Positions 1 to 54,478 of a stretch of 54,478 bases of DNA are shown piece by piece; positions within the stretch are counted from its first letter, which is position 1; each line of letters starts with the position of its first letter. Made by a program: the position numbers and the translations under genes. Under the pieces are notes generated by a model, which had not been told where the DNA came from, did no database searches, and saw only the letters and a program-made list of their open reading frames with translations. The stretch comes from Elusimicrobiota bacterium (GTDB taxonomy: Bacteria; Elusimicrobiota; Elusimicrobia; Elusimicrobiales; UBA9959), in NCBI GenBank assembly GCA_016207645.1, contig JACQPH010000074.1:1-54478 (forward strand). Direction: 5' to 3'.

Positions 1-131
1 CCCCCGATGGTTCTTTCTCCGCCAGTTTGAAATATAAATCCACAACCCTGCCGGTTGTGCCTGACCCCGACGTAGACCTCGTAAGTGTTGATTTTATAAG
101 AAATTTCCTTTTTTCTCTCGTCGGTAATCAT
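1..131 (-). CDS. Partial hypothetical protein running off the left edge
   Basis: On the minus strand a reading frame is open from about base 548 to base 1 and continues outside the window. The best start is ATG at 131, preceded by AAAGG about seven bases upstream; it begins MITDERKKEISYKINTYEVY and has normal amino-acid usage with charged and aromatic residues. The frame upstream of 131 is also open but its translation is rich in Arg, Cys and Pro and looks non-coding. I recognise no family. A plus-strand frame over 27-236 competes but has no ribosome site. Only about 43 codons are visible, so this is a weak call. Confidence 0.3.
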   Translation of the reverse strand, partial: MITDERKKEISYKINTYEVYVGVRHNRQGCGFIFQTGGERTIG

Positions 132-658
132 ACGATAGCCTTTTTCCAAAGCCTCACAGCCAAACCTGTAAAACTTGGAACCGCGCAAATTACGACCAGA
201 CCGCGGGAAGTCGCAGGCTTCGGCACTACGCGCTAGTGTGCAACGCTCGATACGAAGGAAGCACGCTTTCGCTCTTAAGGAAACCCCACTAAACTGCAAA
301 GAGGCGCCCGCCAGGCGCCTGCCCGGTTGACTATGCGCGAAGCCCGGCGTCGCGACACAGGAGACACGCTTGCTTTTATGGATTTTTATTGGTTTTCGGG
401 CAGGCTCTGGGATCGGGGGAGCAGTTCTTTGCGCCATATATGCCTGCCTTAAAAGAAAAGCTGAAAAAAAGGATTCTCTTTTTCTCCATGGTTTCTTCAG
501 AAGCAAAACAAGACGCAGTGTAGCGTAACCCCGAACCGCGTCAATATCCTAGGGCATAAATCCGGTTTTGTCAATATCGCCAGCGTGACGCTTGCGTGAT
601 TATTCTCCGTGTTTTCCCAATGAAAGCAGCTTGTCGAATTTATTTCTGAATTTACGCG
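132..658. other. Intergenic region with no recognised gene
   Basis: About 530 bases separate the left-edge frame from the terminator of the glycerate kinase gene. It contains a repeated GGCGCC pair near 304-319 that could fold into a short hairpin, and a purine-rich tract at 451-470. I see no convincing coding frame, tRNA or promoter. It could hold a structured RNA in the minus direction, but no family was recognised. Confidence 0.4.
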
Positions 659-683
659 AAAAAAACCGGCAGGACCGGTTTTG
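659..683 (-). terminator. Intrinsic terminator of the glycerate kinase gene
   Basis: Read on the minus strand, AACCGG-TCCTG-CCGGTT is followed directly by a run of T residues. It lies 24 bases past the stop codon of the glycerate kinase gene, the right place for its terminator. Confidence 0.7.
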
Positions 684-706
684 AACGGACGGACACGGGA
701 CGCTAT

Positions 707-1828
707 TTACCGGCAGGGGAGCCCGATCCGCGCGCACAGGCCGGGCAGTTCTCTCCCGACCGCCGCCTCTACCGCCGCCGCAGGGGAAGGGGTACGGCCG
801 GCCTCTATCAAGCCGGCCACGCCGCGCCGCCGCAGTTCGCGCGGGTCTTTGAGGAGAGAGACGCCGCAAACGACTATGGCCGGCTTGCCCAGGCCGGCGG
901 CCGCGGCCAGCGCGGCGCCCGGCGCCTTGCCGTAGAAGGTCTGGGCGTCGAAACAGCCCTCGCCCGTGATCAGCAGGTCGGCCAAGGCCAGTTTTTTCCG
1001 GAAGCCGGTCTTTTCCAGCACGAAAGCGGACCCGTCTTCCAGCCCGGCCCCGAAGAAAGCGGCCAGCCCCGCTCCGAGGCCGCCGGCGGCGGCCCCGCCG
1101 GGCAGCCGCGCTATCTCCCGGCCGAGGCATTTTTTCACTACGCGGGCGTAATTGCGCAGGGCTTTCTCCATGAATTCCACTTCGCGCGGGCCGGCCCCCT
1201 TCTGCGGCCCGAACACCCGCGCCGAACCGAGCCTGCCGCAGAGCGGGTTCTTCACGTCCGCGAGGCCGGTCACTTTCAAGCCCTCCGGCCATTTGCCGGA
1301 CCTGCCCGGGAGTATTTCGGAGAGTTCCGCCAGGCCGCGGGCCCCGCGCGCCACCGGCCTGCCGCGCCGGTCCAGCAGTTCGAAGCCGCAGGCCTGCGCG
1401 CAGCCGGCCCCGCCGTCGTTGGAGGCGCTGCCGCCGAGGCCCACTATTATCTCCGGCGCGCCCCGCAGCGCGGCCGCCGAGATCAATTGCCCCACCCCGC
1501 GGGTGGAGGCGTCCAGCGGCCGCAGCTTCGCGCCGCCCAGCCGCCGCAGGCCCGAGGCTTCGGCCATTTCTATGACAGCCGCGCGCCCGGCCAGCAGCCA
1601 GCGCGCCCTCAGCTTTTCTCCCAGCGGCCCCTCCGCGCGGCTGCGCAGGAGTTTCCCGCCCAGCGCCGGGCGCAGCGCCTCCAGCAGGCCGTCCCCGCCG
1701 TCGGCGATAGGCAGCACTTCCACGACGGCTCCCGGGCAGACCCTTCTGGCGGCCCTGGCGGCGGCGGCGCCGGCCTCGCCGGCGGTCAGCGTTCCCTTGA
1801 AAGCGTTAAGAGCTATCAAAATCCTCAT
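707..1828 (-). CDS. Glycerate 2-kinase (GarK/GlxK family)
   Basis: The product phosphorylates glycerate, probably to 2-phosphoglycerate, linking glyoxylate or glycerate breakdown to glycolysis in the cytoplasm. The 374-residue length fits the family. Visible signatures are the N-terminal MRILIALNAFKG strand, ADGGDG at residues 42-47 and GLGGSASNDGG at 130-140, all typical of type I glycerate kinases. An in-frame codon at 1885 would add 19 residues, but the ATG at 1828 begins exactly where the family begins. The gene is divergent from the radical SAM gene at 1888 with only about 60 bases between them, and ends in a clear terminator. Confidence 0.93.
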   Translation of the reverse strand: MRILIALNAFKGTLTAGEAGAAAARAARRVCPGAVVEVLPIADGGDGLLEALRPALGGKLLRSRAEGPLGEKLRARWLLAGRAAVIEMAEASGLRRLGGAKLRPLDASTRGVGQLISAAALRGAPEIIVGLGGSASNDGGAGCAQACGFELLDRRGRPVARGARGLAELSEILPGRSGKWPEGLKVTGLADVKNPLCGRLGSARVFGPQKGAGPREVEFMEKALRNYARVVKKCLGREIARLPGGAAAGGLGAGLAAFFGAGLEDGSAFVLEKTGFRKKLALADLLITGEGCFDAQTFYGKAPGAALAAAAGLGKPAIVVCGVSLLKDPRELRRRGVAGLIEAGRTPSPAAAVEAAVGRELPGLCARIGLPCR

Positions 1829-1887
1829 TTCTAAATGATAGAATAATAGAAAGCGAATAGCACTACCGCGAGTTCGCCGGCTCACAC

Positions 1888-2532
1888 ATGGACGCCCTGA
1901 AACCCACCATAGTTTACCGCTACAAGAACGGCCTTTACGTGAACCTCACGAACCGCTGCCCGACGGCCTGCGTTTTCTGCGTCAAGCACGCCTGGAAAAT
2001 GGACTACCGCGGCAGCAACCTCGACCTCGGCGGCGCGGAGCCCTCCCCGGCGGAGGTGATAGCCCTGGCGAAGGAGCAGTGGACGGCCGCGCCTTTCGAA
2101 GAATTCGTTTTCTGCGGCTACGGCGAACCTACCATGCGCTTCGAAGCCATGCTGACCTGCGCGCGCCTCATAAAGACCGGCCGCGCCGAGCCGCTGCCGC
2201 GTACGCTTAGAGTTCGCCTGAACACCAACGGCCTCGCGAACGCCGTCTGGGGCCGGAACGTGGTCCCCGAAATGAAGGGCCTTATAGACTCGGTGCATGT
2301 CAGCCTCAACACGGCCGACCCGGAGCAGTGGCGCGCGCTGATGCGTCCGCTGGAACCCTGGGCCGCCGGCGGTTTCGAGAAAGTCAAGGAGTTCATAAGG
2401 GAAGCCTCGCTGATCCTGCCCGAAGCCTTCGCCACCGCCGTGGAGGACGGGATAGATACGGAGCAATTCAAGGCCCTGGCGGCGCGGCTCGGAGCCGAGC
2501 CGCGGCTCAGGCCCCCGCTGGAGGCCCGGTGA
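1888..2532 (+). CDS. TatD-linked radical SAM protein
   Basis: This 214-residue protein carries the radical SAM cluster motif CX3CX2C at Cys24, Cys28 and Cys31, then a glycine motif FCGYGEPT near residue 72 and RLNTNG near 112. The opening YRYKNGLYVNLTNRC and the short single-domain length match the family found beside TatD nucleases (TIGR04038 as I remember it). There is no SPASM extension. The substrate of this family is not known to me. It is the first gene of a tight run: its stop overlaps the GTG start of the next gene (GTGA). Confidence 0.85.
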   Translation: MDALKPTIVYRYKNGLYVNLTNRCPTACVFCVKHAWKMDYRGSNLDLGGAEPSPAEVIALAKEQWTAAPFEEFVFCGYGEPTMRFEAMLTCARLIKTGRAEPLPRTLRVRLNTNGLANAVWGRNVVPEMKGLIDSVHVSLNTADPEQWRALMRPLEPWAAGGFEKVKEFIREASLILPEAFATAVEDGIDTEQFKALAARLGAEPRLRPPLEAR

Positions 2533-2993
2533 TAGAACGCAAAGCCCTGCTGCTGCTCCTCGCCGCGGCCGCCTTCGCGCTGGTCAGCGTGCCCAGCGTG
2601 CTCTTCAACAACGCCATCAGGAAATATTTCAACTTCGTCGGGCACTGGAGCGTGGCCAATATAAAACCCACCCGCACCGGCGCTCTCCCCCCGCTCCGCG
2701 TCCACTCCGAAAGGCCGGTAGAGCCGCCGCAGCCCGAACTGCACTTCGTCAAATTCTCGGTGAAGATAGCCGGCGCGAAGGAAGTCAAGATCGCCGGGGA
2801 TTTCAATAAGTGGAACCCGGAGGCCCTGGTCCTGGTCAAGAAGGACGCGAAGACCTGGGAAGCCCTGCTCCCGCTGCCCCCGGGCCGCTACAAATACCTC
2901 TGCCGGATCGACGGCCAGGACGTGCTGGACCCGCTCAACCCGGACACGGAACTGGAAGCGGGCCGGAAGGTCTCGGTACTCACGGTAAAATAA
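2529..2993 (+). CDS. Membrane-anchored CBM48/AMPK-beta-like glycan-binding protein
   Basis: The 154-residue product starts with a GTG that overlaps the previous stop. Residues about 5-23 form a hydrophobic anchor. Residues about 70-150 form a glycogen-recognition domain of the CBM48/AMPK-beta type, with the hallmark KEVKIAGDFNKWNP and later GRYKYLCRIDG. Such domains bind alpha-glucans; here it would be held at the outer face of the membrane. The next gene has a GH57-like body and a glucodextranase-type C-terminal domain, so the pair probably acts on extracytoplasmic alpha-glucan. The longer upstream frame from 2328 is a shadow of the radical SAM gene. Confidence 0.75.
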   Translation: MIERKALLLLLAAAAFALVSVPSVLFNNAIRKYFNFVGHWSVANIKPTRTGALPPLRVHSERPVEPPQPELHFVKFSVKIAGAKEVKIAGDFNKWNPEALVLVKKDAKTWEALLPLPPGRYKYLCRIDGQDVLDPLNPDTELEAGRKVSVLTVK

Positions 2994-4717
2994 TGTACAC
3001 CAGGCAGAAAACACTGGCGCTGGCCCTGGCCCTGCTGCTGCCGGCCCTGGCGGCCGCGCAGCAGGCCATACTCTGGGTCCCCGCCGACGCCCCGGGCACG
3101 GAAGGGATACTGGCCGCGCTGGAGCAGGACGCCGCCCTGCGCCTCACCGCCGCTTTCCCGCCGCTGCCGAAGAACCTGGAGGAACGCGTCAGGAAACTCG
3201 AGGGTGTCGGCCGGCTGGAGCTCGCGCTGCGGCCGGCCGGCGACCCGCCCCTGCCGCTGCTCTACTACCCCTCCTCCGCCCTGGTGAACTGGTCCGGCAA
3301 GCCCTCCACCGCGACGCTGCCTGCCGACCAGTATTTCCTGGCCCTGCGGCTGAGCCTGGCCAGGGACGCGGCGGCGAAAGCCTTCAAGAAAACTCCGGCC
3401 GGGCTGGTCAGCCCACCCGGCGGCCTGGAGGCGGACTACTTCCCGCTGGCGAAGGCCCTGGGTGTAAAGTGGCTGGCTACCGGCCCCCTGGCCGCCGGCG
3501 CTGCCAGGGAGGTCCTGCTGCCGGGCTCCGGGGCTGCGGCCGTGGCTTCGGCCGGCGGCGTCTACGCGGTGCCTTTCTTGAACTTCTCCACGGCCCCTTC
3601 CTACGCGCCGGAGCCCTCCTTCACCCTCTTCGACGAAACCTCCGCCGCCGACCCCGCCGCCCTGCGCGCCCTGCTGGAGGCGGAACTGAAAGCCTCCCCG
3701 CCCCGGAAAAGACTTACCGTCTCCGAGGCGCTCGGGCTCGCGCTCTCCACCGAGGCGGCCCCCGCGGAGCTGGCGGCCGCGGTCTCGCCCTGGAGCGGCG
3801 ACTATACGCCCTGGGCTTCCGCCCCGCTGCAGGCCGGCGCGCTGGCCGCCCTGGCGCAGACCAGGGCCGACCTCATGCTGCATCTCAACGCTTCGCAGGG
3901 GAATTACCTACAGGCTTCGCCGGCCTTCGAGGAATATTTTTCCGCCGAGGAAGGCGGCAAGCTGCGGGCCCTGGCTTCCGCCGACCCGGCCGCCGCCGCG
4001 GAGACCGAGATAGAGCTCAGGAACGCCCTGGGCAACGCCTACCGCCTGATGCAGAAGACCCCTCCCCCCTGGGCCTTCTCCAGCCTGGCCGACGCGGCCT
4101 CGGGACCGGCCCGGGCCGAGCAGCTGCTGGTCACGGCGCTGCCCGGCGGCTTCGAGATAAAGAACGTCTCCCGCCCGCCGCTTCCGCCCGCCGCTACCCC
4201 GCGGCTCCCCGCCGGCGCCGACCCCAGCCGCATCTGGAAGCTGGACGGCCTCAGGGTGGAATCGGACCAGGAAGGGATACTCGTCCAGTTCATACCGCTC
4301 GAACTGGACAACGCCTTCAGGAAACCTTCGGGCTTCAGCCATGTCAGGATCGACCTGTACATCGACGTGAACCACCGCCCGCGCGCCGGCATGGGCCGGC
4401 CGCTGGAGGGCCGCCCCCTGCGCTTCTTCCCCGAGAACGCCTGGGAATACGCCCTGGAGGTCACCCCCGACGGGGCGGTCCTTTACAAAGTGACGCCCAG
4501 GGGCCCGGTCTCCGCCGGCACGCTCCCGGTAAAAGCCGGGGAAGGCCGGATCTCCGTGCGCGTGCCGGCGGCGCTGCTCAGGGGCAACCCGGAGCTCTGG
4601 AGCTACGCCGCCCTGCTGCTGGCGCCGAAGGACGGCGGCGGTTTCTCCATCACGGACCATATCGCCGGGGAGATAGCGAACGGCTATATCTACGCGGTGC
4701 GCCCCGGCAGAAAATAA
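2993..4717 (+). CDS. Secreted GH57-like protein with glucodextranase C-terminal-like domain
   Basis: The 574-residue protein has a Sec signal peptide (residues 1-23, ending LAAAQQ). Residues about 24-390 resemble a degenerate GH57-type barrel: there is a GLVSPPGGLEADYFPLAKAL segment like the region before the family's catalytic residues, but I cannot point to a sure catalytic pair. Residues about 415-570 match the glucodextranase C-terminal domain type (LDGLRV, HVRIDLYIDVNHRP, DHIAG). Its ATG overlaps the stop of the CBM48 gene by one base (TAATG). Catalytic activity is uncertain; it may be a binding or scaffolding relative. Confidence 0.6.
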   Translation: MYTRQKTLALALALLLPALAAAQQAILWVPADAPGTEGILAALEQDAALRLTAAFPPLPKNLEERVRKLEGVGRLELALRPAGDPPLPLLYYPSSALVNWSGKPSTATLPADQYFLALRLSLARDAAAKAFKKTPAGLVSPPGGLEADYFPLAKALGVKWLATGPLAAGAAREVLLPGSGAAAVASAGGVYAVPFLNFSTAPSYAPEPSFTLFDETSAADPAALRALLEAELKASPPRKRLTVSEALGLALSTEAAPAELAAAVSPWSGDYTPWASAPLQAGALAALAQTRADLMLHLNASQGNYLQASPAFEEYFSAEEGGKLRALASADPAAAAETEIELRNALGNAYRLMQKTPPPWAFSSLADAASGPARAEQLLVTALPGGFEIKNVSRPPLPPAATPRLPAGADPSRIWKLDGLRVESDQEGILVQFIPLELDNAFRKPSGFSHVRIDLYIDVNHRPRAGMGRPLEGRPLRFFPENAWEYALEVTPDGAVLYKVTPRGPVSAGTLPVKAGEGRISVRVPAALLRGNPELWSYAALLLAPKDGGGFSITDHIAGEIANGYIYAVRPGRK

Positions 4718-4732
4718 GAAGAGGAACGACCT

Positions 4733-5488
4733 ATGGCCGACAGGGACAAGATAGTCGCTTTCACGGACCGCTACCTGGACCCCGGGAAGATAAAGGACGC
4801 GTCGCAGAACGGCCTCCAGGCGGAGGGCGGGGCCGAAGTAAGAAAGATCGCCTTCGGAGTTTCCGCCTCGCTCGAATGCATCAGGCGCGCGGCCGCCTGC
4901 GGCGCGGACATGCTGATCGTGCACCACGGCCTGCTCTGGGGCCGCTCGCAGCCTTTCAGCGGGCCCTTTAAGCGCAAGCTGGAAACGCTTTTCAAAAGCG
5001 GCCTCTCCCTAGCCGCCTGGCATCTGCCGCTGGACAGGCACCCGGTCTGCGGCAATAACGCGCGCCTGCTGAAAATGCTGGGCGCCGGGAACCTGAAACC
5101 TTTCGGGGCTTACGACGGGGCGACCATAGGCTTCAGCGGGACTTTCCCCGGGCCGCTGAAGCTGGAGGACATAGCCGCGGCGCTGGCCATAAAGCTGGAC
5201 GCCGAGCCGCTCTGCTTCAGGTTCGGCACCGGAAAAATAAGGACCGTCGGCGCCGTGAGCGGCGGCGCCGCCCGGCTGTTCGAGCAGGCCGTGGCGGCCG
5301 GGCTGGACCTTTATCTCACCGGCGAGGCCGGAGAATTCGTGCAGGAATACGCGCGCGAAAGCCGCGCCAACTTCATCTCCGCCGGCCACTACAACAGCGA
5401 GAAACCCGGCGTCATGGCGCTGGCCGAAGTGCTCGGGAAGAAATTCAGGGTCAAGACCGAGTTCATAGACATCCCGAACCCGGCGTAA
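4733..5488 (+). CDS. Nif3-like dinuclear metal centre protein
   Basis: The 251-residue product belongs to the Nif3/DUF34 family of hexameric, metal-binding cytoplasmic proteins. Metal-ligand signatures are IVHHGLLWG near residues 62-70, the HLPLD segment near 98-102 and GHYNSEK near 221-227. A GAGGA ribosome site precedes the ATG. Members are proposed metal chaperones or GTP cyclohydrolase-fold hydrolases; the substrate is unknown. It is the last gene before the accessory island, whose left repeat begins 56 bases after the stop. Confidence 0.88.
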   Translation: MADRDKIVAFTDRYLDPGKIKDASQNGLQAEGGAEVRKIAFGVSASLECIRRAAACGADMLIVHHGLLWGRSQPFSGPFKRKLETLFKSGLSLAAWHLPLDRHPVCGNNARLLKMLGAGNLKPFGAYDGATIGFSGTFPGPLKLEDIAAALAIKLDAEPLCFRFGTGKIRTVGAVSGGAARLFEQAVAAGLDLYLTGEAGEFVQEYARESRANFISAGHYNSEKPGVMALAEVLGKKFRVKTEFIDIPNPA

Positions 5489-5544
5489 AAGGCGACCGCC
5501 CGGGTCCGGGGGCGGCCGGGCAATCATCGAAAAGAGGGAACGGG

Positions 5545-5621
5545 CCTACTCTCCGGTATCCGCCTTGTTGCCGTCATGCGTCTCGGTCGCCTTCTGGTAA
5601 GCGGCGGCCGCTTCTTCCGCC
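5545..5621 (+). repeat. Left copy of a 77-bp direct repeat (3' end of a lipoprotein gene)
   Basis: This stretch matches 16131-16207 over 77 bases with one difference that I can see (GGTCGCC here, GGCCGCC there). On the minus strand it encodes the C-terminal end and stop codon of the small lipoprotein that is complete at 16132-16392. Here the rest of the gene is missing. Both copies point the same way, and all genes between them look accessory, so this may be one end of an integrated island. Confidence 0.85.
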
Positions 5622-5739
5622 ATGTACGTTTAAAGCCCCAAACCACCCGCCAATAATCCGGCACAACTTAACCAAGGGCCTTCTGAAGACGTACAGTGCC
5701 ACAAAGAAGACCAGGCGCCCCAAGGCGACGAGGTAACTT

Positions 5740-6198
5740 ATGGTGCAAATATTTAAATACCTGGTTATTTCAACCGTTTTAGTGGCCGCTCCGCTACAAT
5801 CCTCTAGCGGAGAACAAAAGTATGAGATTATGAGGAACACTCTGCACACTAAAGACGAGGTCATCAAATGCTGGGTGTCTGCCAAGAAGTTGTCTTCAAA
5901 GCTTGAGACGTTGTCACCGGCAGGAATCCTGGAACTTTACCGCAATGAGGAATGTGCTATCACATCTCTACAGAGCCCCTTATCCGACTATGACAACCCG
6001 AATATCGAGTACTCGTCTGCGGTTGTTCTAGGGGTGAAATACCTAAAAGCACATCCGGAACGCTTCAAGGAAATTACGAATGGCGGAGGCAGTGAATTTC
6101 TTAAACGCGAACACAGTGGCGCCCTCCTTGAAACGGAGGATTTTGTTTATCCAGATTCCCGCTTAAACGTAGACTTCAACCCGGCCAAGGGCTATTGA
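5740..6198 (+). CDS. Hypothetical secreted protein
   Basis: The 152-residue product begins with a hydrophobic N-terminus (IFKYLVISTVLVAAPLQSSS) that looks like a signal peptide. The mature part is hydrophilic with two Cys residues, and I recognise no domain. The ATG has a good ribosome site (GAGGTAA, three bases before ATG). The gene is visibly richer in A and T than the housekeeping genes on its left and sits just inside the left end of the island, which suggests transfer. The 118 bases between the repeat and this gene hold nothing I recognise. Confidence 0.5.
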   Translation: MVQIFKYLVISTVLVAAPLQSSSGEQKYEIMRNTLHTKDEVIKCWVSAKKLSSKLETLSPAGILELYRNEECAITSLQSPLSDYDNPNIEYSSAVVLGVKYLKAHPERFKEITNGGGSEFLKREHSGALLETEDFVYPDSRLNVDFNPAKGY

Positions 6199-6619
6199 AA
6201 GCCAAGCGGCGCTGAGTTCCCCAGGTTTGCGGCCCCATAGAACCGGCGCCGGCGCCTCCTGGAGGCGCTTTCCCGGCCAAAACGACCCCCCTTCCCCCTT
6301 AAAAGCCCTTTAAACGCGTTTATAGCCATTTCTGGCGAAATGGCCGGTTAAATTCGCGCAAGAATGCCCCAGGATGAGACTTTCCCGACGGGCTGGTGTG
6401 ATTGTCCCCCCGGTTTTACGACGGGCTCAAATATTATTCGCGCACGGCCCCGCAAGTCTGGTAGGATATTCTCAACGGGGCCGCTCAGACGCCTACCCTA
6501 ACCCAAACCCCCAACCCCCCAAAAGGATATGCGCGGCCGCGCGCCCCCCTTACCGCCTGCGGCGTCAAGGCCCGCGCCAACAACCGCGGCCTTGCCAGAA
6601 TAAGATTCTGATAGAATAG
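6199..6619. other. Intergenic region with one dyad
   Basis: This gap of more than 400 bases has no convincing gene. A perfect dyad GCCATTTC-TGGC-GAAATGGC lies at 6325-6344 and could be an operator or a weak terminator for the gene at 5740. A plus-strand frame at 6374-6619 is Pro/Arg-rich with no ribosome site and was not accepted. Confidence 0.4.
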
Positions 6620-6625
6620 TATAAT
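6592..6625 (+). promoter_or_regulatory. Possible promoter of the nitroreductase gene
   Basis: A perfect TATAAT at 6620-6625 lies 22 bases before the ATG at 6648, with an overlapping TAGAAT at 6613-6618. The only -35-like box, TTGCCA at 6592-6597, has poor spacing to either. The -10 elements are good, the whole promoter is only suggestive. Confidence 0.35.
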
Positions 6626-6647
6626 CCTCGTTAATGGTTACTACACA

Positions 6648-7493
6648 ATGAATAAAACCCTAAAACTTCTTATCAACCGGGCGAGCTGCCGGACGTTCAC
6701 TAAAAAAAAAGTTTCCCCCGCTGCTCTTGCGAGCCTCTTTGAAGCCGGAATACACGCACCAACCGGCGGCAACCTGCAGCCTTATTCAATAATCAAAATA
6801 GAGAAGGCAGCCGCAACGGCGCGGCTGGCAAAGCTCTGCGGGCAGAGTTTCTTGAAAAAGGCCCCGCTGCACCTGATCTTCTGCATTGATTTCCACAGGC
6901 TGAAACGCTGGGCGAAACTGCAGGAAGCCCCTTTCTCCGCTGAGCGCGCGCTCAGGCCTTTTTGGATAGCGTTCCAGGATACGATAATATGCGCGCAGAG
7001 TATATGCACAGCCGCGGATGCTTTGGGACTTGGGTCGGTGTATATCGGCCCCATCTTCGATAGGATTTCCGCGATCCGTGAAATGTGCCGGCTGCCTAAA
7101 GGCGTAATCCCGGTGGTTTCACTCGCGATGGGATACCCGTCCATATTTCCGGGCCAGCGTAAAAAATTGGGGCCCGGGATAGTCGTGCATAACGAAGTAT
7201 ACCGGGATATCCCGGCCGCGCAGCTTCTATCGGCTTTCGACGAAAAGTACAAAGACGCCAGGAAAGAAATTACCGCTAAAGACCTGAAATCCTTTTATGG
7301 CGCGGTCTCGGCCGTGCACGGCCGGAAATTCGCTCAGAAATGCGTAACGGGTGTGAAGGCCCGTAAATATTTCAACAAGGCGCAGGTTTACTTCGGGCTG
7401 CATTACCGGGCGGACAAGATGTTATTCTCCACGCCGAAGCATTTTAAAATGCTGTCAAGAGCCGGGCTGGCCTGTTTCGATACCGGCAAATGA
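6648..7493 (+). CDS. Nitroreductase-family flavoprotein
   Basis: The 281-residue product has the FMN nitroreductase fold at residues about 1-190: NRASCRTFTKKKVSP at 10-24 (phosphate-binding Arg residues), GIHAPTGGNLQPYSII near 32-47, and SICTAADALGLGSVYIGP near 117-134. A C-terminal extension of about 80 residues is Lys/Tyr-rich and unusual for the family. Members reduce quinones, nitro groups or flavins, and some act as azoline dehydrogenases in peptide natural-product pathways. It ends only about 30 bases before the leader RNA of cassette 1 and may be read together with it, but it has no counterpart at cassette 2. Confidence 0.75.
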   Translation: MNKTLKLLINRASCRTFTKKKVSPAALASLFEAGIHAPTGGNLQPYSIIKIEKAAATARLAKLCGQSFLKKAPLHLIFCIDFHRLKRWAKLQEAPFSAERALRPFWIAFQDTIICAQSICTAADALGLGSVYIGPIFDRISAIREMCRLPKGVIPVVSLAMGYPSIFPGQRKKLGPGIVVHNEVYRDIPAAQLLSAFDEKYKDARKEITAKDLKSFYGAVSAVHGRKFAQKCVTGVKARKYFNKAQVYFGLHYRADKMLFSTPKHFKMLSRAGLACFDTGK

Positions 7494-7523
7494 AAGTGCC
7501 AGGGCGCGTGGCGGTCATAGGGC

Positions 7524-7692
7524 GGGCCTATATCGGGCTAGGTCCAAAGACCCTTTCACATTCAACCCCTTTCGGCTAAACCCTAATCGTAGTATCCTTG
7601 TAATCGGGGGAATCGGCCCCCGGGCATCCACGACCGGACCTTAATCCGGTGTATCCAGGGAGAGCAATCAACTTTGCTTTCCCTTTTTTGTT
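7524..7692 (+). ncRNA. Conserved structured leader RNA, cassette 1
   Basis: The sequence aligns with 49241-49410 upstream of the second peptide gene. Four hairpins are shared, three with paired changes: GGTC-CAAA-GACC at 7541-7552 (GGCC/GGCC in copy 2); CGGGGG-AATCGG-CCCCCG at 7605-7622 (TGGCG/CGCCA in copy 2); ACCGGA-CCTTAA-TCCGGT at 7633-7650 (AACCGA/TCGGTT in copy 2); and the final terminator stem. The single-stranded blocks GTAGTATCCTTGTAAT and GCATCCACGA are conserved. I do not recognise it as a known riboswitch. The design of conserved junctions plus a terminator suggests transcription attenuation controlling the peptide gene. Confidence 0.65.
7658..7690 (+). terminator. Intrinsic terminator/attenuator ending leader RNA 1
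   Basis: GGGAGAGCAA (7658-7667) pairs with TTGCTTTCCC (7674-7683) and is followed by six T residues. It lies 55 bases before the peptide start, so transcription must pass through it to reach the cassette. The same stem stands at 49375-49408. Confidence 0.8.
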
Positions 7693-7744
7693 TGTAAGGC
7701 CGCCGAAAAAAATGGCAGAATATAAAAGTTAAGGGGAAAACAAA

Positions 7745-7942
7745 ATGACTAACAAAGATAAAATAATAGCGGCTTTTCTGGTTTCCGTCGGTATATTTTC
7801 CGTAACCCAGGCCAGCAAATACCTCGGCACAATTTCCCGGACAGAGAAAGACCAGCTCTTTTCCGCCGCGAAAGAGAACCCCGTAAACATCTTGTTGTGT
7901 GAAGAGGTCCATGATTTCACGGACCCTAAAAAAGCCGCTTAA
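7745..7942 (+). CDS. Short secreted peptide precursor, cassette 1
   Basis: The 65-residue product has a charged start (MTNKDK), a hydrophobic core at residues 7-20 and a plausible signal-peptidase site after Ala23 (VTQA-S), leaving a 42-residue mature part. It aligns without gaps to the cassette 2 peptide over residues 1-58, with 33 identities: 20 of 24 in the signal part, 13 of 34 after it. The mature part keeps ILLC at 49-52, Val55 and Phe58. Cys52 is the only Cys. A ribosome site (AAGGGG) precedes ATG. The following radical SAM gene suggests that the peptide is modified; it is most likely a signal or effector peptide. The last codons lie inside a terminator. Confidence 0.75.
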   Translation: MTNKDKIIAAFLVSVGIFSVTQASKYLGTISRTEKDQLFSAAKENPVNILLCEEVHDFTDPKKAA

Positions 7943-7953
7943 GCGGCTTTTTT
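7928..7953 (+). terminator. Terminator overlapping the end of peptide gene 1
   Basis: AAAAAAGCCGCTT and AAGCGGCTTTTTT are perfect inverted arms. The stop codon of the peptide lies at the centre, so the last residues Lys-Lys-Ala-Ala are encoded by the stem. Most transcripts should end here, giving much more peptide message than enzyme message. Confidence 0.8.
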
Positions 7954-8064
7954 CTGGCAGAGGGGTCCTCCCCGGTTCCTTTGCCAGCAGCTGGCCGTGT
8001 CCGTATATTCCCGCTCTAAATCGCCCACATAATTCCCGCGCAGACGCGGCTGGCGCATAAAACT

Positions 8065-8958
8065 ATGAACAGCTATGCCTCTGCCCGCCGCAGCAATAAA
8101 ATCTCCCAATTGGTAATCCTGCCCGGCTATGCGTGTAATTTTAAATGCGCGCATTGTGGGACTGCCGGCGACCGCAGGCTCCATTTGTCCGATAAGGAAA
8201 TCAGGCTGCTCCATAGAACCGTCAACGGCTATGGTTTCAGGTCCGTCTCTTTTGCCGGTGGCGAACCGACGCTCTACATAGATGAAATAAACCGTGTACT
8301 TTCGGGGTTTGCCGAGCTGGAAAAGATCAACGTATCGATAACAACGAACGGGCATTTCGCCGGAACTGTGGCGAAGGCCGCAGGCTTGCTAGCCGCTATT
8401 AAAAAACTGGATAAGGTCCGGTTGTCATACGACAGGTTCCATAAAAGATTCCTGCCTTACGCGCATGTCCACAACCTGTATGAAGCCTGCCGCGGTTCCG
8501 GAGTGGATTTCGGCGCCATCCTCACGATACAATCCCCGTTGGACCTGGTATTGTCGAAAGAGCTGAGGAGGGTCGGCGCTTTCCCGATAGGAGTTCAAAA
8601 AGTTCTCCCGATCGGCAAGGCGAGAAGCAACGGCGTCGGCTACGCACATATGGAATTCGACGCGGCTGTTTTGCGGGAGAAGTGCCCCAATAGAAAGAAA
8701 ATATCATACCTGTGCGGGCGCGGGTTCAGCGTGTGCGATGTCTCTATTTCTTTCAGGGAATTCAAGAAGCACCCCGAGAAATATCTGCGCCCTTCGGCGG
8801 GTGAATTGCTTAAAAGTGATTTTTACCGGCGCATGTCCACCCTGAGGTTCGCGGGGCTTTTAAAACGCTGTGGAGACCCCGCTGTGAAATTTTCACCGGC
8901 ACATTCTTCCCACTGTGTTCTTTGCGAACACATATTTAATTCCGGCGGCGCCGTCTAA
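8065..8958 (+). CDS. Radical SAM enzyme with SPASM/twitch-like C-terminus, cassette 1
   Basis: The 297-residue product has the CX3CX2C cluster motif at Cys24, Cys28 and Cys31 (GYACNFKCAHCG), the GGEPTLY motif near residue 76 and TTNGHF near 92. The C-terminal third has Cys residues kept in the cassette 2 paralogue: KCPN near 211, YLCGRGFSVC near 220-229 and a final CVLCEHIF, which looks like an auxiliary iron-sulphur domain of SPASM/twitch type. Enzymes of this architecture next to short peptide genes usually modify the peptide, for example at Cys. No clear ribosome site precedes the ATG. The target is inferred to be the peptide at 7745. Confidence 0.85.
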   Translation: MNSYASARRSNKISQLVILPGYACNFKCAHCGTAGDRRLHLSDKEIRLLHRTVNGYGFRSVSFAGGEPTLYIDEINRVLSGFAELEKINVSITTNGHFAGTVAKAAGLLAAIKKLDKVRLSYDRFHKRFLPYAHVHNLYEACRGSGVDFGAILTIQSPLDLVLSKELRRVGAFPIGVQKVLPIGKARSNGVGYAHMEFDAAVLREKCPNRKKISYLCGRGFSVCDVSISFREFKKHPEKYLRPSAGELLKSDFYRRMSTLRFAGLLKRCGDPAVKFSPAHSSHCVLCEHIFNSGGAV

Positions 8959-8963
8959 GATCT

Positions 8964-9671
8964 ATGCCTGACAAGCCCGTGCTCTGGAAGACAACCGAAA
9001 AGAACATCTATTACAGGATCGACGCCCTCGAAGCGGTCTGCGACCGGTTGATAGAAGAGCTTCCCTGGCCCGGAAATATCCAGACCCTCTCGTTCTTGTT
9101 CTCTGACTACGGCCCGGATGAATATCTCTCGTTGCGCAGGAATATCTCCGGCAGATATGGCGCGCGGCTGGTGTATTGTGCCGATAAAGAAAAATTGATC
9201 GCTCCGGAAGGCGCGGCTATATCCACAAATATCCGTATAAAGAAAGCCGGCAGCCTTGATGAGATACGGCAGTTGTACCTGTCCACGGTCCTGCGGGTCT
9301 TCAATGAAGAGTTCCCGGGGGAACTTCCCGATTCCCGGATAAAGTTCTCGGAGAACGTGGCCAGGAATTATCTTTCTTCTGAAAAGTCCCTATGCCTGGC
9401 GCAGGGGGAGCGGGTTTCCGGGCTTGTGACGGTGGTAGGGATAAAGGACCACCTGGCGCAGCCCGTAGACTGCGTCAACTGGGTCTGGCTTGATAAAAGC
9501 CTGCGGCTCCCCGAACGGATAGCGGCGCAAGGCCTGATCGTGGAATGGCTGAAGCGGATAGTGGCGCAGCGGGTCAACTGCTATATCGATTCGTTCAATT
9601 TCCGTTCCCAGCGGTTCTTTAGAAGAATAGGTTTTGTTCCGCTATGCCTGAACATCGAAAGAAAATCCTGA
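8964..9671 (+). CDS. GNAT-like acyltransferase, cassette 1
   Basis: The 235-residue product starts six bases after the radical SAM stop. The C-terminal half (about 85-235) has the look of a GNAT fold: SLDEIRQLYLSTVLRVFNEE at the start, a central strand VSGLVTVVGIKD, and the closing NFRSQRFFRRIGFVPL typical of the last helix and strand of acetyltransferases. The N-terminal 80 residues are unfamiliar. The cassette 2 paralogue keeps the overall plan but is clearly diverged. It may acylate the peptide or a partner; a fold-only, non-catalytic role is possible because the acetyl-CoA loop (Q/RxxGxG/A) is not obvious. Confidence 0.65.
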   Translation: MPDKPVLWKTTEKNIYYRIDALEAVCDRLIEELPWPGNIQTLSFLFSDYGPDEYLSLRRNISGRYGARLVYCADKEKLIAPEGAAISTNIRIKKAGSLDEIRQLYLSTVLRVFNEEFPGELPDSRIKFSENVARNYLSSEKSLCLAQGERVSGLVTVVGIKDHLAQPVDCVNWVWLDKSLRLPERIAAQGLIVEWLKRIVAQRVNCYIDSFNFRSQRFFRRIGFVPLCLNIERKS

Positions 9672-11047
9672 CAGCCCTGTCGCTGTCCGCCTGGTTGTTT
9701 TCCTGGGGCTGCGCCTCAAAAAACCAGGAATGGGTCGTTCTATCCAACGGGCTGCCTGAGAAGATCTCCCCGGAACTTGCCAGCAGAAGCGTTGTTTACT
9801 ACATATTAAGGCAGACGCACGAGCCGCTTTTCAGGCTGGACGACGGTGAAAACTATAGCAGCCGCCTGTTGAAGAAATGGGCGAGGAATATCTCGGACGG
9901 CAGTTTTGAGTTCTGTCCCGATACCGCGCTGAAATTCAACGAAGAGACACCATTCTCCAGTGAGCTGTTCGAAAAGTATATCAGTAACATCGCGCGTAAA
10001 TATGATGCATCCGCAAAGATTACTGACAACAGAGGCTGCTTCAAGGTGGCTTTCGCCGGGCCGCGAAACAGTTTCCTGGAGTTCCTGACCCAGTATGAGA
10101 ATGCTCCGTCGGTCAGAGTGTCGGAGGCTTTTGAGCAGGGGCTGGGGCCTTTCAGGATCTCGCGTCTGGGCGGCGGGGAGGCGGTGCTTGCCAGGCGGAC
10201 CCCGGTGTCTTCAGGCTATAATAAAATAATCCTCTATGAATACGGCCTTTGGAAAAAGTCCGGCGGCAGCGACCGCCTGGTTTCTGATTTTAACAGGATC
10301 CCGCCGCAGGATGTTCCCGCCTGGGTTTCAGAGAAATATTCCAGCTTCAACAACGTAACACTAAAGTCCGGTAATTTAATAATTAACCACCCGGATAAGC
10401 GTATCCGGGAGTTGATCTATAACTGTGTGGACGTCCGCCGGTTCAGGCAGGCCTTTTTGCCGTCAAAGAAGGACTTCTACTCAATAAAGAACGTTTTCCC
10501 AATGGGGGTGCCCGGCGCGGAGCCCGGGTTAGCCGAACAAACATGCGGGCAGCCGGTTAAGGCGGCGCTTTCCGGGTCCAGATTTACTTTCGCCAATTGG
10601 CGGGACGACAACCTCAAACAGCTCTCGGAATTCGCGGCGGACTTTTATAAAAATACCGGAGTGAAAATGGAAATTATTAACTCCACTCCGCGAGAGCTGA
10701 TGAAGAATCTCCATAAGGCGCCCAGGCCGTTCAATGCGATAGTAATGTATCTGGACGCCATACGTTCAGAGCAGGCCGCTTTTTTCGAGGTGTTTTTGAA
10801 ATCTGACGGCTATCTGGATTTCCCCCTGCCAAAGGTCGCGGAAATATTAAAGAAGCTGGATGTCGAGCGGGAGGTACAGCGCAGGGAAGCTGTCGGCGCC
10901 GAGATCGCCGCGGCACTAAGAAAAGAAGCCGTCGTTCTGCCATTGTACCAGGAGGAGAGGGTGTTTTACTATCCGAAAGACATCAGGAATCTTAACGTCG
11001 GGGTCGGGTTTATTGAATATCCCGAGGTGGCGGATTTCAGATGGTAA
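9644..11047 (+). CDS. Family-5 extracellular solute-binding lipoprotein, cassette 1
   Basis: The 467-residue product resembles oligopeptide-binding proteins of ABC importers: YYILRQTHEPLFRLDDGENY near 46-65 and ALKFNEETPFSSELFEKYI near 90-108 are the usual early motifs. The N-terminus has a signal with Cys23 in FSWGC, a lipobox-like site although the Trp at -2 is atypical. It starts 28 bases inside the GNAT gene and its stop overlaps the kinase start (ATGGTAA). No permease or ATPase is nearby, so import is unlikely; the arrangement with a sensor kinase suggests that it presents a captured peptide to the kinase at the outer face of the membrane. Confidence 0.85.
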   Translation: MPEHRKKILTALSLSAWLFSWGCASKNQEWVVLSNGLPEKISPELASRSVVYYILRQTHEPLFRLDDGENYSSRLLKKWARNISDGSFEFCPDTALKFNEETPFSSELFEKYISNIARKYDASAKITDNRGCFKVAFAGPRNSFLEFLTQYENAPSVRVSEAFEQGLGPFRISRLGGGEAVLARRTPVSSGYNKIILYEYGLWKKSGGSDRLVSDFNRIPPQDVPAWVSEKYSSFNNVTLKSGNLIINHPDKRIRELIYNCVDVRRFRQAFLPSKKDFYSIKNVFPMGVPGAEPGLAEQTCGQPVKAALSGSRFTFANWRDDNLKQLSEFAADFYKNTGVKMEIINSTPRELMKNLHKAPRPFNAIVMYLDAIRSEQAAFFEVFLKSDGYLDFPLPKVAEILKKLDVEREVQRREAVGAEIAAALRKEAVVLPLYQEERVFYYPKDIRNLNVGVGFIEYPEVADFRW

Positions 11048-12726
11048 AAACTTTCACGCGCATACTGGCCTACAACTGGCGGCACTACGCCGCGGCGGTG
11101 GGAGTGTTCGTGGTATTCTGGCAGGCCTTCTCGGCGTTCTCGGCGGTGCGCGTGGCGGATGACAAGCTGTTGACCGCTCTGCGCCAGAACGCGGCCTATT
11201 TCGAGAAAGCGTTCCTCGCAGGTGACGTCTTCGAGACCCAGCGCATCATCTGGCGCATCAAGAACGATAATATCAAGCGCATCCTTTTCCATCCCGTTCA
11301 GTTCGAGGGCAGCCGCTGGATATTCAAAGAAGCCATCGTCGGGAATCTTTACGACAGGCCGCGCACACAGATAATCCATAATGTGCCGCTCATCTCGAAC
11401 GGCGCGGAGCTGGGCCGGCTGGAATACGTGATAGACCTGGTGGACGTCAACACCTCGGTATTTAAACAGAATTATGTCCTGTTCATCACCGTGGTCTTCT
11501 TTTTCCTGGGACTGCTGGTAATGTCCAACCTCGGCGCCATACAGACCCTGCTGGCCATTGAACGCTCGGTCAATGAAATAAACGCCATCACCGCCTCCGG
11601 CCGGGGAGATATAATCCGTGATTCCATAAAAAAGAACATCTCCCGCCTGCCGGCGGGCATCATCGGCACGCCCTTCGCCCAGATGACCGGGCGCATGAGC
11701 GACGCCCTGGGCCAGGCTGCCCGGCTTGAAAGTGAACTGGCCGTCAGCAAGGCCGTCTCCGACATAGCCGCCCAGGTCGCGCACGACATACGCTCCCCGC
11801 TGGCGGCGCTCGGGGCTGCGGCCAAAAGCCTGGAGCAGCTGCCGGCCGAACAGCGCTCGCTCATAGAGGGCTCCGTGAACCGCATGCAGGGGATAGCCGA
11901 CGATCTGCTGCGGCGCTACCGCGCGCCCGGCGCGGAGATCAAAACCGGACCCGAAGTCACCGCCCTGGCCGGGCTTATAGACCAGGTCCTGGCCGAGAAG
12001 CGCCTGCAGCATAAAGACAAAACCGGCGTTAAGATCGTGTTCACCGACGAGGCTGTGGATGCCAAGGCTTCCATCAAGCCTAAAGAATTCCAGCGGCTTA
12101 TTTCCAACCTGGTGAACAATTCTGTGGAGGCTTTTGAAAAACCCGGCACCGTTTCGGTGGGGCTTTCGACCCTGGATGGCCGCGTTGTCATAGAAATCAA
12201 GGACGATGGCAAAGGGATACCCCCCGAGATCCTGGCCAGGCTAGGCCGGAAGGGCGAAACCCACGGCAAAGCCGGCGGCACCGGCCTCGGGCTTTATCAC
12301 GCCCGCACGACCATAGAGAGCTGGGGCGGCAGCCTACAAATAAGCTCCGAGCCCGGCAAAGGCACATCGGTCACCATAGAGCTGCCGCGCAGCGAGGCCG
12401 CCAGACCGGCCCCCAGTACGGTCATCCTGCTGGACGACGACCCCTTGGTCCACATGAACTGGAAGCTGGCCGCCAAAGCCGCCGGCATGGAGCTGAGGGC
12501 CTGTAAAACCCCGTCAGACCTCGATGCCGCGATAGAGAACCTCCCCAAAGACACCCCCGTCTATATCGATTCCGATCTCGGCGACGGCATAAAAGGCGAG
12601 ACTATCGCCGCCGACCTGCATAATAAAGGTTATTCCGATATCACCATGGCCACCGGCCACAGCCCGGAAAAATTCGCCCACCTCCCCTGGCTGAAAGTAA
12701 CCGGCAAAGAGCCCCCCTGGGCCTGA
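11041..12726 (+). CDS. Membrane hybrid histidine kinase, cassette 1
   Basis: The 561-residue product has a membrane segment at about 13-33, an extracytoplasmic domain of about 110 residues, and a second membrane segment at about 145-165. His248 in QVAHDIRSPLAAL is the phospho-acceptor. The ATPase domain has NLVNNSVEAF (N box), DDGKGIP (G1) and GKAGGTGLGLYHART (G2). A C-terminal receiver domain of about 95 residues has the acidic pair in LLDDDP, acceptor Asp510 in VYIDSD, Thr in MATG and Lys in TGKEPPW. The extracytoplasmic part probably contacts the solute-binding protein encoded just before. No response regulator is adjacent; a sigma-54 activator elsewhere is the inferred target. Confidence 0.92.
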   Translation: MVKTFTRILAYNWRHYAAAVGVFVVFWQAFSAFSAVRVADDKLLTALRQNAAYFEKAFLAGDVFETQRIIWRIKNDNIKRILFHPVQFEGSRWIFKEAIVGNLYDRPRTQIIHNVPLISNGAELGRLEYVIDLVDVNTSVFKQNYVLFITVVFFFLGLLVMSNLGAIQTLLAIERSVNEINAITASGRGDIIRDSIKKNISRLPAGIIGTPFAQMTGRMSDALGQAARLESELAVSKAVSDIAAQVAHDIRSPLAALGAAAKSLEQLPAEQRSLIEGSVNRMQGIADDLLRRYRAPGAEIKTGPEVTALAGLIDQVLAEKRLQHKDKTGVKIVFTDEAVDAKASIKPKEFQRLISNLVNNSVEAFEKPGTVSVGLSTLDGRVVIEIKDDGKGIPPEILARLGRKGETHGKAGGTGLGLYHARTTIESWGGSLQISSEPGKGTSVTIELPRSEAARPAPSTVILLDDDPLVHMNWKLAAKAAGMELRACKTPSDLDAAIENLPKDTPVYIDSDLGDGIKGETIAADLHNKGYSDITMATGHSPEKFAHLPWLKVTGKEPPWA

Positions 12727-12764
12727 CGTCCCCCCTCCAAAGGGGTGTAAACACCCATCTTTCC

Positions 12765-12798
12765 TTTTCATTTGAAAATAAATATTTTCAAATGAAAA
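12765..12798 (+). promoter_or_regulatory. Twin activator-binding sites upstream of the sigma-54 promoter
   Basis: Two 14-bp dyads, TTTTCATTTGAAAA (12765-12778) and TTTTCAAATGAAAA (12785-12798), have centres 20 bp apart, so both face the same side of the helix. Together they make a large palindrome with arms of 16 bases. They lie about 117 and 137 bases before the inferred start of transcription, the usual place for an NtrC-type enhancer. The same pair is seen at 49085 and 54386. The palindrome may also help to end the kinase transcript. Confidence 0.7.
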
Positions 12799-12882
12799 TG
12801 TTTTTCCCATACCTCCCTTCAAATTCCGGCCAAAACTCCCGGTTTTGGCCACAAAACGCCCTAAAATCCCCCCGTGCCGCAT

Positions 12883-12898
12883 TGGCATAAAAAATGCT
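12883..12898 (+). promoter_or_regulatory. Sigma-54 promoter of the secreted-protein operon
   Basis: TGGCATAAAAAATGCT has GG at 12884-12885 and GC at 12896-12897, separated by exactly ten bases as sigma-54 requires. The same 16 bases occur at 49196-49211. Transcription should begin near 12909, about 38 bases before the ATG at 12947. Confidence 0.75.
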
Positions 12899-12946
12899 CT
12901 GTATTGGGCATAGCAGCATAGAATCTAAAAGGGTAGGAGAAAGATT

Positions 12947-13840
12947 ATGAAAAAGAGCAACATACTGATAGCGGTGTTCACGGTGATGTCGGCGGCCTCG
13001 GCCGCCCGGGCCCAGATCAACATTAATGTAGACTTCGACGGTACGCTTAAGGCACAGTCCAAACACAGCGTCTTCACGGAATCCCTCCAGATCATCCCTG
13101 ACGATGCCATGCCGGTTCCGACGCCTTCGCCTATCCAGGGCAGTTGTGCCATGTATTGCCCGCCTTTCCAGGCCAACGACGGCCTGCATGTTGTCTCTTC
13201 GGACTGCTGCGGTAGTCAGCCCCCGGTGTTCCCGCCGTGGATTCGCGCCGCTATGCGCGCCACTACGGAAGGCACCGCAATCTCAGCCCCGTCCATACAA
13301 CAGGAAGAAACCTTCTTGCGCCTTAACGTGGCTGTGGTTCATGGTGTTATACAAGGAGCAATAGAATCATGCGCGGCTGAAGGCAAGGGGACCGTAATGA
13401 TTAACCTAAAGAACCTGCTCGACTATGGCACTACAAAAGAGAAAGCGGCTTTTGTGTATAATAAGCGTGGCACATATTCCTTTCCGGCCGGTATTATTGC
13501 CCGACGTTTTAATACCGGCGGCGGAGAGGTTTCTGGTAATAAGAGCCGCGACTCACTTAATCTTACCTGTAATTCCTGGACCACCGTGCAGGTGTGTACG
13601 AACCGTCAGGTATGCCGCATAGCCTGTGCAGCCGCGGCGGGAGCCGCCGGAGCGGCGGCTGGTGGCAGTATAGGCGCTGGTGCCGCTATCGGGGCCTCAG
13701 GGCAAATTTGCCAGGAGCTGTGTGAGAATGTGAAGGAATGCTCCAACGTCAGAGAATGCGCCAGCTGGTCCAGTACAGCCGGAACCGGGACTGACGCTCA
13801 TGGTCATTACCGCGGCCGCGCCGTAGCTTTCCAGAACTAG
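12947..13840 (+). CDS. Secreted Cys-rich protein, sigma-54 controlled
   Basis: The 297-residue product has a signal peptide (MKKSNILIAVF..., cut near ARAQ, residue 23). It contains many Cys residues, including SCAMYC near 66-71, DCC, a C-terminal cluster VCTNRQVCRIAC and then CQELC...C...C. Between the last clusters lies a Gly/Ala-rich hydrophobic stretch (about residues 224-248) that could insert in a membrane. I recognise no family. A ribosome site (GGAG) precedes the ATG. Its promoter has the same enhancer pair and sigma-54 site as cassette 2, so it is probably an output of the peptide circuit, for instance a secreted effector. The next gene encodes a small membrane protein. Confidence 0.65.
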   Translation: MKKSNILIAVFTVMSAASAARAQININVDFDGTLKAQSKHSVFTESLQIIPDDAMPVPTPSPIQGSCAMYCPPFQANDGLHVVSSDCCGSQPPVFPPWIRAAMRATTEGTAISAPSIQQEETFLRLNVAVVHGVIQGAIESCAAEGKGTVMINLKNLLDYGTTKEKAAFVYNKRGTYSFPAGIIARRFNTGGGEVSGNKSRDSLNLTCNSWTTVQVCTNRQVCRIACAAAAGAAGAAAGGSIGAGAAIGASGQICQELCENVKECSNVRECASWSSTAGTGTDAHGHYRGRAVAFQN

Positions 13841-13849
13841 GAGGACTTC

Positions 13850-14059
13850 ATGTCTGAAAGAACAAGAAGAATAATAACTGGTGTGATTACGGGAACTATT
13901 GTGGGGATTTCCCTTGAGGTATTACGCGGGAGTGGCTATCTGGATGGTATATCGGTTATGGTTAGATCTGTCGTTGCCGGACTCGCAGCCATAGCTATCT
14001 ACTCCATAGTCCGGGCGCTCGTCCGGCCCGGTAGGCCTAGCGGCCCCTCTAAAGTCTAA
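13850..14059 (+). CDS. Small two-TM membrane protein
   Basis: The 69-residue product has two hydrophobic segments (about 8-24 and 34-56) joined by a short loop and ends with a basic, Pro-rich tail. It follows the secreted Cys-rich protein by nine bases with its own GGAGG site, so the two are co-transcribed. A short membrane protein paired with a secreted, possibly membrane-active protein could be an immunity or export helper, but that is inference. A terminator follows. Confidence 0.6.
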   Translation: MSERTRRIITGVITGTIVGISLEVLRGSGYLDGISVMVRSVVAGLAAIAIYSIVRALVRPGRPSGPSKV

Positions 14060-14083
14060 GAGCAGCTAACTGCAACCGTTATG

Positions 14084-14117
14084 AATCACCCCGGACCTTA
14101 ATCCGGGGTGATTTCTT
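14084..14117 (+). terminator. Terminator after the secreted-protein operon
   Basis: AATCACCCCGGA and TCCGGGGTGATT form a perfect 12-bp stem with loop CCTTAA, followed by a short T-rich end. The inner part CCGGACCTTAATCCGG is identical to one hairpin of leader RNA 1 (7634-7649), which may be chance or common descent. Confidence 0.7.
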
Positions 14118-14127
14118 AAACCCGATT

Positions 14128-14227
14128 CCAGTGTCGCTAAAGTCCGCGCGTACCTTACCCCCCTCCGTCGTAAGATTTCCCCGTTCCTTCTCCGGGTGTC
14201 GCAAAACTACCACTTTCGCGACACTGG
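14128..14227. repeat. 100-bp segment bounded by 16-bp inverted repeats
   Basis: CCAGTGTCGCTAAAGT at 14128-14143 is the reverse complement of ACTTTCGCGACACTGG at 14212-14227 except for one base. The 68-base interior has no gene. It could be a small non-autonomous mobile element or a regulatory structure; no flanking target duplication was seen. Confidence 0.5.
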
Positions 14228-14281
14228 GGGGGGAGGGTAGGGCGGGGGTAGCCAGGTGTAATTGAACTCGCTTTTTTGGTC

Positions 14282-14313
14282 GGATATCCGTATATCCATA
14301 TATACGGATATCC
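14282..14313. promoter_or_regulatory. Operator of the AbiE operon
   Basis: GGATATCCGTATAT and ATATACGGATATCC are perfect inverted arms four bases apart, just upstream of the -35 box. AbiEi antitoxins are known to bind inverted repeats before their own operon and repress it, so this is its likely operator. A related GATATCCGGATATCCG lies just after AbiEii (15857-15872). Confidence 0.7.
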
Positions 14314-14320
14314 CCCGGCC

Positions 14321-14348
14321 TTGACTTCCTACTGTTTTATGTTACAAT
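14321..14348 (+). promoter_or_regulatory. Sigma-70 promoter of the AbiE operon
   Basis: TTGACT (14321-14326) and TACAAT (14343-14348) are separated by 16 bases. The start of transcription would be near 14355, giving a very short leader before the ATG at 14375. Confidence 0.65.
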
Positions 14349-14374
14349 TGACTTAGAATGTAAGATATTTGTGT

Positions 14375-14995
14375 ATGCCCGACAACCCGCATAGTTATAA
14401 AGAAACTTTTGAGCGCCTCTACGAGATCGCCGAAGGGCAGGGCGGTTATTTCACCCCCAAGCAGGCGGCGGCGGCTGGCTTCTGCAGGAATAACCATAGC
14501 TACCATGTACGGATGGGCAATTGGATCAGGGAGCGCCGCGGAATCTATCGCCTGGCCAAGTTCCCCCCCGCGGAACGGCCCGACCTCATGTTCTGGTGGC
14601 TGTGGTCGCGCAATCACAACGACGTCCCGCAGGGCGTCTATTCGCACGAAACAGCCCTGAGCATTTACGATCTTTCGGATATCAATCCGGCCAGGCTGCA
14701 TATGACCGTACCTCGCTCTTTTCGGCGAAGGGGCGCCCCAGCCAGACTCCCGGTCCTTCACCGCGCCAACGTGCACAAAGACGATATCGGTAAAAGATTC
14801 GGCGTCAGAGTAACCCGGCCGCTCAAAACTATCGCCGATCTTCTATCCACCCGCACGGTCCAGATGGATCACATGCAGCAAGCGGTGAAGCAGGCGTTCC
14901 AGCGCGGGCTCATTACCCGCACGGAGCTGGAGCGAGCCAAACGGATTCCGGCCGCAATAAAGAAAGAGATCGAGCAGCTCAGGGGAGACCAATAA
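14375..14995 (+). CDS. abiEi: AbiEi-family antitoxin
   Basis: The 206-residue product matches the AbiEi antitoxin of type IV toxin-antitoxin systems: an N-terminal winged-helix part (about 8-60, YEIAEGQGGYFTPKQAAAAG and RRGIYRLAKFPP), then YSHETALSIYDLSDINPARL and the LKTIADLL segment. It represses its own operon and counters the AbiEii nucleotidyltransferase. ATG 14375 is preferred over an in-frame TTG six bases upstream. Its stop overlaps the AbiEii start (TAATG). Confidence 0.88.
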   Translation: MPDNPHSYKETFERLYEIAEGQGGYFTPKQAAAAGFCRNNHSYHVRMGNWIRERRGIYRLAKFPPAERPDLMFWWLWSRNHNDVPQGVYSHETALSIYDLSDINPARLHMTVPRSFRRRGAPARLPVLHRANVHKDDIGKRFGVRVTRPLKTIADLLSTRTVQMDHMQQAVKQAFQRGLITRTELERAKRIPAAIKKEIEQLRGDQ

Positions 14996-15858
14996 TGGAC
15001 AAGAAGACGTACGCCAGCCCCGCAGCATTCCGCCGCGCCCTCGAAGACCGGCTCAAACAAAAAGCAAGAAATGAAGGTCTGGATTTCCAGCGTCTTATGC
15101 GGGAAGTATCTTTTGACCGCCTGCTGGCCCGTTTGTTCGCCCGGAAAGACGCGGCCTGGATACTTAAAGGCGGCTATGCCCTGGAATTGCGGATGAAAGA
15201 AGCCCGCGCAACCAAGGATATCGACCTGGCCCTCCGGCATTCCCTGGGCACACAGGAAGACCAGCCTCTTAAAGCGGCGATCCTTAAAGCGCTCGCGGAG
15301 TCCGCGGCCTGGGACCTGGGCGATTTCTTTTCGTTCAGTATCGGCGAAGCCATGCCGGACCTGGATGCGGCGCCCTACGGCGGCGCCCGCTTCCCCGTCG
15401 AAGCCCTTGTGGACGACCGGACTTTTGTGCGCTTTCACCTCGATGTCGGCGCCGGCGATGTGGTCCTTGCTCCGTTCGATACTACGCAGGCCCATGACTG
15501 GCTCGCGTTCGCCGGCATCCCCGGCGCCGAGTTCCCCACTATTTCGCGGGAGCAGCACTTCGCGGAAAAGCTTCACTCCTACACCCTCCCGCGCGAGACG
15601 CCCAACTCCCGCGCCCGCGATCTTATTGATATGCTTCTGCTCATCGGCTCCGGCAAAATGGATCATGCCAGGGTCCGGCTGGCGCTGGACGCCACGTTTA
15701 AACGCCGGAAGACTCACCCCATGCCGGCGGCTCTCACCCGGCCGCCCGCCGCCTGGAAGGCGCCCTTCGGGGCTTTAGCCGGCGCGTGCGGCCTGCCCGC
15801 GGACCTGGCGGCGGCGTTTGAAATTCTAAATTCCTTCTACTCCCGGCTGCCAGAGTAG
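14995..15858 (+). CDS. abiEii: AbiEii-family nucleotidyltransferase toxin
   Basis: The 287-residue product carries the nucleotidyltransferase core of the AbiEii/AbiGii family: WILKGGYALELR with the Gly pair at 59-60, and ATKDIDLAL with Asp75 and Asp77. Toxins of this family modify tRNA or nucleotides to stop growth, for example during phage attack. It is coupled to AbiEi by a one-base overlap, and the pair appears complete. It is the last intact gene on the left of the right-hand island repeat. Confidence 0.88.
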   Translation: MDKKTYASPAAFRRALEDRLKQKARNEGLDFQRLMREVSFDRLLARLFARKDAAWILKGGYALELRMKEARATKDIDLALRHSLGTQEDQPLKAAILKALAESAAWDLGDFFSFSIGEAMPDLDAAPYGGARFPVEALVDDRTFVRFHLDVGAGDVVLAPFDTTQAHDWLAFAGIPGAEFPTISREQHFAEKLHSYTLPRETPNSRARDLIDMLLLIGSGKMDHARVRLALDATFKRRKTHPMPAALTRPPAAWKAPFGALAGACGLPADLAAAFEILNSFYSRLPE

Positions 15859-15895
15859 ATATCCGGATATCCGCCGCCACGGGCGGCCGCGCCCT

Positions 15896-16127
15896 GTTCG
15901 CCTTCGGCCCATAAAAGCGAACTCCCCCCTTCAGTTCTGTTACGCCTCCGTCGGACGACCTTTTATACATTACGCCCGCTGTTCGCATATTATGTAGAAT
16001 GCGAACTCTGCCCATCTACCAATACAAGCGCGAACCCCTCACCAGTCGGCTACGCCCGGGCGCTCTGGGAAAAGGACGGCCGCACCTGGCACGACATCAT
16101 CTCCGGCTCGCCGGTGGTTAAAGCTTG
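15896..16127 (+). pseudogene. Gene remnant with repeated GTTCGC dyads
   Basis: One plus-strand frame is open through this region and ends at a stop at 16125-16127; its last 30 codons (GYARALWEKDGRTWHDIISG then SPVVKA) look like true protein, but there is no start or ribosome site. Two dyads of the form GTTCGC...GCGAAC lie within it (15896-15922 and 15981-16006), the second around an AT-rich core. It may be the 3' end of a lost gene next to the island boundary, or a regulatory region; neither is sure. Confidence 0.35.
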
Positions 16128-16130
16128 AAC

Positions 16131-16207
16131 CCTACTCTCCGGTATCCGCCTTGTTGCCGTCATGCGTCTCGGCCGCCTTCTGGTAAGCGGCGGCCGCTTC
16201 TTCCGCC
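16131..16207 (+). repeat. Right copy of the 77-bp direct repeat
   Basis: This is the 3' end of the intact lipoprotein gene below and repeats the stretch at 5545-5621 in the same direction. It marks the right boundary of the accessory region that begins at 5545. Confidence 0.85.
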
Positions 16208-16392
16208 TTATCCACCTTCCCCTGCATCCCGCGCATATAGTTGGCGGGGGCGTTAAGCGCGCTGCCCAGAGCGCCGCTGGTGGAAACGCCCACCTGCGTA
16301 GCCGCGTCCACATGCTCCCCCGGCGCCGGTTCCTTCCCGCAGGCGCACAGCGCGAGCGCCGCGCCTACGACGGCTAGTGTTCCGTAATTCAT
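16132..16392 (-). CDS. Small lipoprotein
   Basis: The 86-residue product has a short signal and a lipobox ending at LALCAC (Cys16 or Cys18), followed by an Ala-rich, helical, charged tail. A strong GGAGGG ribosome site precedes the ATG. I recognise no function. Its last 77 bases are duplicated 10.6 kb away at the left end of the accessory island, so this gene seems to be the target at which the island entered while the full gene was kept on this side. Confidence 0.7.
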   Translation of the reverse strand: MNYGTLAVVGAALALCACGKEPAPGEHVDAATQVGVSTSGALGSALNAPANYMRGMQGKVDKAEEAAAAYQKAAETHDGNKADTGE

Positions 16393-16437
16393 TTTTCCCT
16401 CCGTACCGAACCTCTCCGCAAGGTTTCTCCGCCCGCT

Positions 16438-17655
16438 CTACGCCTTCTCCTCCACTCTTGGTATCAGCAGCGCGAAGAACGAAAGCGCCAGCACGGCCGA
16501 GGCGTTCAGGGCTATGCAGAAACCCACTGAAAAGCTTTCGGCCAGCAGCCCGTTCAGCATGAACGTGGCCGGCAGCACCGCGTAGGCCAGCGTGGTCAGG
16601 ACCGAGAAGAAGCGCCCCTTCATCGCGTCCGGCACGGTGGTCTGGAAAAGGGTCAGCACCACGGCGTTGCCGGCGCCGAGCGCCGCCCCGGCCCCGAACA
16701 GGAGAGCGCAGAGAGCGTATTTCTCCACGGTGAAGTAAAGCCCGCCGAAGGAAAGCCCCACGGCCAGCAGCGAGCCGAAGAACCACCGGTAGATATTGCC
16801 GTAGGACCTTTTGAAGCTGAGCGCCACCGCCAGGGCGGAGGAGCCCAGCGCGAAGAAGGTCTCGAAGACGGCCAGCCAGGTCACCGACTCCTTCAGCGTG
16901 AACTTCACGATCATCGGGATAAGTATCAGTATCGGCCCGACGAAAAAGTTGAAGGCCGCGAAGGACAGGATCAGCCAGAGCACCGGCTTGTTCCCGAAGA
17001 TGTAGGCCAGCCCCTCCCTGAATTCCGCCGTGAAGGAGCTCTCGGTCCTGGCCTCCGGGACCAGCGGCGTCCCGATGCCCCGGACAGCCGCGAAGGAGGC
17101 GGCGTAGCCCGCCGCGTTGAAAAGGAAAGCGCCGGCCACGCCGGCGACCGCCATCAGCACGCTGCCCAGCGCCGAGCCTATCACGTTGGAGAACTGCATC
17201 ACCGAGGAGTCCGCGGCCACGGCCTGCGGCATTTTCTCCTCCGAGGTCAGCCGCAGCAGCGAGGCCGCCACCGCCGATTCGAAGAGCGGGCCGAAGCCGG
17301 AGATCAGGAAGCAGATGGAATACAACCAGTAAAGGTTCAGCCGGCCGGTCCAGAGCAGCGCGGCGAGCAGCAGCACCAGGCCGGAGCGGGCCGCGTCCGC
17401 GGCCAGCATCACCCGGCGCTTGTCCGACCTGTCGGAGAGCGTGCCGAGCAGCGGCCCGAAAAGCACCACCGGGATCACGTTCATGGCCATGACCAGGCCC
17501 AGGTGGAATTTGGAGCTTTCCCCCGCCCTGGAAAGCACCCACCAGGCTATGGCGATGGAGAAGAACTTGTCGCCCACCGCCGAGATCACCCGGCCCGCGA
17601 ACAGCCTGCGGAAATCGGCGAAAAGCGCCAGAGGGTGGGTCCTGAGCTCGGCCAT
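16438..17655 (-). CDS. MFS transporter
   Basis: The 405-residue product has about twelve hydrophobic segments and the cytoplasmic loop motif GTLSDRSDKRRVM after the second segment, the signature of major facilitator permeases of the drug/macrolide efflux (MefA-like) type. The chosen ATG at 17655 overlaps the previous stop (TAATG); a GTG at 17667 would add four residues. Substrate unknown. It is translated together with the multi-TM protein upstream. Confidence 0.85.
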   Translation of the reverse strand: MAELRTHPLALFADFRRLFAGRVISAVGDKFFSIAIAWWVLSRAGESSKFHLGLVMAMNVIPVVLFGPLLGTLSDRSDKRRVMLAADAARSGLVLLLAALLWTGRLNLYWLYSICFLISGFGPLFESAVAASLLRLTSEEKMPQAVAADSSVMQFSNVIGSALGSVLMAVAGVAGAFLFNAAGYAASFAAVRGIGTPLVPEARTESSFTAEFREGLAYIFGNKPVLWLILSFAAFNFFVGPILILIPMIVKFTLKESVTWLAVFETFFALGSSALAVALSFKRSYGNIYRWFFGSLLAVGLSFGGLYFTVEKYALCALLFGAGAALGAGNAVVLTLFQTTVPDAMKGRFFSVLTTLAYAVLPATFMLNGLLAESFSVGFCIALNASAVLALSFFALLIPRVEEKA

Positions 17656-19424
17656 TATTTCGCGCACTTAGCCCCCTTCATGGCGCAGAGCGCCTCGAGC
17701 CCTTTCACAAAATTTATCAGTTCCCCGTTGACGGACCGGTCGTGGCCGGAGGAATGCCAGCGGAGGTAGACCTGCAGTTCGCGGCGCAGCTCCCGCAGCG
17801 GTATCTCCCCGGCCAGCAGCGGACCCGGCAGGTTCAGGGTATCGCCGGGGCGCAGGTAGCGCAACTCATGCGCGGCCAGCCAGGCGGCCGGCACGGAACC
17901 GCGCCGCACCAGCGCGGCGGTGGAGTAGTCCCAGTAGACCACGGCCCAGTCCCTGCGCGGCAGGTAAAAAAGGTAGGTGGGACGCCAGTAAACCGCCGCC
18001 CCGCCGCCGTCCAGCCCCTGCTTGACCGGCACGTTAGGCTCGTCCAGCTTTATCAGCGCCAGGTCGAACTTGTATTTGGCGATCAGCTTACGCCAGTTCC
18101 CGACCTGGCCGCCGAGGCCGGTGACCTCGCCTATCCGGTCATGGAAAAGGTAGCGCCCGTCGATGAACGGCTTATAGTCCGGCCCCAGCTCCCAGCCCAC
18201 CCAGCCGCCCCAGCCCCAGTGGTTGAAGAGCCTGAGCCCCGAGAGTTCGGCCTTGTTGGCGCGCAGGAAAGTCGCCATGCCCTCCGAGCCCCATTTGGAC
18301 AACTGCGCCCCGCCGGTGTACTGCGTCCAGATTAGTTCGCCGTAGAACCACCCGGCGGCGGCCAGCCAGAGCGCGCCTCCGCCCCAGGCCAGGCCGCGCC
18401 GGAGCCGGGCCGACGAAGGTCTTTCCCAGGGCAAAGCCAGTGCGAAGGCCAGGCCGGTCATGGCGAAGAAAGGGATATGCCGCGAATGGTTCGCGGAAGC
18501 CCACAGAAAAAAGAGCAGGGCGGCCAGGTGGGGATAAACGATATGCCTCCGCCGCAGCAGAAAATAAATAAAACCGCCGGTCGCTCCGGCCAGCAGCAGC
18601 ACATAAGGCCATTGATAGGCGTTGGTCAGGTCGAAAGAGGCCCATTCCTGTATATGGTCCTGCAGCGTGGTCATATGCCGCTGGTGGTCGGCGATGACGC
18701 CGTAGATCTTCCAGCCGTAGGGGTTCGCCAGGCTGGCGGCCAGGCCCAGGAAGAACAGCTTCAGGTATTCCAGGCTCCGGCCGGGCCGGACGAAAGAGCC
18801 GCCGTAGATGCAAGGCAGCTCTTCCTCGAAGAACTCCCCGGCGGCGTAAAACCCTATCAGGGCCAGGCCGTAGAGGTAGCCGGCATGCATATTGGCCCAG
18901 AGCGCGAAAAAAGCGAAAGCGGGCACAAAAAGGAGCCAGCCTCCTTTTTGCGTTTTGGCGCCGGCGAGCCGGTCCTTTTCCAGGAAATAAAGCGTCAGGG
19001 AAAAGAACAGCAGCGTGAAATTCTCCGGCCGCAGGTCGCAGTTGGGCAGGATAACCGCGGCGAAGAAGGGCAGCAGGAAAGGCAGCGCGGCGCGCCGGCC
19101 GTAAAGCAGGACGGTGGCGCGGAAGACCAGGAGGGTCAGCGTCAGCAGCAGGACCTTGAAGAGGAAAAGAGCCCCGAAGCCGCCGGCCTTGTGCAGGAGG
19201 TAATAGAATACCTGCGGCAGCCATTCGAAGTCCACCCAGTCCGCGCCGGCCAGCGGCCAGGAGAGGAAATCGGCGCGCGGCGGACCGGCGTGAGCCAGGG
19301 TATATTTTCCGGCGGAAAGGTGCCAGTAGATGTCGGGGTTGATGACCGGCAGCAGGAAAGCCGAGGCCGCGAAGAGGAAAGCCCCCCAGCCGAGCAGGTC
19401 CCAGATGCGGTCGCGTTCGGACAT
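17655..19424 (-). CDS. Multi-TM GT-C-like membrane protein
   Basis: The 589-residue product has about ten membrane segments over residues 1-380 and a soluble C-terminal part. Early motif NPDIYWHLSAGKYTLAHAG (an Asp followed by WHL) and later NHWGWGGWVGWEL and FIDGRYLFHD fit a family of polytopic proteins that resembles GT-C glycosyltransferases. Such enzymes use lipid-linked sugars at the outer face of the membrane. No substrate can be named. It is divergent from the cellulose genes at 19604, separated by about 180 bases that contain a TATAAT at 19573-19578. Confidence 0.6.
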   Translation of the reverse strand: MSERDRIWDLLGWGAFLFAASAFLLPVINPDIYWHLSAGKYTLAHAGPPRADFLSWPLAGADWVDFEWLPQVFYYLLHKAGGFGALFLFKVLLLTLTLLVFRATVLLYGRRAALPFLLPFFAAVILPNCDLRPENFTLLFFSLTLYFLEKDRLAGAKTQKGGWLLFVPAFAFFALWANMHAGYLYGLALIGFYAAGEFFEEELPCIYGGSFVRPGRSLEYLKLFFLGLAASLANPYGWKIYGVIADHQRHMTTLQDHIQEWASFDLTNAYQWPYVLLLAGATGGFIYFLLRRRHIVYPHLAALLFFLWASANHSRHIPFFAMTGLAFALALPWERPSSARLRRGLAWGGGALWLAAAGWFYGELIWTQYTGGAQLSKWGSEGMATFLRANKAELSGLRLFNHWGWGGWVGWELGPDYKPFIDGRYLFHDRIGEVTGLGGQVGNWRKLIAKYKFDLALIKLDEPNVPVKQGLDGGGAAVYWRPTYLFYLPRRDWAVVYWDYSTAALVRRGSVPAAWLAAHELRYLRPGDTLNLPGPLLAGEIPLRELRRELQVYLRWHSSGHDRSVNGELINFVKGLEALCAMKGAKCAK

Positions 19425-19603
19425 CGTTCAATTCTATAAAATACCCGCCGCCTATTGTTGAAAATGGTAAATTACTTCCATAAGCCGGCCGGGGGCAGGG
19501 CCGCGACTCAGGCGATCATTCCCGAAAAACCGTACTATTCAGCCCGCGGCGGCGGTTTTTTTGCTAGATTATTATAATTACGGCGCGAAGTAACTGTTAA
19601 ACG

Positions 19604-21763
19604 ATGAAAAAGAACCTCATTTCCGCGGCGCTCGCCGCCCTGTTCCTGGCCGTCTTCCCAGGGGCGGCGCGCGCGGAAATAATGAGGCTGCCCCTGAGCA
19701 AGTTCACCTCCGCCAGGCGAGTGGACCTCAAATGCACCTCGGCCGACTACAACGTCTCCATACCCGTGCCGGACAGGTGGAAGGTAAGAAAGGCCTCCCT
19801 CGCCTTCAAATTCGTGAATTCCTCCGCCCTCCTGGCCGTGAACTCCAGGCTTATCGCCAGGTTCAACGGCGACCCGGTTTCCCAGACGGGCCTGAACCCG
19901 CTGGCCCCCGAAGGCTCCGTCAGGTTCTCCATCCCGGCCGAGAGTTTCCGGCCGGGCTACAACGACCTGACCTTCACCGTCAACCAGCACTACACCCTGG
20001 GCTGCGAATACCCCTGCCAGCCCGAGCTCTGGACCACGCTGAAGCTGGACGGCGACGACGCGGTGATGGAGATAGAGTACACGCTCCGGGAAGTGCCCCT
20101 GAAGCTTTCCGCGGTCGCCAATTTCCTGTTCGACCCCAAGCTCACCCCCCGCGGGGAGATCAACCTCGTCATCCCCGACGGCAACCCGGAGACGCTCGCC
20201 ATCGCCAGCATCCTGGCGTCCGGCGTGGCGATGAAATTCGACTACAGGAACGTGGTCTTCTCCGTCTCCAGGGAGCTGGCGCCCGGCTACGACAATATCC
20301 TCATCGGCAGCAGGGATTTCGCTTCCAAGACCATCCGCGGGGCCGGCTTCGACCCGGCCGCCGTCAAGGGGCCCTACCTGAAGCTCATGCACCTGCCCAG
20401 GCCCGGCGGCCCGGCGGCCGGCAGCGACCCCTACCACGCGCTCGTCGTCCTCTCGGGCCTGACCAAGGACCATTTGAAGCTCGCCGCCGAGACTTTCGCC
20501 GTCATGTCCTCCCCTTTCCCCGAAACGAACGAGATGACGGTCACGGGCCTCGACATGCCGGACATCCCGCTTTACGGCGGCAAAGGCGTCATCAAGGCGG
20601 ATTCGGTCTACACCTTCAGATCCCTGAACTTCCCCAGCCGCACCTTCGCCGGGGGCAACGCGAACGGCGCCGAGATCTCCTTCCGCCTGCCCGCGGACTT
20701 CCTGATAAAGCAGAACCTTTACGCCAAGCTGTCGCTCAGCTATTCCTACGGGGCCGCCAACCGCGCGGATTCGGTGCTGAACCTGTCGCTGAACGGCCAG
20801 CTCCTCCGGGGGATAAACCTGGACGACCCGCGCGGCGGGCTGATCGAGGGGTACAAGGTGGACATCCCCACCTACCTGTTCAAGCCCGGCAACAACGTGC
20901 TCCGGTTCGACCCCGTCCTGACGCCGCTGGTGGGCAAGAACTGCGAATATATGCAGATGCAGAACCTATTCCTGACCATCATGGACGTCTCCACGCTGGA
21001 GTTCCCGCCGATGCCGCACTACGTGGACATGCCCCGCCTGGAGCTGTTCATGCTCAACGGCTTCCCGGTGACGCGCTGGCCCGACGGCCACGGCTCCATG
21101 TTCTACCTCGCGAACCGGGACCGCGAGACCATCGAGACCGCGCTGAACCTGGTGGGCATGATCACGCAGAAGAACGGCCACCCGCTGCTGGAGCTCCAGT
21201 ACACGCTGACCCCGCCGGAGAAATACAAGGGCGAGCTCGTGGTCATCGGGGACACCGGCTCCCTGCCGGAGAGCATCAAAAGCCTCTCGCCGCTCGCGCT
21301 GACCAAAGAGATGTCCTTCCCCTATCCCGTGGTCCAGGGCTGGGCCGACAGGGCGCAGTACGCCTTCAGCCGGCAGGTCAGCGGCCTGAGCGCCGGCACC
21401 GGAGCCCTGATGGAATTCGAGTCGCCGTACTCCGAAGGCCGCTCGGTGGTGCTGCTCTCGGCCCATGACCCGAAGGAACTGCTGGCGCTGTCCGTGGCGC
21501 TCGCCGACCCCGGCGTGCAGGCCAATGTCAAGGGAGACCTGGTCCTGATAGGCCTCGCCAACCCCGAGAAGAACATCATGGCCGTGGCCGTCGGGAAGAA
21601 ATATTTCGCCGGAAAGGCCGGGCTGCTCTCCCGCATGGACGTCTTTCTTTACAGCTATCCCTGGCTTTACAACGTGCTGCTGGGCCTGGTCATTCTGGTC
21701 CTGAGCCTGGCGCTCTTCTACTTCCTGCAGAAATACAGGAAGAAACGGATAACGGGCGTTTAG
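19604..21763 (+). CDS. bcsB: BcsB-like cellulose synthase periplasmic subunit
   Basis: The 719-residue product has a signal peptide (1-24), four extracytoplasmic domains and a single C-terminal membrane helix (about 690-712), the plan of BcsB, which guides the glucan and binds BcsA through its tail helix. Family-like segments are NSRLIARFNGDPV near 80-92, YNDLTFTVNQHYTLGCEYPC near 113-132 and GKNCEYMQMQNLF near 444-456. It is separated from BcsA, which lies 5.4 kb away on the other strand, an unusual split since the two genes are normally adjacent. Confidence 0.85.
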   Translation: MKKNLISAALAALFLAVFPGAARAEIMRLPLSKFTSARRVDLKCTSADYNVSIPVPDRWKVRKASLAFKFVNSSALLAVNSRLIARFNGDPVSQTGLNPLAPEGSVRFSIPAESFRPGYNDLTFTVNQHYTLGCEYPCQPELWTTLKLDGDDAVMEIEYTLREVPLKLSAVANFLFDPKLTPRGEINLVIPDGNPETLAIASILASGVAMKFDYRNVVFSVSRELAPGYDNILIGSRDFASKTIRGAGFDPAAVKGPYLKLMHLPRPGGPAAGSDPYHALVVLSGLTKDHLKLAAETFAVMSSPFPETNEMTVTGLDMPDIPLYGGKGVIKADSVYTFRSLNFPSRTFAGGNANGAEISFRLPADFLIKQNLYAKLSLSYSYGAANRADSVLNLSLNGQLLRGINLDDPRGGLIEGYKVDIPTYLFKPGNNVLRFDPVLTPLVGKNCEYMQMQNLFLTIMDVSTLEFPPMPHYVDMPRLELFMLNGFPVTRWPDGHGSMFYLANRDRETIETALNLVGMITQKNGHPLLELQYTLTPPEKYKGELVVIGDTGSLPESIKSLSPLALTKEMSFPYPVVQGWADRAQYAFSRQVSGLSAGTGALMEFESPYSEGRSVVLLSAHDPKELLALSVALADPGVQANVKGDLVLIGLANPEKNIMAVAVGKKYFAGKAGLLSRMDVFLYSYPWLYNVLLGLVILVLSLALFYFLQKYRKKRITGV

Positions 21764-21778
21764 GGAGACTTCCCTTTT

Positions 21779-22600
21779 ATGAGGCGAACCGAAGTGAAAA
21801 GAGAAAGCCGGCCCCGGCCTTTCCCGGGCGCCGCGCTGGCCTTCCTGCTGGCCTGCGGCGCGCTCTGCCCCGCCGCGCGGGCTTCTTCCCCCGACGGCTA
21901 CCCGGGTTCGGTCTGGGGCAACTTTTCCCAGGGCTCCGAAAAGACGGAGGGCGCCGGCACGCAGGGCTGGGCGAGGCAGGGAGTGCGCTGGGCGAGGCTG
22001 GGGAAGGACCTGGACCTGAACACCTATGCCGCCTACAACTGGCGCGTCCGCACCCGGAACAGGACCTACTATAATACCAGCGGGCCTTCCCTGATCGCCG
22101 CGGCGGAAAAAAGCGGGCTTTCCGCCGGGGCTGAATTCGCCTGGCTGCGCTACCCCGGCCTGTCGGCCAGCGTCAGGAACTATTCCCTTTTCGCCGGCTG
22201 GTACGCCTCGCGCGATCTCGCGAAGTGGACGGGCCTGCCTTCCATCGGTCCGCACGCGCCGCTCGCTCTCCCTTTCTCGACCTGGGGCAAAATGAGCTAC
22301 GACCTGCACGGCGAGGAAGGCTCCGGCTCCCAGGGCTGGCTCAGGCAGGGCGTGGACTGGTTCGCGCCCCTCCGCGGCTGGAAATTCAGGACCTACGCGG
22401 CGTATAACTGGCGGCAGCGCAACAAAAACGGGCGCTATTACGACGTGCGCGGGCCTTCGCTCGGGGCCGTCCTCAGCGGCAGGCATTTCGACCTGGGCGC
22501 GGAATACTACTGGCAGCGCTTCCCCGGGCTCCGCCGTTCGGACAGGACTTTCAGCGGCTTCCTGAGCTGGTATTATAACTGGGACCTGAAGGGAAAGTGA
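21779..22600 (+). CDS. Secreted two-repeat protein of the cellulose locus
   Basis: The 273-residue product has a signal peptide and two copies of a unit of about 110 residues. Each unit carries GSVWG/GTWG-like starts, GxGxQGWxRQGVxW, then TYAAYNWRxRxxN, a paired Tyr and GPSL, and finally a Tyr/Trp-rich end. The repeated aromatic pattern suggests beta-structure at the cell surface or binding to a glycan. It sits between BcsB and a GH10 enzyme; no BcsC pore gene is present, so a role in export or anchoring of the polymer is possible. Its TGA overlaps the GTG start of the next gene. Confidence 0.55.
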   Translation: MRRTEVKRESRPRPFPGAALAFLLACGALCPAARASSPDGYPGSVWGNFSQGSEKTEGAGTQGWARQGVRWARLGKDLDLNTYAAYNWRVRTRNRTYYNTSGPSLIAAAEKSGLSAGAEFAWLRYPGLSASVRNYSLFAGWYASRDLAKWTGLPSIGPHAPLALPFSTWGKMSYDLHGEEGSGSQGWLRQGVDWFAPLRGWKFRTYAAYNWRQRNKNGRYYDVRGPSLGAVLSGRHFDLGAEYYWQRFPGLRRSDRTFSGFLSWYYNWDLKGK

Positions 22601-24408
22601 GACGCTTCCTGTTCTTCCTCTGCGGCTTCCTGGCGGCCCTGGCCGTTCTGCTCGCTTACGCCCATTATATCTCGCGGCTCCCCCCTTTCCCGCCCCTTCC
22701 CGCAGGCGCGGCGCTGATAGAGCGGTCCGCCCTGACCGATCCCAAGTCCTTCCTCTCCGGCGGCCGCGGCGCAGCGGCGGTCAGGCCTATCAAGAACCCG
22801 GCCCTGCCCTTCAAGAGCGCCGTGCGCGTCAGGACCTTCTCGAAGCCGGCCCGCCCCTACGACGTGCAGCTGCGCGCGCCGACGACAGCCCCGGTGCGGG
22901 CCGGCGACCTGCTGGCGGCCAGGTTCTACCTGCGGAGAACGCTGTTCTCCCGGCCCGCCAGGCTGGATTTCGTCTTCGAACAGGCCGGCGGCGACTACCG
23001 CAAATCCATAACGCTTCCGTCGGATGCCGGCGTCCGGTGGCGGCGCGTGGACGTGCCGTTCAGGGCGGCGGGCGACTATCCGGCGGGCAAAGCGCAGGCC
23101 GCCTTCCGGGCCGGTTTCGGAGAGCAGACGGTGGACATAGGCGGCTTCGAACTGGTGAATTACGGCCGGGCCGCGAAGCCCGCGGCCGTCGCCCCGGCCG
23201 GTTTTTACGCCGGCAGGGAGGCGGACGCGCCCTGGCGGAAAGCGGCGGAGGAGCGGATAGAAAAGCTGCGAAAGGCCGGGCTCACCGTCAGGGTAAGCGG
23301 GCCCGACGGCAAGCCGGTCCGGGGCGCCGCCGTCTCGGTCAGGCTGGTGAAGCATTCCTTTTATTTCGGCAGCGCCGTCAGCTCCAAGTTCCTGTTCGCC
23401 GGGAACAGGGAGGAGAATAAGCGCCGCTACAGGGAAACCTTCCTGAAGCTCTTCAACTCCGCCACTATCGAGAACGGTCTCAAGTGGCCTTTCTGGGAAG
23501 GCGAGCAGAAGCTCCGGGCGGACAAAATGGTCGCCTGGCTGGGCGCCAAAGGGATAAAACTGCGCGGCCACACCCTGGTCTGGCCGGCCTGGGAACACCT
23601 GCCGCCAGGCCTGGAGAAACTGAAAACCGACCCGGAAAAACTGCGCGCGGCCATCCGCGGGCATATAAAGGAAGAGGCCGCTTACTACCGCGGCAAAGCC
23701 GCCGAATGGGACGTGCTGAACGAGCCGACCGCACACAAAGAGATAACGGACCTGCTCGGGCCCGGCGAGGTCCCGGAATGGTTCAGGCTGGCGCGTGAAG
23801 CCGACCCCTCGGCCCGGCTTTTCGTGAACGACTACGATATCCTCGACGATTTCGGCGCGAACATGGAGCAGCAGGACGCTTACGAGGCCCTGATCCTCCG
23901 CCTGCTGAAGGAAAAGGCCCCCCTCGACGGCATCGGCCTGCAGTCCCATTTCAAATGGGACCTCACCCCGCCCGAGCGCCTGCTGCGGGTGCTGGACCGG
24001 TTCGGGCGCCTGGGCAGGCCGCTGCAGTCCACCGAGCTGGACATCGACGTAAGCGACGAAAAGCTGCAGGCGGATTACCTGCGCGATTTCATGACGGCCG
24101 TCTTCAGCCACCCGGCGGTGGAAGGCATAACGCTCTGGTGCTTCTGGGAGGGCGTGCACTCCAGGCCCGGGCCGGCTCTCTACAGGAAGGACTGGTCGAA
24201 AAAGCCCGCTGCCGAGGCGCTCGAGGACCTGCTCCTGAGGAAATGGCGGACGGAGACGGCGGGCGCCGCCGACGGGCGCGGCGAGTTCGCCGTCCGCGGC
24301 TTCCTCGGCGAGTACGAGGTGAAAGCCTCGGCCGGAGGGGTCTCCGGCGCGGCCGGGGCCGTCCTCGGAAAGGACGGCGTCACCGTGGCTATAAGATTGA
24401 AGAGGTGA
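22597..24408 (+). CDS. Membrane-anchored GH10 glycosidase
   Basis: The 603-residue product begins with a membrane anchor (about 5-25), has a beta-sandwich carbohydrate-binding-like region (about 60-190), then a GH10 barrel (about 220-550). The acid/base is Glu376 in WDVLNEP and the nucleophile Glu480 in STELDID; GLQSHF and LWCFWEG are also typical. GH10 enzymes cut beta-1,4-xylan and sometimes other beta-1,4-glucans. In cellulose loci this place is normally held by the GH8 endoglucanase BcsZ, so it may trim the polymer made here. The GTG start overlaps the previous stop. Confidence 0.88.
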   Translation: MRRFLFFLCGFLAALAVLLAYAHYISRLPPFPPLPAGAALIERSALTDPKSFLSGGRGAAAVRPIKNPALPFKSAVRVRTFSKPARPYDVQLRAPTTAPVRAGDLLAARFYLRRTLFSRPARLDFVFEQAGGDYRKSITLPSDAGVRWRRVDVPFRAAGDYPAGKAQAAFRAGFGEQTVDIGGFELVNYGRAAKPAAVAPAGFYAGREADAPWRKAAEERIEKLRKAGLTVRVSGPDGKPVRGAAVSVRLVKHSFYFGSAVSSKFLFAGNREENKRRYRETFLKLFNSATIENGLKWPFWEGEQKLRADKMVAWLGAKGIKLRGHTLVWPAWEHLPPGLEKLKTDPEKLRAAIRGHIKEEAAYYRGKAAEWDVLNEPTAHKEITDLLGPGEVPEWFRLAREADPSARLFVNDYDILDDFGANMEQQDAYEALILRLLKEKAPLDGIGLQSHFKWDLTPPERLLRVLDRFGRLGRPLQSTELDIDVSDEKLQADYLRDFMTAVFSHPAVEGITLWCFWEGVHSRPGPALYRKDWSKKPAAEALEDLLLRKWRTETAGAADGRGEFAVRGFLGEYEVKASAGGVSGAAGAVLGKDGVTVAIRLKR

Positions 24409-24419
24409 AACCGGCCGCT

Positions 24420-26192
24420 TCAGCGTCCGGCCGCCCGCCTGATCTCCTGCGGGGAAGGTATGGTGCCGGGAGGGATGGCGGCGTAATCGGGCAGCGGTGA
24501 CCATTTCCCGTCCTTATGGCGGTAAACGTAGCCGTCCCCCAGCTTCATCACGGCCGCGTTCTCGTCCTCGGCGAAGAACTCGGTGGAAGGTATCCCGGCG
24601 GCCACGGTTTCCGGCCTGCGCGCTTCCGCCGAGAAAGGGTTGTCGCGCAGGAATTCCGAGATAAGCCAGGCCAGGGCCAGGAAACTGGCCGGCTTAGCGA
24701 CCACCTGCGGCCCCCCGCCGGTGTGAAAGCTTTTTCCGATAAGTTTCACGGCCGCCGGGACGGTCACGATGGGGGGCAGCGGTATATCCCTGACGTCCTT
24801 CGCCTGCATCTTAGTGCCGGTCAGCGCGGCGCCGTGCTCCGGCACGAAGATCACCACGGCGTTGCGGCCCGACCGCTCTACTTCGGCGAAAAAGCTTTCC
24901 AGCTGCTTCACCGTCAGCTCCAGCCTTTCCCTGTAGGCCGCGGTGGCGCCCCCCCTGAAGCCCTCCCCGGCCTTGCTCGTTCCCATGTGCAGGTTGGCGG
25001 TATTGTAATACAAAGCCGCCCTCGCCGCCCCGGACCCGGCGCGCGCCTTCCAGTACCTGCCGAGCGCCTCGTCATCCGGGCACATGCGGGAACCGCTGAA
25101 CATCTGGTAAACGGTTGGCAGACCTTCTATGCCCAGCGGCGGATCGGCGTGGCCGTATTTCCCCGAATTCACCGAGAAATCCCCGTACCTGCCGTCATGG
25201 CTGGCCATGGTGAAGGTCTTAAAGCCGCTTTCCCGCAGTTCGTCCAGCAGGTAGCAGCCGGCCGGGGCGTCGTTATAGAGCATGGGATGCGGCGCCTGGC
25301 CGCAGGGGGACCGCAGAACGCGCAGCGCCGACGGGCCGCTGTAGGAACAAGCCGAACTGAAGCCGGTGAAAACATAATCGAACCGGGAAAGGAAAGGCAG
25401 AAGGTCGAAGCCGGCGTCCTTCAGGTCCTTCCAGGACAGGGAACAGACATGCAGGATGAGGATATCGAAGGGGGGCGAACCCTTGGCCGGCTTGCCGAAC
25501 TCGACCCTCCTGCCGCTCTCCTTCCTGAAGAAAGCCTTAGGGGAGGCGCTGCCGCGCTCCGCCGGGTGCGGCACGGCGCGGGCGGCGGCGGTGGACGCCG
25601 CGGGAGAGCCCTCGTCCCAGGAGCTTTCCTTCGCGTAGAAAGGGTCGAGCGGCGCCGGGACCGGAGCGGCGGCGGCCCGCCTGGGCAGCGGGTTCCCGGC
25701 CGCGTCCACCGGGTATTTCTCCGCCTCCCGCGGCTCGTCCGGGTCCAGCTCCACGCTCTTCCGCGGCGGATGCATTATGCAGGCCGCGGCCAGGACCAGG
25801 TAAGCGCACAGGGCCAGCGGCAGGGGCTTCCGGCGGTAGCCGAAGAACACCAGGGCGAAGAGCAGCGCCCCGGCAGCCAGCATGGCCGGGCTCAGGGACT
25901 GCCAGGCGAATTCCAGCATATACTGCGCCGAAGGCCGCGTTTTCGGGTCCGCCAGGAATTTTATCAGCGTAGAAGGCGGGGGCAGGAAGGAACTATGCCA
26001 TAAAAGGGCCAGCGCGCCTCCGGCGGCGGCCGCGGCGCCGGCGGCCGCCGCCGCGCGGCTCCTCGGCGCCAAAAAACGGGAGTGAACGTGCGCCAGGGCC
26101 GCCAGCGCGGCCAGCGGGACGGGGTCCGGCGTGACATAACCCGCGAAAGTCAGGGCCGCCACGGCCATAAGGTACCAGTACCAGAAGATCAT
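24420..26192 (-). CDS. bcsG: BcsG-like cellulose phosphoethanolamine transferase
   Basis: The 590-residue product has membrane segments in the first 140 residues, a Pro/Ala-rich linker, and an alkaline-phosphatase-fold domain. It shows the BcsG signatures FDILILHVCSLSWKDL, SACSYSGPSALRVLRSPCGQ with the nucleophile Ser, and FVPEHGAAL with metal-binding residues. BcsG adds phosphoethanolamine from membrane lipid to new cellulose in the periplasm. A GTG nine bases upstream is an alternative start. It ends 12 bases from the convergent GH10 gene and is last in the minus-strand run cyclase-BcsA-DHH-BcsG. Confidence 0.9.
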   Translation of the reverse strand: MIFWYWYLMAVAALTFAGYVTPDPVPLAALAALAHVHSRFLAPRSRAAAAAGAAAAAGGALALLWHSSFLPPPSTLIKFLADPKTRPSAQYMLEFAWQSLSPAMLAAGALLFALVFFGYRRKPLPLALCAYLVLAAACIMHPPRKSVELDPDEPREAEKYPVDAAGNPLPRRAAAAPVPAPLDPFYAKESSWDEGSPAASTAAARAVPHPAERGSASPKAFFRKESGRRVEFGKPAKGSPPFDILILHVCSLSWKDLKDAGFDLLPFLSRFDYVFTGFSSACSYSGPSALRVLRSPCGQAPHPMLYNDAPAGCYLLDELRESGFKTFTMASHDGRYGDFSVNSGKYGHADPPLGIEGLPTVYQMFSGSRMCPDDEALGRYWKARAGSGAARAALYYNTANLHMGTSKAGEGFRGGATAAYRERLELTVKQLESFFAEVERSGRNAVVIFVPEHGAALTGTKMQAKDVRDIPLPPIVTVPAAVKLIGKSFHTGGGPQVVAKPASFLALAWLISEFLRDNPFSAEARRPETVAAGIPSTEFFAEDENAAVMKLGDGYVYRHKDGKWSPLPDYAAIPPGTIPSPQEIRRAAGR

Positions 26193-26250
26193 AATGGTCA
26201 CGCAGCTTGGGGTCCGACGCGGGCCGTACGCCCTATTTTATCAAATGAGC

Positions 26251-27195
26251 TCAGTAGTAATTGAAATAGCCGAGGAACAGGTTCTTGAGCAGGCCGTACC
26301 TCAGCTCGCCGATGAGCGACAGGAGGACCTCCTCCGCCGCGCCGTTCCCGGCCCGGCAGGCGCCCGCCCCGGAGTGGCCGCCGCCGCCGTATTTCTTCAT
26401 GATGCGGCCTATGTCCAGGGAGCAGCGCCGGTCCAGCACGGATTTGCCGGCCGCAAAAACCGTCCTGCCGCCGGCCCCCGGCGAGACGTGCAGGGAAACG
26501 TCGCATTCGGGGAACAGGGCGTAAGTCACGAACTTGTTGCCGGGATAAATGGCTTTTTCCCGGCGCGTGTCGGTGACTACCAGGTTGGAGAACACGGAGG
26601 AGCAGCGCAGTATCTGGCCCTTATGGTCCTCTATGCGCGAAAAATAAAGTTCCAGCCGCTCCTCCACGTCCGGCAGGCTCAGCAGCTCCCAGACGGAGAG
26701 GTCCGCCCCCTTGTCCATCAGCCTGTTCATCAGCTCTTTGTGCGTGATACGGAAAGTCCCGCGCCCCTCCAGGCCCGTCCTGTGGTCCACCAGGTAGCTC
26801 AGCAGCGTCCAGCCTTCGGGGTAGAGGATATCGTCCGTGGTAAGCCTGGCGCTGACGCTCTTGTCGGCGGCGTCCAGGATATCCTCGTGGAAGCCGGGGA
26901 ACTTCTCCTTCCCGTAGTGGGCGTAGACGACCCTCGCGGTGGAAGCGGCCCGGGGGTCCGCCACGAGGTTCCCGGCGCTCTTCCCGGAAGCGAAATGGTC
27001 GAAAGCCAGGTAAGCGTCTTCCTTATAAGGGAGGCCGGCCGTGATGTCGCCGCCGGTAACGGGGAATATCCCGCTCTCTATCGCTTTCGGGTGGACGAAT
27101 ACCGTTTCAGCGGCCAGGCCCAGCTTCTTCAGCAGGATGCCGCAGGTCATGCCGTCGAAATCGTCTTTCGTGAGCAGCCTGTAGGAAGGGTTCAA
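26251..27195 (-). CDS. DHH-family phosphoesterase-like protein
   Basis: The 314-residue product has the layout of DHH/DHHA1 phosphoesterases: a DFDG motif at residues 12-15, FDHFAS near 85-90 in place of the canonical DHH triad, an internal HYGKE region, and the C-terminal KKYGGGGHSGAGACR of DHHA1. Related enzymes cleave oligoribonucleotides, cyclic dinucleotides or polyphosphate. The start is TTG at 27195 with GGAGG six bases before it, directly after the BcsA stop. Being between BcsA and BcsG it could act on a nucleotide signal that controls cellulose, but that is inference. Confidence 0.7.
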   Translation of the reverse strand: MNPSYRLLTKDDFDGMTCGILLKKLGLAAETVFVHPKAIESGIFPVTGGDITAGLPYKEDAYLAFDHFASGKSAGNLVADPRAASTARVVYAHYGKEKFPGFHEDILDAADKSVSARLTTDDILYPEGWTLLSYLVDHRTGLEGRGTFRITHKELMNRLMDKGADLSVWELLSLPDVEERLELYFSRIEDHKGQILRCSSVFSNLVVTDTRREKAIYPGNKFVTYALFPECDVSLHVSPGAGGRTVFAAGKSVLDRRCSLDIGRIMKKYGGGGHSGAGACRAGNGAAEEVLLSLIGELRYGLLKNLFLGYFNYY

Positions 27196-27196
27196 G

Positions 27197-29494
27197 CTAA
27201 GCCTCCGAAGGCGCCGGCAAAACAGCGGCGCTCCCCGCCAGGCGGGCGGCGAGGCGCCAGGCGCGGCGCGTGACCGGCATCACGAAGGTCCTGGTCATAG
27301 TGGCGTAGAAGATCTTCGCGCCGCTCACGCTGGAGCGGAGCAGGAAGGAAGCCATCCAGAGCGGGCTGGCCGGCTTCGTCTTCTGACTCCAGAAATCGGC
27401 CCACTTCTGCCCGTCGCAGTAGACGAATTCCAGGGTTTCTGCGGTCTGCTTCGCGCCGGCCCGCAGGAATTCGCAGCCGCAGACATAGTCAGCGCCTTTC
27501 TTTACGAAGCGCTGCACGCGCGCTTCTATCCTGAATTTCTTGCCGTAGCTGTTCCTGGTCTCCAGCACCAGATGCTCCAGCGGGCCGGGGTCCTGGGGCA
27601 GCTTGAAAGTCAGTCCGATGCCGGTCAACGAGATATCGTCCATTTTGGCCTGCACTACGGCCTTCAGCCTGGGCAGGAAGACCTGGGCCTTGCCCTTGGC
27701 CCACATCCGGTGGTGCTTACGGGACTGCTTGCGCTCGAAAAAGGCCCCGAACGAGGCCAGCGCCAGCACCAGGTTCAGCACGCACCAGACCAGGGTTATC
27801 AGCGTGATATCGCGATAGACCGGGCACTGGAACCACTTGATCACCGCGGCGGGAACGGCCGCCACCAGCACCAGGGTCAGCATCAGGAAGGGGGTGGCGA
27901 AGCCGCTGATGCGGTCGCTTTCCAGACCGTTCCCTTTCGGCGTCACCTTGAAGGAGGGTTTGCGCGGGTTGACCAGCACGGAGAGGACCACCGGGATGAG
28001 GAACAGGGACTGGATACCCTCGAAGAATTCCGAAAAGAACGGCCAGCGGTACTTGCCGTAAAGGAAGCCGGTCAGGATGAAAGAGCCGATCACGTGCGGG
28101 ACCGCGTAGGCCAGCACCTGGGGCACGGAGGCGAAATAGACCTTCAGGTCCAGGAGCAGGAAGGCCGCCGGGGCGACGTAGAAGATCACCCGGGAGAGGC
28201 CGAAGAACCAGTAGAAGCAGCTGTTGAAATAGCAGAGCCGCTGGTAGAGTTTGAGGCCTTTGGCGAAAAGCGGGTTGGCCAGCACCATGACCTGCGCCAT
28301 GCCCTGGGCCCAGCGGCTTTTCTGGACGATCATGTCGTCGAAGGTCTCGGGCGAGAGGCCGCAGACCATCGGGCGCGGGATATAGACGCTCTTATAGCCC
28401 CGGCTGTGCAGCGACAGGGCCGTCTCGCAGTCCTCGGTGATGGTCTCGCCGCGGACCCCGCCTATCTCCTCCAGGCATTTCCTGCGCAGCAGCGCCGCGG
28501 AGCCGCAGAAATAGCTGGCGTTCCACATGTCCAGGCCGGGGTGGATGCCGCGGTAGAACATGTCGTTCTCGCTGGGCGCGTCCTGGAAGACGCCCATATT
28601 CTTCTCGATCGGGTTCGGGTTGATGAAGAAATGCGGGGTCTGCACGAAGGCTACTTTCTCGTCCTTCAGGAACCAGCCCGCGGTGTTCTTCAGGATGTCG
28701 CGCGCCGGCACATGGTCGCAGTCCAGGACCAGAATGAGGTCGGAGGAAGTATGCCGCATCGCATGCGTGAGGTTCCCGGCCTTGGCCTTGAGGTTCCCGC
28801 TGCGGGTGATATAGCCGACGCCGAGCCCGGCGGCCAGCCTCTTGAACTCGTAATGCCTTTCCCAGGCCGCCTCGGAGGTCCCGGAAGCGTTCCTCTTCGC
28901 CACGGTGGAGCCGTCGTCGAGTATGAAGATCTTCAGCTTATCCGCCGGGTAATCTATGTTCAGGGCCGCCGTCGCCGTCACCCGCACTATGTCCAGCGGT
29001 TCGTTATAGGTGGGGATGAAGATATCCACGGAAGGGTAGAGCGAAGCGTCGGCCGGCAGCGGCATGATCTTGTTCTCCAGCGGCCAGATGCTGGTGAAGG
29101 CGCCGAGAGCGTGCAGGGCTATGGCGTACATCTCCGCCAGGTAGAGGGCCAGCATCGCCAGGAAATCCCAGAAGCCGGTATAGACCAGGGTTTCCATGGT
29201 CCGCCAGACGGCGTAGCGGATGGTCAGGAAGCCGCACAGTACCACGAAAATTATCCTGAGAGGCGGCTTCCTGGACCTGTCGAACCGCTTAAGCACTATC
29301 AGCGCGGCGGCCGCGCCCCAGCCCACGGCGAACTGCGCCTGGAGCGGGAGATGCAGCCCGGCCAGATGCATGAAGAACCAGAGCGAGGCGGCCCCGGAGA
29401 GGAGGACGGACAAAGTGATAAGGCTCGCGCGCCGGGCGGCGGGCTCCGCCCCGAAGAGCTCTTTCATGCTTTTTACGCGCGCGGCTATGTTCAT
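27197..29494 (-). CDS. bcsA: BcsA-like cellulose synthase with PilZ domain
   Basis: The 765-residue product is a family-2 processive glycosyltransferase with about eight membrane helices. Catalytic signatures are DDG at 193-195, DCD at 258-260, TED at 353-355 and QKSRW at 391-395. After the membrane part comes a PilZ domain with RKHHR near 620 and DDISLTG near 640, the residues that bind cyclic di-GMP. It makes beta-1,4-glucan and passes it across the membrane. The gene starts one base after the cyclase stop and is followed without a gap by the DHH gene, so all are co-transcribed. Confidence 0.92.
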   Translation of the reverse strand: MNIAARVKSMKELFGAEPAARRASLITLSVLLSGAASLWFFMHLAGLHLPLQAQFAVGWGAAAALIVLKRFDRSRKPPLRIIFVVLCGFLTIRYAVWRTMETLVYTGFWDFLAMLALYLAEMYAIALHALGAFTSIWPLENKIMPLPADASLYPSVDIFIPTYNEPLDIVRVTATAALNIDYPADKLKIFILDDGSTVAKRNASGTSEAAWERHYEFKRLAAGLGVGYITRSGNLKAKAGNLTHAMRHTSSDLILVLDCDHVPARDILKNTAGWFLKDEKVAFVQTPHFFINPNPIEKNMGVFQDAPSENDMFYRGIHPGLDMWNASYFCGSAALLRRKCLEEIGGVRGETITEDCETALSLHSRGYKSVYIPRPMVCGLSPETFDDMIVQKSRWAQGMAQVMVLANPLFAKGLKLYQRLCYFNSCFYWFFGLSRVIFYVAPAAFLLLDLKVYFASVPQVLAYAVPHVIGSFILTGFLYGKYRWPFFSEFFEGIQSLFLIPVVLSVLVNPRKPSFKVTPKGNGLESDRISGFATPFLMLTLVLVAAVPAAVIKWFQCPVYRDITLITLVWCVLNLVLALASFGAFFERKQSRKHHRMWAKGKAQVFLPRLKAVVQAKMDDISLTGIGLTFKLPQDPGPLEHLVLETRNSYGKKFRIEARVQRFVKKGADYVCGCEFLRAGAKQTAETLEFVYCDGQKWADFWSQKTKPASPLWMASFLLRSSVSGAKIFYATMTRTFVMPVTRRAWRLAARLAGSAAVLPAPSEA

Positions 29495-29495
29495 C

Positions 29496-30311
29496 CTATT
29501 GGGAAGACTTCAGCTTGACCGAGTGTTTTTTAGTGCGGGTCTCGTCCTGCCTGGGATCGGCGGCCAGCCTGAAAACGGCCAGCACGGCGAGCAGCGCCGC
29601 TATCGCGGAGAGTATCAGCTTGGTCCGCAGCGCGGTCCTTTTGCGTGTTCCCGCCGCCGGCGCCGGCGGCGGCGCGGCCGGAGCGGGCTCTTTTTCCAGC
29701 TCGGCCGGGTTCCAGAAAGCCTTGTAAAGCCTGACCGGCTCTTTCTTGCCCTTGAGCAGGGCCTCTTTGGCGAAAGCGCAGGGGATCTCGGTCCTGTCGG
29801 AGAGCGCGTTATAGGCCTCCTCCGAAAGGTAGATCTCGCCGGGATTAGCCTGCCCCTCTATCCTGGAGGCCACGTTCACTACGTCGCCGAAAATGTCGTT
29901 ATGCTCGACTATGCCCTGGCCGGTATGGATGCCGATGCGCACGAGGACGGGGATGGCTATCTTCCTGGAGAGGTTGAAAGCGTCTATGCCTTTCTGCATC
30001 CCGGCCGCGGCCCTCACCGCCTCCAGCGGGGTACCGAAATAGGACATCGTGCCGTCGCCCATGGTCTTTACCAGGGTGCCGCCGTTAGCGCGTATCAGCG
30101 GGAAAAGTATGTCGTTATGCTGCTTTATCAGGGAGCGGCTGGCGAAGTCGCCATGCGTCTCGGCTATGGTGGTGGAGCCCTTCAGGTCGGTGAACATCAC
30201 GGTGATGTTCTTGGTGAATTTCTCTTTGAACAACTGGTCCAGGCGCTCGCGCTCCTCTATAAAGCCGTCCATGTCGCCGGCGCTTTCTCTTTCCGGTGGT
30301 TGCTCTACCAT
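29496..30311 (-). CDS. Class III nucleotidyl cyclase with C-terminal membrane anchor
   Basis: The 271-residue product has a class III cyclase domain at about 28-190: MFTDLKGSTTIAE with the first metal Asp, KTMGDGTMSYF with the second, and FGDVVNVASRIEGQA with the ribose/transition-state region. The C-terminal part is Ala/Pro-rich and ends in one membrane helix (about 228-250), so the enzyme is tail-anchored facing the cytoplasm. It should make cAMP or cGMP. It is the first gene of the cellulose synthase run, a place where cyclic di-GMP enzymes are usual, so a cross-link of second messengers is suggested. Confidence 0.85.
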   Translation of the reverse strand: MVEQPPERESAGDMDGFIEERERLDQLFKEKFTKNITVMFTDLKGSTTIAETHGDFASRSLIKQHNDILFPLIRANGGTLVKTMGDGTMSYFGTPLEAVRAAAGMQKGIDAFNLSRKIAIPVLVRIGIHTGQGIVEHNDIFGDVVNVASRIEGQANPGEIYLSEEAYNALSDRTEIPCAFAKEALLKGKKEPVRLYKAFWNPAELEKEPAPAAPPPAPAAGTRKRTALRTKLILSAIAALLAVLAVFRLAADPRQDETRTKKHSVKLKSSQ

Positions 30312-30595
30312 ATGTCAGGCTCCCCCTGTGCGTTCCGCAGCAGAAAGTTCATTAATATAGTATACGCCCGCCGCGGGAGTTTTAAATCCGCTTTAGGGCC
30401 CACCATAGGGGAGTTAATGGGCCCTCTATATTAATAATAAGGACCTAGATAAAAACAGTGTGATAATTTGTTTTTTAGCCGCCGCGCCGCCTCCTGGTAC
30501 ATTTTATTGTATACTTATCAATGGCGGGGTTAACGAACTACGACCATATTCACGCCGGCACCGACCCGCGGTTTTTGCCGGCGCAGGAGGGGTAA

Positions 30596-30934
30596 ATGCA
30601 CAGAAGCATGGAACTTATAACGGTCATCGTCCAGCGCAAGGACGGGCACAAGGCGGTGGAAGCCGCCCTGAAGGCCGGCGCGCCCGGCGTCACCAGTTTT
30701 TACGGCCGCGGCACGGGCGTGCGCCAGAAACTGAGCGTTTTCGGCCTGTTCATCAGGGCCGAAAAACAGATCATCCTGATAGCCGCCACCAAAGAGAACG
30801 CGGACAAGATCCTGGACAGCATCGTGAAGGAAGTGCACCTGGACAAGCCCGGGCGCGGCTTCGCCTACGTGCAGACGATCAACCGCGTGGTCGGCTATTA
30901 CGAGGGCGGCGAGCCGCCGGCCTGCAAACCCTAG
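30596..30934 (+). CDS. P-II family signalling protein
   Basis: The 112-residue product has the size and fold pattern of PII proteins: MELITVIVQRKDGHKAVEAA at the start, a T-loop region SFYGRGTGVRQKL near 36-48, and the KENADKILDSIVKE helix near 66-79. The T-loop differs from GlnB/GlnK, so it is probably a PII-like variant rather than the standard nitrogen sensor. A strong GGAGGGG site sets the start. About 280 bases separate it from the divergent cyclase gene; a TATACT at 30510-30515 is the only -10-like box there. Confidence 0.8.
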   Translation: MHRSMELITVIVQRKDGHKAVEAALKAGAPGVTSFYGRGTGVRQKLSVFGLFIRAEKQIILIAATKENADKILDSIVKEVHLDKPGRGFAYVQTINRVVGYYEGGEPPACKP

Positions 30935-30940
30935 CCCGAT

Positions 30941-30986
30941 TTGTATCGGGAATTCAGTTATCGTATAATCTGGATATTCCCGATAC
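30941..30986 (+). promoter_or_regulatory. Promoter framed by an operator dyad
   Basis: TTGTAT (30941-30946) and TATAAT (30964-30969) are 17 bases apart, an excellent sigma-70 promoter for the gene at 30993. The inverted arms GTATCGGGAAT (30943-30953) and ATTCCCGATAC (30976-30986) lie on the -35 box and just after the -10 box, so a repressor binding here would block transcription. Confidence 0.65.
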
Positions 30987-30992
30987 GGATCA

Positions 30993-32312
30993 ATGTCTTA
31001 TTACAAGAAACTTAAGAGAGACCTGCTCGGAGCCGCCGCCGCCGGCATTATCACCCCCGAGCAGGCCGGCCGGGCCTGGGAGCACGCCTATTCGCAAAGG
31101 GCTTTCGCCTCTTTCAAGGCCGTTCACTGGATAGGGGCCGCAGCCGGGCTGTTCATCGCGCTCGGCGTGATACTGGTGGCGGCGCATAACTGGGACAAGA
31201 TAGGCGCCTTGGCGAAGATGGGAGCTTTCCTGCTGCTTTTCGCCGGCGCCGCGGAAGCCGCCCGGAGGTTCGAGGACAAGCCCTCCGCCGCCGTCCCGCT
31301 GGAAACGCTCTGGTTCTTCATGCCGATACTGGGCATAGGCCTTTACGCGCAGATCTTCAATTTGAGCGGCGACCCGGTGAAGCCCTATCTTGCCTGGGCC
31401 GTTCTTTCTTCGCCGCTGGCCTTACTGTCGAAAAGGCCGCTCGCGGCGTACCTGACCTCCATCCTTCTTTTCGCCGTGCTCTACTGGGGAACGCTGAGCA
31501 TAAACACCATGCTTTCGCTGACCGTGCGCTTCAACGAGGCCATGCAGCCCCCCTGGCACTGGGCGCTGGCCCTGGCGGTCCTCGGCTCGGCCCTGCTCGC
31601 TTTCCCCGGGAAAAGAACGGGCAAACCGCTCGGCGCCGGTATCATCTGGCTCTTCTTCATGCTCGTCGCCGACACGGCGATAACAGTGCGCTCGCAGGCG
31701 CTGGTGCTGCTGGCGGGCACGTCCCTGGCGGTGCTGTGGCTGAGCTGGGGCAGCGAAGAGGAAAGGGACGCGCGGCCCGGGCTGCCGCTGACGCTGTGGA
31801 CCGGCGCCGTTTACTTGATGACCTTTTTCTGGCATCACAGGCCCGCCGCGTACTCTTACGGCCGGACCGATACGGCCGCGGGCGCCGTGATAACCTGGGC
31901 GGCTTTCGCGGCGGCGCTCGGCTCGCTGGCCCTGCGCAAGCAGCGCCTGCTGCCCGAAGGGAAGACCGAGGACCTGCTGGCCAAGGGCCTGCTGGCGGCC
32001 TCCATGCTCTGCGCCTTCCTGCTTTTCGACGCGGGCGAGGGCTCGGCCAAGCTCCTGGCGGTAATAGCGAACCTGATACTGGCCGCCTTCGGCGCGGGCT
32101 GCATTATGGGCGGAGCGAGGAATTCGGACGAAAAACTTATCAACCGCGGCGTGGCCGTGATAGCCCTGACCGCGCTAACCCGCTTCCTGGACCTTTTCGG
32201 CGGCCTGCTGAAGAGCGGCGTGGCCTTCATAATCACCGGCCTGGCCTTCGCCGCCCTGGCTTACGGCATCAACCGGGGCCGCAAGGCCCTGATAGAGGCG
32301 GTGAAGAAATGA
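30993..32312 (+). CDS. DUF2157 membrane protein
   Basis: The 439-residue product has a short N-terminal helical domain (about 1-40, LLGAAAAGIITPEQAGRAWE) and about twelve membrane helices, the plan of DUF2157 proteins. GVILVAAHNWDKIGALAKM near 58-76 is typical. The function of the family is unknown. It is paired with a GDYXXLXY protein with an ATGA overlap, a pairing often seen in bacteria. Confidence 0.82.
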   Translation: MSYYKKLKRDLLGAAAAGIITPEQAGRAWEHAYSQRAFASFKAVHWIGAAAGLFIALGVILVAAHNWDKIGALAKMGAFLLLFAGAAEAARRFEDKPSAAVPLETLWFFMPILGIGLYAQIFNLSGDPVKPYLAWAVLSSPLALLSKRPLAAYLTSILLFAVLYWGTLSINTMLSLTVRFNEAMQPPWHWALALAVLGSALLAFPGKRTGKPLGAGIIWLFFMLVADTAITVRSQALVLLAGTSLAVLWLSWGSEEERDARPGLPLTLWTGAVYLMTFFWHHRPAAYSYGRTDTAAGAVITWAAFAAALGSLALRKQRLLPEGKTEDLLAKGLLAASMLCAFLLFDAGEGSAKLLAVIANLILAAFGAGCIMGGARNSDEKLINRGVAVIALTALTRFLDLFGGLLKSGVAFIITGLAFAALAYGINRGRKALIEAVKK

Positions 32313-32827
32313 TGTTTTCCAGGCTCCGCATAGTCCTCGCCGCGCAGCTGCTCTTCTTCGTCGCCTGGGGCGGCTGGCTGCTGGCTTCCAGAAACTCGGC
32401 TTCCCCCGCATTCTACCTGGAGACCACGCCGGTGGACCCGCGCGACCTGATAAGCGGCACCTACGTGGCGCTGACCTACGGCATCTCGAGGCCGCAGGCC
32501 GGCCTCTGCCCCGCCATGCTGAACTCAGGCCGGGATTTCTTCGTAAAGCTGGAGAGCAGGGGCCGGACGGCGGCTACCGCGGAAGGCGCGGTGCCGGTCT
32601 ACGAAGCGGCCGCCTGCGCCGGGTATCCGCCGCCGGACGAACAGGGCTGGGTACACGCGGACCCGCAGCCCGGCTTTCCCGGGCCCGCCGCGCGCTACGG
32701 CATAGAGAAATTTTTCCTGAACGAGAACGACCCCCGCAAGGACGCGCGCAGCGGTTCCGTGGTGGCCAGGGTCAGGATCGGCCGCGACCACCGCCTGCAG
32801 CTTCTGGACCTGGTCAGGAAAATATAG
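32309..32827 (+). CDS. GDYXXLXY domain protein
   Basis: The 172-residue product has one N-terminal membrane helix and an outer domain. The family motif appears as VDPRDLISGTYVALTYGIS near 37-55, where SGTYVALTY stands for the GDYxxLxY signature, and RYGIEKFFLNE near 130-140 is also typical. These proteins accompany DUF2157 proteins and have no known activity. The ATG overlaps the previous stop. Confidence 0.82.
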   Translation: MMFSRLRIVLAAQLLFFVAWGGWLLASRNSASPAFYLETTPVDPRDLISGTYVALTYGISRPQAGLCPAMLNSGRDFFVKLESRGRTAATAEGAVPVYEAAACAGYPPPDEQGWVHADPQPGFPGPAARYGIEKFFLNENDPRKDARSGSVVARVRIGRDHRLQLLDLVRKI

Positions 32828-32909
32828 CCCGCCAGCCGGCTTAACCGCCGTTAGCCGCCCGCTGGCGCAGCCGCCCCGGGCGGCTTGCCCCATAAAAAAA
32901 GGAGTCCCC

Positions 32910-33971
32910 ATGCAGAGAACACAGGAAATGACCAGCGTGCAGCCTGACTGGGAGAATTTCTATCCCCGTCCCGTCTCCGACAAGATCCCGTTCTTCTCCA
33001 GGGACGGCCGCGTCTACGACTGCCTGTTCGCCCAGCAGTTCAGCCGCGACCTGCTGACGCTCCTTTTCAGGACGGCCGACGCCCTGCGCGACGTCACGCA
33101 GAAGAAGGACGGGGCCGACCACGTGGGCTCGCTGCTCTCCGACAAGCGGGCCATGCTCTATTTCGTGCAGCCCTCCACCCGCACTTTCATGTCCTTCCTG
33201 AACGCCTGCCATATCCTGGGCGTCAGGACCTCCGAGATCCGCGACACCTCCACCTCCTCCGAGGTGAAGGGAGAGACCCCGGAGGACACGGTGCGCACTT
33301 TCTCCAGCTACGTGGACATGATCATCATGCGCCATCCCACCCCCGGCTTCGTCGAGAAAACGGCCTGGCTGATGAACCGCACCGGCCGCCCGGTGCCGAT
33401 ACTCAGCGGCGGCTCCGGCAAGGACCAGCACCCCACGCAGGCCCTGCTCGACGTCTACACGCTGCACCGCAGCTTCAACGGCGACATAGACGACAAGCAT
33501 ATCGTGATGGTGGGCGACCTCAAGCGCGGCCGCACGGTGCGCTCGCTCTCCTACCTAATGAAGAACTATAAAAAGATAAAGCTCTCCTTCGTCTCGCCCG
33601 CGGAATTCCGCATGGAAGCGGATATCCTGGAGTTCCTGAAACGGCACAATATCCCGTTCCAGGAGACCGAGGATTTCAAGGGCGTGATGAAGACCGCCGA
33701 CGCCATCTACATGACCCGCATCCAGGACGAGCACGACAAGGCCGGCGAGTCCAAAAGCGTGGACTATTCCCCCTTCTATTTCCGGAAAGAGAACCTGAGG
33801 GACATCAAAGATACCTGCGTGATCATGCACCCCCTGCCCCGCCGCCACGAGATAGAGGTTTCCGTGGACGACGACCCCCGCGCCGTTTTCTGGCGCCAGG
33901 AGCGCAACGGCATGTGGGCGCGCGCCGCGCTGATGGCCTATATCTTCGGTGTGGACGGGAAAATACGCTGA
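32910..33971 (+). CDS. pyrB: Aspartate carbamoyltransferase
   Basis: The 353-residue product belongs to the aspartate/ornithine carbamoyltransferases. Carbamoyl-phosphate site QPSTRTFMSF has STRT at 89-92; KDQHPTQALLDVYTL near 170-184 and HPLPRRHEI near 311-319 are the other active-site segments. The last motif with Arg-Arg fits aspartate carbamoyltransferase, which starts pyrimidine synthesis. It is longer than typical PyrB by an N-terminal extension of about 35 residues. A clear AAGGAG site precedes the ATG. Confidence 0.88.
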   Translation: MQRTQEMTSVQPDWENFYPRPVSDKIPFFSRDGRVYDCLFAQQFSRDLLTLLFRTADALRDVTQKKDGADHVGSLLSDKRAMLYFVQPSTRTFMSFLNACHILGVRTSEIRDTSTSSEVKGETPEDTVRTFSSYVDMIIMRHPTPGFVEKTAWLMNRTGRPVPILSGGSGKDQHPTQALLDVYTLHRSFNGDIDDKHIVMVGDLKRGRTVRSLSYLMKNYKKIKLSFVSPAEFRMEADILEFLKRHNIPFQETEDFKGVMKTADAIYMTRIQDEHDKAGESKSVDYSPFYFRKENLRDIKDTCVIMHPLPRRHEIEVSVDDDPRAVFWRQERNGMWARAALMAYIFGVDGKIR

Positions 33972-33974
33972 CGG

Positions 33975-34457
33975 TCAGGGAGCGGCCGGCGGCGGCTGCC
34001 CGGCGTCAGGGTCCGGCCGGGCTTTTTCCCGGGCCAGCGCCAGGGCGTTGATGAAAGTCTCGCCCTGGTTCAGGGGCGCTATCTCTATCTTCATGGACCG
34101 GCCGGAAGAAGCGCTTATCTCTATCACGTCGCCGATTAGGGACTCCTTCCGGTGCCGGATATCGTCCACCTCCGCCAGCGCGATGGCCTCCGTCCTGCCG
34201 TCCTTGTGGTAGATCACGCGCCTGGTGGTCAGTATGGCCGCCTCCGTCCCGTCCAGGCCCAGAGTGGCGTCGTAATACGCCACCAGGTCTTCGGACGGCT
34301 CCAGCATCCCCTTCTCGTTCAGGTAATCCAGCGCGTACTTCTCCATCTCGTTGCTCATCTTCACGCCCCCGGCGTCGCCCTGGTACATCAGCAGCACCAG
34401 GAACAAAGCCAGCACAGCGCAGCCGCCGCCGAGAAGCACCTGTTTTTTAACTGTCAT
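33975..34457 (-). CDS. Membrane-anchored PH-like domain protein
   Basis: The 160-residue product has an N-terminal membrane helix (about 7-25) followed by a domain with the strand pattern of bacterial PH-like proteins: LVAYYDATLGLDGTEAAILT, then RRVIYHKDGRTEAIALAEVD and MKIEIAP. A Pro-rich tail ends it. No function can be named. It converges on pyrB with only three bases between the stops. Confidence 0.6.
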   Translation of the reverse strand: MTVKKQVLLGGGCAVLALFLVLLMYQGDAGGVKMSNEMEKYALDYLNEKGMLEPSEDLVAYYDATLGLDGTEAAILTTRRVIYHKDGRTEAIALAEVDDIRHRKESLIGDVIEISASSGRSMKIEIAPLNQGETFINALALAREKARPDPDAGQPPPAAP

Positions 34458-34552
34458 ATCGTCCCTCCTGCCGGGCCGGCTTCCGCGTACCGCGCCACAG
34501 GGCAGTACCGGTATAATATCAAAAAGCGCCCCGCCCGCGGCGGCCGGGCGCG

Positions 34553-34587
34553 AAAAAACACCCCCCGGGTCCTCCGGAGGGTGTTCT
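34553..34587 (-). terminator. Intrinsic terminator of the large secreted-protein gene
   Basis: On the minus strand AACACCC pairs with GGGTGTT around a GC-rich inner part and is followed by six T residues. It starts about 20 bases past the stop of the gene at 34607. Confidence 0.75.
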
Positions 34588-34606
34588 TACCGCCATCCGT
34601 TCCTTT

Positions 34607-36898
34607 TTAGTCGCTCAGGATGGAGGGGTCGGCGAAGCGGTCGCGCAGTGAGTTGGCGCCGGCCAGGTGCTCGCTGTAGCCCGCCTGCAGGTTCTCGTTG
34701 TAGATATTGAAGGTGCTGGCGATGTTCTCCTCGCCCTTGATGCGCTTGTCCGTCTGCATATTGAGGCTGGCGTAGATATCCTTCACGTTCACCAGCTGTA
34801 TCATGATCTGCATCATCCCCTCGTAGCCCAGGCTGCTCTTGCCCTTGCCGGCCAGGACCCGGGAGAGCCGTTCGGATTTCTCTTTCTGGCCGGCGGTGTC
34901 GCGCACGCTGGCGATGTCGGAAACTATGGCGGCGACGTTGCGGCAGAAGTTGTCCACCACGCTGATGGGGTCGAACTGGTCGTCCGGGCGGTCATAGGAG
35001 GCCAGGAGCTTGCGGGCGGCCTTCCAGTCGTACTTGACCTTGCCCCCGGCGTCGATATTGAAAAGGTGCTGCACCTTGCTTACTATCTCGCGGTCGATGC
35101 CCTCCATCACGTTCAGTACCGCCTTCATTATCGCCATGGCCGGGGCGATCACGATATCGCGCACCGCCTCCTTGGTGAAGACGAGGGAGAAGGACATCAG
35201 GGCCGACTTGTATCTCTTGGCCATGACCATCGGGTCGCCGTTGGCGTCGGTGCCGGAGGGGTGCTCCTCCTCCGCCGTCAGCCTCGGGAAAAGGGCGTCC
35301 ACGTCTATGGTGAACCCGTTGTTGGTCCCGTCCCCCTGGGCGCCGGCGTACTTGAGGATCTCGTTCATGTTCCGCACCATCTCGCGGGCGTCGCGCTCGT
35401 CGTGCTTGATATAGCCCTCGTAGCGCTGGTAGACCACCGAGGCGTCGGACACCTTCCCTTCCTTGTCCTCGTAGTTCACCACGTAGAAGTTCTGGTTGGT
35501 GTTGTGCTTGAAGACCTTGCCGAGGAAAGGCACGTTGATATTGCTGACCGAGGTGTTCCTGGAGGCGTTATGCACGTGCAGCACCTGGTCGCCGCCGGAG
35601 ACCTGGTAGCGGTCGTAGCGCTGGCCGGAGCTGGACTCGCGGTGCAGCACTATCGGCAGCACGATGTTCATCGCGTGGGAGGTGCTGTTGAAGTGGTTGG
35701 AGCCCGCGAAGGTGGAATTGAGGCCGAGGCCTTCGGCGGCCACCTGGGAGACGCTGTCGAGGGCCTGCTGGCCGGCCGCGGTGTCGTCGAGGCTGGAGAA
35801 GTCGTTGAAGCGCACGCCCATCTCTATCAGGCGCTTGATGATGCTGAGGTCGCCTTTCAGGAAGTCCACCAGTTTGGCCACCTGCTCGGGTTTCTTCGTG
35901 TCTATGATGAACTCCAGCAGGATCTTCTGGCCCTTGGCGCGGCTGGCGGAGAGGCCGAGGCGCAGCGCTATATATTTATTGAATTCCTTGACCAGGGTCC
36001 TGTCGAGCTCCTTCATCAGGAAGTTCTCGGCCTCGGGCAGGCCTATCATGCCGGCGTCGAAAGAGGTGCCCACGGAGGCGCCGGCGCTCTTGACGACGAT
36101 GCGGTCCAGGCGGATGCGCAGGCGCAGCCTGCTGTCGTCCATCCTGAAAAGGGTGACGGAGGGCTTCAACTCCTTGGAGGCGCCCAGCGAGAAGCCTATG
36201 GAGAGCCAGGGCTGCACCGGGTAGCCGAGGCCGCCGCTCACGCCCATGCTGAGCCGGGCGGGGAACTTCCAGATCTCGTTCACCTTCATCTCGCCGATGC
36301 GCTTCTCGTTCACCGGCAGGATGGTCTTCACCCTGCGCAGGTCGGCCAGGTTCAGCAGGTTCTTGCAGTACATGGTCTCTTCGGTCTTGCGCACCACCAC
36401 CGACTTGCCCTCGAGGCCGCCGGAGAAGCCGATATTGAAGGAATTGCCGTTGACGTTGAAGATGTCGGTGAAGGTGTGGGCGGCGTTGAGCTTCACCCCG
36501 ACCTCGTCTATCACGGCTATCTTATTGTCGGGGAACTGCTTCATGTAGCGCTTGAACTTGCCTTCCACCCCGGCTATCTGCCCGATATCGAAGCCCGCGT
36601 CCAGCGGGATCTCCACGTCCTTGCAGATGTCGTCGAAAACGTCGGTTTTAAGGTCTTCCCAGAAATGCAGGAGTTCATTATTGCCGGTATTGGGCTTGGT
36701 GGGCTGGGCGTCCGGGGCTTTGGGGTCGGGGACCTCGGCCCCGCCGGAACGGAGGCCGGTCACCAGGTCGGCCAGCGAGCCCTTGTTGGAACCGTCTATG
36801 TAGGAGGAGAAGTCGCCGGCCGCCAGGGCCGGGGCCTGCAGTGCGCAGAGCAGCGAGAAGAAGACCATCAGGGTTTTGGAAGGATTATTATTCGTCAT
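34607..36898 (-). CDS. Large secreted protein of unknown function
   Basis: The 763-residue product has a signal peptide (about 1-27, ending ALAAGDF). The mature protein is mixed alpha/beta with few Cys residues and no membrane segment that I can see. A region near 130-300 has alternating patterns (GFSGGLEGKSVVV, RLSMGVSGGLGYPVQPWLSI) that resemble beta-strands of surface proteins, while the last 250 residues are helical. I recognise no family. It stands alone, divergent from the fibronectin-III giant, and has its own terminator. Confidence 0.7.
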   Translation of the reverse strand: MTNNNPSKTLMVFFSLLCALQAPALAAGDFSSYIDGSNKGSLADLVTGLRSGGAEVPDPKAPDAQPTKPNTGNNELLHFWEDLKTDVFDDICKDVEIPLDAGFDIGQIAGVEGKFKRYMKQFPDNKIAVIDEVGVKLNAAHTFTDIFNVNGNSFNIGFSGGLEGKSVVVRKTEETMYCKNLLNLADLRRVKTILPVNEKRIGEMKVNEIWKFPARLSMGVSGGLGYPVQPWLSIGFSLGASKELKPSVTLFRMDDSRLRLRIRLDRIVVKSAGASVGTSFDAGMIGLPEAENFLMKELDRTLVKEFNKYIALRLGLSASRAKGQKILLEFIIDTKKPEQVAKLVDFLKGDLSIIKRLIEMGVRFNDFSSLDDTAAGQQALDSVSQVAAEGLGLNSTFAGSNHFNSTSHAMNIVLPIVLHRESSSGQRYDRYQVSGGDQVLHVHNASRNTSVSNINVPFLGKVFKHNTNQNFYVVNYEDKEGKVSDASVVYQRYEGYIKHDERDAREMVRNMNEILKYAGAQGDGTNNGFTIDVDALFPRLTAEEEHPSGTDANGDPMVMAKRYKSALMSFSLVFTKEAVRDIVIAPAMAIMKAVLNVMEGIDREIVSKVQHLFNIDAGGKVKYDWKAARKLLASYDRPDDQFDPISVVDNFCRNVAAIVSDIASVRDTAGQKEKSERLSRVLAGKGKSSLGYEGMMQIMIQLVNVKDIYASLNMQTDKRIKGEENIASTFNIYNENLQAGYSEHLAGANSLRDRFADPSILSD

Positions 36899-37138
36899 TA
36901 CAGATAGTTTAACGTAAACAGCGCCGCGCCGGCAGAGGCCAAGGGCCCAAAACCGGGAAGTTTTAATGCCCAGGGGCCTGGGCCTGCCCGGGCCCGGAAA
37001 AGTAGGCCCTTAGGCCCGGTCCGGCCCTGTATCCAAGTTAACACGCGTTTATATACACAAATAAGTTTGCAAAGTGCTACAATCACCCTTACGTTAACAA
37101 CCGGGTGCCGGGTCTTTGCTATTCGCCGAGGTATACAG
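36899..37138. other. Divergent intergenic region
   Basis: This 240-base gap separates two divergent secreted-protein genes. It has several GGGCCC-type palindromes (around 36943-37000) and an AT-rich part before the right gene with TACAAT at 37076-37081 as a possible -10 box. No gene is seen. Confidence 0.4.
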
Positions 37139-40100
37139 ATGCCGTTCAAAAAATCGAGAGCCCTTTACCTTTTTTTGCCTCTGCTGCTGCTTTTCCCCTG
37201 GAACGCCCCGGCCGCCGGCCCGAGGGTCAACAAGGCCTCTCAAAGGAATCTCCGCCTTGCAAGCCCCGTCGCCGCCGTAGTCTCCGATCTGAGCGCCGCC
37301 GCCCTTTCCACCACCAGCATCCAGTGGTACTGGTCCACGGGGTCCTACACCGGCATAGACGGTTTCTACCTGTATTCCTCCAGCACCGCCGTAAAGATAA
37401 CCTTAAGCTCCTCCACCGCTCTCTACACGGACGCCGGGCTCGGCGCCGATACGGCGTACACCCGCTGGATAACCGCTTACCAGGGCGCCGACGAGGGCGC
37501 CGATTCGCAGCACATGCAGAAGTTCACTTACGCCCTGCCCCCGCCCGAGATCGCCATCTCCTCGGACGCCCCCGTCGCCGCGCCGACGGTCAACCCCCTC
37601 AACCTGCCCTGGGCCAGGCGCACCGACACCATCGTCTCCACCAGCGCCTACGCCGAGATACCGCCGGCGTACTGGTTCCCCAACCCGGTGCACGCCGGCG
37701 CTTACGCGATGGAATGCTCCACCGACGCCGGGGCTACCTATGTCCGCAACAGGACCTTCTTCGTGCCGTGGGAGACCTTCCCCGTCCTGAGCAACAAGCA
37801 TTACATGGTCAGGATGGGGGCCGTGAACGGCGACGACGAGCTGACCCCCGGCATCTACAGCGCCACCAGGACCTTCACCACCCCGCCCCTTACCCCCTCC
37901 AGCTTCACGGCGGTGGCCATCTCCTCCTTCTCCATCCAATGGCGCTGGGACAAGGACCTGTTCGCGGGGACCGGCATCACGGGGTTCAACGTGTACCATT
38001 CCACCCTCACGGCCGAAGATTCGCTCCCCGCCGTACGCGACCCGGGCGTGAGCCTGGCGGCCCTGGGGCCGAACACCAGCTACTGGACCGAGGTATACGT
38101 GGACAGCGACACGCTGGCGGCGAACTCGCGCCACACGCGCTGGCTCACGGCCGCGGGCTTCCTGGAGAGCGAAAAGGGCCCGGTCCGGCAGAAGTACACC
38201 TACGCCACGGCCCCGGCGACCACCACCGCGGTATGGCTGGACCCGGACCCGTACTGGATAGCCCACGTCGGGGAGGAGACGCTCTCTCTCCACTGGCCGA
38301 CCCAGGGAGCGTCCACCGCTATCTTCTCCGGAGATTGGCGCCCGGCCATAGCCAGCCAGTACCAGATAGACTATTCCACCACGGCCGGTTTCACGGTGGC
38401 CGTTTCATCGAAGATAACGGGCGGGCCGCCGCAAGCGGTGACGGGGCTGACGAACAACACCAAGTACGACCTCCGGATAGGGGCCATCAACGGCGACGGC
38501 GAGCAGACGCCGGAGAACGCCCAGAACCCTTTCGCCTACAGCCAGTTCTACAGAGTGATGACCCGCCCCGTCCCGCCGAACGACTTTGCCGGCAGCCCCT
38601 GGACGGATACGGCCATGAACTGCACCTGGTCCACCGCCGCCTACACCCACCCGGAATACATCGAAGGCTACATGATCGGGAAACGGAATCTCAACCCGGA
38701 CGGCTCCGTCTACTGGAACCCGCTGGACACCCTCACGGGCGCGGCCAGCAACCAGTACTACCTCGATTACCTGATGACCAACAGCACGCACACCCTCGAC
38801 ATCTGGGTGACCCAGCAGGACCCCGACTGGGTGGCGGGAAACCCCCATTTCGACGCGGTCCCCAAGCACTGGGAATACTACTACAACAACTACGGCAGCA
38901 ACGGGCGCACCGACGACGGCTACACCTTCGCCACGCCCCCGAACGACGTGGACTTCTCCACCAGGGCCCCGCACAGCCTGAGCCTGGCGTGGGAAGAACC
39001 GGAGGTGCCGGCCACGAAATACCGCGTCGAGCGCTCCACCACCCTGGGAGAGAAAGGCCCGTGGGTATTTATCGCCAGCGCCACCGGCAACAGCTACCTC
39101 GACGCCGGCCTCGACGTCTCGACCGCCGGCCTGACGGCTTTCACCACCTATACCTACCGCGTCGGGGCCGTCAACCTGCTGGGGATACAGACCCTCGACA
39201 TGTCCACGCACACCAGCGGCCACCGCAGGGACTACAGCTACGCGGAAAGCACCATGACCGTGCACGGCGCGCCCGCGCTGTACGCCGTGGCTACCGGCAC
39301 AACGTCCATTCGCTGGTGGTGGACCGACAGCTACTCCGGAGTGACGGGCTACAATCTTTACACCTCCACCGACGGCCTGCTGGCCGGCGGCCTGGGCGCC
39401 GGCGCGACCTATTACGACGAGGCGGGCCTTTCCGGCGCCAACGCCAGGTACTCGCGCCGCGCGCGCTCGGTCACCGCCTACGACGGCGAAGGCGATCACG
39501 GCGAGGCCTCCGCCTCGACGCTGGTCAACGCGCCGGCCTCGCTGGCCATAACCAGCACCGGCTCCTACAAGATGTCGCTGGGCTGGCCGGCCGGCGAGGG
39601 CGTCCGCTACAAGCTCGACCGTTCCACCGACGGGCTCAACTGGACCGGCCTGAAGTCCTGGAGCGACGTCCAGGTCTCCACCTCTCTCGAGGTGACAGGG
39701 CTGCGCTACGCCGCCACTTATTATTTCGCGGTCGGCGCCTACAACGACGACGGGGCGGTCTCCCTTTCCAGCGCCGTCACGTCCGGAGTCACCCTGCCGC
39801 TGCCTTCCATATATACGGCCGTCTTCGCGACCGACGCCGCGAAGAACGTAACGGCGCCGCTGCCGGGCGCGGGCCTGATAACCGTCACCATCCCGGCCGG
39901 CACGCCCGACGGCTTCTTCTGGCTAAGCACCAGCGCCGCGGCCGCGCCGGAGGACGTCTCCATCAACGACCTCAACGACGCCACGGCCAGGCTGACCGAC
40001 GCCATCCTTATCCCGGGGAACATAGTGGAACTTCACCTGTTCGACGTCTTCGGCAACGTTTCCACGGCGGCCCTGCCCTCCCCGGCCAGAGTGGCCATAA

Positions 40101-43100
40101 CCTATCCCGACGCCGCGGACGACGGGATCGTGGACGGGTCCCCGGTGAAGGCCGGAACCCTCAGGCTGTACGACCTGGATACGGCCGCCCTGCTCTGGAA
40201 CCGGCTGTCCAACTCGACCCTGAACGCCGGCGCGAAGACCGTCTACGCCGACATCCCGCATTTCTCCTTCTACGCGCTGGGCGGCGACGACGCGGCGGAT
40301 AATTTCAAGGGCGTCGCGCTTTCCACCGCCGGCATACAATGGAGGTGGCCCTCCGTCGCCGGCGTGGACGGTTATTATCTGTACTCTTCCAGCACCCCGG
40401 ACATAATCACCGTCAGCTCCACCGCGAGTTCCTATACCGATCTCGGGCTCAGGGTCAACAAGGCCTACACCCGGTGGCTGGCCCCCTACACCGGAGCCTC
40501 TACGGGCGCGGCGTCGCAGCAGATAACCAAATACACCCACGCCCTGCCGCCGGCCGCTTTCACGCTCAGCTCGGTCACGGCCGTCAGCGCCTACCTGGAA
40601 TGGAACTTCAGCACGGCCACGGCCTACGCCATCGAAGGCTCCACGGACGGCGGCGGGAGCTATTACCGCATCAGAGATTCCTTCGTGCCGTGGCAGACGG
40701 TGACGCTGCTGAGCAACAAGTCCTACCGTATAAGGATCGGCGCGATCAACGGGGACAACGAGCTGTCCCCCGGCTATTACAGCTCGGTCGCGGTCACCAC
40801 CACCGTACCGCTGGACATGACCATCGCTTCCGCCGTAGCCCTTTCCTCCTATACCATACAATGGCAGTGGTCCACCGGCACCATAGCCGCCACCGGCATA
40901 ACCGGCTACCGCATCTACTCCTCCACCGGCGGGGTGGTCTATTCCACCGGCTCCGTGGACGTCAGCTCCTGGACGGAAACTTATACGGACGGCGTTACCG
41001 CGAATTCCCTGCGCACGCGCTGGATAAAAGCGGTCGGCCTGCTTGAAAGCCCCGGGTATACCGGCTTCAGCAGGTATACCTACGCCATAGCGCCGTCCAC
41101 CTGCGGCGCCGCCTCCCCGGACTTTAAGAACGTCCAGACCGATTATGTGAACCTTGACTGGAAACCGCGCGTCGCGGCCTCCGAGGCCAGTAAATATATT
41201 ATCTATTACGCTACCGCCGGAGTGGCTGAAAGCTCGGCCAGTTTCAGCGTACCGTTGACGTCGTCCATCGTCTCCGGAGCGCCCTCCAAGGTAACCGGCC
41301 TGGCCGGGAATACAAAGCACGATTTCAGGATCGGGGCCATCAACGGCGACGACCAGCTTACCCCGGACGACGCCCTCAATCCCTTCGCCTACAGCGCGCG
41401 GTACAAGGTGATCACCAAGCCGGTGGTCCCCGAACATTCCTGCGAGGCGGTGACGGATAACAGCCTGAAATGGAAATGGTCTACCGGCACCCTCACCGAC
41501 GCCAGCACGACCTATCTGACCGGCTATTACTTCGCCATAGCCAGCAACACCGCCGCCCTGGGCGATTTCTGGCTGGAACTCGACTTTATCCCCGGCATAT
41601 CCGCCACTCAATACATATACGCCCCCGCTCCTCCCGCCGAACCCTACCTGCTTACCAACAGCTCGCATACGCGGGCCCTGGGCTTATATCAATCCTGGAG
41701 CCCGGATTGCTTCTCTTCCCCCGGCGACCCCGCCTGCTACTATTTTTTCCACAGCAACGCCGCCGGCTCCAGCTGCTCGACTTTCGCCACGCCGCCCAAT
41801 GACGTTGTTTTCGACACCGTCGCGGCGCGCAGCGTCGGCCTCTGGTGGAAGGAGCCCCAGATCCCGGCCACTCAATACGAGGTGAGGCGCTCCACCAGCG
41901 TCGGCGAGCAGGGGAACTGGGTTTTTTTGTCCAGCGTGACCGGCACCCATTACCAGGATACCGGGCTTACCCCGACCACCACCTACTCCTACCGCATCGG
42001 CGCCATCAACCGGGACGGCGTCCTGACCGCGGGTTTGGCGGCGGCCACCGACGGCAACCGGCGCGACTACAGCTTTGTCAGCAGCACCCTCACGAAGCAT
42101 ATAGCGCCCATACTGTCCGGTTACGCGACGAGCACCACCTCCGTCAACTGGTCCTGGACCGACCTCTCTCCCGGAGTGACGGTGCAGGCCTACAACCTTT
42201 ACACCTCCACCGAAGGCCTGGTCGCGGCCGGCCTCAGCGCGAACACGTCTTTCTACGTGGAGGTCGACCTGTCCAGCGCGAACGCGAGATACACGCGCTG
42301 GGTGCGCTCCGTGGCCTGGAACGGCGTAGGGGACTATACCGAGAAAGCCGTCTCGACGCTGGCCAACCCGCCGGGCGCGCCGGTCATGACCAGCTCCGGG
42401 GTGCATACCCTGTCGCTGGGCTGGACCGACAACGGCAGCAGCCGCTATAAACTGGCTCATTCGCTGGATAAGAACAACTGGACCGACCTGAAAAGCTGGA
42501 GCGATGTTCTTGTCTCCACCTGGTTCAACGACACCGGGCTGCGCTTCGCCTCCACCTATTATTACGCGGTCGGCGGCTATAATTACGACGGCATCCTTTC
42601 GGTCTCCAGCTCGGTCTCCGCGGCGTACATGACCCAGCCGCTGCCGGCAGCCTACACCGCGGTGTACACCACGGCCGCCGCGGCCCTGAACGTGACGGCG
42701 CCGCTGACGGAGCCGGGACTTGTGACGGTGACCGTGGCGATCCCGGCCGGTTCGCCCGACGGTTACTTCTCCGTCAGCACCAATGCGGCCGCGAGCCCCG
42801 TGGATATCTCCACGGCCAGCCTCGCCGCCGCCAAGACCAAGCTGACCAGCGCCGCCCTGCTGGACGGGTCCATAATCGAAATGCATATGTACGACGTTTC
42901 CGGCTCGCCGGTAGCGTCCGGCCTGACGGCCCCCGCCAGGATCACCATAACCTATACGGACGCCGGCGGCGACGACATCGTGGACGGCACCCAGTACCAG
43001 GTCACCTCGCTGAGGCTGTTCAACCTCGACACGGGCGCGCTGGTCTGGAACCAGCTGGCGAATTCCGCGTTGAACAAAGGGGCCAGGACCGTGTACGCCG

Positions 43101-43453
43101 ACGTGCCTCATTTCTCCTTCTACTCGCTCGGCAGCGTGACTTCGGCCGTCGGGACCATCGCGGACGCCTTCGCCTACCCGAACCCGTACAAGCCCGGCAG
43201 CGGCGGGGTTTTCGGCGAATCCGTGTACGGCGAAGGCATAGTCTTCGAATCCCTGCCCGCCCGGTCCAAAGTAAAGATCTACAACCTGGCCGGCGGCCTC
43301 GTGCGGGAACTGAGCGACGACGACGGGGACGGGCGCTGCCTGTGGGACGCCCGGAACAAGGACGGCGCGCGCGCCGCGTCCGGCGTCTACCTGTTCCTGG
43401 CCACGGGCCCGTCCGGCGGCAAAAAAAGCGGCAGGATAGCGATCATTAAATGA
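37139..43453 (+). CDS. Giant fibronectin-III surface protein with PNP-type C-terminal domain
   Basis: The 2104-residue product has a signal peptide (about 1-25) and many fibronectin-III-like domains with Trp-containing first strands (SIQWYWSTGSY, SIQWRWDKD) and YRVGAVN/RIGAINGD ends. The protein is a tandem duplication: residues about 50-1050 correspond to about 1054-2010, each unit ending with an IVDG region and TVYAD.PHFSFY. The last 90 residues (AFAYPNPYKPGSGG, VKIYNLAGGLVREL, ASGVYLFLA) form a FlgD-Ig/type IX-sorting-like domain. A GAGG site precedes ATG 37139. The PorV-like gene follows directly, suggesting outer-membrane secretion. Confidence 0.88.
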   Translation: MPFKKSRALYLFLPLLLLFPWNAPAAGPRVNKASQRNLRLASPVAAVVSDLSAAALSTTSIQWYWSTGSYTGIDGFYLYSSSTAVKITLSSSTALYTDAGLGADTAYTRWITAYQGADEGADSQHMQKFTYALPPPEIAISSDAPVAAPTVNPLNLPWARRTDTIVSTSAYAEIPPAYWFPNPVHAGAYAMECSTDAGATYVRNRTFFVPWETFPVLSNKHYMVRMGAVNGDDELTPGIYSATRTFTTPPLTPSSFTAVAISSFSIQWRWDKDLFAGTGITGFNVYHSTLTAEDSLPAVRDPGVSLAALGPNTSYWTEVYVDSDTLAANSRHTRWLTAAGFLESEKGPVRQKYTYATAPATTTAVWLDPDPYWIAHVGEETLSLHWPTQGASTAIFSGDWRPAIASQYQIDYSTTAGFTVAVSSKITGGPPQAVTGLTNNTKYDLRIGAINGDGEQTPENAQNPFAYSQFYRVMTRPVPPNDFAGSPWTDTAMNCTWSTAAYTHPEYIEGYMIGKRNLNPDGSVYWNPLDTLTGAASNQYYLDYLMTNSTHTLDIWVTQQDPDWVAGNPHFDAVPKHWEYYYNNYGSNGRTDDGYTFATPPNDVDFSTRAPHSLSLAWEEPEVPATKYRVERSTTLGEKGPWVFIASATGNSYLDAGLDVSTAGLTAFTTYTYRVGAVNLLGIQTLDMSTHTSGHRRDYSYAESTMTVHGAPALYAVATGTTSIRWWWTDSYSGVTGYNLYTSTDGLLAGGLGAGATYYDEAGLSGANARYSRRARSVTAYDGEGDHGEASASTLVNAPASLAITSTGSYKMSLGWPAGEGVRYKLDRSTDGLNWTGLKSWSDVQVSTSLEVTGLRYAATYYFAVGAYNDDGAVSLSSAVTSGVTLPLPSIYTAVFATDAAKNVTAPLPGAGLITVTIPAGTPDGFFWLSTSAAAAPEDVSINDLNDATARLTDAILIPGNIVELHLFDVFGNVSTAALPSPARVAITYPDAADDGIVDGSPVKAGTLRLYDLDTAALLWNRLSNSTLNAGAKTVYADIPHFSFYALGGDDAADNFKGVALSTAGIQWRWPSVAGVDGYYLYSSSTPDIITVSSTASSYTDLGLRVNKAYTRWLAPYTGASTGAASQQITKYTHALPPAAFTLSSVTAVSAYLEWNFSTATAYAIEGSTDGGGSYYRIRDSFVPWQTVTLLSNKSYRIRIGAINGDNELSPGYYSSVAVTTTVPLDMTIASAVALSSYTIQWQWSTGTIAATGITGYRIYSSTGGVVYSTGSVDVSSWTETYTDGVTANSLRTRWIKAVGLLESPGYTGFSRYTYAIAPSTCGAASPDFKNVQTDYVNLDWKPRVAASEASKYIIYYATAGVAESSASFSVPLTSSIVSGAPSKVTGLAGNTKHDFRIGAINGDDQLTPDDALNPFAYSARYKVITKPVVPEHSCEAVTDNSLKWKWSTGTLTDASTTYLTGYYFAIASNTAALGDFWLELDFIPGISATQYIYAPAPPAEPYLLTNSSHTRALGLYQSWSPDCFSSPGDPACYYFFHSNAAGSSCSTFATPPNDVVFDTVAARSVGLWWKEPQIPATQYEVRRSTSVGEQGNWVFLSSVTGTHYQDTGLTPTTTYSYRIGAINRDGVLTAGLAAATDGNRRDYSFVSSTLTKHIAPILSGYATSTTSVNWSWTDLSPGVTVQAYNLYTSTEGLVAAGLSANTSFYVEVDLSSANARYTRWVRSVAWNGVGDYTEKAVSTLANPPGAPVMTSSGVHTLSLGWTDNGSSRYKLAHSLDKNNWTDLKSWSDVLVSTWFNDTGLRFASTYYYAVGGYNYDGILSVSSSVSAAYMTQPLPAAYTAVYTTAAAALNVTAPLTEPGLVTVTVAIPAGSPDGYFSVSTNAAASPVDISTASLAAAKTKLTSAALLDGSIIEMHMYDVSGSPVASGLTAPARITITYTDAGGDDIVDGTQYQVTSLRLFNLDTGALVWNQLANSALNKGARTVYADVPHFSFYSLGSVTSAVGTIADAFAYPNPYKPGSGGVFGESVYGEGIVFESLPARSKVKIYNLAGGLVRELSDDDGDGRCLWDARNKDGARAASGVYLFLATGPSGGKKSGRIAIIK

Positions 43454-43482
43454 CCCGGCTTATTCTCCGGAGGAGCGGTCTT

Positions 43483-44433
43483 ATGCTGAAAATCTGTTTT
43501 CTCACCGTCTTTTCGCTCGCCGCCGCCGCCGCCGACTGCGCGGCCGCGGGCAACGAGGGGATCTCGGGCGGCCAGTTCCTGCGGATAGGCGTCGGCGCCA
43601 AAGCCGCGGCCCTCGGCGAGGCCGCCTCCACCATCTCCGGCGTGCAGTCGATCTTCTATAACCCGGCCGGCCTGGCGGCTGTTTCGGAGATGGAAGCGTA
43701 TTTCTCGCAGGTCAGGTGGATACTGGACGCGAATTACTCCAACCTGGCTTTCGCGAAAAGGGCGGGCGGCGGCGTTTTCGCTCTCTCCGCCGGCTACCTC
43801 TCCATTCCGGACACCGACAAGTACGACAAGTTCGGCACCAAGCTTCCGGAAACCTATTCGGCCTCGGACATGGCCGTCACGCTCTCCTACAGCGCCCGGC
43901 TGGCGCCCAGGGCCAATTTCGGGCTGAGCGGGAAATACATCTCGAGCAAGCTGGAAGACGAAGCGGCCACCGCCATGACCGCGGACGCCGGCTTCAAGTA
44001 CGCGGCCGTTCCCGGGAAGCTCGTTTTCGGACTGGCCCTCCAGAACCTGGGCGGAAAGCTGACCTATATCAGCGAAGGCGACTCCCTGCCGCTGAACCTT
44101 AAATTCGGCGGGCAGTACGCTTTGAGCCTGGACAAGAACACCGCCACGAAGAAGGACCTTACCATCTTCACGGACGTGAACAGCATGAAGGACTCGGGCG
44201 CCTACGCCAACTTAGGCGCGGACCTGACCAGCGCCTACGACAAGGACACCACCTTTTCCGTGCGGGCCGGTTACAGGACCAATGCCGGCGGCTCCGCCGG
44301 TCTTTCGGCGGGCCTGGGCGTGAACCTGAAAGCCTATATAGTGGAGTACGCCTACGCCCCCATGGGCGACCTCGGCAACGCCCACAGGTTTTCCCTCACT
44401 TTCAAGTTCGGCGCCAGAAAGACCGCGGAGTAG
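43483..44433 (+). CDS. PorV/PorQ-like outer-membrane protein
   Basis: The 316-residue product has a signal peptide and the family start GGQFLRIGVGAKAAALGEA, then SIFYNPAGLA, the marks of PorV/PorQ beta-barrels. In type IX secretion PorV carries cargo with C-terminal sorting domains to the surface. The start at 43483 has a strong GGAGGAG site; an upstream ATG at 43450 overlaps the previous stop and is the alternative. Its place right after a giant protein with a PNP-type tail supports a cargo-carrier pair. Confidence 0.85.
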   Translation: MLKICFLTVFSLAAAAADCAAAGNEGISGGQFLRIGVGAKAAALGEAASTISGVQSIFYNPAGLAAVSEMEAYFSQVRWILDANYSNLAFAKRAGGGVFALSAGYLSIPDTDKYDKFGTKLPETYSASDMAVTLSYSARLAPRANFGLSGKYISSKLEDEAATAMTADAGFKYAAVPGKLVFGLALQNLGGKLTYISEGDSLPLNLKFGGQYALSLDKNTATKKDLTIFTDVNSMKDSGAYANLGADLTSAYDKDTTFSVRAGYRTNAGGSAGLSAGLGVNLKAYIVEYAYAPMGDLGNAHRFSLTFKFGARKTAE

Positions 44434-44484
44434 CGCCGGGCGCGAAGCGCGTTGTTTCGGGTTTCCGCGGGGGGACGGACAAAA

Positions 44485-45252
44485 ATGCCTAAAATTCTCG
44501 CGGTGGAGGACAATCCCGCCATTCTGGACTTTTACAGAGAATTATTCGCGGAAGCCGGCTTCGAGGTCCGGACGGCGGACGACGCCTTGTCGGCTATAAA
44601 CATGCAGCAGCAGTTCAAGGCCGACCTGATCGTGCTCGACCTGAATATCCCCGCCGGCGGCGGGATGCTGGTCTTCGAGACCCTGAGGACCCGCCTCTTC
44701 GACCCCGTCCCCATCATCTTTTCCACCGGCACCCCGGAGCAACTCCCCAACCTGAAGAACCTTCACAACGTAAGCGAGATAGGCAAGCCCGCGGACCCGG
44801 AGAAGCTGCTGGCCGAGGTAAAAAGGCTCATAGCCGAAGCCCCGGCCCCGGTGATGAACCCGAACCCGCCCCCCCCGCCTAAACCGGCCGCCGGCCGCAA
44901 AATACTCGTGGTCGATGACGACCTGAACATCCTGGAACTGTATAAGGAGATCCTCACCAAGGCCGGCTTCGAGATCCAGACCGCGGAGGACGCGATAGGC
45001 GCGGTCACGAAATTCCAGGACTTCAAACCCGCTCTGCTGATCCTGGACGTGGACATGCCGGCCGGCGGCGGCAAAAAGGTCTTCGAACGCCTGCGCATGC
45101 AGCTCCTCTCCCCGGTACCGATCCTCTTCTCCACCGCCACTCCCGAAACCGTGGCCGGCCTGGAAAAGAACCTGAACGTCCTGGTCCTGAAAAAACCCCT
45201 CACCCCCGGCATCCTGGTCGGCGCCGTCAAAGACCTGCTGAAAATATCCTGA
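44485..45252 (+). CDS. Double receiver-domain response regulator
   Basis: The 255-residue product is two receiver domains joined by a Pro-rich linker (about 125-142). Domain 1 has VEDN, acceptor Asp in IVLDLN, Thr in FSTGTPE and Lys in IGKPAD. Domain 2 has VVDDD, Asp in LILDVD, Thr in FSTATPE and Lys in VLKKPL. Both appear able to accept phosphate, and both have the odd PAGGG after the acceptor. There is no output domain, so it acts by protein contact or in a phosphorelay. The kinase partner is not adjacent. Confidence 0.85.
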   Translation: MPKILAVEDNPAILDFYRELFAEAGFEVRTADDALSAINMQQQFKADLIVLDLNIPAGGGMLVFETLRTRLFDPVPIIFSTGTPEQLPNLKNLHNVSEIGKPADPEKLLAEVKRLIAEAPAPVMNPNPPPPPKPAAGRKILVVDDDLNILELYKEILTKAGFEIQTAEDAIGAVTKFQDFKPALLILDVDMPAGGGKKVFERLRMQLLSPVPILFSTATPETVAGLEKNLNVLVLKKPLTPGILVGAVKDLLKIS

Positions 45253-45457
45253 GCGGGCGACTATTGAGCCCTGCGTTGGGTGGCATTAACCGTTGGATCA
45301 ACAGGTTACGAAAAAAGGGGACAGGCTACTTTTTCGGAAGATCAGGCTAGGGTAGAACATGTCAACTAGAAAACAGCGACCATTTTGGAATATTTGGTCG
45401 CAAACAATAAACACCGGCTCGTAAGTGAGAAGAACTTCCCAGGAGCTTGGATTGGGT

Positions 45458-45742
45458 TTACTGGAAAATATTTTGCCGGATTAAGATAGCGTTGTAGTCG
45501 TCAGCCGATATGTGGCATTTGGCAAAATCAAGGACCTGTTTGCTTGAGCTAAATCGCATTTGTCGTTTATGTTTACCAAGCAACCCATCCCGAATATCAT
45601 ACCTGGAGCCGTGCGATAGCTTTGTTTCCACCCCAGTGTAACGCCCATTATATTGATGCCGGTACATGTGATGGTCTGTTTCGTCCGTCACGAACCCTTT
45701 TCTAAGCAGGCTCCGTTTAAGCTCTTCGGAATCGACAACCAT
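45458..45742 (-). CDS. HicA-like small protein
   Basis: The 94-residue product resembles HicA toxins: an opening ELKRSLLRKGFV, a central His-containing strand, SHGSRYDIRDGLLGKHKRQM and a C-terminal helix. HicA proteins bind RNA through a double-stranded-RNA-binding fold; here the region after GF is longer than usual. It lies four bases after the HicB-like gene, in the order antitoxin-toxin. The genes from here to about 46.9 kb are clearly AT-richer than their neighbours. The 200 bases between this gene and the receiver gene hold nothing I recognise. Confidence 0.5.
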   Translation of the reverse strand: MVVDSEELKRSLLRKGFVTDETDHHMYRHQYNGRYTGVETKLSHGSRYDIRDGLLGKHKRQMRFSSSKQVLDFAKCHISADDYNAILIRQNIFQ

Positions 45743-45745
45743 ACA

Positions 45746-46168
45746 TCAATCGAAGAGATTGATATACACCTGTTTAAGTTTTGCACCTAAGCCGATAAGC
45801 TTGCTTTCCGGTGTTTTGGAATAAAAACGAAAATCATTCGCAACCGTCTCTTTTGCGTCAGCAATTGCCTCGTCCGGAGTATCGCCAGAAGCCACAACAT
45901 TCAATGTTTTGTTTTCGGCGATATAAACACCCTCTTCCTGAGTGACCTCTAAAAGTATCGGGCGACGGAGCTGCCTTTTTTCGCTGTCGATTTCGATTTC
46001 TGTTATCGGCATATATTCAGAAGTCTCCATAGCATGTACAAGCTGACCATGCTCTTGATTATGCAAAAGCGTTTCTTTTATCGAGTTAACGATTCTTTCA
46101 TACGTAATGCCCTCGAAGGAAAGCAATGTTCCTACCTGAAATGACGGTTTTGATTCGCAAACATTCAT
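45746..46168 (-). CDS. HicB-like small protein
   Basis: The 140-residue product has a segment VYIAENKTLNVVASGDTPDEAIADAK... near 88-112 that is close to the HicB partial RNase H-like fold, where the toxin-binding strand is followed by a helix beginning with T/S-PDEAI. The C-terminal DNA-binding part of HicB is not obvious. It overlaps the TIGR04255 gene by four bases (ATGA), so the three small genes form one operon. Confidence 0.5.
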   Translation of the reverse strand: MNVCESKPSFQVGTLLSFEGITYERIVNSIKETLLHNQEHGQLVHAMETSEYMPITEIEIDSEKRQLRRPILLEVTQEEGVYIAENKTLNVVASGDTPDEAIADAKETVANDFRFYSKTPESKLIGLGAKLKQVYINLFD

Positions 46169-46881
46169 TTTAGCACCTCGCCACGCATAACTTTTTTATA
46201 ACTATCCGTTACCATGGCCTCGAAAAACAGCTTAATATTTTTATGACCATCCTCTATGTACTTAGGCACGTCCACAGCAATTAAATTCTCTGTTATGTAG
46301 TAGTCAAAATCCAGACTAATAACATCCTGGTTGTTTTCTTTACCGGCCTGGATTCTCGTAATCATCGCGCCTGATCCCAGCTTGGTTTCAGCCGCAAAGG
46401 CAAAATCAGAAAAGTCAGACCCTGCGGGTGAAGGAAGAACAAAGTCCACCTTCAGAAGATTTTTTAGCGGCAGCTTCGTTCCTTCGCGGGCAAGAGGGAA
46501 TCTATTAACATAACGCATGCCAAATCTTTTCAGGGTCGTAATCTTAAAAGTATCCGTGAAAAAATTCGCCACAGGAAGCACATGCTCCCTGAATTCCACG
46601 AAATGTTTATATTCCAGCGTAGTATACGCCAACATATTTATAGAAGAGATAACAGAACGTTTACCATCCAAAGATTGAAACCTATATGGCGGCAATGGCA
46701 CCGCGGGGACAGGGGTAGATACATCGGGAAAATCAGACTTAATATGCTCAAAAAACGTGTCACGATGACACTCAATAGCTGGATTACCGGGAAATCTTAT
46801 CTCGACAACGGCTTCCCGAAGCGGAGCTAAGCTATACTGGAATGGGACATTCACCAGCTCTGAGGTTTTTTTATCACTCAT
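46165..46881 (-). CDS. TIGR04255-family protein
   Basis: The 238-residue product starts with the family pattern YSLAPLREAVVEIRFPG, continues with the RFQSLDGKRSVISSI strand and ends with the helix KLFFEAMVT. Members are scattered through accessory regions with HicA/HicB-like partners, as here, and their activity is not established. It is the first gene of the three-gene operon. Confidence 0.75.
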   Translation of the reverse strand: MSDKKTSELVNVPFQYSLAPLREAVVEIRFPGNPAIECHRDTFFEHIKSDFPDVSTPVPAVPLPPYRFQSLDGKRSVISSINMLAYTTLEYKHFVEFREHVLPVANFFTDTFKITTLKRFGMRYVNRFPLAREGTKLPLKNLLKVDFVLPSPAGSDFSDFAFAAETKLGSGAMITRIQAGKENNQDVISLDFDYYITENLIAVDVPKYIEDGHKNIKLFFEAMVTDSYKKVMRGEVLK

Positions 46882-46964
46882 AACACAAGGCCCGGTATAA
46901 TTGTATTACTGTAACGATAGTATAGCAGTCCCTTTATTGTGTCCGCAAGGGGAGCAGACTTCCC

Positions 46965-47681
46965 TTAATAACTCCACCGCTCGTGCCTGGCGGGGAGGCG
47001 GTTTAAGAGTTCGCGGGTATCGCGCCAGTGCGGCATGGTACGGTCCATCAGGGCGAGGAATCTGGGGCCATGCGTGGGCTCCAGGAGGTGGACCAGCTCG
47101 TGAACTACCAGATACTCAAGGCACTCTTTAGGCTTTGTGGCCAAGGCGGTGTTTAAGCGGAGGGTGCGGGCGGAAGGGTCGCAGCTGCCCCAGCGGGTTT
47201 TCATCTGCTGCACATAGAACCCTGAAACCGTTACCTTAAGGCGGGGCTCCCAGGTTTTGATTAGTGCCGGAACTGCGTCACGAAGCAGTTGGCGATACCA
47301 GCTTGAGACAACTTCTTCCCGCATTGGAACACCAGTGCCTGGGCGAACATGCAGGAGCAACCTGGAATGACGGATTTCTACGCTGGGCGCAGTGTCTTCC
47401 TCTACCACTTTTAGGAGATAGCGCTTTCCCCAGACATAATGGCTCTCGCGGTCCAGGTATTCGCGCTGGCCTTCGCGCTCTTGTTCGCGCAGCGTCTTCT
47501 GCTGTTGCCTTATCCAGCCAAGCTTGGAAATAGCGAACAACCGTATCGTATGGAGGCTCATCCACGCAGGAGCCGAAATGCGCACTGTGCCGGTGGGCGG
47601 ATAGACGCTAAGATGGACGTTTTTAATGTCCTTCCGTACCACATCTAAGGTGGTTTCCCCAAGTTCTATGGTCGTTGGCAT
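46965..47681 (-). CDS. YgjP-like (M48-related) metallopeptidase
   Basis: The 238-residue product has the zinc motif HELVH at 194-198 with a third ligand region THGPRF (His204) and the upstream MKTRWGSCDPSARTLRLN typical of YgjP/DUF45 proteins. This family is often encoded next to the HsdR subunit of type I restriction systems. That is the case here: its start overlaps the end of an HsdR remnant by one base (TAATG). No restriction activity can be expected from what remains. Confidence 0.85.
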   Translation of the reverse strand: MPTTIELGETTLDVVRKDIKNVHLSVYPPTGTVRISAPAWMSLHTIRLFAISKLGWIRQQQKTLREQEREGQREYLDRESHYVWGKRYLLKVVEEDTAPSVEIRHSRLLLHVRPGTGVPMREEVVSSWYRQLLRDAVPALIKTWEPRLKVTVSGFYVQQMKTRWGSCDPSARTLRLNTALATKPKECLEYLVVHELVHLLEPTHGPRFLALMDRTMPHWRDTRELLNRLPARHERWSY

Positions 47682-48136
47682 TAATATTCCGGCTGTTGCT
47701 TGATAATATGAAAAATTCGCTCGACTTCCTGTTCACTATTGTTTAGAAGCGGCAGTAAGGCGCGCTTAATAAGCTTTTCGCGGGGGCCATCGTTATCGCG
47801 CCAAGCATCTTGCCGTTCCCGCCTCACAACCTCGTCAATGGCCAAAGCGAGGGACAGTTTGGGATCTGGCCCTCCGTAGGTAGCAGAACTATCACTGGCT
47901 GGGCTGACCGCGCCGGAATTAGCAGGCAGCAGCAAATTATTATAAAGGGCGCGCAGGCCTGCGCTGTTCTTAAGCGGCTCAGGCGTATCTTCGGCCTGAC
48001 CACGCTGAACATGCTTTGCGACCTCGGCTATGCGCTTCAGATACTCCTCGTATTCAATGCGCCTGGCTTTCAAGTCGGCAATTATCTCTTCCAGCAGTTT
48101 CGACATGCGGTCATAATAGGCGGGGTCATTCAGGTA
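47681..48136 (-). pseudogene. hsdR: 3' fragment of a type I restriction gene (HsdR)
   Basis: From 48136 downward the frame reads YLNDPAYYDRMSKLLEEI, followed by KARRIEYEEYLKRIAEVAK and ending with VERIFHIIKQQPEY, the C-terminal end of HsdR. A stop codon at 48139-48137 stands directly before the first homologous residue, and no helicase or nuclease part is left. An internal ATG at 48106 could still give a 141-residue protein. The fragment keeps its usual neighbour, the YgjP-like protease, so most of a type I system was deleted. Confidence 0.8.
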
Positions 48137-48245
48137 TTAAATCGAGTTATTTTCATTTATTCACAGCAAATCTAGCAGTAATCTAAACTGCATTTACAAG
48201 TAGTATACCCTTAAGGGTATAGTCTATCAAGGATAAACACGGCAA

Positions 48246-48896
48246 TCAAGGGACCTGCGGTATTGAAGGATCGGATTGCAACTGCCTATACTTTCCAAGC
48301 AGCCAGTCCCCCGCCGGAAATATGGGTATTCCTTCCAGGCCCCTGCCCCCTTTATCCGCCCGGCAAACCCTGACAAGCCGGTCCAGCCTGCCGCTTACAG
48401 CCCTAGCCAGGCGTCTTACGGCTGAATCCCCGGACTTGCAATCATAAAGCTGCTCTGGCCGCATATGACACAGCACGAGGTGAATGACGGCCTCTATATC
48501 CTCCCGGTCGGCGCCGATACGGCTTAAAAAGGAGCGCGACGGCGCTTCGCCTGCCGCTTCATGGCCCCGCGAAACAATGCGGCCTTCTCGGGTCCGCGTG
48601 GTGGCTGGCTTGCCGAGATCATGGCAGAGCACCGCCAGCCCCACCACATAATCTTCATACTCGTCACCCAGACGCTCGGCGGCGAAGGCATCCAGGCAAA
48701 GCAGGGTATGCGCCCAGGCGTCACCCTCCGGGTGCCAGACGGGATCTTGCAGGCAGCCCGCCAAGGCCAATAATTCCGGATAGGAAGAAAGCTTGCCCGC
48801 AGTTTTAAGCTTCGCTATCTCGATGGATGGTTTCTCGGCGCTGACAAGCAGCTTGCGCCAGTCTTCAGCCTTCCCGCGCCAGGAGTTTTTCTTCAT
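48246..48896 (-). CDS. HD-domain phosphohydrolase
   Basis: The 216-residue product has HPEGDAWAHTLLCLDA near 55-70, CHDLGKP near 90-96 and RGHEAAG, the metal ligands of an HD domain of the type fused to tRNA nucleotidyltransferases. The nucleotidyltransferase part is absent, so this is a stand-alone phosphodiesterase or phosphatase with unknown substrate. An in-frame ATG at 48968 exists, but the upstream codons run through a terminator hairpin, so ATG 48896 is chosen. Confidence 0.75.
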   Translation of the reverse strand: MKKNSWRGKAEDWRKLLVSAEKPSIEIAKLKTAGKLSSYPELLALAGCLQDPVWHPEGDAWAHTLLCLDAFAAERLGDEYEDYVVGLAVLCHDLGKPATTRTREGRIVSRGHEAAGEAPSRSFLSRIGADREDIEAVIHLVLCHMRPEQLYDCKSGDSAVRRLARAVSGRLDRLVRVCRADKGGRGLEGIPIFPAGDWLLGKYRQLQSDPSIPQVP

Positions 48897-48898
48897 AT

Positions 48899-48931
48899 AA
48901 AAAAACGCCCTCCGTTTCAGGGATGGAGGGC
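48899..48931 (-). terminator. Terminator hairpin directly before the HD gene
   Basis: On the minus strand GCCCTCC pairs with GGAGGGC and is followed by seven T residues ending three bases before the ATG at 48896. It reads as an intrinsic terminator in the leader of the HD gene, which would act as an attenuator, or as a terminator protecting it from outside transcription. Confidence 0.65.
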
Positions 48932-49084
48932 TACCTATAGCTATTATAGCAGACGTGTCCGACGGCACTCAACAGCAGTACCTAATGCGTAGTAGTGAGC
49001 GGTTGCGAACTTCACATATAAGGAAAGTTCCTGTCCCCCGCTCAAAAATTCCGGTGTTCGATGCACCTACGTGTGCTGGAAATA

Positions 49085-49118
49085 TTTTCATATGAAAATA
49101 TTTCTTTTCAAACGAGAA
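49085..49118 (+). promoter_or_regulatory. Twin activator-binding sites before cassette 2
   Basis: TTTTCATATGAAAA (49085-49098) is a perfect dyad, and TTTTCAAACGAGAA (49105-49118) is an imperfect one with its centre 20 bp further, exactly the spacing at 12765-12798 and 54386-54419. The centres lie about 110 and 130 bases before the expected transcription start. Confidence 0.7.
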
Positions 49119-49195
49119 TATTTTAGCCCCTTTTTCACCACCCTTAAAACCCTGTTCCCCAATGAAAGTCCATAAAACCCAGCCTCATTTATTCA

Positions 49196-49211
49196 TGGCA
49201 TAAAAAATGCT
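49196..49211 (+). promoter_or_regulatory. Sigma-54 promoter of cassette 2
   Basis: TGGCATAAAAAATGCT is identical to 12883-12898, with GG at 49197-49198 and GC at 49209-49210 separated by ten bases. Transcription should begin near 49222, about 20 bases before the conserved leader RNA. Confidence 0.78.
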
Positions 49212-49240
49212 CCGTAGCGCATGTAGCAAGAAATAAGTCA

Positions 49241-49410
49241 GGGCCCATTGCCGGCTAGGCCCAAAGGCCCTTCCTGAAAGCGAAGTTCTCTGTAAAACTA
49301 GAGTTGTAGTATCCTTGTAATTTGGCGGATTGGCGCCAGAGCATCCACGAACCGACCGTAATCGGTTGTACCCAGGGAGAGCAAAATCAAACTTGCTTTC
49401 CCTTTTTTGT
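49241..49410 (+). ncRNA. Conserved structured leader RNA, cassette 2
   Basis: This is the partner of 7524-7692. Stems are GGCC-CAAA-GGCC (49258-49269), TGGCG-GATTGG-CGCCA (49323-49338), AACCGA-CCGTAA-TCGGTT (49350-49367) and the terminator stem. Stem bases differ from copy 1 in pairs while GTAGTATCCTTGTAAT (49307-49322) and GCATCCACGA (49341-49350) are unchanged. The segment between the first stem and GTAGTATCC is the least alike. Transcription from the sigma-54 promoter must pass through this RNA. Confidence 0.65.
49375..49408 (+). terminator. Intrinsic terminator/attenuator ending leader RNA 2
   Basis: GGGAGAGCAA (49375-49384) pairs with TTGCTTTCCC (49393-49402), followed by six T residues. 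It stands 62 bases before the peptide ATG. Confidence 0.8.
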
Positions 49411-49470
49411 TCGGAAGTTTGCGGGAAAGCGGCAAAAATGGCAGAATATAGACGTTAAGGGGAAAACAAA

Positions 49471-49683
49471 ATGACTAATAAAGACAAAATGATAGCGGCC
49501 TTCCTGGTTTCAGTCGGGGTATTCTCAGGTGTCCAGGCCAGCCAGTACGTAAGCACACTTAATACTAAAGAAAAGAAGGTTTTATTGCCTGTGGCCAAAG
49601 CGAAAGACGGCAAAATACTGCTTTGTAGTGGTGTTGAGTCGTTTATAAAAACCGACGGCGACGGCACGGTTAAATCTGTTTAA
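49471..49683 (+). CDS. Short secreted peptide precursor, cassette 2
   Basis: The 70-residue product has the same plan as the cassette 1 peptide: MTNKDK, a hydrophobic core at 7-20, a likely cleavage after Ala23 (VQA-S), a variable charged middle and ILLC at 49-52 with the only Cys at position 52. Val55 and Phe58 are also kept; beyond residue 58 the two tails differ in length and sequence (this one is Asp/Gly/Lys-rich). The ribosome site (AAGGGG) and the 30 bases before ATG are nearly the same in both cassettes. It is the likely substrate of the radical SAM protein that follows. Confidence 0.75.
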   Translation: MTNKDKMIAAFLVSVGVFSGVQASQYVSTLNTKEKKVLLPVAKAKDGKILLCSGVESFIKTDGDGTVKSV

Positions 49684-49719
49684 CCTCTATCTCCCCCCCT
49701 GTGGACTTCAGATATTGCG

Positions 49720-49766
49720 CCCCCAATTCTGATATTTTATGAGAAATAAAATATCAGAATTGGGGG
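49720..49766 (+). promoter_or_regulatory. Long perfect hairpin over the radical SAM start codon
   Basis: The arms 49720-49740 and 49746-49766 are perfect 21-base inverted repeats with loop GAGAA. The ATG of the radical SAM gene (49739-49741) lies at the tip of the stem, and there is no ribosome site. As RNA this would strongly hide the start or protect the 3' end of the peptide message. It takes the place that a terminator holds in cassette 1. Confidence 0.7.
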
Positions 49767-50653
49767 TCGTAGTTGGTTATGCCTGTAATTTTAAATGTGC
49801 GCATTGCGGTGTTTCCGGAAAAAAACAATTAAGGCTGACTCGGGCTGAAATAAGCCTGGTGGTGGACAGCATTAACAGCTATGCGATAAGGTCTTTGCTT
49901 TTTGTGGGAGGGGAGCCATCCCTATATGTTGAGGATATAAACAGAATTCTTTCCGGTGTTCGTGATCTAAAAAACACAGGCGTCCGAATAACAACAAATG
50001 GACATTTCTCTAAGACCAAAGCTTCGGCTATTCAACTTTTATCCAAATTTTCTCGCTTAACAAAGGTCCAACTGTCCTACGATGTTTTTCATAAAAAGTT
50101 TCTACCTTTAAGCAGGGTGACAAATCTTTACCAGGCCTGTAGCGCGCTGGGGATCCATTTCAGCGTAGTTCTTTCGATCCAATCGCCTTTGGACCTGGCT
50201 TTAATTCAGGATCTCAGGAAAGCGGGGCCTTTTCCTGTCGGTGTCCAGAAAGTCCTCCCCACAGGCTCGGCCAGGGAGAACGGTTTATCCCTGTTATTTC
50301 AAAGTTTTGATGCGGACGTGCTTTCGCGCAGGTGCCCGAATCGTGACGGCTTAATATATCTGTGCGGGGAGGGTTTCAGCGTCTGTTGCTCGTCCCTTGT
50401 TTTTAACTGCCCGGCAAATAATTATATCCATTCAACTGTCGGAAGGCATCTGAGAAGCAGGTTCTATAAACTGATAACAAAACACCCCTTCCAGGAAATA
50501 ATCGGACGTCTTGGACTTCCATTGTCGGTGTGCGATTTTAAACCCTGCCATTCAAATCCTTGCGGCATATGCGAGCACATATTCACAGCAGCGGCGCAAA
50601 AAAGGGGGGCCGGTGAAAGTATTAAAAGCTGCAGAAAAAGAAATTCTCTTTGA
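49739..50653 (+). CDS. Radical SAM enzyme with SPASM/twitch-like C-terminus, cassette 2
   Basis: The 304-residue product has CX3CX2C at Cys16, Cys20 and Cys23 (GYACNFKCAHCG), VGGEPSLYVEDINRIL near 59-74 and TTNGHFSKT. Like its paralogue at 8065 it keeps RCPN, YLCGEGFSVC and a final CGICEHIF, suggesting a second cluster. It lacks the first ten residues of the paralogue and starts within a hairpin. Base composition is clearly AT-richer than the housekeeping genes and than the kinase gene that ends the cassette. Confidence 0.85.
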   Translation: MRNKISELGVVVGYACNFKCAHCGVSGKKQLRLTRAEISLVVDSINSYAIRSLLFVGGEPSLYVEDINRILSGVRDLKNTGVRITTNGHFSKTKASAIQLLSKFSRLTKVQLSYDVFHKKFLPLSRVTNLYQACSALGIHFSVVLSIQSPLDLALIQDLRKAGPFPVGVQKVLPTGSARENGLSLLFQSFDADVLSRRCPNRDGLIYLCGEGFSVCCSSLVFNCPANNYIHSTVGRHLRSRFYKLITKHPFQEIIGRLGLPLSVCDFKPCHSNPCGICEHIFTAAAQKRGAGESIKSCRKRNSL

Positions 50654-51296
50654 AGTAACGTGCCCTTCCGAGTTTTCACCGGAGGTGCTAAACTCCCTGA
50701 AGTGGACGGAAGCTTTGAGGGTAATGCGATTTTATTTGGGACGAAGGGTCTGTAATGAAGAAGATGCCGTGAAGCTTCTGCTTGGAAGTTATCCGACATG
50801 GGTGGTCTATTCAGCGGATAAGAATGACTTTTTGTCCGCACCCACGGAACCTCCCGTCCGTTTAACCCCCGCCCCCCAAATGGATTTGGAGCAGTTGCGG
50901 CGCGTATATATATCCACAAATGATTCATATCATGACTCGATAGGGAAACCTCTGTCTCCCGCGGAATCCGCAGAAAGGGAAAGTGTATTGTCGGAGTTCC
51001 TTCCCTCGGCTAAATTCAGCGCTTTTAAAAACAATGGCGTGGTTATGGCGTTGCTTGTTGTTGTAAAGTGGAAGGATTGTTTTGATAAGCCGGTGGATTG
51101 GGTCCCGTGGGTGTGGATCGACAGGTCATTGCTCCCTGGTGAACGGGCGTTTGTGCGTTCAAAATGGAAAGAATGGCTGCGCGGCATTGTCGAGGATAGG
51201 GTACAGTGCATTGTGGAAGGCGAAAACATGCGTTCCAGAAAATTTTTCAGGGGAATGGGCTTTCATCCGGAATGCTTAGTAATTTCAAAAAAATAA
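50613..51296 (+). CDS. GNAT-like protein, cassette 2
   Basis: The 227-residue product is best started at GTG 50613, which has AGGGGGG before it and gives the same N-terminal layout as the cassette 1 protein; it overlaps the radical SAM gene by 41 bases. DLEQLRRVYISTNDSY near 92-107, WVPWVWIDRSLLPGERAFV and the closing MRSRKFFRGMGFHPEC match the paralogue and a GNAT-like fold. It is one of the most diverged proteins between the two cassettes, which would fit a role tied to the particular peptide. Confidence 0.62.
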   Translation: MKVLKAAEKEILFEVTCPSEFSPEVLNSLKWTEALRVMRFYLGRRVCNEEDAVKLLLGSYPTWVVYSADKNDFLSAPTEPPVRLTPAPQMDLEQLRRVYISTNDSYHDSIGKPLSPAESAERESVLSEFLPSAKFSAFKNNGVVMALLVVVKWKDCFDKPVDWVPWVWIDRSLLPGERAFVRSKWKEWLRGIVEDRVQCIVEGENMRSRKFFRGMGFHPECLVISKK

Positions 51297-52684
51297 AATT
51301 ACCCCTGCTGATCCTGCTGATCTGTGTTCTGGCATTGCTGGGATATAGAAGGGACTCCGCGCATACTTGGGAGGTGCTCACAGGGGGGCTGCCACAGGAA
51401 ATAAGCACTGCGAAGGCGGCGATAAATTCCGTCTATTACATCCTGAAACAGACGCATGAGCCGCTATTTCGCAAGAATGATGGGCAAAATTACTCCTCGA
51501 GACTTTTATCGACCTGGAGCCGGAATATCGATTACTCGTCCTATATATTCTGTCTTAAGCCGGGGTTAGATTTTGAGAACGAAAAACCTTTTGATGCTGC
51601 TTCCTTTTCGGAGCACCTTAGAGCTATAACCCAAAACTATGACGCCGCTTCTTCAATTTCAATGGAAGGGGATTGCGCGCGGGTTAAGTTCGGCAGGGGG
51701 AGAAGGGGTTTTCTGGATTATCTCACTTTGTATGAGAATGCTCCGACTATCCGGAAAAAGGGCGGGGCTGAGCTCGGTCTTGGGCCGTTTGCAGTGGAAG
51801 GCGGTGACAGGGAACAGTTGGTCATGAAACGCAAGGCGCCTGTCTCGCGAGGTGTTGATAAAATAATATTTCATGAGTATCAGGGCGATGGGGATAAGAA
51901 TTTAGAGAACAGGAACATTTCAGACTTCAACCGCCTTTCCTCTTTTGAGATCCCCGGGTGGGTTAAGGAGAACTACTTACAGTTCGCGAATATCGAGCTG
52001 AATTCCGTGGATTTAATTTTAAATCATAAAGATAAAGCGGTTCGTGATGTGCTGTATAATTGCATCGATGTTGACCGGTTTCGGCGCGCGTTTGTACCGC
52101 GCAGAGATAAATTCTTGGATATAAAAACTGTTTTACCTGTGGGCGTGCCCGGGGCATCGCCCGGGAAACCGGAGCAGTTGTGCAAAGCCGCTGCCGAAAA
52201 GCTGAAAACAGGAAAGAGAATAGTTTTTGCTAATTGGAGGGAGGATAATAAAAAAGAGTTGGAGGCATTTTTCGGGGATTTCTTCCAGAAAACCGGCATC
52301 CGCGTCGATGTTGTAAATTATTCTCCGAGCGATTTAATGCGGGTAATGTTCAATAGTCCGAGGCCGTACAACCTGTTGGTCGTTGTATTCGACGCGGTAC
52401 GTCCTGAAGAAAATGTTTTTTTAAATTCTTTCTTTCGCAAAGAAAATTATCTCGATTTTTCTCTCCCGGGGATATCCCCTCTCTATAACAAAATGATGTT
52501 CGAGGACGACCCTGTTGTCCGTATGCGGTATGCGAAGGAGATTTCCCTGGAATTGGGAAAAGAGCGGGTTGTATTGCCGCTCTATCAAAGTCTTGGGGTC
52601 CTTTATTATCCTCAAAATATTAGGAATCTGGATGTGGGGATCGGTTTTATTGAATACCCTGAAGTTGCGGATTTAAGATGGTAA
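51272..52684 (+). CDS. Family-5 solute-binding protein, cassette 2
   Basis: The 470-residue product matches the cassette 1 binding protein along its length: YYILKQTHEPLFRKNDGQNY near 46-65, YENAPTIRKKGGAELGLGPF, DLILNHKDKAVRDVLYNCIDVDRFR and the C-terminal NIRNLDVGIGFIEYPEVADLRW-type end. It starts inside the GNAT gene and ends in ATGGTAA shared with the kinase start. The N-terminus has a hydrophobic segment with a Cys in LLICVLALLG but no proper lipobox, so it may be held by an uncleaved helix rather than lipid. No transporter genes are present. Confidence 0.85.
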   Translation: MLSNFKKIKLPLLILLICVLALLGYRRDSAHTWEVLTGGLPQEISTAKAAINSVYYILKQTHEPLFRKNDGQNYSSRLLSTWSRNIDYSSYIFCLKPGLDFENEKPFDAASFSEHLRAITQNYDAASSISMEGDCARVKFGRGRRGFLDYLTLYENAPTIRKKGGAELGLGPFAVEGGDREQLVMKRKAPVSRGVDKIIFHEYQGDGDKNLENRNISDFNRLSSFEIPGWVKENYLQFANIELNSVDLILNHKDKAVRDVLYNCIDVDRFRRAFVPRRDKFLDIKTVLPVGVPGASPGKPEQLCKAAAEKLKTGKRIVFANWREDNKKELEAFFGDFFQKTGIRVDVVNYSPSDLMRVMFNSPRPYNLLVVVFDAVRPEENVFLNSFFRKENYLDFSLPGISPLYNKMMFEDDPVVRMRYAKEISLELGKERVVLPLYQSLGVLYYPQNIRNLDVGIGFIEYPEVADLRW

Positions 52685-54360
52685 AAATTCTGAGCAGAGC
52701 GTTTTCCTATAATTGGAAATACTACGCCGCGGCGGTGGCGGTGTTCGTGGCTTTCTGGCAGTTGTTCTCGGTCTTCTCAGCCGTGCGCGTAGCGGACGAC
52801 AAATTGCTGACCGCCATGCGGCAGAACGCGGCCTACTTCGAGAAAGCCTTCCTGGAGGGCGACGTCTTCGAGACCCAGCGCATAATGTGGCGCGTCAAGA
52901 ACGAGAATATAAAGCGCATCACTTTCCATCCTATAGAATTTGAAGGCACAAAGTGGATATTCAAAGAAGCCATAGTCGGAAATCTTTACGGCCGGCCGCG
53001 CGCGCAGCTTAACCGTGAAGTGCCGTTGATCTCCAACGGGGTCGAGCTGGGCCGCCTGGAATACGTGATAGACCTGGTGGACGTGAACTCCGCGGTCTTC
53101 GGGCAGAACTATGCGCTGTTCATAACCGTGGTGTTCTTCTTCATGGGCCTGCTGGCCCTTTCCAACATCGGGGCCATAAAGACCATTTTCAGCATCGAGC
53201 GCTGCGTGGACGAGACCAATGCGCTGGCGGCCTCGGGCGAGCACTCCAAGATCCGGGATTCGATACAGCGCAGCATCCAGTCGCTTCCGGCAGGTCTGCG
53301 CAGCACGCCTTTCGCCGTTTTAATCGGGCGCCTGGCCGAGGTCCTGCAGAAGGCCTCCCGCCTTGAGAGCGAACTGGCCGTTTCAAAAGCCACGTCCGAC
53401 CTGGCCGCCCAGGTCGCCCACGACATCCGCTCCCCCCTAGCGGCACTGGGCGCAACCGCCAAGGGGTTAACCCTCTCCGACGACCAGCGCACGCTGATAG
53501 ACGGCTCTATAGGGCGAATGCAGGGCATAGCCAACGATCTGCTGGCCCGCTACCGCGCTCCGGGCGCGGCGGTGCCGGCCAGGTCCGAAACCTGCGTGCT
53601 GGCCCCTCTTATAGAGCAGGTCCTGGCCGAGAAGCGCCTGCAGCACCGGGACAAGGCCGGTGTAAAAATAGAATTCAACCAAGGCGCAGACGGCATTAAA
53701 GCCGCGGTAGATCCGCAAGAACTTCAGCGCATTATCTCCAATCTCGTGAACAACTCGGTTGAAGCCTTTCCCGGCGCGGGGACCGTCTCCGTGAGCCTGG
53801 TGGCTTCAGACGGAAAGGTCTTGATCGAAATACGGGACAACGGCAAGGGCATCCCTCCGGGGATCCTGGCGAAGCTCGGCCAGAAAGGCGAGACCCATGG
53901 CAAAGCCGGCGGCACCGGCCTCGGGCTCTATCACGCCCGCACGACCGTAGAGAACTGGGGCGGCAGCCTGAAGCTAAGCTCCGAGCCCGGCAAAGGCACA
54001 TCAGTCACCATAGAGCTGCCGCGCATCGAGGCCGCCAGGCCGGCCGCCGGCGCGGCCATTCTGTTGGACGACGACCCACTGGTCCATATGAACTGGAAGC
54101 TGGCCGCCAAAGCCGCCGGCGCGGACCTGAAGGCCTGTAAAGCCCCGGCAGACCTCGATGCTGCAATAGTAAACCTCCCCAAAGACACGCCTGTCTATAT
54201 AGATTCCGATCTCGGCGACGGCCTAAATGGCGAGACCATCGCCGCCGACCTGTATAATAAGGGATATTCCAATATCTCCATGGCCACCGGCCACGGCCCG
54301 GAAAAGTTCGCCCACCTCCCCTGGCTAAAAGTCGCCGGTAAAGAGCCCCCCTGGTCCTGA
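52678..54360 (+). CDS. Membrane hybrid histidine kinase, cassette 2
   Basis: The 560-residue product is a close paralogue of the kinase at 11041, with the same two membrane segments, extracytoplasmic domain, His248 in QVAHDIRSPLAAL, ATPase boxes and C-terminal receiver (LLDDDP, VYIDSD, MATG, AGKEPPW). Similarity is high along the whole chain, even in the outer domain, while the genes before it have diverged much more. The DNA turns from AT-rich to GC-rich within the first 40 bases of this gene. This fits a conserved signalling core joined to exchangeable peptide-recognition genes. Confidence 0.92.
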   Translation: MVKILSRAFSYNWKYYAAAVAVFVAFWQLFSVFSAVRVADDKLLTAMRQNAAYFEKAFLEGDVFETQRIMWRVKNENIKRITFHPIEFEGTKWIFKEAIVGNLYGRPRAQLNREVPLISNGVELGRLEYVIDLVDVNSAVFGQNYALFITVVFFFMGLLALSNIGAIKTIFSIERCVDETNALAASGEHSKIRDSIQRSIQSLPAGLRSTPFAVLIGRLAEVLQKASRLESELAVSKATSDLAAQVAHDIRSPLAALGATAKGLTLSDDQRTLIDGSIGRMQGIANDLLARYRAPGAAVPARSETCVLAPLIEQVLAEKRLQHRDKAGVKIEFNQGADGIKAAVDPQELQRIISNLVNNSVEAFPGAGTVSVSLVASDGKVLIEIRDNGKGIPPGILAKLGQKGETHGKAGGTGLGLYHARTTVENWGGSLKLSSEPGKGTSVTIELPRIEAARPAAGAAILLDDDPLVHMNWKLAAKAAGADLKACKAPADLDAAIVNLPKDTPVYIDSDLGDGLNGETIAADLYNKGYSNISMATGHGPEKFAHLPWLKVAGKEPPWS

Positions 54361-54385
54361 CGTTCCCCCCAGCACCCATCTTTCC

Positions 54386-54419
54386 TTTTCATTTGAAAAT
54401 AATTATTTTCAAATGAAAA
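54386..54419 (+). promoter_or_regulatory. Twin activator-binding sites after cassette 2
   Basis: TTTTCATTTGAAAA (54386-54399) and TTTTCAAATGAAAA (54406-54419) form one perfect 34-bp palindrome, the same pair as at 12765-12798. The following 59 bases resemble 12799-12860. The expected sigma-54 promoter would fall about 30 bases past the window end, probably driving another output gene. Confidence 0.65.
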
Positions 54420-54478
54420 TATTTCCCCCATAGAATCCGCCAAATCCCGGTCGAAACCCCGGTTTTTAACCTAAAAAC

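What the first reader, a model, noticed from the sequence alone, without database searches (positions are those of the whole stretch)
7524..12726. A duplicated peptide / radical SAM / GNAT / solute-binding protein / hybrid kinase cassette
The same five genes in the same order, with the same style of overlaps (binding protein starting inside the GNAT gene, ATGGTAA shared by binding protein and kinase), occur here and at 49241-54360. Seen directly: a 65/70-residue signal-peptide-bearing peptide with one invariant Cys52, a radical SAM enzyme with extra Cys motifs, a GNAT-like protein, a family-5 binding protein without any transporter, and a hybrid kinase. Family knowledge: radical SAM enzymes of SPASM/twitch type beside short genes modify peptides; binding proteins can act as co-receptors for kinases (LuxP/LuxQ). 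Inference: a modified-peptide communication circuit that I do not recognise as a described system.
Basis: partly seen in the sequence, partly recalled or inferred. Interest (0 to 1): 0.95.

Follow-up and report, generated by a model that had tools for sequence, protein, structure and literature searches.

The report
Riboswitch-gated modified-peptide signalling cassette
A genome from the little-known phylum Elusimicrobiota carries two copies of a gene cassette that looks like a secreted, chemically altered peptide plus the receptor that reads it, apparently switched on by an RNA sensor for a DNA building block; the cassette recurs in related bacteria and in what appears to be a second phylum, but nothing has been tested at the bench.

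Summary
In detail: two copies of peptide / radical SAM / GNAT-like / binding protein / hybrid kinase. The cassette is not private to this genome: binding-protein matches occur in 30 of 340 genomes of the phylum (some partial) and 9 of 129 genomes of a Halobacteriovorax isolate's class. The peptides share a signal-like leader but have hypervariable C-termini; Cys52 is not invariant. The radical SAM is a distant, full-length relative of the epipeptide epimerase EpeE/YydG (PDB 8ai1, E 2e-25). Enzyme and binding-protein trees agree (r 0.72; 8 of 16 splits) while the kinase shares none: peptide, enzyme and binding protein look like a specificity unit on a conserved kinase. In the second group some precursors carry tandem cores. 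Best reading: a dG-gated RiPP-type pheromone circuit. Modification, export, binding and ligand were not tested.

The parts
7521..7554 (+). operator-like motif GGGCCTA-N8-TAGGNCCNNNGGNCCCT, cassette 1
   Evidence: EM motif, 30.3 bits, second best in the window; pattern hit 7524-7555 with 2 mismatches
7593..7663 (+). 2'-dG-II riboswitch aptamer, cassette 1
   Evidence: RF03165 81.3 bits, gathering score 60
7657..7689 (+). intrinsic terminator whose 5' arm is the 3' strand of aptamer P1 (predicted ON switch)
7745..7942 (+). precursor peptide 1, 65 aa
   Evidence: directly upstream of the radical SAM gene across the family
7928..7953 (+). inverted repeat over the peptide stop codon ending in T6, possible attenuator between peptide and enzyme
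   Evidence: read directly; not flagged by the scan; nothing like it seen in cassette 2
8065..8958 (+). EpeE/YydG-like radical SAM enzyme 1 (Cys-Asp at 224-225)
   Evidence: Pfam Radical_SAM E 9e-10; family profile to 8ai1 E 2e-25; A7
8964..9671 (+). GNAT-fold protein 1
   Evidence: Pfam below cut-off; model pLDDT 90.5; Foldseek hits mostly to GNATs, best GNAT-named hit E 1.7e-8
9644..11047 (+). family-5-like extracellular solute-binding protein 1
   Evidence: A8; model pLDDT 86.5; Foldseek dipeptide/oligopeptide-binding proteins, best E 6e-25
11041..12726 (+). membrane hybrid histidine kinase 1
   Evidence: HATPase_c E 3e-25, HisKA E 1e-7, receiver weak
12947..13840 (+). secreted-looking protein with 'VDFDG' motif just downstream of cassette 1; membership uncertain
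   Evidence: no family match; riboswitch-led look-alikes in other genomes
49238..49271 (+). operator-like motif, cassette 2
   Evidence: 34.2 bits, best in the window; pattern hit 49241-49272
49310..49380 (+). 2'-dG-II riboswitch aptamer, cassette 2
   Evidence: RF03165 81.4 bits
49374..49408 (+). intrinsic terminator overlapping P1 3' strand
49471..49683 (+). precursor peptide 2, 70 aa
49739..50653 (+). EpeE/YydG-like radical SAM enzyme 2 (Cys-Cys at 224-225)
50613..51296 (+). GNAT-like protein 2, probable GTG start
51272..52684 (+). solute-binding protein 2 (likely ATG start; frame open from 51206)
   Evidence: SBP_bac_5 25.0 bits, cut-off 32.4
52678..54360 (+). membrane hybrid histidine kinase 2

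Best explanation
Each copy is a peptide-signalling (pheromone-type) cassette. Rising 2'-deoxyguanosine, for instance from degraded DNA, binds the leader RNA, holds helix P1, blocks the overlapping terminator and lets the operon be transcribed. The 65-70-residue precursor is modified in its variable C-terminal part by an EpeE/YydG-like radical SAM enzyme (most likely epimerisation of aliphatic residues; in cassette 1 possibly another outcome), sometimes tailored by an exchangeable third enzyme, and released through its signal-like leader. The matching solute-binding protein captures the product and presents it to a conserved membrane hybrid kinase, which relays the signal. Peptide, enzyme and binding protein form the specificity unit; the kinase is the common output. 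Shown here: gene order, homologies, riboswitch match, terminator overlap, co-variation. Inferred: ligand in vivo, modification, export, binding, signalling.
For: Riboswitch: RF03165 at 81 bits before both copies. Of 27 cassettes with a recognisable peptide (the two window copies and 25 in L048-L080), three have under 200 bases of upstream DNA; 20 of the other 24 have the riboswitch. Of 90 riboswitch sites examined, a terminator was found at 63, and in 61 of these its 5' arm starts inside the aptamer's 3' end. Enzyme: profile to EpeE 8ai1 E 2e-25 over profile positions 7-286 of 290, next protein 8e-9; TIGR04078 matched by 26 of 26 members. Substrate: the leader profile ranks ORFs directly upstream of the enzyme as the top 6 of 316 ORFs in L251-L259, and some precursors there hold tandem cores. 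Receptor: fold of dipeptide/oligopeptide-binding proteins; no ABC transporter among nine flanking window proteins scanned. Co-variation over 19 cassettes: enzyme-binding protein r 0.72, peptide C-terminus-enzyme 0.44, peptide C-terminus-binding protein 0.33, all p 0.002 (the floor for 500 permutations); each against the four kinase parts -0.10 to 0.16. Enzyme and binding-protein trees share 8 of 16 splits, neither shares any with the kinase tree. Parallel riboswitch-led units pair other short peptides with a SPASM radical SAM, a YcaO or no enzyme, mostly beside a family-5 binding protein.
Against: No experiment. The window enzymes score 41.6 and 52.7 bits against the TIGR04078 equivalog cut-off of 300. 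The residue matching EpeE's proposed H-donor Cys223 is uncertain by one position, and cassette 1 has Asp at 225. No riboswitch over threshold in 4 of 24 evaluable cassettes (L050, L055, L064, L069; L069 has a 24.7-bit remnant) nor in L137 and L251-L259. By simulation this riboswitch class may also accept guanosine (passages of PMC8872408). The Mantel and tree tests use 19 cassettes that are not independent; one peptide-kinase comparison (C-terminus with kinase linker, r 0.16) has p 0.03, and the binding-protein-leader link vanishes once the enzyme is allowed for (partial r -0.15). At support 0.7 or more the shared enzyme/binding-protein splits fall to 5. No dedicated exporter or leader peptidase was identified. 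The response-regulator partner was not found in this genome. A signal peptide alone could explain part of the leader match, and L255's precursor does not match it.
Confidence: 0.58

Rival explanations
1. The modified peptide is an epipeptide-like antimicrobial or cannibalism toxin; binding protein and kinase are the producer's sensor for immunity or autoinduction.
For: The closest characterised enzyme, EpeE, makes a toxin (passages of PMC8326336, and PMC12871923). The variable C-terminus and exchangeable hydrolases are compatible. Secreted-looking 'FDG' proteins, one with an ADP-ribosyltransferase domain, lie near some cassettes.
Against: No EpeAB-type transporter among the nine flanking window proteins scanned (flanks only partly covered). 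The binding protein co-varies with enzyme and peptide, as expected of a receptor.
Confidence: 0.2
2. Binding protein and kinase sense an outside nutrient (peptide, nucleoside or metal chelate); the peptide has a separate role in the envelope.
For: Family-5 proteins bind many small ligands, and profile hits include NikA, CntA-type and OppA proteins. The riboswitch points to nucleotide scavenging, and secreted Endonuclease I genes share the operator motif in 17 of 29 loci.
Against: The binding protein should then not track peptide and enzyme better than its kinase. Other riboswitch-led units also pair a short peptide with a binding protein.
Confidence: 0.15
3. The leader RNA is a relic or senses another guanine nucleoside, and the cassette is not controlled by DNA-derived dG.
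For: A simulation paper finds that 2'-dG-II aptamers recognise guanosine as well as dG (passages of PMC8872408); a sister class binds both alike (passage of PMC9295807). No riboswitch in the second group.
Against: High scores in both copies and terminator overlap in 61 of 63 sites with a terminator. The class is reported to prefer 2'-deoxyguanosine (passages).
Confidence: 0.15

Closest known systems
Epipeptide system epeXEPAB of Bacillus subtilis (EpeE/YydG epimerase)
   Same: Short secreted precursor followed by a full-length-homologous radical SAM enzyme; in cassette 1 a possible terminator between peptide and enzyme, as reported between epeX and epeE (passages).
   Different: A binding protein and hybrid kinase instead of EpeP and EpeAB, a 2'-dG-II riboswitch in front, a GNAT or other slot gene; enzyme far below the family cut-off.
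Peptide-pheromone two-component circuits (agr, ComX/ComP; recalled)
   Same: Precursor, modifying or processing enzyme and receptor kinase in one operon with a variable peptide.
   Different: Recognition seems to sit in an extracellular binding protein while the kinase sensor is conserved (mean 77% identity).
LuxP/LuxQ co-receptor (recalled)
   Same: Periplasmic binding protein beside a hybrid sensor kinase.
   Different: Different binding-protein family; ligand apparently a cassette-encoded peptide. Homology to LuxP/LuxQ was not tested.
[quoted passage not shown] passage of PMC8872408)
   Same: Same RNA family; Endonuclease I shares the operator motif here, and the kinase has a receiver-like end.
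   Different: A link to modified-peptide cassettes was not seen in the listings and passages; the primary 2017 paper is not held.

Membership tests
2'-dG-II riboswitch (RF03165) | Score above the gathering cut-off of 60 bits | tested here: met
   81.4 and 81.3 bits
2'-dG-II riboswitch (RF03165) | Expression platform coupled to P1 | tested here: met
   Terminator 5' arm starts at aptamer position 65 in both copies; prediction only
2'-dG-II riboswitch (RF03165) | Binds 2'-deoxyguanosine | not testable with these tools
   Needs in-line probing or ITC
EpeE/YydG peptide epimerase (TIGR04078) | Full-length homology including the C-terminal cluster region | tested here: met
   Profile 7-286 of 290 aligned to 8ai1, E 2e-25; Cys 207, 224, 284, 287 invariant in 26
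EpeE/YydG peptide epimerase (TIGR04078) | Equivalog cut-off of 300 bits | tested here: not met
   41.6 and 52.7 bits
EpeE/YydG peptide epimerase (TIGR04078) | H-donor Cys (Cys223 of EpeE) | tested here: inconclusive
   Alignment ambiguous by one residue; cassette 2 Cys-Cys, cassette 1 Cys-Asp
Epipeptide cluster epeXEPAB | ABC transporter EpeAB beside the peptide and enzyme | tested here: not met
   None in either cassette or among nine flanking window proteins scanned; flanks only partly scanned
Family-5 solute-binding protein | Pfam PF00496 cut-off of 32.4 bits | tested here: not met
   25.0 bits for copy 2, no hit for copy 1
Family-5 solute-binding protein | Fold | tested here: met
   Foldseek E 6e-25 to a dipeptide-binding protein, query TM 0.71
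Hybrid histidine kinase | HisKA and HATPase_c domains | tested here: met
Hybrid histidine kinase | Receiver domain | tested here: inconclusive
   13.6 bits in copy 1, cut-off 30.2; not listed for copy 2
GNAT acetyltransferase | GNAT fold | tested here: met
   Model pLDDT 90.5; Foldseek: top hit a protein of unknown function (3frm, 1.8e-9), best GNAT-named hit 7q3a 1.7e-8, most of the 50 listed are acyltransferases; TM only 0.3-0.5
GNAT acetyltransferase | Pfam cut-off | tested here: not met
   15.2 bits against 25.4 in copy 1, no hit in copy 2
RiPP biosynthetic cluster | Precursor peptide modified by the adjacent enzyme | not testable with these tools
   Indirect only: conserved leader, variable core, tandem cores

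The most novel reading that the evidence does not exclude
A new class of bacterial chemical communication: RiPP-type pheromones read by an extracellular binding protein on a shared hybrid kinase, with swappable peptide-enzyme-receptor specificity units (pherotypes), gated in Elusimicrobiota by an RNA sensor for a DNA breakdown product and sharing an operator with secreted DNases, so that cells signal to kin when DNA from dead cells is at hand; conserved in Elusimicrobiota and in relatives of a Halobacteriovorax isolate (a predatory genus, recalled).
Probability: 0.3. Interest if true: 0.95.

Novelty: new variant of a known kind. Interest (0 to 1): 0.87.

Why it matters
2'-dG-II riboswitches have had little biological explanation: the downstream genes named in the passage I saw look unrelated. 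Here the riboswitch is in 97 of 340 genomes of one phylum (88 over the family cut-off), 25 of 88 tabulated sites lead a peptide, modifying-enzyme or binding-protein unit, and 71 of 84 first genes look secreted by a crude rule. If the reading holds, it links nucleic-acid breakdown to peptide signalling, puts peptide recognition in a binding protein rather than in the kinase, and gives a phylum known largely from metagenomes a testable communication system with many natural variants.

Tried and rejected
Cys52 as the invariant modified residue: rejected, 6 of 19 cassettes have no Cys in that part. A rule that enzymes lacking Cys225 go with Cys-containing cores (thioether instead of epimer): the three cassettes with Asp225 all have a core Cys, but so do 10 of 16 with Cys225, so only a hint. 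Predicting the radical SAM structure: not done; the two jobs went to binding protein and GNAT. Motif shared by the leader and the Halobacteriovorax precursor of L137: weak, 26 of 5000 shuffles score as high; the broader leader test on L251-L259 was stronger. NtrC-type regulator with a small histidine-bearing protein as output: seen beside cassettes L053, L251 and L255 (regulator alone in L252), but neither was found in the window's genome (at E 10, at E 1e-60; the tool warns that an empty answer shows little), so it stays a lead. Operator pattern with 3 mismatches over the genome is near noise: 5 hits against 3 and 7 for the reversed control; I relied on the weight matrix instead. The scan of 30 Endonuclease I loci was run three times because the first two gene filters kept only 12; the last placed a gene in all 30, one was dropped for having under 150 bases, and 12 of the remaining 29 lack the motif; in L288 the frame chosen may be wrong.
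Full report
Observation. Two five-gene cassettes are present as described. They are diverged duplicates: kinase 74% identical, the other four 30-55%. The kinase's receiver domain and the GNAT score below Pfam cut-offs. A model of the GNAT (pLDDT 90.5) matches mostly GNAT structures, with modest TM-scores; its top hit is a protein of unknown function.

Each cassette is led by a 2'-deoxyguanosine-II riboswitch (RF03165; 7593-7663 and 49310-49380). The terminator that follows uses the 3' strand of aptamer helix P1 as its 5' arm. Ligand binding should hold P1 and prevent termination, so an ON switch is predicted. The same geometry holds for 61 of the 63 terminators found by my rule at 90 riboswitch sites; at 27 sites none was found. 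The sites come from the best-scoring part of a capped list.

A shared operator-like element. Typically 70-78 bases upstream of the aptamer (middle half of sites) lies GGGCCTA-N8-TAGGCCCTANGGCCCT. An EM search gave 22.5 bits of information against 7.8 for shuffled input, with sites above 9 bits in 84 of 96 distinct upstream regions; those regions were also the training set. In the window the two best sites are at 49238 and 7521 (34.2 and 30.3 bits; next 12.6, the other strand of the first). In the genus, Endonuclease I genes carry the motif upstream in 17 of 29 loci (control 7 of 1200 windows), and no 2dG-II riboswitch was found in the 20 of the 30 loci searched for it. A passage of PMC8872408 lists endonuclease I and ComEC among 2'-dG-II-controlled genes.

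Distribution. Binding-protein matches occur in 30 of 340 genomes of the phylum, a few of them partial or weak, and twice in this genome. That the phylum is Elusimicrobiota I infer from the named records. That scan of 84,980 species genomes with the radical SAM profile gave 58 loci: 26 with 31-51% identity over the enzyme (24 titled Elusimicrobia or Elusimicrobiales, two only 'bacterium'), one full-length hit in a record titled Halobacteriovorax marinus, and 31 partial matches elsewhere. In the 27 strong loci the peptide lies directly upstream of the enzyme in 25, enzyme and binding protein occur together in 25, binding protein and kinase are adjacent in 19, and a GNAT was recognised in 10; several are cut by contig ends. 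In the class of the Halobacteriovorax genome the binding protein is matched in 9 of 129 genomes, three or four of them partly (that genome's own protein is in the query alignment). Nine neighbourhoods were fetched: L251-L255 show precursor, enzyme, GNAT, binding protein and kinase (L254's kinase cut by the contig end), L258 and L259 are divergent, and L256 and L257 lack a recognised enzyme. That this class lies in another phylum (Bdellovibrionota) is recalled, not from a call.

The peptide. The family shares M-x-NKDK-x-IAAFLVS-x-G-x-FS-xx-QA-x-QYV-xx-LS-xx-EK, then a C-terminus of mean identity 16%. A signal-peptidase-like QA site is read by eye. In L251-L259 the six best of 316 ORFs against this leader profile are all ORFs directly upstream of the enzyme (E 1e-7 to 0.03; none of 1000 shuffles as high for each); L255's precursor is the exception. 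Precursor L254 ends in three near-copies of a core (RAMRAVAATMSA, RAMRAVAATMSA, RADRAVAATMIK), and L253 and L137 hold repeated AIAWA-like units: the layout expected of a modified-peptide precursor.

The enzyme. Its profile matches EpeE/YydG (8ai1-8ai6) at 2e-25 over nearly the whole length, the next protein at 8e-9. Invariant Cys 24, 28, 31 are the radical SAM motif; 207, 224, 284 and 287 could ligate a second cluster (inference). Passages of PMC8326336 say that EpeE is proposed to use Cys223 to return a hydrogen atom and that thioether synthases use a peptide Cys instead. The aligned place is 224 or 225 here; the numbering offset is my inference. At 225, 16 of 19 cassettes have Cys and three (cassette 1 among them) have Asp.

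The third slot. It is a GNAT in the window; elsewhere a beta-lactamase-fold hydrolase (L062, E 2e-61; L052, L065 and L071 by eye), an M3 peptidase (L053), a transglutaminase-like protein (L060), or absent, as in L063.

Binding protein and kinase. The binding-protein model (pLDDT 86.5) matches dipeptide-, oligopeptide-, glutathione- and nickel-binding proteins. Over 19 cassettes the mean identity is 41% for the binding protein, 42% for the enzyme and 77% for the kinase sensor. Distances of enzyme and binding protein correlate (r 0.72, p 0.002, the floor for 500 permutations); with the four kinase parts they do not (r -0.10 to 0.09). The peptide C-terminus follows enzyme (0.44) and binding protein (0.33); its link to the kinase is weak (0.10 to 0.16, one of four at p 0.03). 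FastTree trees share 8 of 16 splits for enzyme and binding protein and none with the kinase; at support 0.9 or more, 4 and none. In genome G123 three cassettes have kinases that form one clade (support 1.0) although their enzymes and binding proteins do not. The simplest reading is that peptide, enzyme and binding protein travel and diversify together while the kinase is homogenised or exchanged. A 7TMR-DISM kinase elsewhere in the genome carries the same output module: over residues 241-540 it is 78-92% identical to kinase 1 and 58-92% to kinase 2.

The regulon. The riboswitch is in 97 of 340 phylum genomes, 88 over the cut-off. At 88 sites tabulated I count 12 EpeE-like cassettes, 3 with YcaO, 2 with a SPASM radical SAM, 7 with a short peptide before a binding protein, 1 with another binding protein, 9 with 'FDG' proteins and 54 other (some are the same loci as). 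A crude signal-peptide rule is met by 71 of 84 first genes against 87 of 251 long ORFs as control; that control includes spurious ORFs.

Mechanism and limits. I commit to a dG-gated, RiPP-type pheromone circuit at 0.58. Sequence supports the order, homologies, riboswitch and co-variation. Modification, export, binding, signalling and the in vivo ligand are inferred. The chief rival is an epipeptide-like toxin with a self-sensing module.

Novelty. A search for riboswitch with radical SAM, precursor peptide and pheromone gave no paper; riboswitch with Elusimicrobi- gave six, unrelated by listing; Elusimicrobi- with quorum sensing and RiPP gave two, seen only as listings; Elusimicrobia, groundwater and radical SAM gave one, unrelated by listing. 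The primary 2017 paper on this riboswitch class and the EpeE structure paper are not held, so a mention there cannot be excluded.

Noticed in passing
window 12947-13840; L071 11451-12164; L052 8465-9130; L065 9800-10480; L064 5879-6703: Recurring secreted-looking proteins with an N-terminal 'FDG' motif beside cassettes, elsewhere led by their own 2dG-II riboswitch; the L064 one has an ADP-ribosyltransferase exoenzyme domain (PF03496).
   Followed up: partly
L094, L103, L189: Riboswitch, short peptide, YcaO-like protein (PF02624 shown for L103) and, in L103 and L189, a family-5 binding protein: a parallel cassette with another RiPP enzyme.
   Followed up: partly
L091, L171, L099: Riboswitch-led short peptide and binding protein, with a SPASM-type radical SAM in L091 and L171.
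   Followed up: partly
L098, L106, L176, L186, L181, L202: Riboswitch, 47-77-residue peptide and family-5 binding protein without a modifying enzyme; a kinase follows in L186.
   Followed up: partly
L046 7645-9850 (contig C163 of the same genome): 2dG-II riboswitch before a 358-aa YydG-like radical SAM (TIGR04078 E 8e-22) and a 331-aa protein of unknown family.
   Followed up: partly
L264 1501-2484 (contig C97 of the same genome): The operator-like motif without riboswitch in front of a secreted-looking Endonuclease I gene.
   Followed up: yes
L053 6735-8274; L251 1040-2673; L255 1960-3589; L252 7786-9201: NtrC/sigma-54 regulators beside cassettes (Pfam shown for L053, L251, L252), in all but L252 with a roughly 80-aa protein bearing a possible phospho-accepting His, by eye.
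   Followed up: partly
L061 8748-11421; L063 3848-6524: TldD/TldE-like protease pair (by eye, not scanned) next to the cassette.
   Followed up: no
window 6648-7493; L058 9810-10727: A nitroreductase-family gene stands before cassette 1, and a look-alike stands between binding protein and kinase in L058.
   Followed up: no
window 14369-15858: AbiEi/AbiEii toxin-antitoxin pair.
   Followed up: no
L137 5918-6748: Endonuclease I gene upstream of the Halobacteriovorax cassette.
   Followed up: partly
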